Assembly (NCBI GenBank): GCA_026388655.1
Contig: JAPLJI010000187.1
Location: forward strand, 1 to 53,299
Direction: 5' to 3'
DNA length: 53,299 nucleotides
Source of the DNA: Pseudomonadota bacterium
GTDB taxonomy: Bacteria > Desulfobacterota > JAPLJL01
Numbering within the stretch: position 1 is the stretch's first letter; every line of letters begins with the position of its first letter. The position numbers and the translations under genes are program-made. Shown here in pieces: positions 1-53,299 of the stretch. The notes below the pieces were generated by a model. That model was not told the DNA's origin, searched no databases, and worked only from the letters and a program-made list of their open reading frames with translations.

Positions 1-1
1 T

Positions 2-646
2 TCCCCCCGAACTTTTCGCCGTCTGCTTGAGGAGGTTGATGCCTCCCATGATGAAAAATACTGGCGGGGGGTGATCGTTTCACAGGTCCAGAGGAGGGTA
101 AATCAGAAATGGGAGGGGAAAAGCGTCTGGACGGCCTGCCGGGGGAAAAATCCCGCGATGTTTGCGCTGAAACTTCTGAAAAATGACCGGTTCTACACCT
201 CGATCCATATCCAGGCGATGAGCGAAAAAAACCTGGAGAAGATACTGACCAAACCCTGGGTGATGATTGGCTCCGACAGCGCGGTGAGGTCAATCCGGGG
301 CCCGCTCCGGCAGGGGAAGCCTCATCCGCGGGCCTTTGGTACCTTTCCCCGGATTTTGGGAACCTACGCGCGGGAGAGAAAACTTCTATCGTTTCCCCAG
401 GCGATTTACAAGATGACCGGCCTGCCGGCCCGGAAGCTGGGGTTTGCAGATCGAGGAGTTATAAAGGCGGGATACTTCGCCGACCTGGTGATTTTTTCGC
501 CGGATATGATTTCCGACCGATCCACATATGCCGAGCCTTATCGGTATCCGGCCGGGATCGATTATGTCATCGTCAACGGTAAGATTACTATTGAGGAAGG
601 CAGGCATACGGGAGTCCGGGCGGGACGCGTGATCCGGAGACAATAA
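2..646 (+). CDS. N-acyl-D-amino-acid deacylase family amidohydrolase, C-terminal part
   Basis: The frame is open from the window edge, so this is the last ~214 residues of a larger enzyme. It resembles the C-terminal half of D-aminoacylase-type amidohydrolases, which hydrolyse N-acyl-D-amino acids in a metal-dependent TIM barrel. Visible signs are the late-barrel motif MIGSDS, the stretch HPRAFGTFPRILGTY that is characteristic of this subfamily, and the C-terminal beta-sandwich motif GYFADLVIF followed by DYVIVNGK. The metal-binding N-terminal half lies outside the window, so substrate cannot be judged. It is followed 12 nt later by a glutamine-amidotransferase-like hydrolase, and the two probably form a small amide-hydrolysis operon. 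Confidence 0.85.
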   Translation, partial: SPRTFRRLLEEVDASHDEKYWRGVIVSQVQRRVNQKWEGKSVWTACRGKNPAMFALKLLKNDRFYTSIHIQAMSEKNLEKILTKPWVMIGSDSAVRSIRGPLRQGKPHPRAFGTFPRILGTYARERKLLSFPQAIYKMTGLPARKLGFADRGVIKAGYFADLVIFSPDMISDRSTYAEPYRYPAGIDYVIVNGKITIEEGRHTGVRAGRVIRRQ

Positions 647-658
647 AGGTAGCCGCAA

Positions 659-1408
659 GTGAAAAACAAAAAGGCCAAAAACGAAAAAAGAGGAAAGCCT
701 TTAATCCTAATCGTCCCGGACCTGGAAAAATCAGAGATGGAGGAAGTCTTTTCGATCAAGCGTGATTACTTGCGCGCGGTGGAGGAGTGCGGAGGGGTGC
801 CGGTTTTGTCTTCCTACCTGCGAAGCAGTTTGCGCCATTTCATCGATCGGGTTTCGGGGGTCCTGATCACCGGGGGGAATTTCGATATCCATCCCCGCTA
901 TTACGGGGAGAAACCCATCCCGGAACTGGGAAGGATTAAGCCGGAGAGAACGGAATGCGAAGCCGAGGTCATTAAATGGGCTTTGCGAAGGGATCTGCCG
1001 GTTTTGGGAATCTGCGGCGGGATGCAACTGATCAACGTGGTTTTTGGCGGGAGTCTATATCAGGATTTGCCCCGGCAGTTTCCGGGAGCTTATCACCACG
1101 GGAAAAAAGGGGGCGGGAAAAAGAGACACCCGGTATTGGTCAAAAAGGAGAGCCGGCTTTTTTGGATGGTGAAAAAGCCGGGGATGATGGTGAACAGTAC
1201 ACACCACCAGGCGGTGAAAAATTTGGGCCGGGGGCTTGCGGATTGCGCCCATTCCGACGATGGGGTTATCGAGGCGATTGAGTCGGGTTCCCATTCATTT
1301 GTGATCGGGGTCCAGTGGCATCCCGAAAGGTTGATGAATATTCCCGCCCAGAAGCGGATAATTTCCACTTTTATTCAGGCGGCCAAGAAGTCGGGTGTGG
1401 GGAGTTAG
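659..1408 (+). CDS. gamma-glutamyl-GABA hydrolase-like class I glutamine amidotransferase (peptidase C26)
   Basis: A 249-residue protein of the peptidase C26 family (PuuD-like), whose members cleave gamma-glutamyl amides. The nucleophile motif is GICGGMQ and the histidine/glutamate pair is in WHPE near the end. The family signature LITGGNFDIHPRYYGE is also present. It starts at a GTG because no better ATG lies upstream. It lies 12 nt after the deacylase-like gene and overlaps the long form of uppP, so the three may be co-transcribed. It could instead be a biosynthetic amidotransferase, but the short stand-alone length and the ITGG(N/G)xDxxP motif favour the hydrolase. The exact substrate is unknown. 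Confidence 0.85.
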   Translation: MKNKKAKNEKRGKPLILIVPDLEKSEMEEVFSIKRDYLRAVEECGGVPVLSSYLRSSLRHFIDRVSGVLITGGNFDIHPRYYGEKPIPELGRIKPERTECEAEVIKWALRRDLPVLGICGGMQLINVVFGGSLYQDLPRQFPGAYHHGKKGGGKKRHPVLVKKESRLFWMVKKPGMMVNSTHHQAVKNLGRGLADCAHSDDGVIEAIESGSHSFVIGVQWHPERLMNIPAQKRIISTFIQAAKKSGVGS

Positions 1409-1424
1409 GTGTTGGGTGGAAAAA

Positions 1425-2267
1425 ATGGTTGGAGGAGTACTGCTAATAAACTGGTGGAATGCGCTGGTTCTCGGGATAATCCAGGGCTTGACTGAATTTT
1501 TCCCGATTTCCAGCTCGGGACATCTGGTCCTTTTCCAGAACCTGATTCCGGGTTTTCAACAACCCGGGGTTTTCTTTGACGCCTGGCTTCACGCGGCCAC
1601 TTTTTTGGCGGTGCTTCTTTACTTCTACCGGGACATTATCGCGATCGGCAAATCGTTGCTCCCGGGGAGCGCCAACCAGGAGGTTTTCGGGTGGTCCGTC
1701 TCGGAAGCGCGGTGGCTGGTGATTCTCATCGTCGGAGCCAGTATTCCCGCCGGGGTGGTGGGGATTGCCTTCCGGGAGAAGATTGAAGAAACTTTTCAAA
1801 GCGTTTTGATTATCGGGATCAACCTGGTAATTACCGGCTCATTTTTATTCCTGGCCGGCAAATTGGCAAAGGGGGAGAAAAAAATCAGGGATTTCCGAAT
1901 TGGGGACGCACTTTTAGTCGGCCTGGCCCAGGCGGTGGCCCTGCTGCCCGGGATCTCCCGGTCCGGAGCCACGATTTCAATGGGCATGTTTCGAGAGCTA
2001 AAGGGCGAGGAGGCGGTTAAGTTTTCCTTTTTACTTTCGCTCCCGGCCGTGGCCGGAGCCGTTTTGCTGGAAGGAATAGTAAACGCGGGTCAGGTTCACC
2101 CCGGGGAATGGACATTATATGGGATAGGGTTTACCGCCAGCGTTTTAACGGGAATACTAACCATCAATTTAATTCTGCGGATCGTCAGAGCAAACCGGCT
2201 CAAGGGTTTTGCCTATTATTGCTGGGCAGTCGGGAGTTTAGCTGTACTCTCAAGCCTGGTTCTTTGA
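1425..2267 (+). CDS. uppP: undecaprenyl-diphosphatase UppP (BacA)
   Basis: A 280-residue integral membrane phosphatase that converts undecaprenyl diphosphate to the monophosphate, recycling the lipid carrier for peptidoglycan and surface polysaccharides. Both family motifs are present: EFFPISSSGHL near the N-terminus and GISRSGATIS in the middle, which carry the catalytic Glu, Ser and Arg residues. About eight hydrophobic helices are visible. I chose the ATG at 1425; an upstream GTG at 1395 would add ten residues inside the previous gene. Length matches the family. Its product would support the export locus at 23-30 kb, although it is not linked to it. Confidence 0.93.
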   Translation: MVGGVLLINWWNALVLGIIQGLTEFFPISSSGHLVLFQNLIPGFQQPGVFFDAWLHAATFLAVLLYFYRDIIAIGKSLLPGSANQEVFGWSVSEARWLVILIVGASIPAGVVGIAFREKIEETFQSVLIIGINLVITGSFLFLAGKLAKGEKKIRDFRIGDALLVGLAQAVALLPGISRSGATISMGMFRELKGEEAVKFSFLLSLPAVAGAVLLEGIVNAGQVHPGEWTLYGIGFTASVLTGILTINLILRIVRANRLKGFAYYCWAVGSLAVLSSLVL

Positions 2268-2398
2268 CGCTTTCCTTGATCCTGAGCGTACCCCGGGCTT
2301 TAAATCGGGGAAGTCGAAGGGTTGATTGTGGCTCACATCACATAGTGGAATAATTTAATCGATTACACTATCATAATTCGCAAAGTAAGGAGGTGGGC

Positions 2399-3220
2399 AT
2401 GAAAAGGCTTATATCCACGTTTTTTCTGTCTTTGGCTTTGGCGCTGGCGGCAATTCCGGCCGGGGCGGCGGAGCTTTTCCAGGATGAGGGGGTAATCGAG
2501 CCGATCGGTCACGGGGAGGTTAACTGGACCTCGAAACAGATCCGGGCCCGGGGGAGCGGAGCCCCCAATCTGGACGCCCAGAACGTGGCGGTGGTGCGCT
2601 TGGGGGCGGAGAGAGCGGCCAAGATGGACGCGCTCAGGAACATTCTCGAGGTTATTAAAGGGATCCGGATTACCAGCGACACCACCTTTGGCGACCAGAT
2701 GCTGAAGAGCGACCTGATCCGGGCCAAGGTGGAAGGGATGGTCAAGGGTGCGAGGGTGCAGAATACCAAATATTTCTCGGATGGAGCAGTGGATATTATC
2801 GTGGAAATGCCCATTTCCGGAACCCTTTCCAATCTGGCCCTGCCCCCCACCGGGGAACACGAGGCCAACGGGGGAGGAAAAAGCGTCGGCAGCGGCCTGA
2901 TCGTAGACGCACGGGGAACAGGCTTCGTGGCTTCCCTTTCCCCCCGGGTTACCGATGAAGCCGGAAATGAGGTCTATGGCTCAACCAAAATCAATAATGA
3001 ATCCGCTTTAAGAGACGGGTTGGCCGGATATTTCAAGGGCCTGGAAGAAGCCAAGAAAAGCGGACGGGTCGGGGACAAGCCGATCGTGGTCAAAGCCGTT
3101 AAAATCAATCCGGCCAATTCCAGCCTGGTGATTTCCAAGGCCGACGCCGATCGCCTCCGGGAACCGGGGGTGGACCAATCTTTTCTTTTCAAGGGCCGGG
3201 TGGCAATCATAGTGGACTAA
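2399..3220 (+). CDS. secreted LPP20/FlgT-N-like protein
   Basis: A 273-residue protein with a clear signal peptide (charged MKR, hydrophobic core, cleavage near PAGAA). After residue ~60 it has the LPP20/FlgT-N pattern: a helix RAAKMDALRNILEVIKGI, then a segment ending in a beta strand VDIIVEMPISG. Such domains occur in periplasmic or outer-membrane-associated proteins. The start ATG follows a perfect AGGAGG at 2388-2393; the in-frame GTG at 2393 overlaps that site and is rejected. The next gene, 56 nt on, encodes a protein with the same N-terminal fold, so the two probably work together in the envelope. No flagellar genes are seen nearby, and function is unknown. Confidence 0.75.
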   Translation: MKRLISTFFLSLALALAAIPAGAAELFQDEGVIEPIGHGEVNWTSKQIRARGSGAPNLDAQNVAVVRLGAERAAKMDALRNILEVIKGIRITSDTTFGDQMLKSDLIRAKVEGMVKGARVQNTKYFSDGAVDIIVEMPISGTLSNLALPPTGEHEANGGGKSVGSGLIVDARGTGFVASLSPRVTDEAGNEVYGSTKINNESALRDGLAGYFKGLEEAKKSGRVGDKPIVVKAVKINPANSSLVISKADADRLREPGVDQSFLFKGRVAIIVD

Positions 3221-3276
3221 AAAATATTTTTCTGCCGTGAACGGGAAGTAACCCGAGGATAAATTCAGGAGGCGCT

Positions 3277-4494
3277 ATGAAAACAAAAACGGGGATTTGG
3301 CTGTTAATAGTTTGGTTTGCCATCGTAGGAACGACAATCTTCGGGTCTCCCGGGGTCTGCCCGGCGGCGGATGACAGTAAGGAAGTGATCGCCGAAGGAG
3401 TGGGGGCGGTCACCGTGGGAAATCAAGCCAAAGCCCGGGACGAGGCGATGCGGGATGCCATGCGCAAGGCGATCGAACAGGCGGTGGGGACCATGATTTC
3501 GTCCGAAACCATCGTGGAGAACTTCCAGCTTCTCTCCGATAAAATTTACAGCCAGACCTCGGGTTACGTGCGCACCTACCAGGTGGTTTCCGAAGGGGCG
3601 GAAGGCGAGCTTTACCGGATCCGGATTAAAGCCGAGGTGTCCTTAACCCAGATAAAAAATGACCTAGCCGCCATCGGGTTGCTTCTGGAGGCAAAACACA
3701 TGCCCCGGATGATGGTGATGATCGCGGAACAGAACGTGGGAGAGGTCATTTTGCATTACTGGTGGAATCCCCAGGCAGCTTCGGTGGATCTGGGAGTTAC
3801 GGAAAACTCCTTGATCTCCGAATTCCAGGAAAAGGGATTTCACTTTGTCGATCCCGAAGCGGTCAAAAAGGAAATCAAGGTGAGCAAGGCTTTCCGGGCT
3901 GAGGATTTAACCGAACAGCAGGTGAAGACCCTGGGGGCCCAGGCGGACGCGGACGTGGTGATATTCGGGAAAGCCCTGGCCAAGCTTTCCGGCTCGGTGG
4001 CGGGAACCTCCATGAAAAGCGTCCAGGCCAATATTTCCCTGAAAGCGGTGGATGCCGATACCGGCCGGATCCTGGCCACCGCCCAGGAAAGCGCTTCCGG
4101 GGTGCATATTGACGAGGTTACCGCCGGGACCAATGCCCTGAAACAGGCCGCCAAGAAAACCGCCCAGGCCTTGATGGATAAAATCCTGAAGGGGTGGGGC
4201 AAGGAAGTGGCCGGGAGCGCGCAGGTCCGGCTGAGCATCAAGGGAGTAAAGAGCTACGCTGACCTGAGCGGGCTCTTCGCCTTGCTTCGGAAAGAGATCC
4301 GGGGCGTGGACGCGGTGCACCAGCGCTCGATCAGCAATGACGGGGTGGCCGAGGTGGATATCGAGTACCGGGGGGATGGCCAGAGCCTGGCCGATGAATT
4401 GCTGAGCAAAAGTCTGCCCGGGTTTACGATTAAAATAACGAACGTGACCGTGAACCGGGTGGAAATAACCCTGGAAAAAACCGAAGGAAAATAA
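3277..4494 (+). CDS. secreted FlgT-like (flagellar assembly T N-domain) protein
   Basis: A 405-residue secreted protein. It has a signal peptide of ~30 residues and then an N-terminal FlgT-like domain (ARDEAMRDAMRKAIEQAVG, then a helix and strands ending YRIRIKAEVSL near residue 120). The middle region resembles a periplasmic NTPase-like or TolB-N-like alpha/beta fold (ADADVVIFGKALA). The C-terminal repeat domain ends in short beta strands. It is preceded by AGGAGG at 3267-3272. FlgT stabilises flagellar rings in Vibrio, but FlgT-N domains also occur in non-flagellar envelope proteins, and there is no flagellar context here. Its neighbour at 2399 shares the N-terminal fold, and a strong terminator follows. 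Confidence 0.72.
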   Translation: MKTKTGIWLLIVWFAIVGTTIFGSPGVCPAADDSKEVIAEGVGAVTVGNQAKARDEAMRDAMRKAIEQAVGTMISSETIVENFQLLSDKIYSQTSGYVRTYQVVSEGAEGELYRIRIKAEVSLTQIKNDLAAIGLLLEAKHMPRMMVMIAEQNVGEVILHYWWNPQAASVDLGVTENSLISEFQEKGFHFVDPEAVKKEIKVSKAFRAEDLTEQQVKTLGAQADADVVIFGKALAKLSGSVAGTSMKSVQANISLKAVDADTGRILATAQESASGVHIDEVTAGTNALKQAAKKTAQALMDKILKGWGKEVAGSAQVRLSIKGVKSYADLSGLFALLRKEIRGVDAVHQRSISNDGVAEVDIEYRGDGQSLADELLSKSLPGFTIKITNVTVNRVEITLEKTEGK

Positions 4495-4532
4495 ATATTA
4501 TCAGAGGGAAGATTGGCTTTAGTTGGGTTGGA

Positions 4533-4560
4533 AAGCCCCGTCCGGTGGACGGGGCTTTTT
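4533..4560 (+). terminator. Rho-independent terminator
   Basis: A perfect 11-bp stem, AAGCCCCGTCC at 4533-4543 with GGACGGGGCTT at 4547-4557, encloses a 3-nt loop and runs into a T tract. It ends the plus-strand FlgT-like operon. It lies just past the end of the convergent lipid-kinase gene. On the minus strand the T run is shorter, so bidirectional use is possible but weaker. Confidence 0.85.
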
Positions 4561-4562
4561 AC

Positions 4563-5498
4563 TTAAGCGCTGACCACTTGGATCCGTGGCCCGATTTGCA
4601 GCTGGAGAGGTCCCCGGTGGGTGAAGAGTTCGCCGTCGAGCATGTACTTTATCTCTCCGTTTTCCGGTTCGATCCGGAGATCCCGGCCGATATCGTCGTG
4701 GGTGAGGTCATTCTTAATCGGGATCCCGAGGAAAAGCTTGTGCAGTCGCATCACGATTTGGCTGGCGCTCAGCCCGGTGGTGATGCTATGAAAATATCCT
4801 TCTTTTTCCTCGGCCCGGTAAAGCGGCTTGAAGCCGAGACCGATATCGCTGATGGTACAGGCTAACATAGCCGAGACTTCCGATACCGGGACCTGTTTGC
4901 CATCAAGGTAAACCTTGGCCTTGACCGGGGCGGTCATTTTCCGAGAAAAGTCTCCCCGGGTCGCCACCGAGCCGATGCAGCGCATAAGGACTTTGGCCGC
5001 CTTGCAGGGTCCGGTATCTCCCCCTTCGTAATAGGCATCAAGAAAATTGTAGGAAAGACCGATCCCGAACAGGGACCCGAATTCTTTCCGATCCGCCTTC
5101 ATCAGGTCGATTTCCTTGACATCGAGGTGTTTCCGGTTCCGAATCCTTTCCATGATCCGGGAAATGATGCCTTCGGTTGAACCCTTAATCCGCATGGAAT
5201 TGGCGATGGTATTCATCGTTCCACCCCGGATGGCGGCGATCTTGGGGAGATTTTTTTCCCCCCCGACCTCGATATATCGGGAGATGGTTTTCTGCATGGT
5301 TCCATCACCGCCGCTGATTCCCAGGATGTTTACCTTTTCCTGGATAAATTCCTCGGCAACTTTATAAACCTCCGGTATTTCCCGGGTTACCCGGACCAGT
5401 CCGTGGTCGCCGATGATTGCTTCCAGGCGCTCTTTCAAATCGTGCCGGCGGGAGTTGGCCTTGGCGTTGGGATTAATAATGATTCCAACCTTATGCAT
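4563..5498 (-). CDS. diacylglycerol/lipid kinase family protein
   Basis: A 311-residue member of the DAGK_cat family (DgkB/YegS/sphingosine-kinase type), which phosphorylates lipid alcohols with ATP. Visible motifs are the N-terminal GIIINPNAKA, the nucleotide-binding SGGDGTM near residue 63, and a glycine-rich RGGTMNTIANS near residue 90. The C-terminal beta-sandwich ends DGELFTHRGPLQLQI. There is no transmembrane segment, as expected for the soluble family. It starts at an ATG behind a GGGAGG-like site and converges with the operon ending at 4494. Substrate could be diacylglycerol or another lipid. Its leader is unusually long (5499-5796). Confidence 0.88.
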   Translation of the reverse strand: MHKVGIIINPNAKANSRRHDLKERLEAIIGDHGLVRVTREIPEVYKVAEEFIQEKVNILGISGGDGTMQKTISRYIEVGGEKNLPKIAAIRGGTMNTIANSMRIKGSTEGIISRIMERIRNRKHLDVKEIDLMKADRKEFGSLFGIGLSYNFLDAYYEGGDTGPCKAAKVLMRCIGSVATRGDFSRKMTAPVKAKVYLDGKQVPVSEVSAMLACTISDIGLGFKPLYRAEEKEGYFHSITTGLSASQIVMRLHKLFLGIPIKNDLTHDDIGRDLRIEPENGEIKYMLDGELFTHRGPLQLQIGPRIQVVSA

Positions 5499-5796
5499 TG
5501 TGATTCCCTCCCGGGTTAATTCATCCTAACTTGGAATAAAAGATAAGGAAGTAAGGAGAAAAACAGGAGGATTCTTTCATCGATCGGTCAAAAAAATCAT
5601 TAAACGGTTAAAAACTTTTAATTGACGGCGAGTAGCGGTAATAAGCGGATTTTGCGCTGAAAATGAAATGCAGGAAAGGGAAGATCGTTGCAATATTCCG
5701 GCTGGGCAGAAAGTCCCAAGCCGGCGGTACTTCGACTAAAGGCAAGATAAAACTCAGTTCTGAAGTCAGCAAAGAAGGAAATACAAAAATTTTTAA
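5499..5796. other. 298-bp gap with a stable hairpin
   Basis: No gene is seen between lpxH and the lipid kinase, both on the minus strand. The only clear structure is a hairpin: CCGGCT (5698-5703) plus GGG (5704-5706) pair with CCC (5715-5717) and AGCCGG (5719-5724), with one bulged A. It lacks a T tract, so it is not a simple terminator. It does not match any riboswitch consensus I recognise. Confidence 0.5.
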
Positions 5797-6531
5797 TTAT
5801 TTTTGAAAAGAGCGCAATTCAAGTTGGCCGGAAGCCCACCTCAGATAGCTCCGCGATCCCATCCAATCCCCCGGGTTGGCATAGAACCCGGACCGGTTCT
5901 TATCCGTGAGCGCCAGGATCTCGGCCTGATGGGAATGGGCCAGAATAATAAAATCAAACCCTTCCCGGATTTTCCCCCGGGCGAAGTCGATGAAGACCGG
6001 GCGGAGAGGATTTTCCTCGGGGAGATAATGGTGCTGGCGGCTTAACCCGGCCAGGCGGAAGGCGATTTTCCAGACCAGACCGGGGGGGAGATTGTTGGCC
6101 AGAAAAAGAATGAGCCGGTTGTGCAGGATAAAACGCAGCAGACGGCAACCCAGATCGGAGGGAGTAAGGGTGTCACCGTGGGCGAGAAAAAATTTTTTTT
6201 CGTCAAGGTGAATTTCGGCCGGGTTCGGATAAATCCTGAGGTTGGCTACCTGAGTTCGCAGGGAATCCAAAAAAAAATCATGATTTCCTTCAATGTAGTT
6301 TATTCTCCACCCCCGGGTGCTTAATTTCCGGAAGGCTTCAATTACCGGCCCGTATTCGTAAAGCGCGACCAAATTTTCCCCGATCCAGAATTCAAAAAGA
6401 TCCCCGAGAATGAAAATGGATTCTGGTTCCGGGGTTCCCCGGCTCAGGGCCTGCAGGAATTCGACCAATTTGGATTGGTTGGGATCCTGTCTTCCGGTCA
6501 GGTGGGCATCGGCAATGAATAAGCTACTCAT
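5797..6531 (-). CDS. lpxH: UDP-2,3-diacylglucosamine diphosphatase-like metallophosphatase (LpxH)
   Basis: A 244-residue calcineurin-like phosphoesterase. LpxH removes UMP from UDP-2,3-diacylglucosamine to give lipid X in lipid A synthesis, at the inner face of the cytoplasmic membrane. The metal-site motifs appear in order: IADAHL (residue 6), GDLFEFWIG (~43), EGNHDFF (~80), AHGD (~117) and AHSH (~198). The FEFWIG segment after GDL and the hydrophobic insertion around NRLILFLANNLPP, which mediates membrane association in LpxH, favour this over a generic phosphatase. It is divergent from the gene at 6664. No other lipid A genes are in the window, so assignment rests on sequence alone. Confidence 0.82.
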   Translation of the reverse strand: MSSLFIADAHLTGRQDPNQSKLVEFLQALSRGTPEPESIFILGDLFEFWIGENLVALYEYGPVIEAFRKLSTRGWRINYIEGNHDFFLDSLRTQVANLRIYPNPAEIHLDEKKFFLAHGDTLTPSDLGCRLLRFILHNRLILFLANNLPPGLVWKIAFRLAGLSRQHHYLPEENPLRPVFIDFARGKIREGFDFIILAHSHQAEILALTDKNRSGFYANPGDWMGSRSYLRWASGQLELRSFQK

Positions 6532-6581
6532 ACTATATTCTCTTGATATTTGGAGAGTTATTTAGCACAACTCCCGCCAAA

Positions 6582-6608
6582 TTGACAACTATAGGGTTTG
6601 GTGATAAT
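6582..6608 (+). promoter_or_regulatory. candidate sigma-70 promoter upstream of the 6.6-14 kb operon
   Basis: TTGACA at 6582-6587 and GATAAT at 6603-6608 are separated by 15 nt, shorter than ideal. It faces the unknown protein at 6664, the first gene of the MCP-like operon. The leader would be ~50 nt and contains AAGGGG at 6628-6633. Confidence 0.35.
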
Positions 6609-6663
6609 TTAAATTTCAATAAATTTAAGGGGTTAAACATCAGTTCAGATCAGAATTTAGCTC

Positions 6664-7314
6664 ATGTTTGAGATTGATAAGACCCAGCTTTTTATTCCGG
6701 TAAAGCCGGAAGAGATGGTTGAGGTTTGCTACTCGGTCAACACCATCCTGGTGGCTCCCGCGGATCACTCGGCGGAATCGACTAAAGCATATATTGTCTC
6801 AGCCCGCAAAGGTTCCGCCTTTATCTTTTACATTTTTCTTTTTCTCATCAATTCGGGCCGGGGGGTTATCTATCGCCGGGATGATGAAATGGTCGAGCAG
6901 AAGGATTACTCCAAGGTTTTGGACGAGGCCTTCATGTTTCTCGAAAGCATGGGTTTCATCATGGATCGGGTGGATCTTCGTTCCCTCTCCCTGGACGAAC
7001 GGAAGGAATATGTCCAGCAGCAGCCATTTTTCCCTGCGCCGGTGGAAGAAACCCCGCAGGAATTGACCGAGGAGGTCCTGGAGGAGGAGGCCAAGGTCTC
7101 TTCCTCCCGGCCGGAAGAAAAACCCGGGGTGCGACCGGTCGCGGAGGCCCGGGGTTCGAATCGGGCCAGAGCGGTGGTTCCGGACCAGGGTAAAGTCTCC
7201 TCCGACTCCGGGGGAATTCCGGATTCGGAGAAGGGGAAACAAACCGCGCCGGCCCCGGCCCAGGATGCGGCTCCGGCCCTTAACCTCTGGGGGAGGATTC
7301 TTGCGTCTTTCTAG
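6664..7314 (+). CDS. protein of unknown function with acidic C-terminal tail
   Basis: I do not recognise this 216-residue protein. Residues 1-~115 look folded and alpha/beta, with a hydrophobic stretch (AFIFYIFLFLI, ~58-68) too short to be a confident membrane helix. Residues ~120-205 are rich in Glu, Pro, Ser and Ala and are probably disordered. The last ten residues are hydrophobic (LWGRILASF). There is no signal peptide, so a cytoplasmic place is likely. Its stop overlaps the start region of the TPR lipoprotein, so it belongs to the operon with the TPR, RodZ-like and MCP-like genes. It could be an adaptor or output protein of that set, but this is inference from position only. Confidence 0.65.
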   Translation: MFEIDKTQLFIPVKPEEMVEVCYSVNTILVAPADHSAESTKAYIVSARKGSAFIFYIFLFLINSGRGVIYRRDDEMVEQKDYSKVLDEAFMFLESMGFIMDRVDLRSLSLDERKEYVQQQPFFPAPVEETPQELTEEVLEEEAKVSSSRPEEKPGVRPVAEARGSNRARAVVPDQGKVSSDSGGIPDSEKGKQTAPAPAQDAAPALNLWGRILASF

Positions 7315-8074
7315 ATGGGGGATAATCCTGGGGGCGATTCTCTGGGGCCTGGGGGGATGCGCGACCGACAAGGAAATCAAGAAAGGCGACCAGTCCCAGG
7401 TTCATTTTCAATTGGGGGTTTCCTACCTCAATGAGGGAGATGCGACCCGGGCTCTGGGCGAGCTTTTAAAAGCGCGGGAATTCGCGCCCGATGACGCGGA
7501 AATTTTAAACGCCCTCGGGCTGGCTTATTTTTCCAAGGGCAGCCGGGAAGAGGCGATTGCTTCGTTTCAGAAAGCGATTAAATGTAGGGCGGATTTCTCG
7601 GAAGCCTGCAATAACATGGGCGTGGTTTACCTGGACCAGGGCGAATGGGACAAGGCCATAACCTGTTTCGAGAAAGCCCTGAAAAATTTACTTTACCAAA
7701 CCCCCGAACGGGCCCGGGTGAATCTGGGATGGGCTTTTTTCAAGAAGAAGGATTATTCCCAGGCGATCGGAGAATTCAAACAGGCCCTGGTGGAATCTCC
7801 CCGCTTTTGCCTGGCGCACAATTACCTGGGCCAGGCTTACATGGAAACCAGCAAATACGAGGATGCCATATTCGAGTTCCGGTTAACCAATAAATACTGC
7901 CCGCAGTATGTGGAGGTTTTCTTGAATTTAGGGCTTGCTTACATCAAAACCGGCCGGGCGCAGGAGGCCTGTATAAATTTCAATCGCGCTCAACAACTGG
8001 GGGGAGAGGGAGAAATCGCCCGAACCGCCGCTCGATATCTTAAATTGCTTAAGTGCAGCCCGAGCGATAAGTAG
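7301..8074 (+). CDS. TPR lipoprotein, Tgl/PilF(PilW)-like
   Basis: A 257-residue lipoprotein with about six tetratricopeptide repeats (e.g. AEILNALGLAYFSKGSREEA, ACNNMGVVYLDQGEWDKAI). The N-terminus is hydrophobic and ends in a lipobox LGGC. The TTG at 7301 is chosen because GGGAGGA lies just upstream (7291-7297) and it puts the lipobox ~20 residues in; an ATG at 7265 would lie deep in the previous gene. Layout and repeat type match the Tgl/PilF family of pilotins, which help assemble the type IV pilus secretin in the outer membrane. No pilus genes are in the window, so a different partner is possible. It overlaps the preceding gene by 14 nt. Confidence 0.8.
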   Translation: MRLSRWGIILGAILWGLGGCATDKEIKKGDQSQVHFQLGVSYLNEGDATRALGELLKAREFAPDDAEILNALGLAYFSKGSREEAIASFQKAIKCRADFSEACNNMGVVYLDQGEWDKAITCFEKALKNLLYQTPERARVNLGWAFFKKKDYSQAIGEFKQALVESPRFCLAHNYLGQAYMETSKYEDAIFEFRLTNKYCPQYVEVFLNLGLAYIKTGRAQEACINFNRAQQLGGEGEIARTAARYLKLLKCSPSDK

Positions 8075-8112
8075 CTCGGATGTCTTCGGCCCCCGGGTGG
8101 GGGAGAGAAATA

Positions 8113-8907
8113 ATGGCAGAAAAACCTGAGAGCTTTGGAGAATTTCTCCGCCGGGAAAGGGAAGCCCGGGGAATCAGCCGGGAAGAACTTTGCCGGGTGA
8201 CCAGGATTTCCAAGTTCATCCTGGACGCTCTGGAAACCGATGATTACCGGTTCCTGCCCCAGGAAACTTTTGTCCGGGGATACCTCCGCAATTACGCCCG
8301 CGAATTAAACCTTCCCCTGGAAGAGATCATGCGCCGGTTTGAGCAATTCCGGTCGGGAATCAAGCCGCCCGAAAAGAAGGCGGCGGAGGATAAAAAAAAG
8401 CCCGAAGCGGCGGCCGGTTCCCTGTGGATCCGCCTGGGAATAGCCGGGTTGGTGCTGCTCCTGGGAGGGGGGGCTATTTTCTCCTGGCTTTCCGGGAGGG
8501 AAAAACCGGCGGCGGCGGTGAAAAGCGGGGGCGGGGTGGAGGAGATCACCGCGCCTCTGGCGGTGAGCTACCCGGCGGAAACGGAAACCTTCCCCCCCGG
8601 CTCGTCCGCCGCGGTAAACCCGGCCCCGGGTCCCGGGGTTCCGCCGTTGGACGGGGCGGAGGTACCATTGATTTTTTTATCCCGGGAAGAGGTCTGGGTT
8701 AAATTCAGCATTGACGGAGGAGAGGCCCAGGAAGTCCTGCTGCGACCGGGAGAAACCTACAAAATCAAAGGCCAACAAAATTTTGACTTGTTGATTGGAA
8801 ATGCCGGAGGAATAGAACTGATCTTTAACGGAAAACCTCTCCCCGCCCTGGGTTCCTCCGGAAGGGTAGTCCATCTGCGGCTGCCCGTTCCCAATCCCGA
8901 AGGATAA
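8113..8907 (+). CDS. RodZ-like helix-turn-helix membrane protein
   Basis: A 264-residue protein with the RodZ layout: cytoplasmic HTH domain (residues ~7-78, FGEFLRREREARGISREEL), charged linker, one membrane helix (~104-128), a Pro/Ala-rich periplasmic linker, and a C-terminal beta domain of the DUF4115 type (~190-260, VWVKFSIDGGE). RodZ links MreB to the elongation machinery; shorter relatives act in other envelope complexes. I chose the ATG at 8113 rather than an in-frame ATG at 8080 that lies 5 nt after the TPR gene, because the HTH begins there. It sits between a pilotin-like lipoprotein and two MCP-like proteins, so it may act with them rather than with MreB, none of whose partners is nearby. 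Confidence 0.82.
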   Translation: MAEKPESFGEFLRREREARGISREELCRVTRISKFILDALETDDYRFLPQETFVRGYLRNYARELNLPLEEIMRRFEQFRSGIKPPEKKAAEDKKKPEAAAGSLWIRLGIAGLVLLLGGGAIFSWLSGREKPAAAVKSGGGVEEITAPLAVSYPAETETFPPGSSAAVNPAPGPGVPPLDGAEVPLIFLSREEVWVKFSIDGGEAQEVLLRPGETYKIKGQQNFDLLIGNAGGIELIFNGKPLPALGSSGRVVHLRLPVPNPEG

Positions 8908-8910
8908 TCG

Positions 8911-11400
8911 GTGAATTTACGAACGCGCGTTAATCTTCTGGAAACCCTGATCGTTTCCACCGGTCTTTTCCTGGTTTTTTTACTGACCTACTACCTGATT
9001 TCGTTCTCCAAATCGGAGATTGAAATCTCGATTATCATCACCATTCTGACCATGGTGGTGTTTGTTTGGCCGGTGCGCCTGGTGCTCAAGCGCATCTGGC
9101 TCAAACCCTTGCTCGAGCGGGATTTCTCGGAAATGGGCCCGGAACAAAAACTTCAGGCGATTTCCGCCGCGCACCGGTTACCCTTCCTTTCGGCCCTGGC
9201 TTCGCTCCTGGGATGGTATGTTTCGGGAGCACTGGCGGCCTTCTTCATCTGGATTTTCTCCGGGATGGAACCAATCAAAATCGGAATATTTTACGGGGCC
9301 GTTATCACCGGGGGAACCACCGCGGCTCTTTATCAGTTTTACCTGACCAAGCGGGCGCTCCAACCTTTGCTGGAGAAATGGCTGGGTTCAGAAATCGAGA
9401 TTACTGAAGCCGACCCGGATTTTATCCGGGCCGGGATCCGGTCCAAATTTTTATTTACTTTCTCTCTTTTTGTCGGGGTTTTTCTTTGTTTTTCGGCGGT
9501 CTGTCTTTTATATATTTCCCGAGATATCGCGAGAAAAAATTTTAATCAGCTGGCCAAGAAAGAACTTTATCGCCTCTCCACCCAGCTGGAGGAAATCAAC
9601 ACCCAGGGAGCGGGGGTGGAAGAGGAGCTGACAAAGTTTCTGGAGCAGGCGAAGCTCTCGGAATTGGCCCGGTTGCGGATCGTGGATGCGCAGGGCCTGG
9701 TCCGGGGAGGGACGGGGAAGAAATCTTTAACTCCTCCGCCCGATTTCCTGATCCTGAGGGTTCCCCTTTCCCATGGAAACTTTCTGCTCGAAGGGGCGTT
9801 CATTCCCAGATTCTCGGCGGGAGCCTCCGGAGGGGTTTTACCCCTGGTGGTTCTGGTCGGGGGGATTTTATTCATCACCATCATTTGCGCCTTTTTCGCA
9901 GCGCAGGACGTATCCCGGCCGATTTCCCGGCTGGGGAAGGTCATAAAATCCGCGGCCCGGGGTGATTTCCGGAGCTATCCCCTTCCGATCACTGAAGACG
10001 AGGTGGGGGTTCTCTCCGACGGTCTGGGAGGAATGCTGCGGGATCTGGGCCGGATGACCCGAAAAATTAATTATACCTATCAGGAGATTCAGAAGGTAAA
10101 CCAGGAGATTTTTTCTTCGGTTAAGGAGATCTCCCTCCGCGCGGAGTTGCAGGCCACCTCTCTGGAACGAGGAATTTCCGCCGCGGAAGAGATGAGCAGA
10201 ACGGTGGCGGAGACGACCAACAATACCCGGATCCTCTCCGAAGCCGGGGAAAATATTTCCAAATATACCGGGGACTTGAAGCTGAAGATCAACGAGGTGT
10301 CGCCCCGGGCGGATTTGCTTTTCCAGGTTATCGAAGAGGCAGACGGGACCATCCGGAAACTGAACGAGGCCGTCGGAGGTCTGGCGGGCGAGGTCAATCA
10401 ACTGGTCGGAGAAGCCGAGGGGGTGACCCAGAGGATTTTATCCATCCAGCAATCCGCCCGGACGGTGAAGAATCAGGCCCGGGAGGCGGTGGAGAATGCC
10501 CAGACCATCTCCGGGATGGCCGGCCAGGTGTCGAAGACCGCCCAGAATACCGGAGAAACCATGACCCAGATCAAAAAACTGGCGGATCTGGATTCGGAGC
10601 AGGTTGGCAGCCTGAAGGATCGGGCCGAGGATATCGGGGGGATCCTCACCGTTATTGACGAGGTGGCGGAGGATACCCGGCTGCTCTCGCTCAACGCCGC
10701 GATTATCGCGGTTCAGGCCCGGGAGGAAGGAAGAGGCTTCGCCGTGGTGGCGGGGGGAATCCGCGAACTGGCCGAGCAGACCCGCACCTCGATTGCGAAC
10801 GTGACCGATCTCATCCGGGCGGTCCAGATGCAGGGGCTGGAGGCGGTGGAAGCGATCAAGACGGGGGCCGGACACGCCCACTCGGGGGTGGAGGTTGCGC
10901 AGGGGGTCAAGGAGAAGATCCAGGAGATGGACGAGGTGCTGACCCAGCTCAAGGACGCGATGCTTCTGATCGACCGGGTGATCAGCGACTGGGTGGAAGG
11001 GGTCAACCGGGTGGTGGCCAGCTTGCAGGGCTTCGCAGCCGAGGCCGGGGAGGTTTCCCGGGTGGGCCATGAACAGAGCCGGATCAGTACCGAGGTGGTG
11101 ACGAATTTCGAAGAGGTTAGAAAATTCAGTATCCTGATCAAAAAAACCATGACCGAGTTGGCCCAGGGGAGCGCGATGATCAAGAAGGCGACGGAGAACA
11201 TCGACCAGATGGCGCGGGAATTTGAGCGGGTCAGCATTTCCCGCCGGGAGAGCACCGAAAAAATTGTCCGGGGGATGCGGGAGATCCAGGTCGGGGCCGA
11301 CGCCAATCGCATGCGTTCCCGGGAATTGGAAAAGGTGATCGCCTTTCTGGGAATTCAAGCGGACCGCTTGCAAGGCGAGGTGGAGAAATTCCGCTGGTAA
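8911..11400 (+). CDS. MCP-like membrane protein with altered signalling tip (paralogue 1)
   Basis: An 829-residue protein with a GTG start 3 nt after the RodZ-like gene. About six membrane helices are visible: four in residues ~12-142, one at ~180-203 and one at ~310-333. A ~100-residue outer loop precedes the last one. A HAMP-like domain (~334-382) leads into a long coiled coil with the MCP hairpin. The tip is recognisable (LSLNAAI at ~593-599, EEGRGFAVVAG at ~605-615), but the residue matching Tsr Glu385 is Ile599, Arg388 is Gln602, Phe373 is Glu587 and Asn376 is Arg590. These positions shape receptor trimers and CheA/CheW contact, so normal chemotaxis signalling is doubtful. No che genes are seen nearby. 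Confidence 0.85.
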   Translation: MNLRTRVNLLETLIVSTGLFLVFLLTYYLISFSKSEIEISIIITILTMVVFVWPVRLVLKRIWLKPLLERDFSEMGPEQKLQAISAAHRLPFLSALASLLGWYVSGALAAFFIWIFSGMEPIKIGIFYGAVITGGTTAALYQFYLTKRALQPLLEKWLGSEIEITEADPDFIRAGIRSKFLFTFSLFVGVFLCFSAVCLLYISRDIARKNFNQLAKKELYRLSTQLEEINTQGAGVEEELTKFLEQAKLSELARLRIVDAQGLVRGGTGKKSLTPPPDFLILRVPLSHGNFLLEGAFIPRFSAGASGGVLPLVVLVGGILFITIICAFFAAQDVSRPISRLGKVIKSAARGDFRSYPLPITEDEVGVLSDGLGGMLRDLGRMTRKINYTYQEIQKVNQEIFSSVKEISLRAELQATSLERGISAAEEMSRTVAETTNNTRILSEAGENISKYTGDLKLKINEVSPRADLLFQVIEEADGTIRKLNEAVGGLAGEVNQLVGEAEGVTQRILSIQQSARTVKNQAREAVENAQTISGMAGQVSKTAQNTGETMTQIKKLADLDSEQVGSLKDRAEDIGGILTVIDEVAEDTRLLSLNAAIIAVQAREEGRGFAVVAGGIRELAEQTRTSIANVTDLIRAVQMQGLEAVEAIKTGAGHAHSGVEVAQGVKEKIQEMDEVLTQLKDAMLLIDRVISDWVEGVNRVVASLQGFAAEAGEVSRVGHEQSRISTEVVTNFEEVRKFSILIKKTMTELAQGSAMIKKATENIDQMAREFERVSISRRESTEKIVRGMREIQVGADANRMRSRELEKVIAFLGIQADRLQGEVEKFRW

Positions 11401-11412
11401 TTTTACACGACG

Positions 11413-14121
11413 ATGCCGTTTGAGTGGCTTTTAAAGCGGGGGGGAGGAAAAAAAGTCTGGGCGGTCCGGAGCCGGATCATCCTGGCTTTTTCCGCCGCGT
11501 CCATTTTTCTGGGGATATTCTTTCCCTGCATTTTTCTCGTGGCGACTTCTCCCGCGATTTCCCTGTACCAGGTGGTGGGGGCCCCCCAGTATCTGCTGCC
11601 GGTGGTAATGTTCACTTTCCTCGTGCAGGTGATCGGGAACGAGTACTGGCTTAGGCGGATCTTCCTTTTGCTCCGGGAGCGGGAGGAAGGCCGGGAAACC
11701 CCGCCGGAGCAAATCCCGGCCGTCGTCCGGGACGCTCTGGCTTTTCCTCTCCGCGGGTCGCTGCTGGGTTTCTGGCTCTGGGTTTTCTCGGCCATAGTTT
11801 TCCCCCTGCTCGGGATCTTCTACCTGCATCTGACCTACGTTCAGGCGGTGGTCATCGGGGCCACGGTTTTGTGCACCGGGATGGCCACGTTCCTGCTGAA
11901 TTTCTATTTTTTCAAAATCATTCTTTCCCGGGTTTTGGAAGAGGCGGTCCCGGTGGGGAGCCTGCCGGCCCGCGGTTTCCAAAAAATATATTTCCCCATC
12001 CGCCTGAAGCTGATGTTCAGTTTTCTGATCCTCCTGGTCGTGGGTCTTTCCCTGCTCGCCCTGCTGGTTTCCACCTACACCATCCGGACCTTAAAAGGGC
12101 AAACCGCCTGGTTTGGCTTGGCCCGGCTGCAGGAGATCGGTGCGGATTGGAAAACGGGTTTCCCTCCGGATGACGGCCTGACCGGGTTTTCCCCCCAGGA
12201 GCGTTTGGCCTGGCTCCATGCGCGGTCAAAACAGATTGGAACCCGGATGATTTTTCTGGATCTCGGCCGGAAGGAGATCCTGGGAGGAGAAAAGAAAGAA
12301 TATTCCCAGCTGGCCTTGGCCGTTAATCCCGGGAAACAGGAGAAACAGTCGCGGTTTTTCCTTTGGGCCCAGCGAATCGACTTTCTCAATCTTCTGGACC
12401 GGGTGCGGGCCGTACTGGAGCGGAACGAAGAAGGGATAATTTACGACTACGGGCCCGGTGATTTGCTGCTTTATCAGCAGATCACGGAGGGCCGGTATTT
12501 GCTGGTGCGGTATCCCCTTTCCACCTTTCACCAGGAGATGACTTGGATTTTCAAATTTATCCTGGCCATTTTTTGTCTGGGGCTGGTGCTTTCCCTGGGG
12601 ATTTCCCGGCTTTCCGCGGAAGACATTTCCCTGCCTTTCCAGAAAATCCTGCAGGCTTCCACGCGCATTTCCGCCGGGGATTTACGGGAGCGGATCCGGA
12701 TCCCGCTGGGCGATGAAATCGGGGACCTGGCCAGCAATTTCCAGAGAATGACCCGGGGATTAAGGGGGATCGTTCAAGAAATCGACGTGGCCTCCCGGGA
12801 TGTCCAGGCGGGGATTTCGGAAATCATCCGGACCGGAGACCAGGTCGGCCAGGTCCTGGAAAAACAGGTGCTGGCGATCCAGTCCATCCAAGCCTCGGCC
12901 CACACGATCATGGAAACCCTCCGGGGATTGGAAAAGATGGTTTCGCAATTTTCCGCGCTGGCCCAGGAGTCATCCTCCTCGATTTTCGAGATGGATTCCA
13001 GCAACCGCGAGGTATTCCATAACCTGAGGGAAATGTCGGGAGCGGTGGAAAACGTCTGGGGTTCCTTGAAGGAAATCGAGCGGCTGATCGCCCAGAGCCA
13101 GAGCTCGGCCGGGCGGATGTCGGAGACTTTCAATTCGGTTTTCGACTCGGCCCGGAATTTCTCCGGGAGCAGCACGCAAATCCTGGAGAAGGCGCGGGAA
13201 TCAGCCGGGCTGGCCCGGGAGGTTTCCGAACGCGGCCGGAAAGCCAAGGCCCAGGTTCGCGCGGCGGTTCGCGGGGCGGAAAAGATCCGGGATTCGGCCG
13301 CCCACGGAATCGAGACCTATCGAAATTTATCCGGAAGCATCGAAAAGATTGCCGGGGTAGTGAAACTGATCAACGGGGTGGCGGAACGGACCAATCTCCT
13401 GGGTTTGAATGCCAGCATCATCGCGGTCGGTTCGGTGGAGTACGAAAGGAGTTTCACGGTGGTAGCGGAAGAGATCAAGGAATTGGCGGACCGGGTTACC
13501 AATTCCACCCAGGAGGTCTCGGGCCTGATTAAATCCCTGCAACAGATCTCGGGCTCTTCCCAGCATGCCTCCGTCCAGTCCCGGGAGAAAATCGAAGAAG
13601 AACTGGCTTGCCTGGATTCGGCCGAGCAATGGCTGATCGAGATCGGAAAGCAGGCGGAGAAGATTGCCGCGGTGGCGCAGGCAATCGAATCGGCCCTCGG
13701 TGATCAGACCGGAGGCCCGGGGGAAGCGGTGCGGGTGGATTTGGTCCCCATTCAAAGCCGGCTGGCGGGGATCGGGACGAACCTGGAAAAGGTCGGGGTC
13801 GAAGAAATCCTCGGTCACGCGCAGAGGATGGAGGAAGTGGTGTCCGAACTCAAGCGCATCGCCGAAAGCCAGGCGGAGAGCAGCCGGATGATAAAACTGG
13901 GAGTGGAAGAGATAACCCAGATGATCAAATACTTCCAAAATATTATTAAGGAGGAGATCGAGAAAGCCGGAAAAATGGTCGGCCTGGTCGAGGAGATCCG
14001 GGAATCAACCGTACAATCGCTGGCGGAAACTAACCGGGTAGTGGGCTCGGGGAAAAACCTGGACGGATTAATCCGGGAATTGGGAACCGAGTTGGGGAGA
14101 TTCCGTTTGAATCCTGATTAA
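11413..14121 (+). CDS. MCP-like membrane protein with strongly altered signalling tip (paralogue 2)
   Basis: A 902-residue paralogue of the preceding protein with the same layout: an N-terminal block of four membrane helices, a fifth near residue 195, an outer loop with charged segments, a sixth near 380, then HAMP and a very long coiled coil. The tip is more eroded. NASIIAV (~666-672) keeps the Asn, but Ile670 replaces the hallmark Glu and Gly673 replaces the Arg; the GRGF motif is ERSF (678-681). Paralogue 1 shares the Glu-to-Ile and Phe-to-Glu changes, which points to a common specialised function rather than random decay. It begins 12 nt after paralogue 1. Function unknown; perhaps a mechanical or envelope sensor. 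Confidence 0.83.
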   Translation: MPFEWLLKRGGGKKVWAVRSRIILAFSAASIFLGIFFPCIFLVATSPAISLYQVVGAPQYLLPVVMFTFLVQVIGNEYWLRRIFLLLREREEGRETPPEQIPAVVRDALAFPLRGSLLGFWLWVFSAIVFPLLGIFYLHLTYVQAVVIGATVLCTGMATFLLNFYFFKIILSRVLEEAVPVGSLPARGFQKIYFPIRLKLMFSFLILLVVGLSLLALLVSTYTIRTLKGQTAWFGLARLQEIGADWKTGFPPDDGLTGFSPQERLAWLHARSKQIGTRMIFLDLGRKEILGGEKKEYSQLALAVNPGKQEKQSRFFLWAQRIDFLNLLDRVRAVLERNEEGIIYDYGPGDLLLYQQITEGRYLLVRYPLSTFHQEMTWIFKFILAIFCLGLVLSLGISRLSAEDISLPFQKILQASTRISAGDLRERIRIPLGDEIGDLASNFQRMTRGLRGIVQEIDVASRDVQAGISEIIRTGDQVGQVLEKQVLAIQSIQASAHTIMETLRGLEKMVSQFSALAQESSSSIFEMDSSNREVFHNLREMSGAVENVWGSLKEIERLIAQSQSSAGRMSETFNSVFDSARNFSGSSTQILEKARESAGLAREVSERGRKAKAQVRAAVRGAEKIRDSAAHGIETYRNLSGSIEKIAGVVKLINGVAERTNLLGLNASIIAVGSVEYERSFTVVAEEIKELADRVTNSTQEVSGLIKSLQQISGSSQHASVQSREKIEEELACLDSAEQWLIEIGKQAEKIAAVAQAIESALGDQTGGPGEAVRVDLVPIQSRLAGIGTNLEKVGVEEILGHAQRMEEVVSELKRIAESQAESSRMIKLGVEEITQMIKYFQNIIKEEIEKAGKMVGLVEEIRESTVQSLAETNRVVGSGKNLDGLIRELGTELGRFRLNPD

Positions 14122-14188
14122 TATATTATAGTTAAATGAGAATTAAGCGGGATGAGTAATTGTTAAGCATAACTTTTTCTTGATTTTT

Positions 14189-14194
14189 TATAAT
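14189..14194 (+). promoter_or_regulatory. possible -10 element upstream of recO
   Basis: A perfect TATAAT at 14189-14194 lies in an AT-rich gap after the MCP-like operon, 15 nt before the chosen recO start. No good -35 is seen at the right spacing, and the leader would be very short, so this is tentative. Confidence 0.25.
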
Positions 14195-14209
14195 CGAGAT
14201 GAGAAGATA

Positions 14210-14962
14210 GTGAAAATTACCCCGGCTTTGGTGTTAAAATCGGTACCTTGGCAGGAAACCGATCGGGTAATTACCATGTTTACCCCTGAATATGGGAAAA
14301 TCAGGGGGATCGCCCGGGGCGGGTCCAGGAGCCGGAAAAGGTTTGGCGCGGGGCTGGATCCCCTTACATATGTGCAGATGCATTTCCGTTCCTGGGAAAA
14401 CCAGGATTTGATCAGGCTGGAATTCTGCGAGCCGATTGAATCCTTTCACTTGATCCGTAACGAGGTGCTCCGGTTTGGGACGGGTTTTTATTTCACGGAA
14501 ATCATCAGCGGGTTGTTTCCGGAACGGGAAGCCAACCCGGAGGCCTTCGCGCTTTTGCTCTGGGGATTGCAGAGGCTGGAATCGGGAGATCATCCCGACG
14601 GTCTGGCTCGGAAATTTGAGATAAAAGCGATCGGAGCGGCGGGATACCATCCCAAATCCGGGTCCTGTCGATCCTGCGGGAAGGAAAGCGGGGGAAAAGG
14701 GAATTTTCGTTTTTTAATGGAAGCGGGAGAAATCCTCTGCCCGGGTTGCTATAATGGTTCTTCCGGGCAGGTAATCACGGGGGAAAGCCTGGCCATCCTG
14801 AATCGCGTGCCCAGCCTGGGCTGGGAAGGATTGAACCGGCTGAGAATTTCTCCCCCGGTAATTGAGGAACTCAGGGGGATTATTTCCAATTATATCCGTT
14901 ACCATATCGGAGGAGAGTTCCGGTCGAAGCATTTTCTCGAATCAATTCGACAGGGAGGTTGA
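14210..14962 (+). CDS. recO: DNA repair protein RecO
   Basis: A 250-residue RecO, which with RecF/RecR loads RecA onto SSB-coated single-stranded DNA. The N-terminal OB fold shows ALVLKSVPWQETDRVITMFT and the conserved GKIRGIARG. The helical domain follows, and a zinc-binding pair CRSC ... CPGC lies near residues 155-183. I chose the GTG at 14210 because RecO proteins begin a few residues before the ALVLK strand; a TTG at 14180 would add ten residues. It ends just before the giant repeat protein starts and is probably not functionally tied to its neighbours. Confidence 0.9.
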   Translation: MKITPALVLKSVPWQETDRVITMFTPEYGKIRGIARGGSRSRKRFGAGLDPLTYVQMHFRSWENQDLIRLEFCEPIESFHLIRNEVLRFGTGFYFTEIISGLFPEREANPEAFALLLWGLQRLESGDHPDGLARKFEIKAIGAAGYHPKSGSCRSCGKESGGKGNFRFLMEAGEILCPGCYNGSSGQVITGESLAILNRVPSLGWEGLNRLRISPPVIEELRGIISNYIRYHIGGEFRSKHFLESIRQGG

Positions 14963-14967
14963 AGGGC

Positions 14968-17883
14968 ATGATTAATTCCGGGGAATATAAACGGTTTTTT
15001 ACGGGGGTGATTTTAACGGGCTGGGTGCTGCTTTTTCTCCTGGCTCGCGGGGCCGGAGCCGCCTCGTATCCGGGCGGGGTGACCGGGGCCCAACCGGGAT
15101 GGAAGGAGGCGAAACCGGCCTATCCGCTGGCGGCCTCGCTGACCGGGGGAACCGGGATGCTCAGGCTTTTAAGCCCGATTACCCCGCCCAAGGGCAGCGC
15201 TTCCGTCGGGGCCTATACCCGTTTTTTCATTAGCAGCGGTTTAATCCAGGGCTATAACAGCCGGAGGCTGGAAGGCACGGGGGTGTTCACTTACTCAATC
15301 ACCGATTATCTGGAAACCGCCGTCGTCACCACCGGATCCGGCCAGCAGATTGAAAACCGGGAGATCCAGCCTCATCAATCCTACCTGGCCCAGACGATGG
15401 GGGATTTCGATCTTTCCGTCAAGGCCGGTTACGCCGCCGATCCGGCGCTGAGCATCGGGGCGGAAGCCCGGATGCGGATCTCTACCCAGGTGAATGACAT
15501 CGGAATGCTGGGAGACAGCCTCAGCGGCGGCGGTCGTTTCTTGTTCTCCTTCGATTTTTCCGAGGTTCAATACGAAAAAGTCAAGCGGTTTCCGCTCCGG
15601 CTGCTGTTTAACCTGGGGTATTTCTACGACCGGTCCTATAACCTGGCTCCTGCGGCGCAAAATCAAACCGCCCAGCAGCAGGCCCAGTTCAGCCAGGCGG
15701 CTTTTAACTACGCCCTGGGGATCGGGACGGGCGGATATCTCGGCTGGGGCCTGGGGGTGGAGTTTCCGCAGAAATATTTCACCCCGTTTCTTGAATATTA
15801 TGACGAGCTGATTTATGATCGCGAAACCAAAAAATTCAGATCGTTCACCCAGAGCCCCCAGCGGATTACCCCGGGCGTCCGGCTCAACCTCCTGGAAAAT
15901 CTCGGGATCATCGTGGGGGTGGATATTTCCGTGGGCATGAACAAAGCGTATACCTATTCCTTCCGCCGGACGGTCGAAGACATCGCCGCCCAGCCCGCGC
16001 CCAGCTGGGCGGCGATTGTAGGAATCAATTATCAATTTGGAGCAAGGGATAAATGCCCCGGGTTAGGAATCATCACTGGAAGGATTTCTGATGTTGAGAA
16101 CAAACTTCCCTTGGAAAATGCCCAAATAGTTTTCCCGGAAGGAGCGGCTTCATCGATAATCACTAACAACGAAGGAAGATACCGCACTTACCAACCCGAA
16201 GGTATCATAAAACTTTCCGCAACCAAATCTGGGTATTTCGATCAATCGGGCATGGCTTTGATTACGCGCTGTAAAGAAATGGAATTAAATTTTGAACTCA
16301 AGACGATTAGCAAAGCCGGTGTCATTACTGGCCGGGTAATTGACAAGACTAATACCCCGTTGGCAGCGGTAGTAACAATTTCAAGTGCTGTTCCCGGACC
16401 CGTGGCTCCGAAGCGGGAAATCAAGAAAGAAGAGGGGGTCGCGCCCCGAGCGGCAACCGCTCCCGTGGTTCCGCCTCCGGCCCGGCCGGGAATGGCTCCT
16501 CTTCCGACTGCTCCCGCACCGGCACTGACTCCCTTGCCTCCGGCTTCGATTGCTCCCCTGCCTTTAGCCCCGAAACCCGAAACGGAAGGGGGGGTTGCTC
16601 CCAAGGCGGTGACGACTCCGATCGCCCAACCGGTAGTTAAACCAAATGTACCCGCTGCCCCCACTCCACCTGCGGCCAAGCCCAAGGCCAAACCTGTCAC
16701 CAAACCGCGAGCCCTGCTTCCTGGAGGGAAGAACATGTCAAATCTGCTCGGCCAGGTTTTACCCCCCTCCGCCGCCCTGCGGGTGGGAAGGATAATCACC
16801 GGAATACTCCTGGTCGGAGCCTTGGAAGGCGGCCAGGTAGTGGCGCAGGAAGTCAAACCCCCGGCCCCGGCCCCCGCCCAGGCGGAGAAAGCTCCGGCGG
16901 TACCGGACCAGGGTAATCTCTCCGGGGTGATAACCAGTGAAGAGGGCCAGGGACTCCCGGCGAAAATCACTTTTGACGATCCGAACATATCGGGGGTAAT
17001 GGCGGATTCCAAGACCGGGAAATACCGGGTGGAATTGGCCCCGGGCAGCTATAAAATCAAGGTCGAAGCCGGCGGCTATGAAACGGCGGAAAAGAAGGTG
17101 AACATCAAGGCCGGGGAAACCACTCAGGTCGAGCTCAAGCTGAAATCCCTGGCCAAGAAAAAGGAAAAAACCGAAGCTCCCCCGGAGAAAGGGATTCTGC
17201 TCGGGACGGTGACGGATCCGACCGGGAAGGCGCTCTCGGCCACGATCAGTTTTGAAGATTCCCAGATCCCGGCGATCAAAGCGGATTCCAAGACCGGGAA
17301 ATACCGGGTGGAACTGGCTCCGGACAGGTACAAAATCAAGGTTGAGGCCCAGGGTTATGAACCGGCCGACAAGAAGGTTAAGGTCAAGGTTGGGGAAGAG
17401 ACGGCGGAGGATTTTCAACTGAAGCAGCTGGCCCCGGCCCCGGTGGTGGAGAAGGGGGTGTTGACTGGTTTGGTTACGAATGAGGCGAAGAAGGGGTTGC
17501 CGGCGGTGATTCATTTTGAGGATCCGGCGGTGCCGGAGATTAAGGTTGATCCGAAGACAGGTGGTTATTATCGGACGGAGATTGCACCGGGCAAATATAA
17601 GTTGACGGTGATGATGCAGGGTTATGTTCAGGTGGAGAGTAAGGTAGGGGTTCGGGCAAAAGAGGAGACGCGGGCGGATTTCCAGTTGAAGGCGGCAGTG
17701 GCGGCTCCGGGGAAGGGAGCTTTATTGGGGACTATAACTGACGCGGCGGGGAAAGCGCTCCCTGCGGTGGTCACTTTCGACGATCCGCAGATTCCGGCGC
17801 TCAAGACGGATCCCAAGACGGGGAAATACCGGGGAGAGCTGGCTCCGGGCAAGTACAAAATCAAGGTCGAGGCCCAGGGTTAA
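14968..17883 (+). CDS. outer-membrane barrel plus carboxypeptidase-regulatory-like repeat protein, 5' part of a gene broken by an in-frame stop
   Basis: The first 971 residues of what would be a 1684-residue protein. It has a signal peptide (M at 14968 behind AGGGAGG), a barrel-like region rich in alternating aromatic strands (~30-360), and two carboxypeptidase-regulatory-like units (~365-470). A Pro/Ala-rich linker (~475-645) follows, then four ~87-residue repeats. Each repeat has the pattern GxVTDxxGKxLxAxxxFDD ... KTGKYRxELAPGxYKIKVEAxGY. Translation ends at TAA 17881-17883 inside the fourth repeat. The matching codon in the second repeat is TAT, with identical flanking sequence, so this is a single T-to-A change. 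The same frame continues to an OmpA domain at 20022. It may be a pseudogene, a sequencing error, or a truncated surface protein. Confidence 0.8.
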   Translation: MINSGEYKRFFTGVILTGWVLLFLLARGAGAASYPGGVTGAQPGWKEAKPAYPLAASLTGGTGMLRLLSPITPPKGSASVGAYTRFFISSGLIQGYNSRRLEGTGVFTYSITDYLETAVVTTGSGQQIENREIQPHQSYLAQTMGDFDLSVKAGYAADPALSIGAEARMRISTQVNDIGMLGDSLSGGGRFLFSFDFSEVQYEKVKRFPLRLLFNLGYFYDRSYNLAPAAQNQTAQQQAQFSQAAFNYALGIGTGGYLGWGLGVEFPQKYFTPFLEYYDELIYDRETKKFRSFTQSPQRITPGVRLNLLENLGIIVGVDISVGMNKAYTYSFRRTVEDIAAQPAPSWAAIVGINYQFGARDKCPGLGIITGRISDVENKLPLENAQIVFPEGAASSIITNNEGRYRTYQPEGIIKLSATKSGYFDQSGMALITRCKEMELNFELKTISKAGVITGRVIDKTNTPLAAVVTISSAVPGPVAPKREIKKEEGVAPRAATAPVVPPPARPGMAPLPTAPAPALTPLPPASIAPLPLAPKPETEGGVAPKAVTTPIAQPVVKPNVPAAPTPPAAKPKAKPVTKPRALLPGGKNMSNLLGQVLPPSAALRVGRIITGILLVGALEGGQVVAQEVKPPAPAPAQAEKAPAVPDQGNLSGVITSEEGQGLPAKITFDDPNISGVMADSKTGKYRVELAPGSYKIKVEAGGYETAEKKVNIKAGETTQVELKLKSLAKKKEKTEAPPEKGILLGTVTDPTGKALSATISFEDSQIPAIKADSKTGKYRVELAPDRYKIKVEAQGYEPADKKVKVKVGEETAEDFQLKQLAPAPVVEKGVLTGLVTNEAKKGLPAVIHFEDPAVPEIKVDPKTGGYYRTEIAPGKYKLTVMMQGYVQVESKVGVRAKEETRADFQLKAAVAAPGKGALLGTITDAAGKALPAVVTFDDPQIPALKTDPKTGKYRGELAPGKYKIKVEAQG
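16723..16737 (+). promoter_or_regulatory. internal Shine-Dalgarno and ATG inside the barrel/repeat gene
   Basis: GGAGGG at 16723-16728 sits 6 nt before an in-frame ATG at 16735. The residues after it look like a signal peptide: a short n-region, then RVGRIITGILLVGAL and VVAQE as a possible cleavage site. A second, shorter secreted repeat protein could start here, or it may be a relic of a gene fusion. Confidence 0.4.
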
Positions 17884-18990
17884 GAACCGGCCGACAAGAA
17901 GGTTAAGGTCAAGGTCGAGGAAGAGACGGCGGAGGATTTTCAACTGAAGTCGCTAGCTCCGGCCGCTCCCGAGAAGGCGATTTTGACCGGGACGGTGACG
18001 GATGAGTCGGGAAAGATGCTGGCGGCCACGATCAGTTTTGACGATCCGCAGATCCCGGCCCTGAAGACGGATCCCAAGACGGGGAAATACCGGGGAGAGG
18101 TGAAGGTTGGGAGTTATAAGGTGACGGTGTCGGCGGCGGGTTATCAGGCGGGGCAGGGTCAGGTTAAAGTTGATTTGAAGCTTGTAGAGGTGGCCAAGGA
18201 GTTTCCGAAGCCGGCGACAGTTCCGGTGGTAGCTCCGGTGATAGCGAAGGGGGTTTTGCTGGGGACGGTGACGGACGCGACGGGGAAGATCTTAGCGGCG
18301 ACGGTTAGTTTTGATGATCCGCGGGTGCCGGCGCTGAAGGCGGATCCGAAGACGGGTAAGTATCGGGGCGAGGTAGCTCTCGGCAAGTATAAGATTAAGG
18401 TTGAAGCGGTGGGTTATCGTTTGGTGGAGGGGAAGGTTGAGGTTAAAGCGAAGGAGGAGGCGCAGGCGGATTTCCAATTGAAGTTAGAGATTCCGGCGGA
18501 CAAGGGGTTTTTGGTGGGTTTGGTGACGGATGAAACGGGAAAGGCTTTGTCGGCGGTGATTCGATTTGATGATTCGACGGTGCCGGAAATCAAGACGGAT
18601 GTGAAGACAGGTGGGTATCGGAGGGAGATTGCGCCGGGCAAGTATAAGGTGACGGTTTTAGCGAAGGATTATGAGGTTTTTGAGGATAAAGTCAGGGTTA
18701 AGGGGGGAGAAGAGACTCTGGCGGATTTTAAGCTTAAATTGGCTCCGGTTTTAGCGAAGGGGGTTTTGCTGGGGACGGTGACGGACGCGACGGGGAAGGT
18801 CTTAGCGGCGACGGTTAGTTTTGACGATCCGCAGGTGCCGGCGCTGAAGACGGATCCGAAGACGGGTAAGTATCGGGGCGAGGTGGCTCCGGGCAAGTAT
18901 AAGGTTAAGGTTGCGGCCGCGGGCTATGAGCTGGCGGAGCAGAAAGTAAAGGTGGAAAAGAGAGAGGAGACACAGGTTGATTTTCAGTTA
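16911..18990 (+). repeat. eight tandem ~87-residue (about 260-bp) carboxypeptidase-regulatory-like coding repeats
   Basis: Units begin near 16911, 17188, 17452, 17713, 17971, 18247, 18505 and 18748. Each opens with a G-x-(L/I)-x-G-x-(V/I)-T motif and contains a KTGKYR-like turn and an APGKYK-like turn. Units 2 and 4, and units 6 and 8, share long identical DNA blocks, a sign of recent duplication or gene conversion. Three more divergent partial units follow to ~19660. Confidence 0.85.
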
Positions 18991-20022
18991 AAGATGACGG
19001 TGGCGTTGGTTTCGGGGCCGAAACCGGCACCGGTAAAGCCTCCCCAGGCGGAAAAGCTTGAGAGGGTAGTCTTGGCTACCGATCCTGCCAGCGGAGAGTT
19101 TATCCGGACTTTGCCGGCCGGGAGGTACCGAGTTGAGGTCGAGGCGGCTGGCTTTGTCAAACAGGCTCGGAATGTTCTGATCGCGGAGGAACGGGAAACA
19201 CATTTGGAAATAGTATTGGAACCAATAAAACCGCCGTTAGGGACGTTGCTGGGTTCCGTAAAAATGGAAAAGGAAAAAACCCCTCTGGCGGCGATTATTA
19301 ATTTTGATCAGCCCAAGATTCCTAATCTTGCCACTGATCCTGCCAGCGGCAATTTTATGGGTAGTTTACCACCAGGGATTTATCAAGCTACTGCCTTTTC
19401 TCAAGGTTTCTTGCCCCAGACGAAACAGGTGGAAATTAAAATGGGGGAAGATACACGGGTTGATTTTCTTCTCTCCCCCACCGAGGTTCAGGTTGAACTC
19501 GGTGATCTTCGGGATCCGGAAAATGGCAAGTATTTCCTAAAACTTCCGCCGGGAAATTACTCGGTTAAAGCGGCAGCGTCCAATTTTAAATCGCAAACCA
19601 AGAACGGCATTATTGTGGCCAACAAGGTTACCGAGCTGAATTTCGTTCTCGAACCGTTACAACTGGTGCGTTTGACGAAAAAGAAAATCCAAATTTTGGA
19701 GAAGATTCATTTCGAATACGACAAATCGGATATCCTCGCCGACTCGTTTCCTATCTTAGACGAGGTGGCCCAAGTGCTCGGGGATAATCCGACGATCAAA
19801 CTTACTATTGAAGGGCATACCGATATTATGGGTTCACATGAATACAATATGAAACTTTCTCAAGCACGGGTTGACTCGGTGCGGAATTATTTGATTTCCA
19901 AGGGGATAAATCAGGACCGGCTGCTCGCCGTCGGTTATGGCGCAACCCGGCCGATCGCGGATAATGCCACCGCCCTGGGGAGGGCCATGAATAGGAGAGT
20001 AGAATTTGTAATCCAGGAATAG
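17983..20022 (+). CDS. repeat and OmpA C-terminal part of the broken barrel/repeat gene
   Basis: This frame is in phase with the upstream fragment and follows the TAA at 17881 without a frameshift. It holds four more full repeats (to ~18990), three divergent ones (~19060-19660), and a C-terminal OmpA peptidoglycan-binding domain. The domain shows KIHFEYDKSDI, EGHTDIMGSHEYNMKLSQAR and NRRVEFVI. The OmpA domain anchors outer-membrane proteins to peptidoglycan. A TTG at 17983 is the first usable start but has no ribosome site and no signal peptide, so independent expression in the periplasm is unlikely. This part probably works only if the stop is not real, is suppressed, or if the internal start at 16735 restores export (that start also meets the stop). 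A terminator follows. Confidence 0.75.
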   Translation: MTGTVTDESGKMLAATISFDDPQIPALKTDPKTGKYRGEVKVGSYKVTVSAAGYQAGQGQVKVDLKLVEVAKEFPKPATVPVVAPVIAKGVLLGTVTDATGKILAATVSFDDPRVPALKADPKTGKYRGEVALGKYKIKVEAVGYRLVEGKVEVKAKEEAQADFQLKLEIPADKGFLVGLVTDETGKALSAVIRFDDSTVPEIKTDVKTGGYRREIAPGKYKVTVLAKDYEVFEDKVRVKGGEETLADFKLKLAPVLAKGVLLGTVTDATGKVLAATVSFDDPQVPALKTDPKTGKYRGEVAPGKYKVKVAAAGYELAEQKVKVEKREETQVDFQLKMTVALVSGPKPAPVKPPQAEKLERVVLATDPASGEFIRTLPAGRYRVEVEAAGFVKQARNVLIAEERETHLEIVLEPIKPPLGTLLGSVKMEKEKTPLAAIINFDQPKIPNLATDPASGNFMGSLPPGIYQATAFSQGFLPQTKQVEIKMGEDTRVDFLLSPTEVQVELGDLRDPENGKYFLKLPPGNYSVKAAASNFKSQTKNGIIVANKVTELNFVLEPLQLVRLTKKKIQILEKIHFEYDKSDILADSFPILDEVAQVLGDNPTIKLTIEGHTDIMGSHEYNMKLSQARVDSVRNYLISKGINQDRLLAVGYGATRPIADNATALGRAMNRRVEFVIQE

Positions 20023-20061
20023 TCCGGTTTGACTTTCGGTCGTGGGTTCAGATCTAACCAG

Positions 20062-20095
20062 AAGCTCGGGGTCCGATGATCCCGGGCTTTATTTT
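20062..20095 (+). terminator. Rho-independent terminator after the OmpA domain
   Basis: AAGCTCGGG at 20062-20070 pairs with CCCGGGCTT at 20081-20089 (9 bp, one T-G pair) around a 10-nt loop, followed by TATTTT. It separates the giant repeat gene from the next secreted protein. Confidence 0.7.
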
Positions 20096-20144
20096 AAAAA
20101 TTCCAGGTGAAGGCGGATGAAGGCCTGAGTGCCGGAGCCGGCAG

Positions 20145-20864
20145 ATGAAGAAGGCAACATTGCTTTTCGGATTGATCCTGTGGGCGGGATTATGGTCATG
20201 GTCCTGCCTGAGCGGGGTCAAGGGTGATCTTCATCCCGCGAAGGCCCCGGGGCCCACCCGCCCGACCGGGAGTTCCGCCCCGACCGCCCCGGAAAATCTG
20301 ACCGGGACTATCAAAACCGCAACCTCGAAATTCGCTTCCCGGGCCCAGGTGGAGGAAGCCATCGCCCAGGCTCAGATCCAGATCGGCGGGATCGGGCAGG
20401 AACTGGTTTTGCTGGAAACCTACCTTTACCTCATGCGCGATGGGTTGATGAAGGAAAAAAGGGTAGGAGCGCTGGCCCGGATCCGGTGGGAATATGGCTA
20501 CAACCCCATTATCAACATTGAGGCGGTTCAGGTCCGGCTCGATGAAGAACTGGTGGTGGATCGCCAGGATAAAGAAGATAGACTGGACCGGCAGAAAGAG
20601 CTGGATTTATTTCAGGCCGCGGTCGTTCCGGGAGAGCACCAGGTAACCGCGCTGGTTTCGGTCCGGGGACGAAAGCGGGGGTGGTTCAATTATTTCCAGA
20701 AGTACCAGATCGAACTCAAGCTGACCCGGAAACTTTCCTTCCCGGAGGGAAAAATTTCGCTCGTGAGCCTTTCTCTCCTCGACCGGGGTGGCCGGTTCGA
20801 GCTTTCGGAAAGACTAAAACTGGATCTCCGGCTCGAAACCCGGGAGGTCGGGAGCAGGCCATGA
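20145..20864 (+). CDS. secreted protein of unknown function
   Basis: A 239-residue protein with a hydrophobic N-terminus that ends in WSWSC. This could be a weak lipobox, but the residues before the Cys are atypical. A Pro/Thr-rich linker (~30-60) precedes a helical stretch and a beta-rich C-terminal half with paired strands (GEHQVTALVSVRGRK, KYQIELKLTRKL). I do not recognise the family. Its TGA overlaps the ATG of the next gene, so the two are translationally coupled and probably act together. They sit between the OmpA-repeat gene and the polysaccharide export block, which suggests an envelope role. Confidence 0.65.
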   Translation: MKKATLLFGLILWAGLWSWSCLSGVKGDLHPAKAPGPTRPTGSSAPTAPENLTGTIKTATSKFASRAQVEEAIAQAQIQIGGIGQELVLLETYLYLMRDGLMKEKRVGALARIRWEYGYNPIINIEAVQVRLDEELVVDRQDKEDRLDRQKELDLFQAAVVPGEHQVTALVSVRGRKRGWFNYFQKYQIELKLTRKLSFPEGKISLVSLSLLDRGGRFELSERLKLDLRLETREVGSRP

Positions 20865-23065
20865 CCGGTCTGGCCCTGAAACTGGTTTTGCTGCATGCGT
20901 GGCTGAGTTTTTCCGGCTCCGCCACAGCCGGCCCGGAAATATTTGCCCTGGAGGAAAGGGCGAAAGCGGTTAACCAGGCGGTTTTCCAGCTCAAGCAGCA
21001 GGTGAGCCAGGTAGCGGCGATTTCCCCGGAGGAGCTGATAAAAATGCGGGGGAGCGAGTATTCCCTGGGGATTACCGTTGCTTTCCAGGACCGCGATTTT
21101 CTCCGGGCCCAGGCGATGGCCGACCTGGCGGAGAAGTATGCGGCGAACCTGTCGCTGGCGGAACGGGACCAGATTAACCTTTACCGGATCAGGGCTTACC
21201 GGGACCAGGGGGAGGAGTCCCGTGGTTATCTGCTCCTGCAGTCTTTAATCGGAGAGAGGAAGCTCTCGGAGCTGCCTCCCGATCTGCAGGTCTTTTACCT
21301 GGAACAGCTTTTAAACCAGGGTGACTATCAAACCTTCGAATGGATTTTCCGGAAATTATACTCGTCGATAAAAAACGAGGACCGGTCTTTTTACCGGTGG
21401 GGTAAAAGACTGTTAGAGGACAAGATGGCTCCCCTGGCTTTGCTGACCCTTTCCGGAATCCGGACGGGAAGCCAGTTCTTTTCCCGTTCCCTCTATCTGC
21501 GGGCTCTGGCCCAGGTGCAGAACGGGGATCTTTTCGGGGCGCTTTCCCTTTTCACCCAGTGTCAGCAGCTGGCGGAAAAAAACGGAGAAAAAGCCCTGGC
21601 TGACCTGGCCTTGCTGGCGCAGGCGAGGATCGGGATATTCCTGGAAAAATCCCGGGAGGTCGGACCGAAATACGCGGCGATCAGTTCCGATTCCCCTTAT
21701 TTCCCCGAGGCCCAGTACGAGCTTTTTCTGTTGGCCTTCCGCCGGGGTGATTACCCGGCCGGCTTGAAAGCCGCCCGGGACCTGGCGCTGAAATATCCCC
21801 TGGATCCGAACAATTCCAAATTCCGGCTGGGAGAGGCCTACAGTCTGCTGGGGATGGGATATAGCGAGGAAGCCGTCCGGGTTCTGGAAGCCCTGAAAGC
21901 CAGGAGCCAGCAGCTCGAAAGGTTGGCTCAGGATTTTGGCCGGATCCTGGCGGCCGACCGGCCGGAAACCGGCGGGCTTTCGGAGCTCGGGATCTTGGAT
22001 CTTCTGGATCGGGCCCGGAAACGGGCGGGGGAGGAGTTCCAGGAGAGCAAGCTGGAAATACGCGGGAAAGAGATGGATCGGGAATTCGAACGGGTGCTTA
22101 ATCTCTGGGAGGAGGTGGTCCTCAAGCTCCTGCCGGGTTGCGTCCCGGGCCAGGCCGAAAACGAAATCTGCCGCCTCAACCAGATCCAGGATGAGCTCGG
22201 GAAACTGGATCAGGAGCTTTTCCAGCTCTCCCAGGATTTTCTCCCGGATCAGGCCCGCAAGGCCCTGCTGGCCAGGTCGCCCCTGAATCAAACTCCGGGG
22301 GCCACGTCCCAGTTCCAGGGCCTGAGTCTTCCCGGCGAGGTGGACTTGACCGGATTGATCGAGATGATTCAGAAGGAGGAAGCCAAGGGGAAACTCCGTC
22401 TGGAATGGATTAATTCCGTGCGGAAGGAATTAAAACTCCAGAATGAAGTTTCGCCCTGGAAAGAATGGCAAAAGCTGGATGAATGCTGGGGCTTGGTGCT
22501 CGAGGCCGAAGTCGGGTTTGTGGCCCTGCAGAAAAAGCTGGTGGCCCGGGAAACCAAGGACTTTTTAAAATTCAATCCGTTAATCAAAAGAATCGCCCTG
22601 ATTCTCGCCAACCTGGAAACCAAGCGGGAAGAAACCCGGCAGCAGGGGATGGATATTCTCCTGGCATTAAAACAAATGGAGGTTCAGGCCGAGATCGACA
22701 AAGAGAAAGAAATATTCCTTCAGGCCCTCGCGGTATTGCAAGAGGTTCCCGCAGAAGGGGCTGGAAACCCACCCGCGGTTCAGGGAAAGAGCCCGGCAGG
22801 AGAAACGGCCCGGCAAGAAACCGGGACGCCCCCGGCGGGTTCGCCATCCCTGGCCGGAGGCCAGAACCTTCCCACCCAATCTTCCGGTTTAAACCTGGCG
22901 GCCAAGCTTAGGTTAAAGGAGCGATTGGTGAAACTGGAACCCAATCTGCTGGTCAAGGTTTTAAGGACCCTAGATGCTGAACCTCTTGGCCTGGAAACCG
23001 CGAAATCCGCGGGAAAAGATTTTCTTCCCTCAGAATTCCGCCTCAACAAAAAATCAATTAATTAG
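20861..23065 (+). CDS. large secreted TPR/alpha-helical protein
   Basis: A 734-residue protein with a signal peptide (LALKLVLLHAWLSFSGSATAG). It then has many helix-turn-helix repeats of TPR type: QAMADLAEKYAANL, LYLRALAQVQNGDLFGALSL, and EEAVRVLEALKARSQQLE near residue 350. The C-terminal half is charged and coiled coil. A Gly/Pro-rich segment (~630-680) precedes a last helical piece. The start is the ATG overlapping the previous stop (ATGA). A longer upstream extension in this frame only copies the previous gene out of frame and is rejected. It resembles large periplasmic TPR scaffolds of gliding or secretion machines, but no specific match is claimed. Confidence 0.7.
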   Translation: MTGLALKLVLLHAWLSFSGSATAGPEIFALEERAKAVNQAVFQLKQQVSQVAAISPEELIKMRGSEYSLGITVAFQDRDFLRAQAMADLAEKYAANLSLAERDQINLYRIRAYRDQGEESRGYLLLQSLIGERKLSELPPDLQVFYLEQLLNQGDYQTFEWIFRKLYSSIKNEDRSFYRWGKRLLEDKMAPLALLTLSGIRTGSQFFSRSLYLRALAQVQNGDLFGALSLFTQCQQLAEKNGEKALADLALLAQARIGIFLEKSREVGPKYAAISSDSPYFPEAQYELFLLAFRRGDYPAGLKAARDLALKYPLDPNNSKFRLGEAYSLLGMGYSEEAVRVLEALKARSQQLERLAQDFGRILAADRPETGGLSELGILDLLDRARKRAGEEFQESKLEIRGKEMDREFERVLNLWEEVVLKLLPGCVPGQAENEICRLNQIQDELGKLDQELFQLSQDFLPDQARKALLARSPLNQTPGATSQFQGLSLPGEVDLTGLIEMIQKEEAKGKLRLEWINSVRKELKLQNEVSPWKEWQKLDECWGLVLEAEVGFVALQKKLVARETKDFLKFNPLIKRIALILANLETKREETRQQGMDILLALKQMEVQAEIDKEKEIFLQALAVLQEVPAEGAGNPPAVQGKSPAGETARQETGTPPAGSPSLAGGQNLPTQSSGLNLAAKLRLKERLVKLEPNLLVKVLRTLDAEPLGLETAKSAGKDFLPSEFRLNKKSIN

Positions 23066-23269
23066 CCCGGAAATTAAGTAGTTGGTGATCATCCGGGGGT
23101 AATCAGGGTAATAACCCCTCTTGCCCGATTACCTACTGTTATATCATCAGGAAAGCGGAAGGTATGGTTATAGTATGGGTGGCTTTCCGATAGTTAAATA
23201 GTTAAAATATAAATTTAGGTCGAAGTTATGAGACCGGGTCCAAAATTACAAGAATGGAGGAGGGGTAAT
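23066..23269 (+). promoter_or_regulatory. structured leader upstream of the polysaccharide export block
   Basis: A 204-bp gap with several helices. AGTAG (23077-23081) can pair with CTACT (23133-23137). Inside it GTAATC plus GGG (23099-23108) pairs with CCC plus GATTAC (23124-23132). A separate hairpin, GGAAAGC (23150-23156) with GCTTTCC (23182-23188), follows, then an AT-rich stretch (23189-23220) that could hold a promoter. AGGAGGGG lies before the ATG. No known riboswitch consensus was recognised. Confidence 0.4.
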
Positions 23270-23836
23270 ATGGGAAAAAAAGTGGCAGGTAAAGCGGGCC
23301 AAACGGTCTTATTTGCCTGTTTTTTAATTATATTAACAGCCCGGCTGGGATATCTCTCCGCGGCCGGGGAGACCACCCCGAACCTGACGGCGGAAGAGAA
23401 GGGAAGCATGCTTCTGACCGTGGATCAAGCCTACAACAATATAGCCGAGGTTAAAAAATTCATCGAGGGCCTGGCGGAAAAAGCCAAGGAAAAAAACGAC
23501 CTGGTGGCGAAAGATTGTCTGAACCCGCTTTATAACCAGGCCCGGGACAACATCGGCAACGCCAATAGCCTGAAAGTTGAAGCGAAACAGGGGATTATCG
23601 CCAACGATTCGGCTCGGGCGGGGAATGGGATTAAAAATTTGGTGATTCTCCAGGAACAGTATAAAAAATGGTTCGAAGAGGCTCTCACTTGTCTTTCCCT
23701 GGAAGGGAGCAAGAAAGACTGGAAAGAGGAGGTAGTCAGGTTGATCGCACCCCTGGTAACCTTTGACGAGAAAGAGCTTCTCGCTCTTCCCGAGCCGAGC
23801 CTGGAACCGAAACCCTGGCTTTCTATCTATAGATAA
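23270..23836 (+). CDS. secreted helical protein of unknown function
   Basis: A 188-residue protein starting at the ATG behind AGGAGGGG (an upstream in-frame ATG at 23228 has no such site). It has a signal peptide (VLFACFLIILTARLGYLSAAG) and then mostly alpha-helical, charged sequence with two Cys residues (in AKDCLNP and LTCLS) that could form a disulphide. The last ~30 residues are Pro/Leu-rich. It is the first gene of the export block, 3 nt before the barrel gene, so it probably acts in the periplasm with it. The family is not recognised. Confidence 0.65.
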   Translation: MGKKVAGKAGQTVLFACFLIILTARLGYLSAAGETTPNLTAEEKGSMLLTVDQAYNNIAEVKKFIEGLAEKAKEKNDLVAKDCLNPLYNQARDNIGNANSLKVEAKQGIIANDSARAGNGIKNLVILQEQYKKWFEEALTCLSLEGSKKDWKEEVVRLIAPLVTFDEKELLALPEPSLEPKPWLSIYR

Positions 23837-23839
23837 ACC

Positions 23840-25093
23840 TTGCTTCAGCGCCAGATTTTTAAATTTATTCTTGCCGCCTGGGTCATCTCTGCGTTCGGGT
23901 TCCCGTTCCCGGGGAACGCGGAGGAACCCTCCGGGATTACCTTGCGTCCCCTGACCATCCACCCACTGCTCAAAATCAAATATGGCTTTGACAGCAACGT
24001 TTTCCGCCGGGGTTCCCAGGCCCTTCCCGGTTATGCCGAGCCTCTCACCCGGGTCTCCAGCACCTTTATCGACCTGATCCCCGAACTGGGACTGGAATCG
24101 AAACTCTGGAACTGGTCCCTGATTTCCAACCTGAGGGTGCACCTGACCTATTTCCAGGATCAGGAAGCCAACCGACAGAGCACCACCAGTTACCCGGACT
24201 TCCTCGGCAATCATTTGATCAAGTGGAAAAGCCCCGGCCAGGGATTTAATTTCGATCTGGAGGAGAAATGGCGATTGACCTCCGATCCGATCATCCAGGA
24301 CATTCCCTATCCCCTGGGAGGGGAAAGGGTCAAGCGGTTCTACAACCAGCTGGCCGGCGGCCTGGACTACACGAGCCGAAGCGGCTTCTTCATCGGAAAA
24401 CTCCGGTACGGCTGGGAAAGGAATCAGTATAATAATAGCCTGCTCAAGCAGATGAACTATGGCGTGCAGAACCTGACCTTGCGAGGAGAGAATCGTTTCC
24501 TGCCCAAAACCGCGGTTTCCCTGTCCGTGCGCTACCGGAACGCCAACTGGGATTCGCCGGATTTCGGCCGGGAGAGGAATTACGACAGCTTGAACCTGTC
24601 CGGCTGGTTCAACGGCCAGATGACCGAGAAACTGGGCGCGATCGTGTCCCTGGGTTTCGAGGGGATCCGTTTCCGGGAGGGAAACTATTCAGGCGAACCG
24701 GTGGGGACCTTCGAGTTGATTTACAAACCGCTGGTGACCAGCAATATCAACTTGCGGTATCAGCGCAGTGTCAATCCTTCCATCACCTCCCGGAACTACA
24801 TCACCAATATTTTCGAGTTCCTGACGGAATTCCGGGACCTCCGGCCCCGGGGGCTGGAATTGAACCTGGGGCTTGAATTCGATCTGGACCAGTATGCCGG
24901 GCTTGAGGCCCGGGATGTCAAAATATATCATGGCCGGGTGGGGGTTTTTTATCAGCTGGGAGGAGCCCTGGACTGGCTGAAGCTGGGAACGGAGTATGCG
25001 GGAGAATTCAGCCGGTGCAACGGCCTGGCTTATCAGCCCTATTATGAATATAACGATCACCAGATCAGTTTTTTAGTCAATGCCAGCTATTAA
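23840..25093 (+). CDS. outer-membrane beta-barrel protein of the polysaccharide locus
   Basis: A 417-residue protein with a signal peptide and many alternating, aromatic-rich amphipathic strands (e.g. LLKIKYGFDSNVF, NLTLRGENRFLP, SNINLRYQRSVN) ending in LVNASY, a typical barrel terminus. The opening motif YGFDSNVFR is common in barrel proteins of exopolysaccharide clusters (BBP2-type). The only start is a TTG, with a weak ribosome site, so expression may depend on the gene before it. It overlaps the export-protein gene by 14 nt. It may form the outer-membrane exit pore, because the Wza-like partner is too short to span the membrane in the usual way. Confidence 0.78.
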   Translation: MLQRQIFKFILAAWVISAFGFPFPGNAEEPSGITLRPLTIHPLLKIKYGFDSNVFRRGSQALPGYAEPLTRVSSTFIDLIPELGLESKLWNWSLISNLRVHLTYFQDQEANRQSTTSYPDFLGNHLIKWKSPGQGFNFDLEEKWRLTSDPIIQDIPYPLGGERVKRFYNQLAGGLDYTSRSGFFIGKLRYGWERNQYNNSLLKQMNYGVQNLTLRGENRFLPKTAVSLSVRYRNANWDSPDFGRERNYDSLNLSGWFNGQMTEKLGAIVSLGFEGIRFREGNYSGEPVGTFELIYKPLVTSNINLRYQRSVNPSITSRNYITNIFEFLTEFRDLRPRGLELNLGLEFDLDQYAGLEARDVKIYHGRVGVFYQLGGALDWLKLGTEYAGEFSRCNGLAYQPYYEYNDHQISFLVNASY

Positions 25094-25694
25094 AAAAATC
25101 GCTTTCCGGGCCCTGGTGCTAGGAAACCTGTTTTTGCTCTCCCCGGCGGGATTAGTCCCGGCGGGGCTGGCCCAGGAGAAGCCGGCCCGGGAAGAGCCGG
25201 TTCCGAGTTACGATTACCGGATCGGGGCCAATGATGTCCTGGAAATCAAGGTTTTCGGCTCTTCCGAGCTGGATCGGACGGTGTCGGTGAGCGGCAAGGG
25301 AATGATTGATTTTCCCTTCCTGGGCTGGATCCCGACCGAGGGCCTGACCGTCGAGGAATTGACGGGGAAATTGGAGGGGGGCCTCGGGGCGTGCTGTCTG
25401 GTCAATCCCCAGGTCAACATCCGGGTCCTCGAATATAATGCCCAGCAGGTTTACCTTTTCGGCGAGGTGCAGAAACCCGGGGTTTACCAGCTGAAGAAAG
25501 GGAAAACCCTGATGGAATTGATTATCGAGGCGGAAGGGATGACCCGGAAGGCCGCCAAGGGCCGGGTTTACATTCTCCGCCGGGGTAAGTCGGAAAGGAT
25601 CAAGATCGATCTGGATGAAATCATCAAGAACTCCCGCAAAGATGTCCCGCTCCAGCCGGGGGACATGATTTACGTTCCCGAGAGCATATTTTGA
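25080..25694 (+). CDS. polysaccharide export protein (Wza/KpsD family, short form)
   Basis: A 204-residue protein with a signal peptide without a lipobox, followed by the Poly_export domain (YRIGANDVLEIKVFG ... VSGKGMIDFPFLG). One SLBB domain follows (QVYLFGEVQKPGVYQLKKG). The end PLQPGDMIYVPE is typical. Short forms like this occur in Wzx/Wzy-type exopolysaccharide loci next to a separate outer-membrane barrel, as here. It lies between the barrel and the Wzz/kinase, overlapping both by a few bases, so the genes are translationally coupled. Confidence 0.88.
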   Translation: MPAIKKIAFRALVLGNLFLLSPAGLVPAGLAQEKPAREEPVPSYDYRIGANDVLEIKVFGSSELDRTVSVSGKGMIDFPFLGWIPTEGLTVEELTGKLEGGLGACCLVNPQVNIRVLEYNAQQVYLFGEVQKPGVYQLKKGKTLMELIIEAEGMTRKAAKGRVYILRRGKSERIKIDLDEIIKNSRKDVPLQPGDMIYVPESIF

Positions 25695-27874
25695 TGGAAG
25701 AGACCGTAAATCTCTACGATTACCTCGAAGTCATCAGGCGGAGGAAATGGGTGCTGATTTCCACGCTGATCATCATTTTCTCCTCGGTGACGATCGCCAC
25801 CTTTCGGCAGGTTCCCACCTACCGGGCCACGGCGGTGATCAGCATTAACGTCAACCTGCCTTCCATCATTCCCTTCCAGAGTCCCTATCCGGAGGAGTCC
25901 AATTATTACAACTTTTACCACATCCGGGATTATTTCAGGACCCAGTACGAGATCCTGCAATCCCGGGACATCGCCCGCCGGGTCCTGAACAATTTGAATC
26001 TGCGCGGCACCCCCCAGTTCCCGGAGGTCCCCGACCCGGAAAGGGTGTTCCTGGGCGGTCTCGAGGTGGAGCCGGTGAAGGAATCGTTCCTGGTCAAGAT
26101 TCACTATCAAGGCTCGGACCCGGAGGAGGCGGCCCGTTTCGCCAACGCCGTGGCCCAGGCCTATGGGGAAAGGATCCTGGACGAAAAGAAGGACATCGGC
26201 CGGGAGGCTTTCACCTTTCTTTCCGACCAGCTGTCGGAGATCAACCAGCGGATCAAGAAATCCGAGACAGCCTCGGTGAAATTCCTGGAAGAACGCCGGA
26301 TTTATTCCCTGGACGAGGCCAAGCAGATCCTGCACGGCAAGATCCGCAGCCTCTACCAGGAACTGTCCGAGATGCAGAAAAACGAGCGGGAGATCCAGCA
26401 GCAGCTGAAAGATCTCCAGGGCTTCGATCTCAACGATCCCCAGATCCTGGCCCTCAAGATTTTCCGGGAGAATTCCCTGGTGCAGAGGCTGATTGAGAAG
26501 AGGCTGACCCTGGCCGCCACCGTGGCCAATCTCCGGGCCCAGTATAAATCCGGGCATCCCGACCTCTCCCGGCCCGAGAGCGAACTGGCGGCGGTGGACC
26601 GCCAGATCCAGGAGGAGGTGGACAATATCCGGAAAGGCCTGGAACTCGAGTCCAAGGGGCTCCAGACCCGGGAGAATTCCCTGCTCCAGGAGATCAAGCT
26701 CCGCGAGAAAGAGGCCACCAATTTGAACGAGTACAGCGTGGAATACTATCCGCTCCAGCGCGAGGTGGACACCAACCAGAAAATCTACGACGCGCTTTTA
26801 ACCCGCTTCCAGGAGACCCGGGTTTTCAACGAGGCCATCAACACCAACGTCAAAGTCCTCGAAAGCGCCAAGCCGCCCCCCGCGCCCTTCCGGCCCAACC
26901 GGAGGCTGAATATTCTCCTCTCCCTGCTGGTGGGTCTCGGGCTCGGGACCGGGCTCGCCTTCTTCTTCGAGTATCTGGAAACCGTTCAGGCCACGATCCG
27001 GGAGGGCCGGGACATCGAGGAAAAACTCGCGATCCCGCTGCTCGGGGTGGTCCCGGCCGTCGCCGAGCAAATTGAGGAACTGGTCCGAGATTTCTCGGAA
27101 AACCGGGAATCGGCCTTTTACGAGAGCCTGCGGTTTATCCGGGCGAACCTGAGGTTTTCCGCCGACGGCCGGCTGCCGAAGCGGATTCTGTTCGTGAGTT
27201 CGGGACCGCAGGAGGGAAAAACCCTGGTGATGGGGAGCCTGGCCAAGATTTTAAGCGATAGCGGGGAAAGGGTCTTGATCATTGATACCGACCTCCGCGC
27301 CCCCGCGGTGGGCAAGTTCTTCCGGCTTTCCGACCGGCCGGGGTTGACGGATTTCCTCTCGGGCCAGATCGGGATCCAGGAGCTGGTGGTAGCTACCGGT
27401 TATCCCCGGCTGGACGTGGTTTTTTCCGGCGGGGATTCCTCTTCCCCGGCGAGCTTTTTCGAAGATCCCCAGTTCTTCCGGCTCCTGGAGGAATTCAGCC
27501 AGAAATACGATCGGGTTTTTTTCGAGGCTCCGCCCCTCGGGTACTACTCCGATGGCCTGGTGCTTTCCCGGCTGATGGAAGGGGTGGTTTTCATCATTTA
27601 CCGGGGAAAATCCCGGGTCGAGGGGCTCCTGGAGGTTAAGCGGAAACTTAACGATATCGGGGCCCCGATCCTGGGAGCGGTTCTAAACGGATACCAGCAT
27701 GAACCCCGGTCCTATTACCGCCACTATCGCTATCCTTACCCTTACGGAAAGCCGGAAGAGAAGAAGGGTTTCCAGGAGTGGAAGGAAAAGGTGAAAAAAC
27801 TTTTCAGTCCCTGGGCCGGCCCCAAGACCTTTGCGAAAGTCCTGAAAGAGAAGATATTTTCTCCTCCCGGATAA
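25694..27874 (+). CDS. polysaccharide chain-length determinant fused to a BY-kinase-like ATPase
   Basis: A 726-residue inner-membrane protein. Wzz domain: NLYDYLEVIRRRKWVLI, membrane helix ~20-40, long coiled coil, proline-rich PPPAPFRPNR and second helix ~410-430. The C-terminal domain is a bacterial tyrosine-kinase fold: Walker A SSGPQEGKT (K509), Walker A' LIIDTDLR (D531/D533), and a Walker B-like VFFEAPP with Glu611 where most members have Asp. A tyrosine cluster (SYYRHYRYPYPYG) lies at ~668-680, but a ~45-residue charged tail follows it instead of the usual end. Its ATG overlaps the stop of the export gene (TGATG). It sets chain length and controls assembly by autophosphorylation, if the changed Walker B is active. 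Confidence 0.87.
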   Translation: MEETVNLYDYLEVIRRRKWVLISTLIIIFSSVTIATFRQVPTYRATAVISINVNLPSIIPFQSPYPEESNYYNFYHIRDYFRTQYEILQSRDIARRVLNNLNLRGTPQFPEVPDPERVFLGGLEVEPVKESFLVKIHYQGSDPEEAARFANAVAQAYGERILDEKKDIGREAFTFLSDQLSEINQRIKKSETASVKFLEERRIYSLDEAKQILHGKIRSLYQELSEMQKNEREIQQQLKDLQGFDLNDPQILALKIFRENSLVQRLIEKRLTLAATVANLRAQYKSGHPDLSRPESELAAVDRQIQEEVDNIRKGLELESKGLQTRENSLLQEIKLREKEATNLNEYSVEYYPLQREVDTNQKIYDALLTRFQETRVFNEAINTNVKVLESAKPPPAPFRPNRRLNILLSLLVGLGLGTGLAFFFEYLETVQATIREGRDIEEKLAIPLLGVVPAVAEQIEELVRDFSENRESAFYESLRFIRANLRFSADGRLPKRILFVSSGPQEGKTLVMGSLAKILSDSGERVLIIDTDLRAPAVGKFFRLSDRPGLTDFLSGQIGIQELVVATGYPRLDVVFSGGDSSSPASFFEDPQFFRLLEEFSQKYDRVFFEAPPLGYYSDGLVLSRLMEGVVFIIYRGKSRVEGLLEVKRKLNDIGAPILGAVLNGYQHEPRSYYRHYRYPYPYGKPEEKKGFQEWKEKVKKLFSPWAGPKTFAKVLKEKIFSPPG

Positions 27875-27925
27875 TTTTTCTTTTTCCTAATTATTATTAT
27901 TTATTTCGGACTGATCAGCCCAAAA

Positions 27926-29986
27926 ATGAACGAGGTTTCCCCGAACCCTCCTCAGGCAAATTCCGGATCTCCTTCTCTTCCGGGCTCCGGGCTCTCCTTG
28001 CCATTTAAAAGGCCTTTTCGTTCCGCCGGGATTATTCCCTTTTTCCTGGTTCTGGTCACATACCTTTCCGGTGGTTTGGATGAAAGGTTCTGGCCCGTAA
28101 TCGCGCTCGGCCTGGCGGTAATGGCCTGGCTATTTGTGCGGGAACTGGGAGAAGAACCGGAACTGCCGGTTTTTTCCCGGGTTTTTCTTCCTTTTCTTAT
28201 CTTGGTCGGTTTCACGGTTTTCCAGGGCTTGCCTCTGCCCCGCTTCCTGGATGAATGGCTGCTCCAGGCGCGGCGCCATTTTTTGCTTTTGCGGATTCCT
28301 GATTATTTCCCGGCGATCAAATCTCCGGGCGAGATCCGCTCGATTTCTTTCGTCCCGGCGGTGACCAGGACCGTGGGGATGTTTTTCATCATCGGCCTGG
28401 GCGTTTCTTTTTTCACCTTCAACGGGATTAAGAACCTGCGGGATTGCCGCCGGTTTGCCGCCGTCCTGGTCTCCGGCCTGTTCGTCCTGGCCTTTATTTC
28501 CTTCGTGGACCTGGGAATGAAAAATAACTGGCTGTTTTTCACTTATCCGGCGGAATTCGTCCACCGGAAATTCGGCCCGGTCCCCAACTACGAGCACTTC
28601 GCCGGGATCCTGGCCCTGGGTTTTCCCTTCGCGGTTTACCTGGCCATCACCGCGGGGAGAAAGGAAATCCAGGCGCTTTTCGCCTTTTTCGCCGTCGTGA
28701 TTCTTTCCGCCCTGATCACCACCACCTCCCGGGCCGCGATGGTGGGGTTGTTTTTCTCCGGGCTTTTGACCATGGCGGTCGGGAAATGGTATTGCGGTCT
28801 CAAGATCAAGACCTGGCATTTCCTTCTCCCGGTGGGGTTTTTGCTGGGGAGTCTCTTGTTTGTCAACGTGGCCAATTTTTTCCGGGATGTAAAGTCCCTT
28901 TTCACCCCCTGGGACGAGATGAGCATGAAGCTCAAGCTCTGGCGGGATTCCCTGCCGGTCTTCCGGTTTTTCCCCTGGGCGGGCGACGGCCTGGGCACCT
29001 ACCCCTCGATTTACCCGGTCTTCCGGAGCCTGACCGGGAACTTCGCGGTATTTTCCCCGGAAAGCATCTACGTTTTGCTGCTGGTGGAAACCGGGCTAAT
29101 CGGGCTGGCCCTTAACATCTGGGTTTTCGCTGCGTTCCTGGGCCGGACGCTCTGGCGTCTCCGGTCCCGGCACAACCGCGAGGTTTTGTACTTCACCTTG
29201 GCCGGCCTGGCCGGGATCTTCAGCGTTTTGATTTATTCTTTAGCCGAGTTCGGGCTCGAGGTTCCCGCCCTGGCCCTGGCCCTGGTCGCGGTGGCCGGCG
29301 CCACCTACCGGGCCACCCTGGTGGAAGAAGAGAAAAAGGCCCCCCGGCTCGGTGGAAAAACCGGGAAGAGATTTGGGCCCGCCGGTTTGCTGGGAGTGGC
29401 GGTTTTCCTGATTGGAATTTTCCCCCTGGGCCAGGGATTGCTGGTCCGGTCATACCAAAAACATCTGGAAAAAGACTGCCTTCCCTCCCTGGGGAGGAAC
29501 CCGGCCGGCTCCTGTTCGGACCCGTCCCGGTTTGACCGGGTTTTCCGTTGGCTGGACCGGGCCGGCCCCGGGGATGTTTCCGCGGCCGCCGGGGAATTCT
29601 TTTTCAATCTTTCCCAAGTTTCCCAGCCGGGCTGGGCGAGTGAACCCGTCCGGGACCGGGCTTTATCCCTGGCCCGGGGGTACTTCCGGGAATGTCTCCG
29701 GCGCGATCTTTTCAATAATGTCTGCCGGACCAGGCTGGCCTGGGCCTTATGGCGCGAAAAAGACCTGGCGGGTGCGGAACGATTGCTTCAGGCGGCCCGG
29801 GTGATAAATCCCTATGATTCCAATGGACTTTATAATCTTGGCAGTTTTTATTATTATAGTGGCAAATTTCCCCAGGCCCGGGAAATGTTCATCCAGCTTC
29901 GGGGAAAGAAGGGCGGACGGGCAAATTCGGAAATCGAGGAAAAATTAAGGATTTTGGATCTGCTCCTGAAGCGGGAAGCCCAGTAA
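27926..29986 (+). CDS. O-antigen ligase/polymerase (Wzy)-like protein with C-terminal TPR
   Basis: A 686-residue membrane protein. About ten to twelve helices fill residues ~30-540, and there is a large loop with the Wzy_C/O-antigen-ligase pattern FGPVPNYEHFAGILALGFPF (~215) and FFPWAGDGLGTYPSIYPVF (~350). The final ~140 residues form TPR-like helices (LARGYFRECLRRDLF, NLGSFYYYSGKFPQA). It is most likely the polymerase that extends the exopolysaccharide in the periplasm, acting with the chain-length kinase just upstream. Ligase activity cannot be excluded. No flippase or glycosyltransferase is in this cluster. Confidence 0.83.
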   Translation: MNEVSPNPPQANSGSPSLPGSGLSLPFKRPFRSAGIIPFFLVLVTYLSGGLDERFWPVIALGLAVMAWLFVRELGEEPELPVFSRVFLPFLILVGFTVFQGLPLPRFLDEWLLQARRHFLLLRIPDYFPAIKSPGEIRSISFVPAVTRTVGMFFIIGLGVSFFTFNGIKNLRDCRRFAAVLVSGLFVLAFISFVDLGMKNNWLFFTYPAEFVHRKFGPVPNYEHFAGILALGFPFAVYLAITAGRKEIQALFAFFAVVILSALITTTSRAAMVGLFFSGLLTMAVGKWYCGLKIKTWHFLLPVGFLLGSLLFVNVANFFRDVKSLFTPWDEMSMKLKLWRDSLPVFRFFPWAGDGLGTYPSIYPVFRSLTGNFAVFSPESIYVLLLVETGLIGLALNIWVFAAFLGRTLWRLRSRHNREVLYFTLAGLAGIFSVLIYSLAEFGLEVPALALALVAVAGATYRATLVEEEKKAPRLGGKTGKRFGPAGLLGVAVFLIGIFPLGQGLLVRSYQKHLEKDCLPSLGRNPAGSCSDPSRFDRVFRWLDRAGPGDVSAAAGEFFFNLSQVSQPGWASEPVRDRALSLARGYFRECLRRDLFNNVCRTRLAWALWREKDLAGAERLLQAARVINPYDSNGLYNLGSFYYYSGKFPQAREMFIQLRGKKGGRANSEIEEKLRILDLLLKREAQ

Positions 29987-29987
29987 G

Positions 29988-30275
29988 TTGGCGGAAAAGA
30001 TCAGGAAGAGGATTATCATTTCCGGGAGGGTGCAGGGGGTTTATTTTCGGGATAGCTTAAGGACGGCAGCGGAAAGGGAAGGGGTGACTGGCTGGGTTCG
30101 CAATCTCCCCGACCGCCGGGTGGAAGCGGTTTTGGAAGGCGAGATCCAGGTCGTTTCCAGGGTGATAGAATGGAGCCGGCAGGGCCCGCCCGCGGCCCGG
30201 GTGGAAGAAGTGGCGGTTATCGAAGAGGTTTTTACCGGGGAATTTCATGATTTTGAGATTCGCTATAGTTATTAG
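29988..30275 (+). CDS. acyP: acylphosphatase
   Basis: A 95-residue protein of the acylphosphatase fold, which hydrolyses acyl phosphates. It has the catalytic Arg in SGRVQGVYFRD (residues 12-22) and the catalytic Asn in GWVRNLPDRRVEAVLEG. The length is typical. The start is a TTG one base after the polymerase stop. It may be cotranscribed with the polymerase by chance. The C-terminus YSY matches the usual FxxxY ending. The stop overlaps the start of an inverted repeat. Confidence 0.9.
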   Translation: MAEKIRKRIIISGRVQGVYFRDSLRTAAEREGVTGWVRNLPDRRVEAVLEGEIQVVSRVIEWSRQGPPAARVEEVAVIEEVFTGEFHDFEIRYSY

Positions 30276-30348
30276 GATGCAAACGGATGGATTCAGATAC
30301 AAACAGATGAATAATCCGTTTGCATCCGTTCCTAATTCGTTTGCATCC
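30275..30348. repeat. inverted repeat with a third copy (GGATGCAAACGGAT)
   Basis: GGATGCAAACGGAT at 30275-30288 is the exact reverse complement of 30314-30327. A third, slightly changed copy in the same sense as the second lies at 30336-30348. The hairpin has a 25-nt loop and no T tract, so it looks like a repeat element rather than a terminator. Confidence 0.75.
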
Positions 30349-30376
30349 ATGGATTTAATTTGAAAGGAGGCAAAAG

Positions 30377-32784
<2,408 letters not shown>

Positions 32785-32798
32785 GGTTTTTAAAATTT

Positions 32799-32998
32799 AC
32801 GATTGACGATTTACGATTGACGAATGAAAACCAAAGAAATCAGATTGGTCGCCGCAGGCTTTGGCCTGCGTGTTTAGAGTTTCTAGCTTCGAGTTTGGAA
32901 TTTTGGACTTGGTTTTTGAACATTATTTGGTTATTGGGATTTGGTCATTGGTCATTGTTTGGTAATTGGTGCTTGGTTATTGGGATTTGATTTAAAAT
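32799..32998. repeat. low-complexity gap with CGATTGACGA-type repeats and TTGGTTATTGGG-type array
   Basis: The gap between eno and lgt begins with two copies of a TTTACGATTGACGA-like motif ending in CGAATGA (~32797-32826). It ends with a degenerate array of TTGGTTATTGGGATT-type units (~32925-32998) running right up to the lgt start. The same two repeat types reappear at 38.2, 39.6-39.9 and 53.1 kb. No gene or clear promoter is visible here. Confidence 0.65.
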
Positions 32999-33787
32999 AT
33001 GTATCCCGTTCTTTTTGAAATCTGGGGATTGAAGTTCCACACCTACGGCGTGGCGATGGCGACGGCCTTCATCGTGGCCATCTATCTCTGCTCCCGCCGG
33101 GCGCCGAAAGATGGAATCGACCCCAACCTGGTGATCGACGCGGCCCTCTGGATTTTTGTCGGCACCCTCCTGGGGGGACGGCTCGCCTTCATCCTCGAGC
33201 ATATCCGGGAATACCGGCAGTTTCCCCTGGAAGCCCTGAAAATCTGGAAGGGCGGGCTGGTTTTCTACGGGGGTTTTATCGGAGCGGTCACCCTGGCCGG
33301 GATTTTTGTCTGGACCCGCAAGGTCCCCCTTTTCAAATACTACGACTTGCTGACCCCTTACGTGGGCCTGGGATACGCCATCCACCGGGCCGGGGGTTGT
33401 TTCATGGCGGGGTGCTGTTATGGAAAGCCCACCGATCTGCCCTGGGGGGTGGCATTCCACGATCACCGGTCCCTGATCCCCGACGACTTGATGGGGGTCA
33501 GGCTTCACCCGGCCCAGCTTTACGAGGCCATGAACGGTTTGGCGCTTTTTTTCCTGCTGCTTTTGCTTCGGGGAAGGAAAAAAGCCGACGGGGAATTAAC
33601 CGCACTTTTTTTCCTGATCTTCGCGGTCAACCGTTTTATTATTGAGTATTTCCGGGGAGAAAAGGGAAGGGAACTCTGGGGTTCCTTAACCACGGTCCAG
33701 GTCGAGAGCATTTTCCTGTTTGCTCTCGGCCTCGCGATTTTCCTGATCGCCAGGAGGAAACATGGAGCTCAGCCAGGTAATAAATGA
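32999..33787 (+). CDS. lgt: prolipoprotein diacylglyceryl transferase
   Basis: A 262-residue membrane enzyme that transfers diacylglycerol from phosphatidylglycerol to the lipobox Cys of lipoproteins. Signs are the N-terminal FEIWGLKFHTYGVAMA with its conserved His and Tyr, ILEHIREY, KGGLVFYGGFIGA, and the signature HRAGGCFMAGCCYGKP. HPAQLYEAMNG and NRFIIEYFRG follow. About seven helices are visible. The ATG at 32999 has no ribosome site; the sequence before it is simple repeat, so translation may be weak or depend on the message. It overlaps the nitroreductase gene by 26 nt. Its substrates include the TPR, BamD and other lipoproteins of this window. Confidence 0.94.
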   Translation: MYPVLFEIWGLKFHTYGVAMATAFIVAIYLCSRRAPKDGIDPNLVIDAALWIFVGTLLGGRLAFILEHIREYRQFPLEALKIWKGGLVFYGGFIGAVTLAGIFVWTRKVPLFKYYDLLTPYVGLGYAIHRAGGCFMAGCCYGKPTDLPWGVAFHDHRSLIPDDLMGVRLHPAQLYEAMNGLALFFLLLLLRGRKKADGELTALFFLIFAVNRFIIEYFRGEKGRELWGSLTTVQVESIFLFALGLAIFLIARRKHGAQPGNK

Positions 33788-34313
33788 GAGACGGAGTGTT
33801 CGGGAATACCGGAGCGATCCGGTTCCCGACGCGGTTCTGGAACAGGTGCTGGAGGCGGCCCGGATGGCCCCGAGCTGGGCGAATTCCCAGGTGACCCGCT
33901 TCTTCGCGGTCAAAGACCCGGCGGTCAAACAGCTGATCCAGGAAGCGGTGTCCAAGTGGAATCCGGCCCTGGACGCTTTAGGGCAGGCCCCGATCATCTT
34001 GGTGGCTGCCGGGATCCGGGGGAAGTCGGGTTTTTACAAGGGTGCGCCCAGCAACAGCAACGGTGATTACGCCATGTTCGATGTGGCCCTGGCGGTGGAA
34101 AACGCCATCCTCAAGGCCCGGGAACTAGGCCTGGGCACGGTCCTGGTCGGGATTTTTAACGTGGGCAAGATTAAGGCGGCCCTGAAACTTCCGGCCGAGA
34201 TGGATCCTTTCATCCTCACCCCGCTCGGGTACCCGACCAGTAACGATCAGTTCGTCCCGCCCCGCAAGGAAATCTCCGAACTGCTTTATTGGGACAGGTA
34301 CGAAGAAAAATAA
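33762..34313 (+). CDS. nitroreductase family protein
   Basis: A 183-residue FMN-dependent nitroreductase-fold protein. The N-terminal FMN-phosphate motif is RRSVREYRSDPV. The helix AARMAPSWANSQ follows, then DVALAVENAILKARELGLGTV and TPLGYPTSN, all typical. These enzymes reduce nitro, quinone or other compounds with NAD(P)H; substrate cannot be assigned. Its ATG lies in the end of lgt, so the pair is transcribed together. A MITE-like repeat starts immediately after its stop. Confidence 0.88.
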   Translation: MELSQVINERRSVREYRSDPVPDAVLEQVLEAARMAPSWANSQVTRFFAVKDPAVKQLIQEAVSKWNPALDALGQAPIILVAAGIRGKSGFYKGAPSNSNGDYAMFDVALAVENAILKARELGLGTVLVGIFNVGKIKAALKLPAEMDPFILTPLGYPTSNDQFVPPRKEISELLYWDRYEEK

Positions 34314-34317
34314 TAAA

Positions 34318-34445
34318 CCCGAAAGATGCGGTTGAGCCTTTTCGTTCCAGGTTGATTCCATTTTTTTGTAGTCTGCCGATTCATCGGCGTGTCCTCTAAA
34401 ATCGCCCGATAAATCGGGCAACTACATCATATTTTGAAAGGCCAA
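34318..34445. repeat. MITE-like palindromic repeat, copy 1
   Basis: Starts with CCCGAAAGATGC (34318-34329). An inner inverted repeat, TGTAGTCTGCCGATT (34367-34381) and AATCGGGCAACTACA (34412-34426), follows. The inner parts contain mini-palindromes GCCGAT-TC-ATCGGC and GCCCGAT-AA-ATCGGGC. The same segments occur in inverted orientation at 52455-52658. The right terminal repeat is missing in this copy. Confidence 0.7.
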
Positions 34446-34476
34446 TAAGGACGACCTTTCCTGGCCGCCCGAAAGA

Positions 34477-34498
34477 GGGAGCCCGTTGAAGGGCTCCC
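34477..34498 (+). promoter_or_regulatory. hairpin just upstream of znuA
   Basis: GGGAGCCC (34477-34484) pairs perfectly with GGGCTCCC (34491-34498) around GTTGAA. It lies 17 nt before the znuA ATG and could affect translation initiation or be a repeat fragment. No T tract follows. It also argues against the TTG at 34486, which would sit in the loop. Confidence 0.4.
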
Positions 34499-34515
34499 CT
34501 ACGAAAAGAGTGTTC

Positions 34516-35478
34516 ATGATAATGAGCTTCCAGAGGAAAGTTGCCCTCGGCGTTGTCGCCATCTGCGGCCTGGCGATTTATTGTCAACCCAACCCTCCCC
34601 GGTCAACCCGCCCGGAGAACCCGGCGAAAATTAAAATCGTTACCACGATTTTTCCCCTTTACGATTTTGCCCGGAATGTCGGCCGGGAACGGGTGGAGGT
34701 GTCGTTGCTGTTGCCTCCCGGGGTCGAGGCCCATGCTTTCGAACCCCGTCCCAGCGACCTCAAGAAAATCGCGGAAGCCGACCTGTTCATCTATACCGGC
34801 AAGTTCATGGAGCCCTGGGCTCTCGACGTGCTCCTGGGCGTGCAACACCCCGGTTTAAAAGCGGTGGAAGCGGGGCAGGGGATCGGATTGATGAAGGGCG
34901 GAGAAGAGAAGGATGGAGAGGACGAACACGGCCACCACCATGAAGGGGCGGATCCCCACGTCTGGATGGATTTCGCCAACGCGGTCACGATGGTAGACAA
35001 TATCGCCCGGGCTTTGATCCAGGCTGATCCGGACCACCGGGATTATTACGGAAAAAACGCCCGGGATTATGAGAACGGGCTGCGGGCCCTCGATGCCCGG
35101 TTTAAAACCGGATTATCCCGGTGCGCCCACCGGGAGTTTGTCCACGGCGGGCATTACGCCTTTGGCTACCTGGCCCGGCGTTATCATCTGCAATACCTTT
35201 CCGCCCAGGGATTCGTGCCCGATTCCGAACCCACACCCCGGCAGATGATCGAACTTACCCGGCAGATCCGGGGACATGAATTGAAATATGTTTATTATGA
35301 AGAAATGATTGAACCCCGGGTTGCCGATATCCTTTCCCGGGAAACCGGAGCCAAATTGCTCCTTTTGCACGGCGGGCATAACGTTTCCCGGGACGAACTC
35401 GATCGGGGGGTTACATTTCTGGAACTGATGGAGAATAATTTGCAGAATCTTAAAATGGGATTGGAATGCCAACCATAA
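34516..35478 (+). CDS. znuA: zinc/manganese ABC transporter substrate-binding protein
   Basis: A 320-residue cluster-9 binding protein. The N-terminus is hydrophobic with a Cys (LAIYC) that may be a lipid site, though the lipobox is poor. Metal-site residues are the His in EAHAFEPRPSD, the His in DPHVWMDF, HYAFGYLARRY, and the acidic end residue in SRDEL. A His-rich loop (EHGHHHEGAD, ~140-149) lies between them, a hallmark of zinc-binding ZnuA. I chose the ATG at 34516; other in-frame starts are TTG 34486 and GTG 34510. It overlaps znuC by 13 nt. Zinc is most likely, but manganese remains possible. Confidence 0.88.
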   Translation: MIMSFQRKVALGVVAICGLAIYCQPNPPRSTRPENPAKIKIVTTIFPLYDFARNVGRERVEVSLLLPPGVEAHAFEPRPSDLKKIAEADLFIYTGKFMEPWALDVLLGVQHPGLKAVEAGQGIGLMKGGEEKDGEDEHGHHHEGADPHVWMDFANAVTMVDNIARALIQADPDHRDYYGKNARDYENGLRALDARFKTGLSRCAHREFVHGGHYAFGYLARRYHLQYLSAQGFVPDSEPTPRQMIELTRQIRGHELKYVYYEEMIEPRVADILSRETGAKLLLLHGGHNVSRDELDRGVTFLELMENNLQNLKMGLECQP

Positions 35479-36218
35479 TTTCCACCGAGCATTTGCACGT
35501 CCGGTACAACGCGGAGATGGCGCTGGCGGATGTTACCTTTACGATATCCTCCGGTGATTATGTCGGCCTGGTCGGCCCCAACGGCGCCGGCAAAACCACT
35601 TTGATCAAAACCATCCTCGGCCTCCTGGCCGCCGAAAGTGGCCGGATCGAGATCTTCGGCCGTCCGGCCGCCCGGTTTTCCGAATGGAACCGGATCGGCT
35701 ACCTGCCCCAGCGGGTCGCTTCCTTTAATCCACTCTTTCCAGCCACGGTCAAGGAGGTGGTGGGACTGGGGCTCCTGGGCCAGAAGCATTTTCCCAAAAG
35801 ATTTATTCCGGGGGACGGGAAGAGGATCGACCGGGCGCTCGAGCTGCTGGAAATCACGCCGCTCCGAGGCAAACTGATCAGCGAGCTTTCCGGGGGAGAA
35901 CAGCAGAGGGTTTTCCTGGCCCGGGCGATCGTGCCCGACCCGGACCTGCTCATTCTGGACGAACCGATCACCGCGCTGGACCCCCAGACCCGGGACAATT
36001 TTTTTTCCCTGATCAGCCGGTTCAACCGGGAGAAGGGGACCACCATCATCATGGTCACCCATGATGTGGGGAGCATCGGCCAATACGCGAATAAATTTTT
36101 ATATCTCGATCGGAAGGTGGTATTCTTCGGCCCATTTTTCGATTTCTGCCAGTCCCCGGAGATGAACAAACATTTTGGCGATTATTCCCAGCACGTGATT
36201 TGCCACCAGCATGATTAA
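35466..36218 (+). CDS. znuC: zinc/manganese ABC transporter ATP-binding protein
   Basis: A 250-residue ATPase with complete motifs: Walker A GPNGAGKTT, Q-loop YLPQR, signature ELSGGEQQR, Walker B LLILDEP and the switch His in MVTHD. It energises uptake together with ZnuA and ZnuB. The C-terminus ends HVICHQHD, a metal-binding-looking tail common in this family. It overlaps znuA by 13 nt. Unlike znuA-znuC, the next gene znuB is separated by a 282-bp gap filled with repeats, which breaks the normal coupling. Confidence 0.93.
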   Translation: MPTIISTEHLHVRYNAEMALADVTFTISSGDYVGLVGPNGAGKTTLIKTILGLLAAESGRIEIFGRPAARFSEWNRIGYLPQRVASFNPLFPATVKEVVGLGLLGQKHFPKRFIPGDGKRIDRALELLEITPLRGKLISELSGGEQQRVFLARAIVPDPDLLILDEPITALDPQTRDNFFSLISRFNREKGTTIIMVTHDVGSIGQYANKFLYLDRKVVFFGPFFDFCQSPEMNKHFGDYSQHVICHQHD

Positions 36219-36500
36219 TCCCTATCTAAAAAATAGATTGCTTCGTCGCTCCGGCTCTTTAATCAAAACTCTCCTCCCCCTTGAGGGGGGAGGATTGAGG
36301 TGGGGGTGAAATTAAAAATGGATTTTTCCCCCTCCCCTTCGTCCCCTCCTCTCCGAGCCAGAGGCTCTCCAGCGCCGGCGGCCACCCGGGGAGGGGATAT
36401 ATGTGAAAAGGTAGAGTCATTGCGAGCCCGAGCCTGTCGAGGGCGTGGCAATCTCAAAAACCGGACCTGGAAATCGGTCTGCCGTGAGCATGTTTGACTT
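36219..36500. repeat. 282-bp repeat-rich gap between znuC and znuB
   Basis: Holds a hairpin of CCTCCCCC (36273-36280) with GGGGGGAGG (36285-36293) around TTGA, a pyrimidine-rich counterpart near 36329-36400, and a short palindromic element at 36416-36455 bounded by ATTGC (36419-36423) and GCAAT (36448-36452). The layout matches the CATTGCGAG ... GTGGCAATC elements widely scattered in bacterial genomes. No gene is seen. Confidence 0.65.
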
Positions 36501-37322
36501 ATGGAACCGGTAAATTTTCTCCATTACGCTTTTGTCCAGAAGGCTTTCCTGGCCGGCGCGTTCATCGGCGGGCTTTGCGCCCTGCTCGGCTTGTTTCTGG
36601 TTTTGCGCCGGCTCTCCCTGATCGCCGACGGCCTCTCCCATGTGAGCTTCGGCGCCATCGCCCTGGGCCTGGCCCTCGGTTTTTATCCTTTAACCGTGGC
36701 CATCCCGGTGGTCCTGCTGGGGTCGTATTTGATCCTGAAACTGACCGAGAAAGCCAGGATTTATGGGGATGCCGCGATCGGGATCGTTTCGGCGGTCGGC
36801 ATCGCGGGGGGGGTGATCCTGGCCAGCGTCTCGCGGGGATTCAACGTGGATCTGCTGAGCTATCTTTTTGGAAATATCCTGGCCATCAGCGACCTCGAAC
36901 TGGTCCTTTCCGTGATCCTCTCCTTGGCGGTATTCATCCTGATCGGTTTTTTCTACCACGATCTGTTTGCCACCACTTTCGACGAGGAATCCGCCCGGGT
37001 TTCCGGGGTTAAGACCCGGAGGGTAAACGCCATTTTATTGTTCCTGACGGCGATCACGGTGGTCCTGGCGATCCGGGTGGTGGGGATTATGCTGGTTTCG
37101 GCGCTGCTCATCCTCCCGGCGGTTACGGCCCTCCAGGTGGCCCGGGGATTCCGGGGGGCGATGATAACCGCGGTTCTGGCTTCGGTTTCCTCGGTTCTGG
37201 CGGGAATCACCTTGGCTTTCTTTTTGGACCTTCCCGCCGGCGCCACCATTGTTATGCTGAATTTTTTCCTGTTCGTTCTGGCGCTTTTTTGTCGGCGGGT
37301 TAGAATAATTTCGTTATCCTAG
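36501..37322 (+). CDS. znuB: zinc/manganese ABC transporter permease
   Basis: A 273-residue ABC-3 permease with about eight helices. Typical motifs are LLGLFLVLRRLSLIADGLSH, SFGAIALGL, and TFDEESARVSGV, which is the conserved segment near the ATPase contact. VRVVGIMLVSALLILPA appears as IRVVGIMLVSALLILPAVTA. It completes the ZnuABC importer. The ATG at 36501 is preceded by a poor ribosome site, and the preceding gap is repetitive, so it may be expressed less than znuA-znuC or from its own start. Confidence 0.93.
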   Translation: MEPVNFLHYAFVQKAFLAGAFIGGLCALLGLFLVLRRLSLIADGLSHVSFGAIALGLALGFYPLTVAIPVVLLGSYLILKLTEKARIYGDAAIGIVSAVGIAGGVILASVSRGFNVDLLSYLFGNILAISDLELVLSVILSLAVFILIGFFYHDLFATTFDEESARVSGVKTRRVNAILLFLTAITVVLAIRVVGIMLVSALLILPAVTALQVARGFRGAMITAVLASVSSVLAGITLAFFLDLPAGATIVMLNFFLFVLALFCRRVRIISLS

Positions 37323-37354
37323 AGAAAATTTTAAAGGATTTGAGGACTGATTAC

Positions 37355-38143
37355 ATGGCGGTGATGACCTGGAAAGGAAAAATCTCCCGGGACAAATTAT
37401 GGGTGCTGATCGCCCTCGAGCTCGGTTTGCTGGCCGGCCTGGCTTGCGCCGAGAAAGGGGTAAAATCCGGACCGACCGCCGACGATCTTTTCGCGCGCGG
37501 GATGAAGGCGTTCCAGGGAAGGAAGGTGTGGGGCTTCATCAATACCCGGGACTACACCCAGGCCTCCACGCTCTTCCAGGAATTCCTGGACAAGTATCCT
37601 TATTCCCGCTTCGCCCCGGAGGCCCAGCTCCGCTTGGCGGATTCCTATTTTTTCCTGGGCGAGTATGATTCCGCCGTCCTGGTTTACGATGAGTTCCAGA
37701 AACTCAGGCCTTCCCATCCCGAGATACCCTATGTGCTTTACCAGCTGGGCGAATGTTTTTTCCGGCAGGTCTTATCTGTGGACCGGGACCAGGCGGCCGT
37801 GCTCTCCGCCCAGAAGTGGTTCGAGGAATTGATCCGGCGGTATCCGGAAAGCCAGTGGATGGCCGAGGCCGGGAAAAAGAGCCGGAAATGCCGGGAAGAC
37901 CTGGCCCGCCGGGAAATTTACGTGGGGGAATTTTATTACCGCCGGGGGGATTATTTCTCCGCCCTGGATCGCTTTAGAAATGTTTTGACCCTGTACCCCG
38001 ACAGCGGCTTGGGTGACCAGGCACTCTATGATTCATATCGCTGCTTCCGGGCGCTCGGGGACCAGGAGCAGGCCCGGGAGGCCCTGGAATCTCTCCGCAG
38101 TTCTTACCCGGGATCACCCTTTCTGCGTAAGTTGAAAGAATGA
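37355..38143 (+). CDS. bamD: outer-membrane assembly lipoprotein BamD
   Basis: A 262-residue lipoprotein with a lipobox LAGLAC near residue 33 and then about five TPR-like repeats (e.g. DYTQASTLFQEFLDKYPYSRFAPEAQLRL split over two helices, EYDSAVLVYDEFQKLRPSHPE). BamD is an essential part of the BAM complex that folds outer-membrane barrels such as those at 15, 23.8 and 43.7 kb. The ATG at 37355 is chosen with GAGG at 37342-37345; a TTG at 37340 would add five residues. The N-terminal charged stretch is a bit long. It overlaps the next lipoprotein gene by 4 nt (ATGA). Confidence 0.88.
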   Translation: MAVMTWKGKISRDKLWVLIALELGLLAGLACAEKGVKSGPTADDLFARGMKAFQGRKVWGFINTRDYTQASTLFQEFLDKYPYSRFAPEAQLRLADSYFFLGEYDSAVLVYDEFQKLRPSHPEIPYVLYQLGECFFRQVLSVDRDQAAVLSAQKWFEELIRRYPESQWMAEAGKKSRKCREDLARREIYVGEFYYRRGDYFSALDRFRNVLTLYPDSGLGDQALYDSYRCFRALGDQEQAREALESLRSSYPGSPFLRKLKE

Positions 38144-38736
38144 ACTGGTTACTGTTTCACACGATTTGGAAGTTTCCAGGCAGGCCACTCCTGAGGGGAA
38201 ATACCAAATCCCAAATCCCAAATCCCAAACAAATCCCACACTCCCAATCCCAATCCCAATCCCAATCCCAATCAAATCTCAAATCCCAGGTTCCGAATCC
38301 CAAACAAATCCCAAATTCCAAATTTGCAAATTTAAAATTTAAAACCATCCTTCTTTTTTCCTTAATTCTTATATTTTCCTGCGCCCAGGATGACCGGCAG
38401 TTGATTGCCAAAACCCTGCAACGGAGGGAAAAGGCGCTCGAAAAAAAGGATTTGAATCTTTACCGGGATTGTATTTCTCCCGCTTACCGGGATCCCGAAG
38501 GCCAGGACCTGTCACGGTTGCAACAGAGGTTTACCGAGGTAACCGAGGCTTTCGCAAGCATTGATTTCGAACCGGAACGGACCCTGGTTTACCAGAATGG
38601 CTCAACCGCCACGGTCATCCAGGATTTTGTCCTGCGTTTCCAACCCCAGGGGGAGGAGCCTTTCACCCGGAAGGGGAGGGAAAGAATTGTCCTGCGGAAG
38701 GAAGCGGGGACCTGGAAAATTATTGAGGGTCTTTGA
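38140..38736 (+). CDS. small lipoprotein with NTF2/SnoaL-like domain; repeats between start and signal sequence
   Basis: A 198-residue product. Its ATG overlaps the bamD stop (ATGA), the only in-frame start before the signal-like segment TILLFSLILIFSC (~residues 68-80). Between them lie ~60 residues of low-complexity sequence (Pro/Asn/Ser/Gln-rich, QSQSQSQSQS) encoded by simple repeats at 38203-38335. The mature part (~81-198) looks like an NTF2/SnoaL-type cone fold: a helix EKALEKKDLNLYRD, strands ending RIVLRKEAGTWKIIEGL. Either the repeats expanded inside a coupled gene or translation really starts elsewhere. The function is unknown; the link to bamD suggests an envelope role. It overlaps the convergent TPR gene by 17 nt. 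Confidence 0.6.
   Translation: MNWLLFHTIWKFPGRPLLRGNTKSQIPNPKQIPHSQSQSQSQSQSNLKSQVPNPKQIPNSKFANLKFKTILLFSLILIFSCAQDDRQLIAKTLQRREKALEKKDLNLYRDCISPAYRDPEGQDLSRLQQRFTEVTEAFASIDFEPERTLVYQNGSTATVIQDFVLRFQPQGEEPFTRKGRERIVLRKEAGTWKIIEGL
38203..38335 (+). repeat. simple-sequence array: 7-bp CAAATCC and 6-bp CCCAAT units
   Basis: About three tandem CAAATCC heptamers (38204-38229) are followed by five perfect CCCAAT hexamers (38243-38272) and more degenerate copies to 38335. They lie within the reading frame of the lipoprotein gene. Heptamer slippage would shift the frame; hexamer slippage would not. Confidence 0.85.
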
Positions 38737-39634
38737 GCCCGGAGAGGATCCGTTCCCTTTCCCCCCGCGCGGCTTCCGCTTTTTCCGATTGTCCTAAAGC
38801 CCGGTAAATCCTGACGAGGTTTTCCAGGTCTTGCTGGAGCCGGTAGCCGAGCCCGAGTTTTTCGTTGACCGACCGGGCCTGCAGGTAATTATTCAGGGCG
38901 GGTTCCAGCCGGCCCTGGGCCTCCTCCAGTCGTCCCAGATTGCCGAGATCGGAAGCGATTCCCGTCTGGTTCTCAATCCGCTGATCGATTTTGAGGGCCT
39001 CCAGGAAGTATTTCCGGGCCGCCGGATAATTTTTTTCTTCCAGGGCCAGGGAACCCAGGTTGTTCAGATTGGAGGCCTGGCGGGATGAATCCCCCAGCTT
39101 CCGGTTGAGCTTGAGGGCTTTCTGGTAGTTTTCCCGGGCGGAATTCAACCGGCCGGCGTCGCGCTCGACGAGCCCCAGGCTATTGGAGATGGAAGCCTGG
39201 GCGGTTTTATTCCCCGAGCTTTTCGCCAGGGCCAGGGCGAGGGTGAGATCCTCCCGGGCTTCGGTCTTTTCCCCCCGGTAGAACCGGGCCAGGCCCAGCG
39301 CGCCCTGGGATTCCGCCCTTCCGCCCTGGTCGCGGATCTGTTCCTGGATCCGGACCGCCTCCTGGAGCAGGGGGATGGCTTCCGGCGCTTTCCCGATTTT
39401 GATCAGGATCACCCCGATGCTGGTAAGATCCTGGGCCGCCCCGGCCTGGTTGGCGATGGACCGGTTGATTTCCAGGGATTCGGAGAGGTAGGCGAAGGCG
39501 TCGTCGTAGCGGGATTCCTGGTATTTCTTCACCCCGAGCCCGGCCAGTTCCTGGGCCCGGAGCATCTGGGGAGGGATGAGTCGGGGGCTGGAGCAGGAAA
39601 GGAAAGTCAAACCCAGCGCCCAGAACCAGGACAA
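38720..39634 (-). CDS. TPR-repeat lipoprotein-like protein
   Basis: A 304-residue protein with about seven TPRs of the Tpr_12 type (~40 residues each: DLTSIGVILIKIGKAPEAIP, NLNNLGSLALEEKNYPAARK, DLGNLGRLEEAQGRLEPAL). The N-terminus FWALGLTFLSCSS could be a lipoprotein signal. The start is uncertain: the reading frame stays open upstream to 39907, but that part is translated repeat DNA (see 39635-39940). I place it at a TTG (39634) directly before the hydrophobic stretch. It lies downstream of mlaE-mlaF-mlaD on the same strand, separated by ~300 bp of repeats, so it may be an accessory of that system or a separate gene. Confidence 0.7.
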   Translation of the reverse strand: MSWFWALGLTFLSCSSPRLIPPQMLRAQELAGLGVKKYQESRYDDAFAYLSESLEINRSIANQAGAAQDLTSIGVILIKIGKAPEAIPLLQEAVRIQEQIRDQGGRAESQGALGLARFYRGEKTEAREDLTLALALAKSSGNKTAQASISNSLGLVERDAGRLNSARENYQKALKLNRKLGDSSRQASNLNNLGSLALEEKNYPAARKYFLEALKIDQRIENQTGIASDLGNLGRLEEAQGRLEPALNNYLQARSVNEKLGLGYRLQQDLENLVRIYRALGQSEKAEAARGERERILSGLKDPQ

Positions 39635-39940
39635 TTGACGATTGTAGCCTCCGGCCCTGTGGGGCCTACCCTCCGGCCTGGAGGCCCTACGGGCTGGAAG
39701 CGGGCCCGGAGGGATTGACGAATGACAAATGAAAGGCGAAGAGAAAAGGGGCAGAGCGCAAAGGGCCAAGCGCCAAGACAATTGACGATTGTCGATTGAC
39801 GAATGACGAGTGAATCGCAAAGAGAGGAAGGGCAGAAACAATGATGTTATTACCCGGAAGTGGGGAAGGAATTTAAGATCAAGTTTTAAAGCGTTACGGA
39901 TTTTCATTCGTCAATCGTCAATCTAAAATCGTCATTCGTT
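39635..39940. repeat. 306-bp repeat cluster between mlaD and the TPR gene
   Basis: Contains a 68-bp palindromic element (39647-39714) and several CGATTGACGAATGA-type units at ~39713-39728, 39778-39810 and, inverted, at 39904-39937. The open frame on the minus strand across it reads as repeated RQLSW-type peptides and is not considered protein-coding. No gene is assigned here. Confidence 0.65.
39647..39714. repeat. 68-bp palindromic repeat, copy 1
   Basis: Bounded by GCCTCCGGCCC and GGGCCCGGAGGGA, near-perfect inverted ends. A second copy at 52737-52804 matches it in the same orientation with seven mismatches over 68 bases. It is flanked by CGATTGACGA-type repeats. Confidence 0.85.
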
Positions 39941-40828
39941 TTACGGTCCGGTTACGGTTTGAGGATAAATTTCCTCCCGGGCGTCCAGCTGGATCCGGGT
40001 CTGGTTCTGATTCACGGGGATTTTCCGGTTGAGGGGCCAGGTTTTCTGCACCGCCCGGATCACCTTCTGGGCCTCGATCAGGCTGGTTTCCCCCTGCTCG
40101 AGCAGGCGGCGGGCTTCCGGCGAGGCGCGCCGGATTTCCGCGGAGGTGGCCTTCAGGTTTTCCAGCGACTCGCGGGTATTTTGAATCGAGCGCAGAAGCT
40201 CCTGGTAAATATCTTCTTTCTCGGAGAGCAGGCGGCCGGCGCTGCCTTTGCCCTCCCGCAGCCGGTCGGTGATCACCGCCAGGTTGGTCAGGGTGGCCTT
40301 GAGTTGGTCCGAGGAAGCCACCAGTTTCTCGCTGAGCTCCTGCACGTGGAAGATAATCCCATCCACCTTGGAGAGGATGGATTCCAATCGCCCGCTCTTC
40401 AGGAGCTCGGCGAGTCCCCCGCCTTCCTCCGCGGGCAGGACGGAGAGCGGTTCCACCCGGGAGAGGAGGGGGGAACCCACGGTAATTTCCAGGACCTTGC
40501 CCCCCAGGAGCGAAGCGCTGGCCGCCCGCGCGACCGAGTCGGAGCGGATCTTGTCCAGAAATTTTTCCCTGACTTTGAACTTGACCTCGATCTGGTCTTC
40601 GGCGTTGAGATTGACCGCGATTACCTCCCCGATGTTGATTCCCATCATCTGGACCGCCGATCCCGGATTGATCCCGGCCGCTTGGGTGAAGACCGTGCGG
40701 TAGAAGAAGCTTTTTTCGAACCAGTTCTGGGCGCGCCCGATGGCGATGACGGCCACCAGCACCGTCAGGAGAGAAAGGATAATGAAGAGCCCCACGATTT
40801 TTTCCAAGTGGCGGAACTTGAATTTCAT
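39941..40828 (-). CDS. mlaD: MCE-domain phospholipid transport protein (MlaD-like)
   Basis: A 295-residue protein with one N-terminal membrane helix (IVGLFIILSLLTVLVAVIAI) and an MCE domain (~40-120: YRTVFTQAAGINPGSAVQMMG, GINIGEVIAV, SLLGGKVLEITVGS). A long coiled-coil C-terminus follows (~150-250), longer than E. coli MlaD. MCE proteins form hexameric rings that carry lipids across the periplasm. It overlaps mlaF by 4 nt (ATGA). Together with mlaE and mlaF it makes a compact Mla-type transporter; mlaC and mlaB are not in the window. Confidence 0.88.
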   Translation of the reverse strand: MKFKFRHLEKIVGLFIILSLLTVLVAVIAIGRAQNWFEKSFFYRTVFTQAAGINPGSAVQMMGINIGEVIAVNLNAEDQIEVKFKVREKFLDKIRSDSVARAASASLLGGKVLEITVGSPLLSRVEPLSVLPAEEGGGLAELLKSGRLESILSKVDGIIFHVQELSEKLVASSDQLKATLTNLAVITDRLREGKGSAGRLLSEKEDIYQELLRSIQNTRESLENLKATSAEIRRASPEARRLLEQGETSLIEAQKVIRAVQKTWPLNRKIPVNQNQTRIQLDAREEIYPQTVTGP

Positions 40829-41547
40829 GCCTGTCCTTCCTTTAACACCTGGAGCGCGGCGGCCTCAACTTCGGCCGGGCTCCCGGATTTAATGATTTTA
40901 CCCTGGTGGATGAGGATGATGGAATCGGCCACCCGGACGGCATCGGCAAAATTGGAGGTGGTGGTCAGGGAAAGAAACCCCTGCGGCTTCTGGGCCTGCA
41001 CGATCTGGACGATCATCTCCTGGAAGCGCTGGTCCGCCTCGGCCAGGGGATCGTCCAGGAAAAGGATCTGGGGATGGACGATCAGGGCCCGGGCCAGCGC
41101 CGCCCTTTTTTTCAGACCCGTGGAAATCTGGGCCGGCAGGCTTTCGGCATAATTCTCCAGGCCAAAGCGGTGGAGGAAATCCAGAACGCGGCCGGTGATC
41201 TCGGCCGGAGAGCCGGCGCCGTGATAACGGAGGGGAAGGGCCAGGTTGTCGGAGATGTTCAGGTTCGCGATTAAAGCCGTATCCTGGAAGAGAAAGCCAA
41301 AGCTCCGGTACAGGGGTTTGGCCTGAGACCAGGTGGCCCGGTGAAGGTCAATTCCGTTGACCAGGACCTGACCGGACCCGGGGGAGAGGATCCCGGCGGC
41401 CAGTTTGAGCAGGGTGGTTTTCCCCGATCCGCCGGCTCCCAGGATGACGGTGGAACGGCCCGGGCCCGCGGAGAAGGCCAGGGAATCAAAGATTTTTTTC
41501 CCGGGATACCCGAAGCTCAAGCCCTGAATTTCGAGGCGCGGTTCCAT
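40825..41547 (-). CDS. mlaF: MlaF-like ABC ATPase with altered catalytic motifs
   Basis: A 240-residue ATPase of the Mla-type lipid transporter. Walker A is intact (GAGGSGKTT, K43), as is the Q-loop (LFQDT, Q88). The signature is ISTGLKKR (141-148) instead of LSGG, and the Walker B is LFLDDP with Asp166 where the catalytic Glu is expected. At the H-loop, TTTSN (195-199) has no His. So three of the catalytic elements differ from active family members. It lies between mlaE and mlaD, so transport assignment is firm while ATP hydrolysis is doubtful or unusual. A partner ATPase from elsewhere is possible. Confidence 0.86.
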   Translation of the reverse strand: MEPRLEIQGLSFGYPGKKIFDSLAFSAGPGRSTVILGAGGSGKTTLLKLAAGILSPGSGQVLVNGIDLHRATWSQAKPLYRSFGFLFQDTALIANLNISDNLALPLRYHGAGSPAEITGRVLDFLHRFGLENYAESLPAQISTGLKKRAALARALIVHPQILFLDDPLAEADQRFQEMIVQIVQAQKPQGFLSLTTTSNFADAVRVADSIILIHQGKIIKSGSPAEVEAAALQVLKEGQA

Positions 41548-41556
41548 GAAAAAAGT

Positions 41557-42345
41557 TTACAGGTAAAAAAGCAAAGTGAGAAGACTGTTGGCGAGAAAGA
41601 CCAGGAACAGGGTCTGGACCATGGCCCGGGTGGTGGCCTGGGGAACCTCCGTGGAGGAGATATTCACGGAGAAGCCTTGGTAGAGGCAAACCAGGGCGAT
41701 CAGGTTCCCGAAGAAAAAGGATTTGAGAAGGGAAATGAGGAGGTCGGTCCCGGTGATCGAGGTGAAAAGGGTCCGGGTGAAGGAAGAGAAAGAAGTAATC
41801 AGGATGAGCTTGGCCACGATAAACCCGCCGATGAGGGCGATCAGGTCAAAGTAAAGGGAAAGGCACACCACCGCGGTGGTGACTCCCAGGATCCGGGGGG
41901 CGACAATGAACAGGCGGGTGTCGATGCCCATGACTTTCAGGGCTTCGATCTCGTGGGCCACGATCATGTTCCCGATTTCGGTGGAAATGGCCGTTCCCGA
42001 CCGGCCGATCACGAGGAAGGCGGTCATCAGGGGGCCCAGTTCGCGCAGGATTACCAGCACCAGGATTTTCCCCACGTATTCCTCCCCGCCGAAGCGGGGG
42101 AGCTGGGTCAGGCTCTGGATGATTACCACCACCCCCAGGAAAAGGGCGATGGTTCCGATCGTGGGCAGAGCTTCAATGCCGGTGAAAAGGATCTGGCGGA
42201 GCATGATTTGAAAGGAAAACCGGCGCTCGGCCCGGGGACTCATAAGCAGGGCGGCGAACGAGGAAGACCAGAGGGTGGAAAGCTCCACCAGGTAGTTAAC
42301 CAGGTTGAGGAATTTTTGCCCTAGGAAAGAAAGCAGATTTGCCAT
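41557..42345 (-). CDS. mlaE: MlaE-type lipid ABC transporter permease
   Basis: A 262-residue MlaE/YrbE permease. Signs are RQILFTGIEALPTIGTIALFLG, LRELGPLMTAFLVIGRSG, TEIGNMIVAHEIEALKVMGID (the family coupling segment), and PRILGVTTAVVCLSLYFD. About five helices are seen. It is the first gene of the minus-strand operon mlaE-mlaF-mlaD; the 9-nt gap to mlaF is tight. The operon probably moves phospholipids between membranes to keep outer-membrane asymmetry. Confidence 0.92.
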   Translation of the reverse strand: MANLLSFLGQKFLNLVNYLVELSTLWSSSFAALLMSPRAERRFSFQIMLRQILFTGIEALPTIGTIALFLGVVVIIQSLTQLPRFGGEEYVGKILVLVILRELGPLMTAFLVIGRSGTAISTEIGNMIVAHEIEALKVMGIDTRLFIVAPRILGVTTAVVCLSLYFDLIALIGGFIVAKLILITSFSSFTRTLFTSITGTDLLISLLKSFFFGNLIALVCLYQGFSVNISSTEVPQATTRAMVQTLFLVFLANSLLTLLFYL

Positions 42346-42652
42346 CGGTTATTAGCTCGATAGATAAAAATTCGCCAGTTGGCCCAGAGGGGATAACGCC
42401 AAGCCGGCCTGGTTTAATCTTAACCCCCGGACATTTGAACTATTCCCGGTTTTCGCAGTCAATTTTAATGAGAAAGCTTGAGGTTTGACAAGGAGTTTCT
42501 CCCTCATCCCTTCCTCTCCCCGGAGGAAAGGGGGCTCATCCTGCCCGTTCGGGGTCGAGGGAAGCGAAGCCGAAGAGGAAGGTGAAGGGAGGGACACGGG
42601 TTTGACAGGGAAAACCAGGGGACGGATAATAACCGGCAAGGAAATCGCGGAA
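42346..42652. other. 307-bp divergent intergenic region between mlaE and the FnIII/CFI-box gene
   Basis: Contains a plus-strand promoter (42602-42630) and, at ~42496-42585, a C/T-rich then GGGTCGAGGGAAGCGAAG-like segment. That segment resembles a dispersed motif also seen near 2275-2325 and 47005-47035. The mlaE promoter must lie here too, but none is clear. An open frame from 42485 into the next gene reads as repeat DNA and is rejected. Confidence 0.5.
42602..42630 (+). promoter_or_regulatory. sigma-70 promoter for the FnIII/CFI-box gene
   Basis: A perfect TTGACA at 42602-42607 and GATAAT at 42625-42630 with an ideal 17-nt spacer. Transcription would start ~42637, leaving AAGGAA (42639-42644) as the ribosome site for the ATG at 42653. 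This is the best promoter match in the window and supports that start. Confidence 0.65.
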
Positions 42653-43690
42653 ATGACAACCCAGAGAGGAATAAAAAATCTCGTCCTGGTTTTCAGCTTG
42701 GGGTTGTTTTTGGCCCTGCTTCCGAATACCGCCTGGGCCACCCTGACGGTTTCAATTCTGGAAGTAAGCCCCACTACGGCGATAATTACCAGCGAACAGC
42801 AGATCAATATCATCTGGAAAGCCACCAGTTCCGATAGCAGCTTCAGTTCCGGGGATTACCGGGTGGAATTGGGGGGAAACGGGACCTTCGGCAGCGGGAC
42901 TCTCCTGCAAACCGGAACGGCCACCGTGGACATTCAGGTTTCCACCACGCTTACCGCGAACCAAATCAGCGATGTCAACGACACTTACACGATTTTTATT
43001 ATCGTCGTCAATAGCACGGACGCTACCGACACCAATTTCACCGCGCAAACCATAACTTTATACAATCCCCCCCAGGCTCCTACTAACCTAACGGTCGAAT
43101 CGGGAGATACCAGATTAATGTTGAGCTGGACCCCCTCTCCCGACAGCAATGTCGATCATTATAATATTTATTATGGAACGATTTCCCGCACCGATTCGGC
43201 GTTCTCGAACTATTACAACGGCGGCGGTACCAAAGATTCGCCGATTAACGCGGGCAATGTGAGCAGTTACGTTCTGAGCGGATTGGAAAATGGTATTACT
43301 TATTATGTCACGGTTGAGACCGTTGACACCCAAGGAGCCAAAAGCGATTACTCCGATGAAGGCGGCGGGACTCCCGTGCAAACCTATGGCCTCGGGGATA
43401 TTTCCAATGAAAAGGGCGGCTGTTTCATCGCCACCGCCGCCTTCGGGGGAGATAATGATCCCCGGGTCCAAAGCCTGAGGAGCTTCCGGGACCGGGTTTT
43501 ATTATCGAACCGGCTGGGCCGATTCTGGGTGTATACGTACTACCAAATAAGCCCAGCCGCGGCTCGAATCCTGGCCCGGTCCTCGGTTCTCCGGTCTTTG
43601 GTGCGAGGCTTTTTAAACCCCGTGGTCTGGGGCGCCAGGCTGGTCATCCCGCCGGGACCTCCGGGCCGGCGGACGCCTGACCGCGAATAG
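42653..43690 (+). CDS. secreted fibronectin-type-III protein with C-terminal CFI-box domain
   Basis: A 345-residue protein. The signal peptide is LVLVFSLGLFLALLPNTAWA. A beta-rich N-terminal domain (~30-140) precedes one FnIII domain (~145-245: PPQAPTNLTVESGDTRLMLS, GLENGITYYVTVETVD). The C-terminus has the CFI-box pattern: GGCFIATAAFGG, then LRSFRDRVLLSNRLGRFWV and YYQISPAAARI. This C-terminal module occurs on surface proteins of many bacteria, sits near a hydrophobic end and is thought to be a sorting or anchoring signal; its enzyme is not known to me. It starts at the ATG matched by the promoter above. The next gene, a small barrel, follows immediately and may be its partner. Confidence 0.78.
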   Translation: MTTQRGIKNLVLVFSLGLFLALLPNTAWATLTVSILEVSPTTAIITSEQQINIIWKATSSDSSFSSGDYRVELGGNGTFGSGTLLQTGTATVDIQVSTTLTANQISDVNDTYTIFIIVVNSTDATDTNFTAQTITLYNPPQAPTNLTVESGDTRLMLSWTPSPDSNVDHYNIYYGTISRTDSAFSNYYNGGGTKDSPINAGNVSSYVLSGLENGITYYVTVETVDTQGAKSDYSDEGGGTPVQTYGLGDISNEKGGCFIATAAFGGDNDPRVQSLRSFRDRVLLSNRLGRFWVYTYYQISPAAARILARSSVLRSLVRGFLNPVVWGARLVIPPGPPGRRTPDRE

Positions 43691-43704
43691 TGCTGGAGAC
43701 ACGC

Positions 43705-44415
43705 ATGGAATTTTTTAAGGCTTCTTTCTTCCGATCCCAGGTTTTTCTCGTCCTTTTCCTTTTGGGGATCGGGATTCTCGGGCCCTTCACCTCCGCGAAG
43801 GCGGAGTCCAAGAAGTCGGCTTCTTACTCGCTGATGTTCGGACCGTTCCGGCCCGACAAGATCGTAGCCCGAGGCGATCAGGGGAATATCTCCTGGCGGA
43901 ATGTTTACGGGGGCGGCAATTCCCTCTTTTCCGGGGCGGAATGGGAAAAGGAAATCATCCAAAAATACGGGGTTCTGGCTGTCGGGGGAGGCGTGGGGTT
44001 TATCCGGGCCACCGGGAAAAGCTTGAAGAGCATTAATCCTCCCAAGACCTCCGCAGAATCCACCGAATTTCAGATCGCGCCGATCGGCTTGAATCTCACC
44101 TATCGGCTCGTTTATTTTGAAAATCAGTTCCTGGTTCCATACGGCCGAGCGGGCATGGATATTTATCTTTTTCGCGAACTGAAAGAGGGAGACACCGCCA
44201 TTTCCGGTTACCGGACCGGGTATCACTACGCTTTCGGGGGGGCTTTTCTCCTGGATTGGATGAGCCCGGGAAGCGCGGTTAATATGGACCTGGAGTGGGG
44301 GATTAACAATACCTACCTGATTTTCGAATATCGTTATTCGTTTGTTAAGCGATTTCCCATATGGACTGCATCGGCTTGCCGATGCAATGCATTAGTCCCT
44401 CCGTTGTCGGGATAA
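43705..44415 (+). CDS. small outer-membrane beta-barrel-like protein
   Basis: A 236-residue protein with a signal peptide (VFLVLFLLGIGILGPFTSAKA) and alternating amphipathic strands (LAVGGGVGFIRA, PIGLNLTYRLVYF, YGRAGMDIYLF, MDLEWGINNTYLIFEYRYSF). The barrel probably closes at EYRYSFVKR. The last ~20 residues (WTASACRCNALV region) are translated from a palindromic repeat at 44368-44428, so the true gene may have lost its original end. It begins 15 nt after the CFI-box gene stop. I chose the ATG at 43705 over a GTG at 43690 that overlaps the previous stop. Family unknown. Confidence 0.65.
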   Translation: MEFFKASFFRSQVFLVLFLLGIGILGPFTSAKAESKKSASYSLMFGPFRPDKIVARGDQGNISWRNVYGGGNSLFSGAEWEKEIIQKYGVLAVGGGVGFIRATGKSLKSINPPKTSAESTEFQIAPIGLNLTYRLVYFENQFLVPYGRAGMDIYLFRELKEGDTAISGYRTGYHYAFGGAFLLDWMSPGSAVNMDLEWGINNTYLIFEYRYSFVKRFPIWTASACRCNALVPPLSG

Positions 44416-44428
44416 ACAAGCTAATGCA
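44368..44428. repeat. nested palindromes overlapping a gene end
   Basis: GCATCGGC (44368-44375), TT, GCCGATGC (44378-44385) form an 8-bp hairpin. TGCATTAG (44388-44395) pairs with CTAATGCA (44421-44428) as a second inverted repeat. The element includes the stop codon of the barrel gene. Confidence 0.7.
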
Positions 44429-44510
44429 CTCCATAAAAGTAATAAAATTTAGCTTTCAATAATTTCGAGCAGTTTTTCGCTGAAAACATCCTTAATTATT
44501 AAAAAAGAAG

Positions 44511-45119
44511 TTGCCGCGCAATATCCGCCTTACCCTCCAGTATGATGGCACCGATTATCACGGCTGGCAGTTTCAACCCAACGCGGTCACCGTCCAGGAA
44601 GTAATCGAGCTTACCTTGCTCCGGGTGATTGGTTACCCCGTGCGTCGGGTTTTAGCCAGCGTAGAGGCCGCTCCCGATTTCAATTCCCGGAAGATGGCCC
44701 GGAGCAAAACCTACCGGTACTTTATTTTCCGGCGCCCGGAGCCGTCTCCCTGGATCTTTCGCTATTCCTGGCACCTGACCTCGAATCTCGACGCAGAAGC
44801 GATGACGGGGGCCGCGCAGAATTTGGTGGGGAAACACGATTTTTCCGCGTTTCAGGCTTCCGATTGCAGCGCCCGGACCAGTATCAGGTCGGTTTATAGT
44901 TTTCGGATCTGGGTTAAGGAGAACCTGATGGCCTTCGAGGTTGCCGCCGAGGGGTTTCTCAAGCATATGGTCCGAAACATGGTCGGCACGTTGATCGAGG
45001 TGGGCAAAGGCAGATTGCGCCCGGAAGAGGTCCAGAGAATTCTGGCATCGGGCGACCGGAGAGAGGCTGGTCCAAACATTCCCGCCCGGGGTTTGTTTCT
45101 CTGGAAGGTCGATTACTGA
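44511..45119 (+). CDS. truA: tRNA pseudouridine synthase TruA with catalytic segment missing
   Basis: A 202-residue protein that is clearly TruA at both ends: RLTLQYDGTDYHGWQFQPN and, after the gap, ARSKTYRYFIFRRP, FSAFQASD and VRNMVGTLIEVGKGR. TruA makes pseudouridine at positions 38-40 of tRNAs. The usual length is ~245-270. Between Ser50 (44658-44660) and Val51, the segment GRTDAGVHA with the catalytic Asp and ~45-55 residues is absent, while the frame is kept. As read, the product should lack activity. This may be a real in-frame deletion, an assembly collapse, or a pseudogene. The start is a TTG with a weak site. Confidence 0.75.
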   Translation: MPRNIRLTLQYDGTDYHGWQFQPNAVTVQEVIELTLLRVIGYPVRRVLASVEAAPDFNSRKMARSKTYRYFIFRRPEPSPWIFRYSWHLTSNLDAEAMTGAAQNLVGKHDFSAFQASDCSARTSIRSVYSFRIWVKENLMAFEVAAEGFLKHMVRNMVGTLIEVGKGRLRPEEVQRILASGDRREAGPNIPARGLFLWKVDY

Positions 45120-45204
45120 TATTCGGTTTAATCTCAGGAGAAGGATTTTAATTTTTTCATTTTCCCGGGAATGGATAGAGAAATTACGGTTCAGGGGCTT
45201 TTTG

Positions 45205-45234
45205 TTGACATTTTTTCCTGCTTTGATACATTAT
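45205..45234 (+). promoter_or_regulatory. candidate sigma-70 promoter for the AMIN-OmpA gene
   Basis: A perfect TTGACA at 45205-45210 and CATTAT at 45229-45234, spacer 18 nt. It lies ~60 nt upstream of the ATG at 45296, within an AT-rich region. Confidence 0.45.
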
Positions 45235-45295
45235 TATAAAGATTACGCTAACTTATAATATTTTGCTTGAATATTTTTTAGTCCAGGGGGAAATT

Positions 45296-46783
45296 ATGAG
45301 AAAGAGATCCGGAAAAAGATATGGTTTTTTGCCAACCATCACTTTTCTCTCAAGTTTGTTCTTCCTGGTCGCGGGATTATTTCTCGGCAACTCGATCGCC
45401 AAGGATGCGGGGTTGAACCAGGTGACAAGCATCAAGGCCAAGTCCACCAAGGATTCCACTGAAATCACGATAAAAAGTAAGGGAGAATCTAACTACACCG
45501 ATTACCGGTTGGAAGGCCCTTCCCGGGTCATGATTGATATATCCAAGGCCAATGTAAAAGATGTAAAAAAATCCGTTTCGGACGACGGCTTTGTGAAAGA
45601 GGTCAAGGTCACCCAACTGGGGGAAGAAAATGACAACCTGGGTCGGATTGAGATTGTCTTGGCGAAAAGCTTGAAATACCAGGTTCGGAAGGATGGAAAC
45701 GTATTAAAGGTTTCGATTGAGCATCAGGAAGAGGCCGCGCCAACCCAGTCCGCTCCCGCTGGTCCTCCGGCCGGGGAAACGCCAGCCGAGGTCCCGCCCC
45801 TGGCCGAACCCGGGGCGGGGGTTCCGCCGTTGGAAGAGGCTCCCTCATTCGGGGAAAACCCGGAATCCCTCGCTGGCGCTCCGCCGGCTTTGCCTTTGGA
45901 GGCGGCTCCCGTGGCTCCGGAAGCTGCTCCGCCTGCGGTCCCGGAACCTTTCCCGGAAGTGGCCGCGCTCCCGGCCGTTCCAGTTCCTCCGGTGGAAGCG
46001 CCGCCCTTGGCTTCGGAAATTCCGGAAGCTGCTCCGCCTGCGGTCCCGGAACCTCTCCCGGAGGATGCCGCGCTCCCGGCCGTTCCAGTTCCTCCGGTAG
46101 AAGCGCCGCCCTTGGCTCCGGAAGTTCCAGCGGCCGCTCCGCCGGCCCCGGTGATCGTTCCCGCTCTCGTGCCGGAAGCAGCTCCCGCGGCCCCGGAGGT
46201 TGCCCCGGCCCCCGAAGAGGCAGCGGCTCCGCCGGCGCCTGAGGTGGCGGAGGCCCCGCCGGCCCCGGTGATCGTTCCCGCTCCCCTGCCGGAGGCAGCT
46301 CCCCCGATGGTGCCTGAGGCCAAACCGGTGGCCCCGGAACCGGTCAGGGTCGCCGCGGTTCCGGTCGCTCCACCGCCCCGGCCGGTAGCGCAAATGTCCC
46401 CTCGGGAAGAGATCAAAAAACTGGCCTGGATCTCCGGGAACAAAATTGAGCTGGCCGAGCCGATCAAATTTCTGCTAAATGAAGCCGTAATTCTTCCGGA
46501 ATCGCTTCCGGTGGTTAACTATGTTTTGAAGGTAATGCAGGAAAATCCGGGCCTTAAAGTCCGGGTTGAGGGACATACGGATGATGAAGGTCCGGCCCGG
46601 TACAACCAGGAACTTTCAGAATATCGCTCCATCTGGATCAAGATTTTCCTCATGGCTCGGGGAATCACTGCCGACCGGATTCAGGTCTTCGGATTCGGCA
46701 AGTCCCGGCCGGTGGCCAGCAACACCACCCCGGCCGGGAGGGAAAAGAACCGGAGAGTTGAACTCCGGATCATCGGAAGGTAA
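45296..46783 (+). CDS. secreted AMIN-domain / OmpA-domain protein
   Basis: A 495-residue protein with a long n-region and hydrophobic stretch (FLSSLFFLVAGLFLGNSIA), so secreted or anchored. Residues ~45-140 match an AMIN-like domain (DYRLEGPSRVMIDISKANV, KYQVRKDGNVLKVSIE), which targets cell-wall or secretin complexes. A ~220-residue Pro/Ala/Glu-rich spacer with tandem repeats follows. The C-terminus (~380-495) is an OmpA peptidoglycan-binding domain (VEGHTDDEGPARYNQEL, NRRVELRI). The start is the ATG behind AGGGGGAA (45285-45292); an in-frame TTG at 45263 is rejected. It probably spans periplasm to peptidoglycan, with the spacer as a stalk. No direct partner is next to it. Confidence 0.85.
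   Translation: MRKRSGKRYGFLPTITFLSSLFFLVAGLFLGNSIAKDAGLNQVTSIKAKSTKDSTEITIKSKGESNYTDYRLEGPSRVMIDISKANVKDVKKSVSDDGFVKEVKVTQLGEENDNLGRIEIVLAKSLKYQVRKDGNVLKVSIEHQEEAAPTQSAPAGPPAGETPAEVPPLAEPGAGVPPLEEAPSFGENPESLAGAPPALPLEAAPVAPEAAPPAVPEPFPEVAALPAVPVPPVEAPPLASEIPEAAPPAVPEPLPEDAALPAVPVPPVEAPPLAPEVPAAAPPAPVIVPALVPEAAPAAPEVAPAPEEAAAPPAPEVAEAPPAPVIVPAPLPEAAPPMVPEAKPVAPEPVRVAAVPVAPPPRPVAQMSPREEIKKLAWISGNKIELAEPIKFLLNEAVILPESLPVVNYVLKVMQENPGLKVRVEGHTDDEGPARYNQELSEYRSIWIKIFLMARGITADRIQVFGFGKSRPVASNTTPAGREKNRRVELRIIGR
45920..46129 (+). repeat. two tandem 105-bp repeats in the AMIN-OmpA spacer
   Basis: Unit 1 at 45920-46024 and unit 2 at 46025-46129 encode almost identical 35-residue Pro/Ala-rich segments (opening EAAPPAVPEP). 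A looser duplication of PPAPVIVPA-type sequence lies at ~46137 and ~46257. In-frame copy number may vary. Confidence 0.85.
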
Positions 46784-47155
46784 GTCCAAGCCGGATCCAA
46801 TTTTTTGAATCGGTTTCCGGATTCTCGCCCGCGGGTCGAAGGAAGGCTGGTTTTTTTTATTCAACCCGAAGTCTTTAGGGGTCGGTTTTGAGTTCCAGCC
46901 TTGAGTCCGTGGCCAAAAAAACATCTCAAATTCTTATGGGCCGACTTCGGATCTAGGATTTATCCCATCCATCCAGGGTTTTTATCTCGAGAAACCGTTC
47001 AGGATTGAGGGAAACGAAGTCGAAGGACTGACGATTCCGGACTTCTCCATGAATTGACTTTAAACCTCAGAATTGGGACTGCGGATTTCAGGATTCGGAC
47101 GGGGAACGTAAGGCTTGCGATTTTCAAAATATTTTCCCCGGGGAGATAAATTTTA
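46784..47155. other. 372-bp gap with little structure
   Basis: No gene seen. It includes a T-rich run near 46849-46858, not preceded by a clean stem, and a segment ~47005-47035 with GAGGGAAACGAAGTCGAAGG. That segment resembles dispersed motifs near 2275-2325 and 42550-42575. GGGGAG at 47139-47144 may act as ribosome site for mtnA. Confidence 0.5.
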
Positions 47156-48178
47156 ATGATTCCGGCCATGGATTGGAAGAATGAGGTTTTTTTGCTTCTG
47201 GATCAGAGGCTTCTGCCCAATCAAGTCGTTTACCGGGAGTGCCGGACCTGGAATGAAGTGGCGGAGGCGATCAAGGAAATGGTGGTCCGGGGCGCTCCCG
47301 CGATCGGGATCGCCGCCGCTTTCGGGGTGGCCCTGGCGGCCCTGCGGGCCGGGGCTCCCGGCCGGATAATTCCGGAGATCGAACGCGCCATTTCCGGTTT
47401 GCGTTCCACTCGTCCGACGGCCCGGAATCTATTCTGGGCCCTGGAAAGAATGGAAAAAATCGCCAAAACCTCGGGAGCGGCGCCCGCGGATTTGCCTCCG
47501 CTGCTTCTGGACGAGGCCCGGAAAATTCTCGCCGAGGATATCGAAGCCAACCGGCGGATCGGGGAATTCGGGAACCAGGTGGTTCCGGATCCGGCCCGGA
47601 TTCTGACCCATTGCAATGCCGGGGCCCTGGCCACGGGCGGCTTTGGGACCGCCCTGGGGGTCATCCGAGCCGCGGCGGCTTCCGGGAAAAAGATCCAAGT
47701 CATCGCCGATGAGACCCGCCCCCTTTTCCAGGGCGCCCGGCTGACGGCCTGGGAATTAAAGGAGGAGGGATTGCCGGTAAAGGTTATCACGGACGGAGCC
47801 GCCGGATTTTTCCTGTCCCGGAGAGAGATAGATTTGATCATCGTGGGCGCCGACCGGATTTCCGCCAACGGCGATACGGCCAACAAGATCGGAACCTACT
47901 CGCTGGCGGTTTTAGCGCAGGCGCATCAGGTCCCATTTTACGTGGCCGCCCCCACTTCCACGATTGACTTGAGCCTGGCCCGAGGGGACTTGATCCCGAT
48001 CGAGGAGCGCCCGGCGGGGGAGGTGGAGTCCTGGGCGGGCGAGCGGATAGTTCCCACGGGGGTTCCGGTCGGCAATCCGGCCTTCGACGTGACCCCGGCG
48101 CGTTTAATCACCGCCATTATCACCGAGCGCGGGGTGGTCCGTCCGCCTCTGGAAGAGGGGATCCGCCGGCTTTTTTAA
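47156..48178 (+). CDS. mtnA: S-methyl-5-thioribose-1-phosphate isomerase
   Basis: A 340-residue enzyme of the methionine salvage pathway, related to eIF2B subunits, converting methylthioribose-1-phosphate to the ribulose form. Motifs are AIKEMVVRGAPAIGIAAAFG, THCNAGALATGGFGTALGV with the catalytic Cys, VIADETRPLFQGARLTAWEL, IVGADRISANGDTANKIGTY with the catalytic Asp, and VPVGNPAFDVTPARLI. Length is normal. No other salvage genes are nearby. It ends just before the promoter for the DUF4388 pair. Confidence 0.95.
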   Translation: MIPAMDWKNEVFLLLDQRLLPNQVVYRECRTWNEVAEAIKEMVVRGAPAIGIAAAFGVALAALRAGAPGRIIPEIERAISGLRSTRPTARNLFWALERMEKIAKTSGAAPADLPPLLLDEARKILAEDIEANRRIGEFGNQVVPDPARILTHCNAGALATGGFGTALGVIRAAAASGKKIQVIADETRPLFQGARLTAWELKEEGLPVKVITDGAAGFFLSRREIDLIIVGADRISANGDTANKIGTYSLAVLAQAHQVPFYVAAPTSTIDLSLARGDLIPIEERPAGEVESWAGERIVPTGVPVGNPAFDVTPARLITAIITERGVVRPPLEEGIRRLF

Positions 48179-48179
48179 C

Positions 48180-48208
48180 TTGAGCCGGAATTATTATCAG
48201 AATATAAT
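48180..48208 (+). promoter_or_regulatory. sigma-70 promoter for the DUF4388-J-TPR pair
   Basis: TTGAGC at 48180-48185 and a perfect TATAAT at 48203-48208 with a 17-nt spacer. The leader to the ATG at 48249 would be ~33 nt. It starts right after the mtnA stop. Confidence 0.55.
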
Positions 48209-48248
48209 TTGCCAGGGGTAGAACTAACGCCCGGGACGGAAGATTCTC

Positions 48249-49901
48249 ATGGAAACGGTTTCCTCTGCCAGCATCACGGAGATTTTAAACCCTCCCCTGA
48301 TTGGGGATCTACGCAACCATCCCCTGCCTTTTGTCCTGGGCCGGATCGGGCGGGAACGGCTGGATGGTTATCTCCGGTTCAAACGCGGGGACATGAAAAA
48401 GGAAATTGTTTTTAAGGGCGGGGTCTCGCTGGAAATCAAGTCCAACATTGTCAACGAGTGTCTGGGCCGTTATTTGCAGCGGGTCGGGAAAATCAGCGGT
48501 TCGGTTTACGAGGAATCCCTCCGGATTATGAGCGCGGAGGGCAAGAAGCAGGGCGAGGTCCTGCTGGCCATGGGCAAGGTTTCACCTCACGAGCTTCCCG
48601 GGTTCCTGAGGCAGCAGGCTTGGGAAAGGTTCATCGACCTTTTCAGCTGGAGTGAAAGCGCCTACCGTTTTTTTCCGAACTCCGAGATCAAGGCACCCGA
48701 GATTTCCATGGGCCTGGAGCTTTCCGCCCTGATTTACGAGGGAGTCGCGACCCGCTTTCCCAAGGAAAGAATCCAGGTCTTTCTGGAAAGTTACCGGAGC
48801 CAGCCTTTGATGCGGTCTGACCGGCAAACCCTGAACTTTGACGGGAGCCGGTTAAAGCTTTCCGACCGCCGCATCCTCAAGGCCATCGACGGAAAGAACC
48901 AGGTGGGAAACCTTTTGGACCGCTTTGGTTCCGAGGCCCAGGTCCTCCTTTACACCCTGATCGTCACCGGCATCCTGGTTCCGCTTCTTCCGCCCCGCGT
49001 CGAGGGTGAAATCCCCCGGACCGTGACCGCCCCCAGGGAAACCCCGGCCTCGATACCGTCACCGCCGGTTTCGCCCGCTCCCGGGTCCGGGAAAAAGGCG
49101 TCCACGGTTTCCGCGCTAAAGGAGACGGAGGCGGAAGAAAAGTCGGCCGCCTCGCCCGCGGAGGCTTTCGATGATTTGCGGAAAACCTATGATCAGCTGC
49201 GCGACCAGGATTGCTTCGGGATTCTGGGGTTGAAATCCGACGCGGATCCGGCCCGGATCAAGCAGTCGTATTTCCGCCTGGCCCGCAAATATCATCCGGA
49301 CCGCTTCTCGGTTTTCGAAAACGAAGAAATCAAGAAGCTGTCCAACGCGGTTTTCGCCCTGGTTTCGCAGGCTTTCACCACCATCGGCAGCGAAGAGGAG
49401 CGGAAAAAATACCTGGAGTCCCTCCGGACGGCCGAGAAACAGGCCGATCTGGAAAAGGGGGCGGAGAAGCTGGTCAACGCCGAATTGCAGTATCAGAAAG
49501 GCGAGATGTTTTTGAAGCAGAAGGAGTATGATCAGGCCATCCAAGCCCTGGAATGGTCGCTGAAACTCAATCCGGAGGAGCCCGAATACCGGATGACCCT
49601 GGGCTGGGCGATCTACAAGAAATATTCCACGCCGCCGGCCGAAGAGGGTAAAATCAGGGAAGCGACCAAATTGATCAAACAGGCGATCGAGCGCAATCCC
49701 CGACTGGACAAAGGTTGGTATTACCTGGGCTTGATCGGCAAGATGGCGGGGCGGGAAGAAGAGTCTTTCCAGTATTTTTCCCGAGCCCTGGAGGTTAACC
49801 CGCAGGCGCTGGAGGCCCAGCGGGAGCTGAGGGTTTTTGAGATGCGGAAACAGAAGACGGAAGAGAAGAAGAGCACATTCAGCCGTCTCTTTAAACGTTA
49901 A
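48249..49901 (+). CDS. DUF4388, J-domain and TPR protein (paralogue 1)
   Basis: A 550-residue cytoplasmic protein without signal or membrane helix. Residues ~20-120 form a DUF4388 (PATAN-type) domain, with GYLRFKRGDMKKEIVFKGG and NIVNECLGRYLQR. Helices and a winged-helix-like part follow, then a Pro-rich linker (~255-300). A J domain (~315-385) has the Hsp70-activating motif intact: YHPD at 348-351. The C-terminal TPR region (~405-530) ends with a basic tail. Such proteins are known from myxobacteria and relatives as putative regulators. The stop overlaps the start of paralogue 2 (TAATG), so the two are coupled. Confidence 0.8.
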   Translation: METVSSASITEILNPPLIGDLRNHPLPFVLGRIGRERLDGYLRFKRGDMKKEIVFKGGVSLEIKSNIVNECLGRYLQRVGKISGSVYEESLRIMSAEGKKQGEVLLAMGKVSPHELPGFLRQQAWERFIDLFSWSESAYRFFPNSEIKAPEISMGLELSALIYEGVATRFPKERIQVFLESYRSQPLMRSDRQTLNFDGSRLKLSDRRILKAIDGKNQVGNLLDRFGSEAQVLLYTLIVTGILVPLLPPRVEGEIPRTVTAPRETPASIPSPPVSPAPGSGKKASTVSALKETEAEEKSAASPAEAFDDLRKTYDQLRDQDCFGILGLKSDADPARIKQSYFRLARKYHPDRFSVFENEEIKKLSNAVFALVSQAFTTIGSEEERKKYLESLRTAEKQADLEKGAEKLVNAELQYQKGEMFLKQKEYDQAIQALEWSLKLNPEEPEYRMTLGWAIYKKYSTPPAEEGKIREATKLIKQAIERNPRLDKGWYYLGLIGKMAGREEESFQYFSRALEVNPQALEAQRELRVFEMRKQKTEEKKSTFSRLFKR

Positions 49902-51364
49902 TGGACCCCCAGAAAAACAAACCGATCCCGACCCCGCAGAAGGTGTCCTGGAGCGGGGAAATGGTCCCGGGGCGGGCGATCGATGTTTACGTCCAGATTG
50001 CCCAGGAGGAAAAAACCGGGGTCTTGAAGCTGGCCCGCGGCAAAATCGCCAAGGAGCTTTATTTCCGCCGGGGCTGGCTCCTGTTCGGGCGCTCGAACGT
50101 GGTGAATGAGTGCCTGGGCCGGATTCTTTCCGACGGGGGAAAGATTTCCAAGGAGGATTTGGATAAGTGCCTGGAACTGATGAAGACCACGAAGAAGAGG
50201 CAGGGGGAGTTGTTAATCGAAATGGGGGTGCTGAGCCCCGACGAGATCTATTTCGCCCTCAAGTATCAGCTGAAACAGCGCGCCACCGAGGTGATGAAGT
50301 GGGAGGACGGCCAGTACCAGTTCGTGGAAGGGGTGGAACTCGATCCCTCCATTACCGATATTACCCGGATTCCCGTCCCGTCCATGATCTACGAGGGGAT
50401 CAAGGAAATCTACAACCCGGAAAAGATCCGCGCCGACCTCGAACCCTTTCTCGACGAATATCTGGCCAGGGTGGAAAACCCCGCCTTCAAGCCCAAGGAT
50501 CTCGGCTTTCAGACCAACGAGGCCGATCTTTATACCCTGATCAGCGGTTTCCGGAGCCTGCGGGATATCCTGACCCTCTCCAAGCTCAATCTTCGGTCCA
50601 CCTACATGGTGCTTTTTACCCTTTTCCGCCTGGGCCTGATCGAATACCGGGTCCTGGAAGATGCGGTGCTGGAAAAGCGGGATCGGGAGAAAATCCTGGA
50701 TCTTTACAAGGATCTCAAAGGCCAGGATTTTTTTGCCATTCTGGGGATCAAGGATGACGCCAGGCCCGACGAGATTGAGGAGGCCTATCACCGGGCCCGC
50801 CAGGCTTTGCGGCCCCCGGATGGTTTGTCCCGGATTACCCCGGAAGTGGAAAAGGTCAGGGCCGACATCCAGGGAAATTATGACCAGGCTTATGAAATCC
50901 TCAGTAATGACGCCAAGCGGGCGCAGTATCTGGTGAAGTACCGCCAGGATAAGGAAAAAGAGGAGAAAGCCGAAGCGGACAAGGCGGTACTGGGCGCGGA
51001 TCTCGAGTTCGGGCGCGGGGAGACCTTCCTGTTCTGGAAACAGGATTACAAGCAGGCCGTGGAATCCCTGACCAACGCGGTTAAGATGAATCCCAAGGAA
51101 CCGGAATACCTTGCCACCCTAGCCCTGGCGGTTTATCTTAATGACCGGGGCAAGATCGGCCAGGCTCGGGAACTGATCAACAAGGCTTTATCGATCGGCC
51201 CCAAGTGTGACAAAGCGTATCTCTACATGGGAAGAATTCTGAAGGAGGAGAAAAATACCTCCGAAGCGGCCAAGTTTTTTCAGAAGGCGATCGATCTGAA
51301 CCCGGAAAATCGCAAGGTTTTGAAACAGATGCTCAAAGGGGAAGACACCGGCAAAACCAGTTGA
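49901..51364 (+). CDS. DUF4388, degenerate J-like domain and TPR protein (paralogue 2)
   Basis: A 487-residue paralogue with the same order: DUF4388 (~15-110, GVLKLARGKIAKELYFRRGW, NVVNECLGRIL), a winged-helix-like part, a J-like region (~280-350, FFAILGIKDDARPDEIEEAY) and TPRs (~365-480). In the J region the HPD motif is PPD (305-307), so it should not stimulate Hsp70. It starts at an ATG overlapping the previous stop. The two proteins may form a complex in which one recruits Hsp70 and the other does not. There is no signal peptide. The function is unknown. Confidence 0.8.
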   Translation: MDPQKNKPIPTPQKVSWSGEMVPGRAIDVYVQIAQEEKTGVLKLARGKIAKELYFRRGWLLFGRSNVVNECLGRILSDGGKISKEDLDKCLELMKTTKKRQGELLIEMGVLSPDEIYFALKYQLKQRATEVMKWEDGQYQFVEGVELDPSITDITRIPVPSMIYEGIKEIYNPEKIRADLEPFLDEYLARVENPAFKPKDLGFQTNEADLYTLISGFRSLRDILTLSKLNLRSTYMVLFTLFRLGLIEYRVLEDAVLEKRDREKILDLYKDLKGQDFFAILGIKDDARPDEIEEAYHRARQALRPPDGLSRITPEVEKVRADIQGNYDQAYEILSNDAKRAQYLVKYRQDKEKEEKAEADKAVLGADLEFGRGETFLFWKQDYKQAVESLTNAVKMNPKEPEYLATLALAVYLNDRGKIGQARELINKALSIGPKCDKAYLYMGRILKEEKNTSEAAKFFQKAIDLNPENRKVLKQMLKGEDTGKTS

Positions 51365-51387
51365 ATTAAACCGACAAGGCGGGAAAA

Positions 51388-52308
51388 ATGGTCGAGAAAA
51401 CCGAAAAAATCTGGATGGACGGGAAGATGATTCGCTGGGATGAAGCCCAGGTGCACATCCTGACCCACACCCTGCATTATGGCCTGGGGGTTTTTGAGGG
51501 AATCCGATTTTACCAGACCGAAGACAAGCGGCCCGCGGTCTTCCGCCTCCAGGAACACCTGGATCGTCTCTATCGTTCGGCGCACATCCACCAGCTGGAC
51601 ATCCCCTTCCGCCCGGAGGAAATCAAGCAAGCCACCCTGGAATTGATCAAGGTCAACCGTCTGCCTGAGGGTTATATCCGGCCGCTGGTGTTTCTGGGGG
51701 ACGGGGCGATGGGGCTCCTCCCGGCCAACAACCCGGTGCGGGTGACGATCGCGATCTGGAAATGGGGGGCGTACCTGGGCGAGGAAGGGCTTAAGAACGG
51801 GATCAGGACCAAGGTTTCGAGCTTCACCCGCCACCATCCCAACGTGAGCATGACCAAGTCCAAGTGCTGCGGGGATTACGTCAACTCGATCCTGGCCAAG
51901 CGGGAGGTGATCCGGGTGGGATACGACGAGGCCATTCTGCTCGATCCCGAGGGTTATGTCTCCGAGGCCAGCGGGGAGAACATCTTTATCATTTCCCAGG
52001 GGGTTCTGAAAACCGCACCCCTGACCTCGGTGCTCCCGGGGATCACCCGGGATTCGGTGCTCCGGATCGCGGCGGACCAGAAGATCGCCTGCCGGGAAGA
52101 ACGCTTTACCCGGGACGAGATGTATTGCGCCGATGAAATGTTTCTCACCGGGACCGCCGCGGAGATCACCCCGGTCCGCGAGGTGGACGATCGGAAGATC
52201 GGGGCGGGCAAGCCCGGGCCGATTACCCGCTCCCTGCAGGAAATCTTCCAGGCCGTGGTGCGGGGCAAAGACCCCCGCTACCGGGACTGGCTGACCTACG
52301 TCAACTAA
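51388..52308 (+). CDS. ilvE: branched-chain amino acid aminotransferase
   Basis: A 306-residue fold-IV PLP aminotransferase that interconverts branched-chain 2-oxo acids and amino acids. Motifs are [30 protein letters not shown], the PLP-lysine segment [38 protein letters not shown] and [12 protein letters not shown]. Length is typical for IlvE. It begins 23 nt after the DUF4388 pair and may share their transcript. D-amino acid aminotransferase or aminodeoxychorismate lyase are less likely given the FEGIRFY motif. Confidence 0.93.
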
Positions 52309-52454
52309 TCGTTTGTCGTCAAACGGTTACGAGGCCCGTTTCGGTTAGGTAATCCGGCTACGGTTTCAAAACCCCTTGACGTAACCCATAGACGACCCGG
52401 GCTTCGTAACCTTAACCCTAAATGTTTGGTTTGAGGTTTCTGCTGACCCATAAA

Positions 52455-52658
52455 CCCGAAAAATGCGGTTAGTATTTTCGAATATTATGTAGTTGCCCGA
52501 TTTATTTATCCCGACTCCAGAGGGATTTATCAAGATATCGGAGGGATCGGGCTTTTTAAAAACGCCGATCCCCTCAGCGAAGGGACAAGTGAATCGGCAC
52601 ACTACAAAAAAATCCGCTCGCGAAAGACGGTAGTACGAATTCAACTGCATTTTTCGGG
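52455..52658. repeat. MITE-like palindromic repeat, copy 2
   Basis: Bounded by perfect 12-bp inverted repeats, CCCGAAAAATGC (52455-52466) and GCATTTTTCGGG (52647-52658). Inside, TGTAGTTGCCCGATT (52488-52502) and AATCGGCACACTACA (52592-52606) form a second inverted repeat (13 of 15 pair). The 34318-34445 element has the same parts in inverted order. No coding sequence is seen inside. Confidence 0.78.
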
Positions 52659-52668
52659 ATAAAAAATA

Positions 52669-52715
52669 GGGGCGTATGATCATACGCCCCCTCTTCCGCA
52701 AGGCTGAAGCCTTGC
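52669..52715. repeat. REP-like double palindrome
   Basis: A perfect 22-bp palindrome GGGGCGTATGAT/CATACGCCCC (52669-52690), then GCAAGGCT, GA, AGCCTTGC (52698-52715). The first could act as a terminator-like block, but no T tract follows it on the plus strand. Confidence 0.7.
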
Positions 52716-52736
52716 CCTGCCAGAAACTAGAAACCA

Positions 52737-52804
52737 GCCTCCGGCCCAGTAGGGCTTACCCTCCGGCCTGTATGCCCTACGGGTAGGAAGCGGGCCCGGA
52801 GGGA
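52737..52804. repeat. 68-bp palindromic repeat, copy 2
   Basis: Aligns without gaps to 39647-39714 with seven mismatches; ends are GCCTCCGGCCC and GGGCCCGGAGGGA. It ends 11 nt before the ACT-domain gene's last codon. Confidence 0.85.
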
Positions 52805-52814
52805 AACCCGAAAC

Positions 52815-53156
52815 TTATATCAGACGGTCGGCCTTAACCGGATCCGAAACCCGGAAGACCAGCAGGGCTTCTTTTTGCCCGACCCCGGCGCTGCCATAGA
52901 CATAGTCAATGTTGATCCGGGCCCGGGAGAGCTTCCGGGCGGATCGTGACAATGAACCGGCCTGATCCCTCAGCTTCTTGACCACCACGGTAGTGAGGAC
53001 GGGGGAAAGCCCCGCGCGCTTCATGAGCTTGACGGCCGGCTCGGTTTTGTCCACCAGGAGCCGGACGATTCCCTGATCCACGATGTTGTCCACCGAGACG
53101 GCCAGGATATTTACCTTGTTCCGGGCCAGGAGAGAATGCCAAAGTTCCAAGTTCAA
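52815..53156 (-). CDS. ACT-domain protein, probably missing its first strand
   Basis: A 113-residue product made of two ACT-like halves (NKVNILAVSVDNIVDQGIVR and RARINIDYVYGSAG ... EALLVFRVSD). Small tandem-ACT proteins bind amino acids and are often found next to phenylacetate-CoA-ligase-like or indolepyruvate oxidoreductase genes. The usual opening strand (a QxSVFLENKPG-like segment before LLARN) is absent. The first eight residues, starting at a TTG, are translated from an inverted-repeat element at 53133-53258. So the gene is either truncated by that element or starts in a way I cannot see. The stop is in front of the 68-bp repeat. Confidence 0.65.
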   Translation of the reverse strand: MNLELWHSLLARNKVNILAVSVDNIVDQGIVRLLVDKTEPAVKLMKRAGLSPVLTTVVVKKLRDQAGSLSRSARKLSRARINIDYVYGSAGVGQKEALLVFRVSDPVKADRLI

Positions 53157-53258
53157 AGTTTAAATGAACCCCAAAAAAACCCAAAAGCAAAATCGGATTT
53201 ATGATTTTTTTGTTTTTTGAACTTTATTTGAACTTTGGATTTTGACCTTTGGCATTCT
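53133..53258. repeat. 126-bp element with 12-bp inverted ends
   Basis: AGAATGCCAAAG (53133-53144) and CTTTGGCATTCT (53247-53258) are perfect inverted ends. The interior is AT-rich with AAGTTCAAAG-type simple repeats on both arms. It covers the 5' end of the ACT gene and touches the stop of the fragment upstream. Confidence 0.7.
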
Positions 53259-53298
53259 ATTTTTCCGTGTACGCGCCCCGGAGGTCGAACCAGCGAAT
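53257..53298 (-). CDS. possible 3' end of an upstream gene
   Basis: Thirteen residues (IRWFDLRGAYTEK) followed by TAG run off the window edge on the minus strand. The peptide looks like a plausible enzyme C-terminus, and position suggests the gene preceding the ACT protein, but this is too short to name. Its stop overlaps the edge of the inverted-repeat element, so the end may have been altered by it. Confidence 0.3.
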   Translation of the reverse strand: MRWFDLRGAYTEK

Positions 53299-53299
53299 C

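Follow-up and report, generated by a model that had tools for sequence, protein, structure and literature searches.

In Escherichia coli, rodZ lies in the gene order ndk-rlmN-rodZ-ispG-hisS, and in Pseudomonas pilF sits between rlmN and rodZ. The pairing of a pilotin lipoprotein with RodZ, the MreB adaptor, is old and already known. Chemoreceptors of the Pil-Chp and Che systems, of which PilJ is an example, consist of a transmembrane (TM) segment, an outer loop, a second TM segment, in some cases a HAMP domain, and an MCP signalling hairpin. Among the type IVa pilotins PilF, PilW and Tgl, Tgl has been described with 13 helices forming a superhelix of six TPRs plus an extra C-terminal helix (PMC10653833).

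The window analysed here is the whole 53,299-nt stretch of DNA, in which the original prediction had singled out five packed genes as a unit. These five open reading frames were confirmed, all on the + strand and head to tail, with successive spacings of -50, +5, +3 and +12 nt (acid/TPR/RodZ/MCP1/MCP2), and their products do extend from the outer membrane across periplasm and inner membrane to the cytoplasm. The five genes were found to be neither the minimum unit, which is acid-TPR-RodZ, nor the maximum, as recO and a PEGA/OmpA gene belong to it too, and the predicted right boundary at 14121 was too short. The full conserved unit is acid–TPR–RodZ–MCP1–MCP2–RecO–PEGA/OmpA, seven genes at 6664–20022. 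We read this block, with about even confidence, as an envelope-assembly operon on an ancestral pilotin-rodZ locus, with acid as an accessory factor and an added MCP receptor pair. Its features are as follows.

6582–6608, + strand: putative sigma-70-like promoter (TTGACA, 15 nt, GATAAT), read off the sequence, 55 nt upstream of the acid start codon
6664–7314, + strand: acid gene; N-terminal domain of ~122 aa, variable linker, conserved C-terminal tip
6664–7044, + strand: acid N-terminal domain, predicted as b-b-b-b-b-b-a-b-a (model pLDDT 92.8, pTM 0.87)
7285–7311, + strand: acid C-terminal tip LWGRILASF-COOH, conserved in the family
7265–8074, + strand: TPR lipoprotein, putative PilF/PilW/Tgl-type pilotin; start overlaps acid by 50 nt
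8080–8907, + strand: RodZ; HTH_25 (8146–8325), one TM (residues ~110–139), RodZ_C (8683–8877)
8911–11400, + strand: MCP1; N-terminal multi-TM module, ~105-aa outer loop, TM, long coiled-coil hairpin
10687–10752, + strand: MCP1 hairpin tip, non-canonical, SLNAAIIAVQAREEGRGFAVVA
11413–14121, + strand: MCP2; N-terminal multi-TM module, larger outer loop, HAMP, long coiled-coil hairpin
13402–13467, + strand: MCP2 hairpin tip, non-canonical, GLNASIIAVGSVEYERSFTVVA
14180–14962, + strand: recO (TIGR00613, 149 bits), at the same position in G002 and G395
14959–20022, + strand: outer-membrane PEGA/carboxypeptidase-regulatory-repeat protein with C-terminal OmpA domain, from domain matches and conserved position

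Conservation and ancestry of the block

An identical order of all seven genes, at 21–40% identity, was found in G395, a MAG from another phylum that comprises two genomes. The whole block was also present in G002, of the same genus, up to MCP1 at the contig end in G396, and with a single MCP in G032. Lack of conservation outside the strain had been set beforehand as evidence against the original prediction, and the neighbourhood was kept in these four genomes. Independent distribution of the genes, the other contrary outcome it had named, was seen in part: only some lineages have the MCPs, and acid-TPR-RodZ is more widespread than the larger block and occurs without them. The trio is also present in L069, a MAG of the Desulfuromonadales. 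As to the claim that no named system has this set, our searches met with no described system that has the full set of genes, and literature searches on RodZ with Tgl, pilF or pilW yielded no account of such an operon, but the core is a PilF-type pilotin with RodZ in a relative of the rlmN-rodZ-ispG-hisS locus.

The pilotin-RodZ pair of relatives sits in an rlmN–MTAP–PfkB–pilF–rodZ locus. Since relatives without acid keep MTAP-PfkB-pilF-rodZ, pilF-rodZ is the core, and acid and the MCPs are additions. Around the acid-TPR-RodZ trio, rlmN was found in L053, L067 and L068 and HisS in L047 and L049; in the window itself, neither gene adjoins the trio. Compared with the E. coli locus, ndk, rlmN, a pilF-type gene, rodZ and hisS recur around the trio in relatives, whereas MTAP, PfkB, acid, the MCPs, recO and PEGA/OmpA are inserted.

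Such ancestry is also compatible with a somewhat unlikely reading, in which the locus is a gene-order relic of an ancestral rlmN-pilF-rodZ-hisS locus and acid, the MCPs, recO and PEGA/OmpA are no more than co-transcribed neighbours that share no mechanism. The order retained in E. coli, the L053 order ndk-rlmN-MTAP-PfkB-acid-TPR-RodZ-RR-PNP, HisS adjoining the trio in two relatives and the presence of recO would all fit a relic, but acid-TPR persists where the flanks differ completely, including next to pilMNOPQ, and the MCP pair and PEGA/OmpA keep their position in both phyla, with 21–28% identity. The pilotin-RodZ adjacency may by itself be an ancestral relic without joint function, which would speak against the envelope-assembly reading.

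The housekeeping gene recO has no evident function in the envelope, and it may have its own promoter because the 58-nt MCP2-recO gap contains TATAAT. The PEGA/OmpA gene is broken by one in-frame TAA at 17881–17883. The operon promoter candidate is weak, as the promoter scan requires a spacer of 16–18 nt and promoter-like sites were no commoner than in shuffles; terminator-like sites were somewhat in excess (36 versus 24 expected), and counts of either kind gave no help in placing operon boundaries. Scanning the window for Rfam families and for tRNAs returned no matches.

The TPR lipoprotein and RodZ

The TPR protein carries the lipobox LGGC32 (Cys32 codon at 7358–7360), the signal of an outer-membrane lipoprotein, and its model has 13 helices corresponding to six TPRs and an extra C-terminal helix (pLDDT 95.5), as in Tgl. 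The model superposes end to end on PilW 2vq2 (TM-score 0.82/0.87, rmsd 2.2) and also on PilF 2ho1 / 2fi7. Its best NCBIfam matches, Tgl with 160.6 bits (cut-off 225) and PilW with 116.2 bits (cut-off 154), were both below the curated equivalog cut-offs, and we therefore call the protein PilF-type by fold and not a certified Tgl or PilW. Among the family members tested, 12/12 matched the Tgl model and 11/12 the PilW model. In genome G000 the operon TPR gene was single-copy by family profile and the top PilW match, with 108 bits versus 74 for the runner-up.

PilM was found in 7/7 genomes and a pilM-N-O-P-Q run was read by eye in G000 C185. Because pilMNOPQ of the window's genome lies on a contig other than the operon's, the link to the pilus rests on the fold and on family f13, in two genera of which acid-TPR-GGDEF immediately precedes pilM-N-O-P-Q, whose secretin has an AMIN domain, and has no RodZ next to it. 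The presence of PilM and MreB is common among genomes and discriminates poorly. The TPR lipoprotein thus resembles the type IVa pilotins in its lipid anchor, repeat architecture, whole-length superposition and, in f13, pilMNOPQ neighbour, and differs from them in its sub-cut-off scores, the separate contig of the pil genes in the window's genome and the preceding acid gene. By homology and fold, it is probably a type IVa pilotin.

The next gene encodes a protein with HTH_25 (72.2 bits, cut-off 24.6), a single TM and RodZ_C (55.1 bits, cut-off 23.9), the only protein of the genome combining the two domains. Translation may in fact begin at another in-frame ATG, the second, at 8113. The best PDB match was 2wus_R, MreB-bound RodZ, and in the alignment to it F64 and Y68 fall on Y53 and Y57 of Tm RodZ, the MreB-contacting residues, so that both contact aromatics are kept; MreB was present in 9/9 genomes, including the window's. 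The protein scored under two NCBIfam RodZ equivalog cut-offs, whose models represent other lineages, and RodZ_C was undetected by Pfam in several relatives' RodZ proteins. Homology and fold suggest that it functions as RodZ, from whose described setting it differs in having the MCPs and recO downstream instead of ispG-hisS.

An improbable reading takes these RodZ features further: the operon would serve RodZ/MreB wall growth, with the TPR lipoprotein scaffolding the envelope instead of acting as a pilotin, and with the MCPs reporting the state of the cell wall or envelope. The sole HTH_25+RodZ_C protein, its conserved contact residues, the ubiquity of MreB among the genomes and the PG-binding OmpA domain within the block are all in line with it, but the whole-length match to PilW/PilF and the f13 arrangement beside pilMNOPQ with no RodZ neighbour argue against it.

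The two chemoreceptors

MCP1 and MCP2, new alongside the acid family, are chemoreceptors with altered hairpin tips and unchanged hairpin length. Both carry the MCPsignal domain (88.3 and 85.1 bits, cut-off 34.6). The canonical tip NAAIEAARAGE is absent: they read NAAIIAVQARE and NASIIAVGSVE, with E at the F373 position and without the canonical E and R (F373, E385 and R388 in Tsr numbering), and further decay was seen as R for G and SV for AG; the G395 tips are decayed too. The C-terminal arm measures 234 (MCP1) and 236 (MCP2) residues, versus 234 in the Che-linked receptor of the same genome, and 233–237 in every full-length copy, so that hairpin length is unchanged despite the altered tips. 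Like Pil-Chp/Che chemoreceptors, the pair has the TM, outer loop, TM, (HAMP) and hairpin layout and adjoins pilus-related genes; unlike them, it lies in an operon without CheA/CheW and has an extra N-terminal TM module, ~33 heptads in the C-terminal arm and the altered tip.

The CheA-CheW-CheW-MCP-CheR-CheB cluster of the same genome holds a receptor of the same E-to-I, R-to-Q tip subclass, which occurs in 11/118 genomes of the phylum. We therefore rejected the II..Q tip as sole evidence for a loss of CheA coupling; with the equal hairpin length, the tip alone is no proof of CheA independence. Much as the original prediction had suggested, MCP1/MCP2 might form a receptor complex of their own that senses surfaces or pili and works independently of CheA. 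This reading is favoured by the missing E and R of NAAIEAARAG and the further decay of the tips in MCP1/MCP2 and G395 but is very unlikely given the subclass and hairpin length shared with the Che cluster and the spread of the subclass in the phylum. The predicted sensing of envelope load, pilus state or surface contact was unsupported or too strong.

A scan of the genome contigs with MCP1 found no relatives. A 12-receptor tree, because of long branches, did not resolve the orthology of MCP1/MCP2 between phyla. The MCP of G032 was nearer to the paralogue G000 C28 than to MCP1. Both results weigh against the envelope-assembly reading.

The acid family and its possible role

The acid protein, without a signal peptide or TM, is by its sequence cytosolic. 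It matched no Pfam or NCBIfam family, and a Pfam search at E<=1 with 26 family members matched nothing; the fold search with the N-terminal domain gave no PDB or viral match at E <= 0.001 (best TMq about 0.3 in PDB and 0.44 in BFVD). The description of an acidic-tailed protein without a known family held in the latter respect, but the acidic linker varies by lineage, its D/E content being 20–41% in some and 7–21% in others. The constant parts are the N-terminal domain and the C-terminal tip, which ends 18/21 family members, with the variants IRFLASI, VKLLISL, GRFLAAM, GRLLAML and LLFLAGF. The acid profile search of genome contigs used a 4-sequence alignment, the 26-sequence alignment being too diverse.

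A TPR gene lay directly 3' of acid on the same strand in 20/20 independently found single-domain homologues, so that this neighbourhood is not due to chance; the adjacency spans at least seven families in two phyla, and RodZ came next in 11 of the 20. The acid family is new: unclassified, with a confidently predicted fold, a conserved tip and a consistent TPR neighbour.

In the envelope-assembly reading, the TPR lipoprotein at the outer membrane would serve PilQ, the secretin of the type IVa pilus, as its pilotin, and RodZ would be the cell's MreB adaptor. Acid would be a new cytosolic accessory of this pair, its globular domain reaching a partner via the flexible linker and the hydrophobic/basic C-terminal tip, and would probably assist in positioning or switching either the pilus machine or the machinery of elongation. 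MCP1/MCP2, added downstream of rodZ in some lineages, would be a co-expressed pair of diverged long chemoreceptors, most likely reporting envelope or pilus status either to the Che system encoded in the same genome or inside the complex; the Che output is proposed because the genome's Che receptor has the same tip subclass and hairpin length. PEGA/OmpA would, at this same site, link outer membrane and peptidoglycan. Gene order, conservation, predicted folds and motifs are what the analysis shows; the pilotin and RodZ functions are drawn from homology and fold, and the parts given to acid and to MCP signalling are hypotheses. More tentatively, the acid family as a whole could be a cytosolic factor not described before, perhaps with a new fold, that is specific to the PilF-type pilotin and, via its tip, couples pilus/secretin assembly to RodZ-MreB and in some lineages also to a diverged receptor pair reporting envelope status.

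Acid is a concrete, testable candidate for what links the siting and timing of pilus secretins to the growth of the cell wall, a question open in most bacteria: it is a small cytosolic protein without a known fold match, and its gene adjoined that of the pilotin in all the single-domain cases looked at, in two phyla. The lineage-specific receptor pair offers an entry to chemoreceptors that may be repurposed for envelope or pilus control.

Layout and conservation of the gene block

The original prediction had placed five ORFs of a candidate envelope-sensing operon at 6664–14121. All five were found there on the forward strand, spaced by −50, +5, +3 and +12 nt and followed by +58 nt to recO and −4 nt to the PEGA/OmpA gene.

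Features of the block and its surroundings in the window
5797–6531, divergent from acid: LpxH-like phosphoesterase gene, the upstream neighbour
6582–6608: promoter-like pair TTGACA-15-GATAAT in the 132-nt space between the phosphoesterase gene and acid, read by eye
6664–7314, +: acid, the acidic-tailed protein
7265–8074, +: TPR, lipoprotein
8080–8907, +: RodZ
8911–11400, +: MCP1, chemoreceptor-like
11413–14121, +: MCP2, chemoreceptor-like
14180–14962: RecO
14959–20022: PEGA/OmpA gene
25080: export-like protein, by resemblance, among the downstream genes
25691: chain-length-determinant-like protein, by resemblance, likewise downstream
27926: membrane protein, likewise downstream

No clear break in the gene run appeared until past 20022, although a TATAAT lies inside the 58-nt gap ahead of recO.

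The operon proved to be real and conserved. In a genome of the same genus (G002) the seven genes from acid to PEGA/OmpA were in identical order with 56–78% identity, and one locus of genome G395 (L068, JALSQH010000195) carried rlmN-MTAP-PfkB-acid-TPR-RodZ-MCP1-MCP2-RecO-PEGA/OmpA, ordered as in the window, with 21–40% identity. In genome G396 (locus L067) the block was present as far as MCP1, where the contig ends. Since G395 and G396 belong to another phylum, represented in the genome set by these two alone, the block spans two phyla. The names of relatives point to Desulfobacterota as the probable phylum of the window. The acid-TPR-RodZ-MCP part was also found in G032 (CP070770, 'Deltaproteobacteria bacterium bin23'). 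A profile search with the acid protein matched 22/395 phylum genomes; when named contigs were scanned separately, six loci emerged, L068 and L067 among them. Outside the block the gene orders of the window and G395 diverge, which limits the conserved unit to the seven genes.

A single in-frame TAA (17881–17883), inside a repeat, splits the PEGA/OmpA gene of the window; this gene is uninterrupted in G395 and the stretch visible in G002 is open. The TAA is either a recent nonsense change or an assembly or sequencing error. The downstream genes at 20681–29986, outside the block conserved in G395, have an exopolysaccharide-export look.

The pilotin-like lipoprotein and RodZ

The TPR protein has a lipobox with Cys32, and its predicted model (pLDDT 95.5) comprises 13 helices, the same composition as the six TPRs plus helix 13 of Tgl (PMC10653833). 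The model matched PilW 2vq2 (TM 0.82/0.87, rmsd 2.2) and PilF 2ho1/2fi7 (TM 0.80/0.85), for which, among the PDB matches listed, the two length-normalised scores are jointly the highest. Tgl and PilW models were matched by 12 and 11, respectively, of 12 family members tested; the TPR protein itself scored below the curated cut-offs of these models, which fits the poor sequence conservation of pilotins (PMC10653833). In family f13, acid-TPR-GGDEF stands directly ahead of the pil cluster in two genera (pilM-N-O-P-Q at L007, from pilM on at L046). Because of this fold match and gene context, we take the TPR protein as a putative PilF-type pilotin, not as a certified Tgl. At these two loci (L007 3008–13695, L046 7863–16701), acid-TPR-GAF/GGDEF just upstream of pilM-N-O-P-Q means that a diguanylate cyclase is co-encoded with the pilus cluster.

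The protein previously called a RodZ-like HTH membrane protein passed the cut-offs for both HTH_25 and RodZ_C, and its closest solved structure was RodZ of the RodZ-MreB complex 2wus; it has an aromatic residue at both aligned positions that we take to be MreB contacts. This domain pairing was seen in only one protein of the window's genome, and MreB was found in all nine genomes tested, so the simplest reading is that the gene encodes the cell's RodZ. The remaining strong HTH_25 genes of relatives encode fusions of DnaJ with the HTH and, in one case, a short protein with the HTH alone. DnaJ-domain proteins fused to a RodZ-type HTH_25 adjoin a ParA/MinD-like ATPase in G032 (C1:2734809, L111), G068 (L112) and G395 (L109).

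TPR directly followed acid on the same strand in all 20 single-domain acid genes examined in other genomes, with RodZ next in 11. TPR, in turn, is not tied to acid: it was detected in 99/198 phylum genomes (E <= 1e-42), nearly always as one match per genome, and several acid-less genomes had PfkB-TPR-RodZ or MTAP-PfkB-TPR-RodZ (L140, L149, L150). The older order is therefore probably TPR-RodZ preceded by rlmN-MTAP-PfkB; acid was probably inserted later and then kept with TPR, the MCPs being inserted after RodZ in a few lineages. The ndk, rlmN and hisS genes of the E. coli locus ndk-rlmN-rodZ-ispG-hisS recur, as named by eye, around the acid-TPR-RodZ trio in relatives (L053, L047, L049), and in Pseudomonas pilF presumably sits between rlmN and rodZ. 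At two Desulfuromonadales-type loci (L053 2219–2737, L061 5525–6043), RodZ is followed by a response regulator that starts with an MJ0042-like zinc ribbon at its N terminus; in the window the MCPs occupy this slot.

Acid proteins and the two chemoreceptor-like proteins

The acid N-terminal domain (~122 aa) had no sequence match in Pfam, NCBIfam or PDB. Its structure was confidently predicted (pLDDT 92.8, pTM 0.87), and a fold search of PDB and BFVD returned nothing at E <= 0.001; 'new fold' is used here solely in the sense of no match among PDB structures. Linker length ranges from ~28 to 196 residues, with a strongly acidic composition in some lineages only, while the C-terminal end is conserved in 18/21 proteins, typically as [RK]xLxx with F, I, L or M as the last residue; in the other three, from f46, RFLSKF lies internally and a basic extension comes after it. 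This domain-linker-tip design is that of a docking peptide on a tether. The domain is reused in another architecture: in families f47, f25 and f104 (four genomes), two acid domains flank a long coiled coil in proteins of 646–853 aa encoded away from the pilotin gene (L048 8025–10586, L058 7863–10415, L062 8061–10319, L054 7175–9115).

MCP1 and MCP2 share one layout: an N-terminal module with several TMs, then an outer loop, another TM and a signalling hairpin of great length. The C-terminal hairpin arm measures 233–237 residues in every full-length copy, like the 234-residue arm of the receptor in a CheA-CheW-CheW-MCP-CheR-CheB cluster of the same genome (contig C153). They had rightly been called noncanonical, as their tips differ from E. 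coli Tsr at residues F373, E385 and R388. The E-to-I, R-to-Q tip also occurs in the Che-linked C153 receptor and in 11/118 phylum genomes, versus 44/118 with the canonical motif, so a non-canonical tip does not imply uncoupling from CheA; because MCP1 and MCP2 additionally lack AG, their uncoupling is possible. That the pair is orthologous between the phyla is backed by its position and, in the case of MCP2, by similarity of the N-terminal part; the receptor tree gave no support for it. The complete Che cluster (L092, 3312–15226) comprises CheA, two CheW, the II..Q-tip receptor, a zinc-ribbon protein, a HEAT-like protein, CheR and CheB, and a G395 cluster (L096) looks similar.

Of the operon proposed as undescribed, what is new is the acid family together with the two receptors, whereas the core, a PilF-type pilotin with RodZ, is known in kind. 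'Sensing' by the operon is a guess; its best-supported role is in assembling type IV pili and the envelope.
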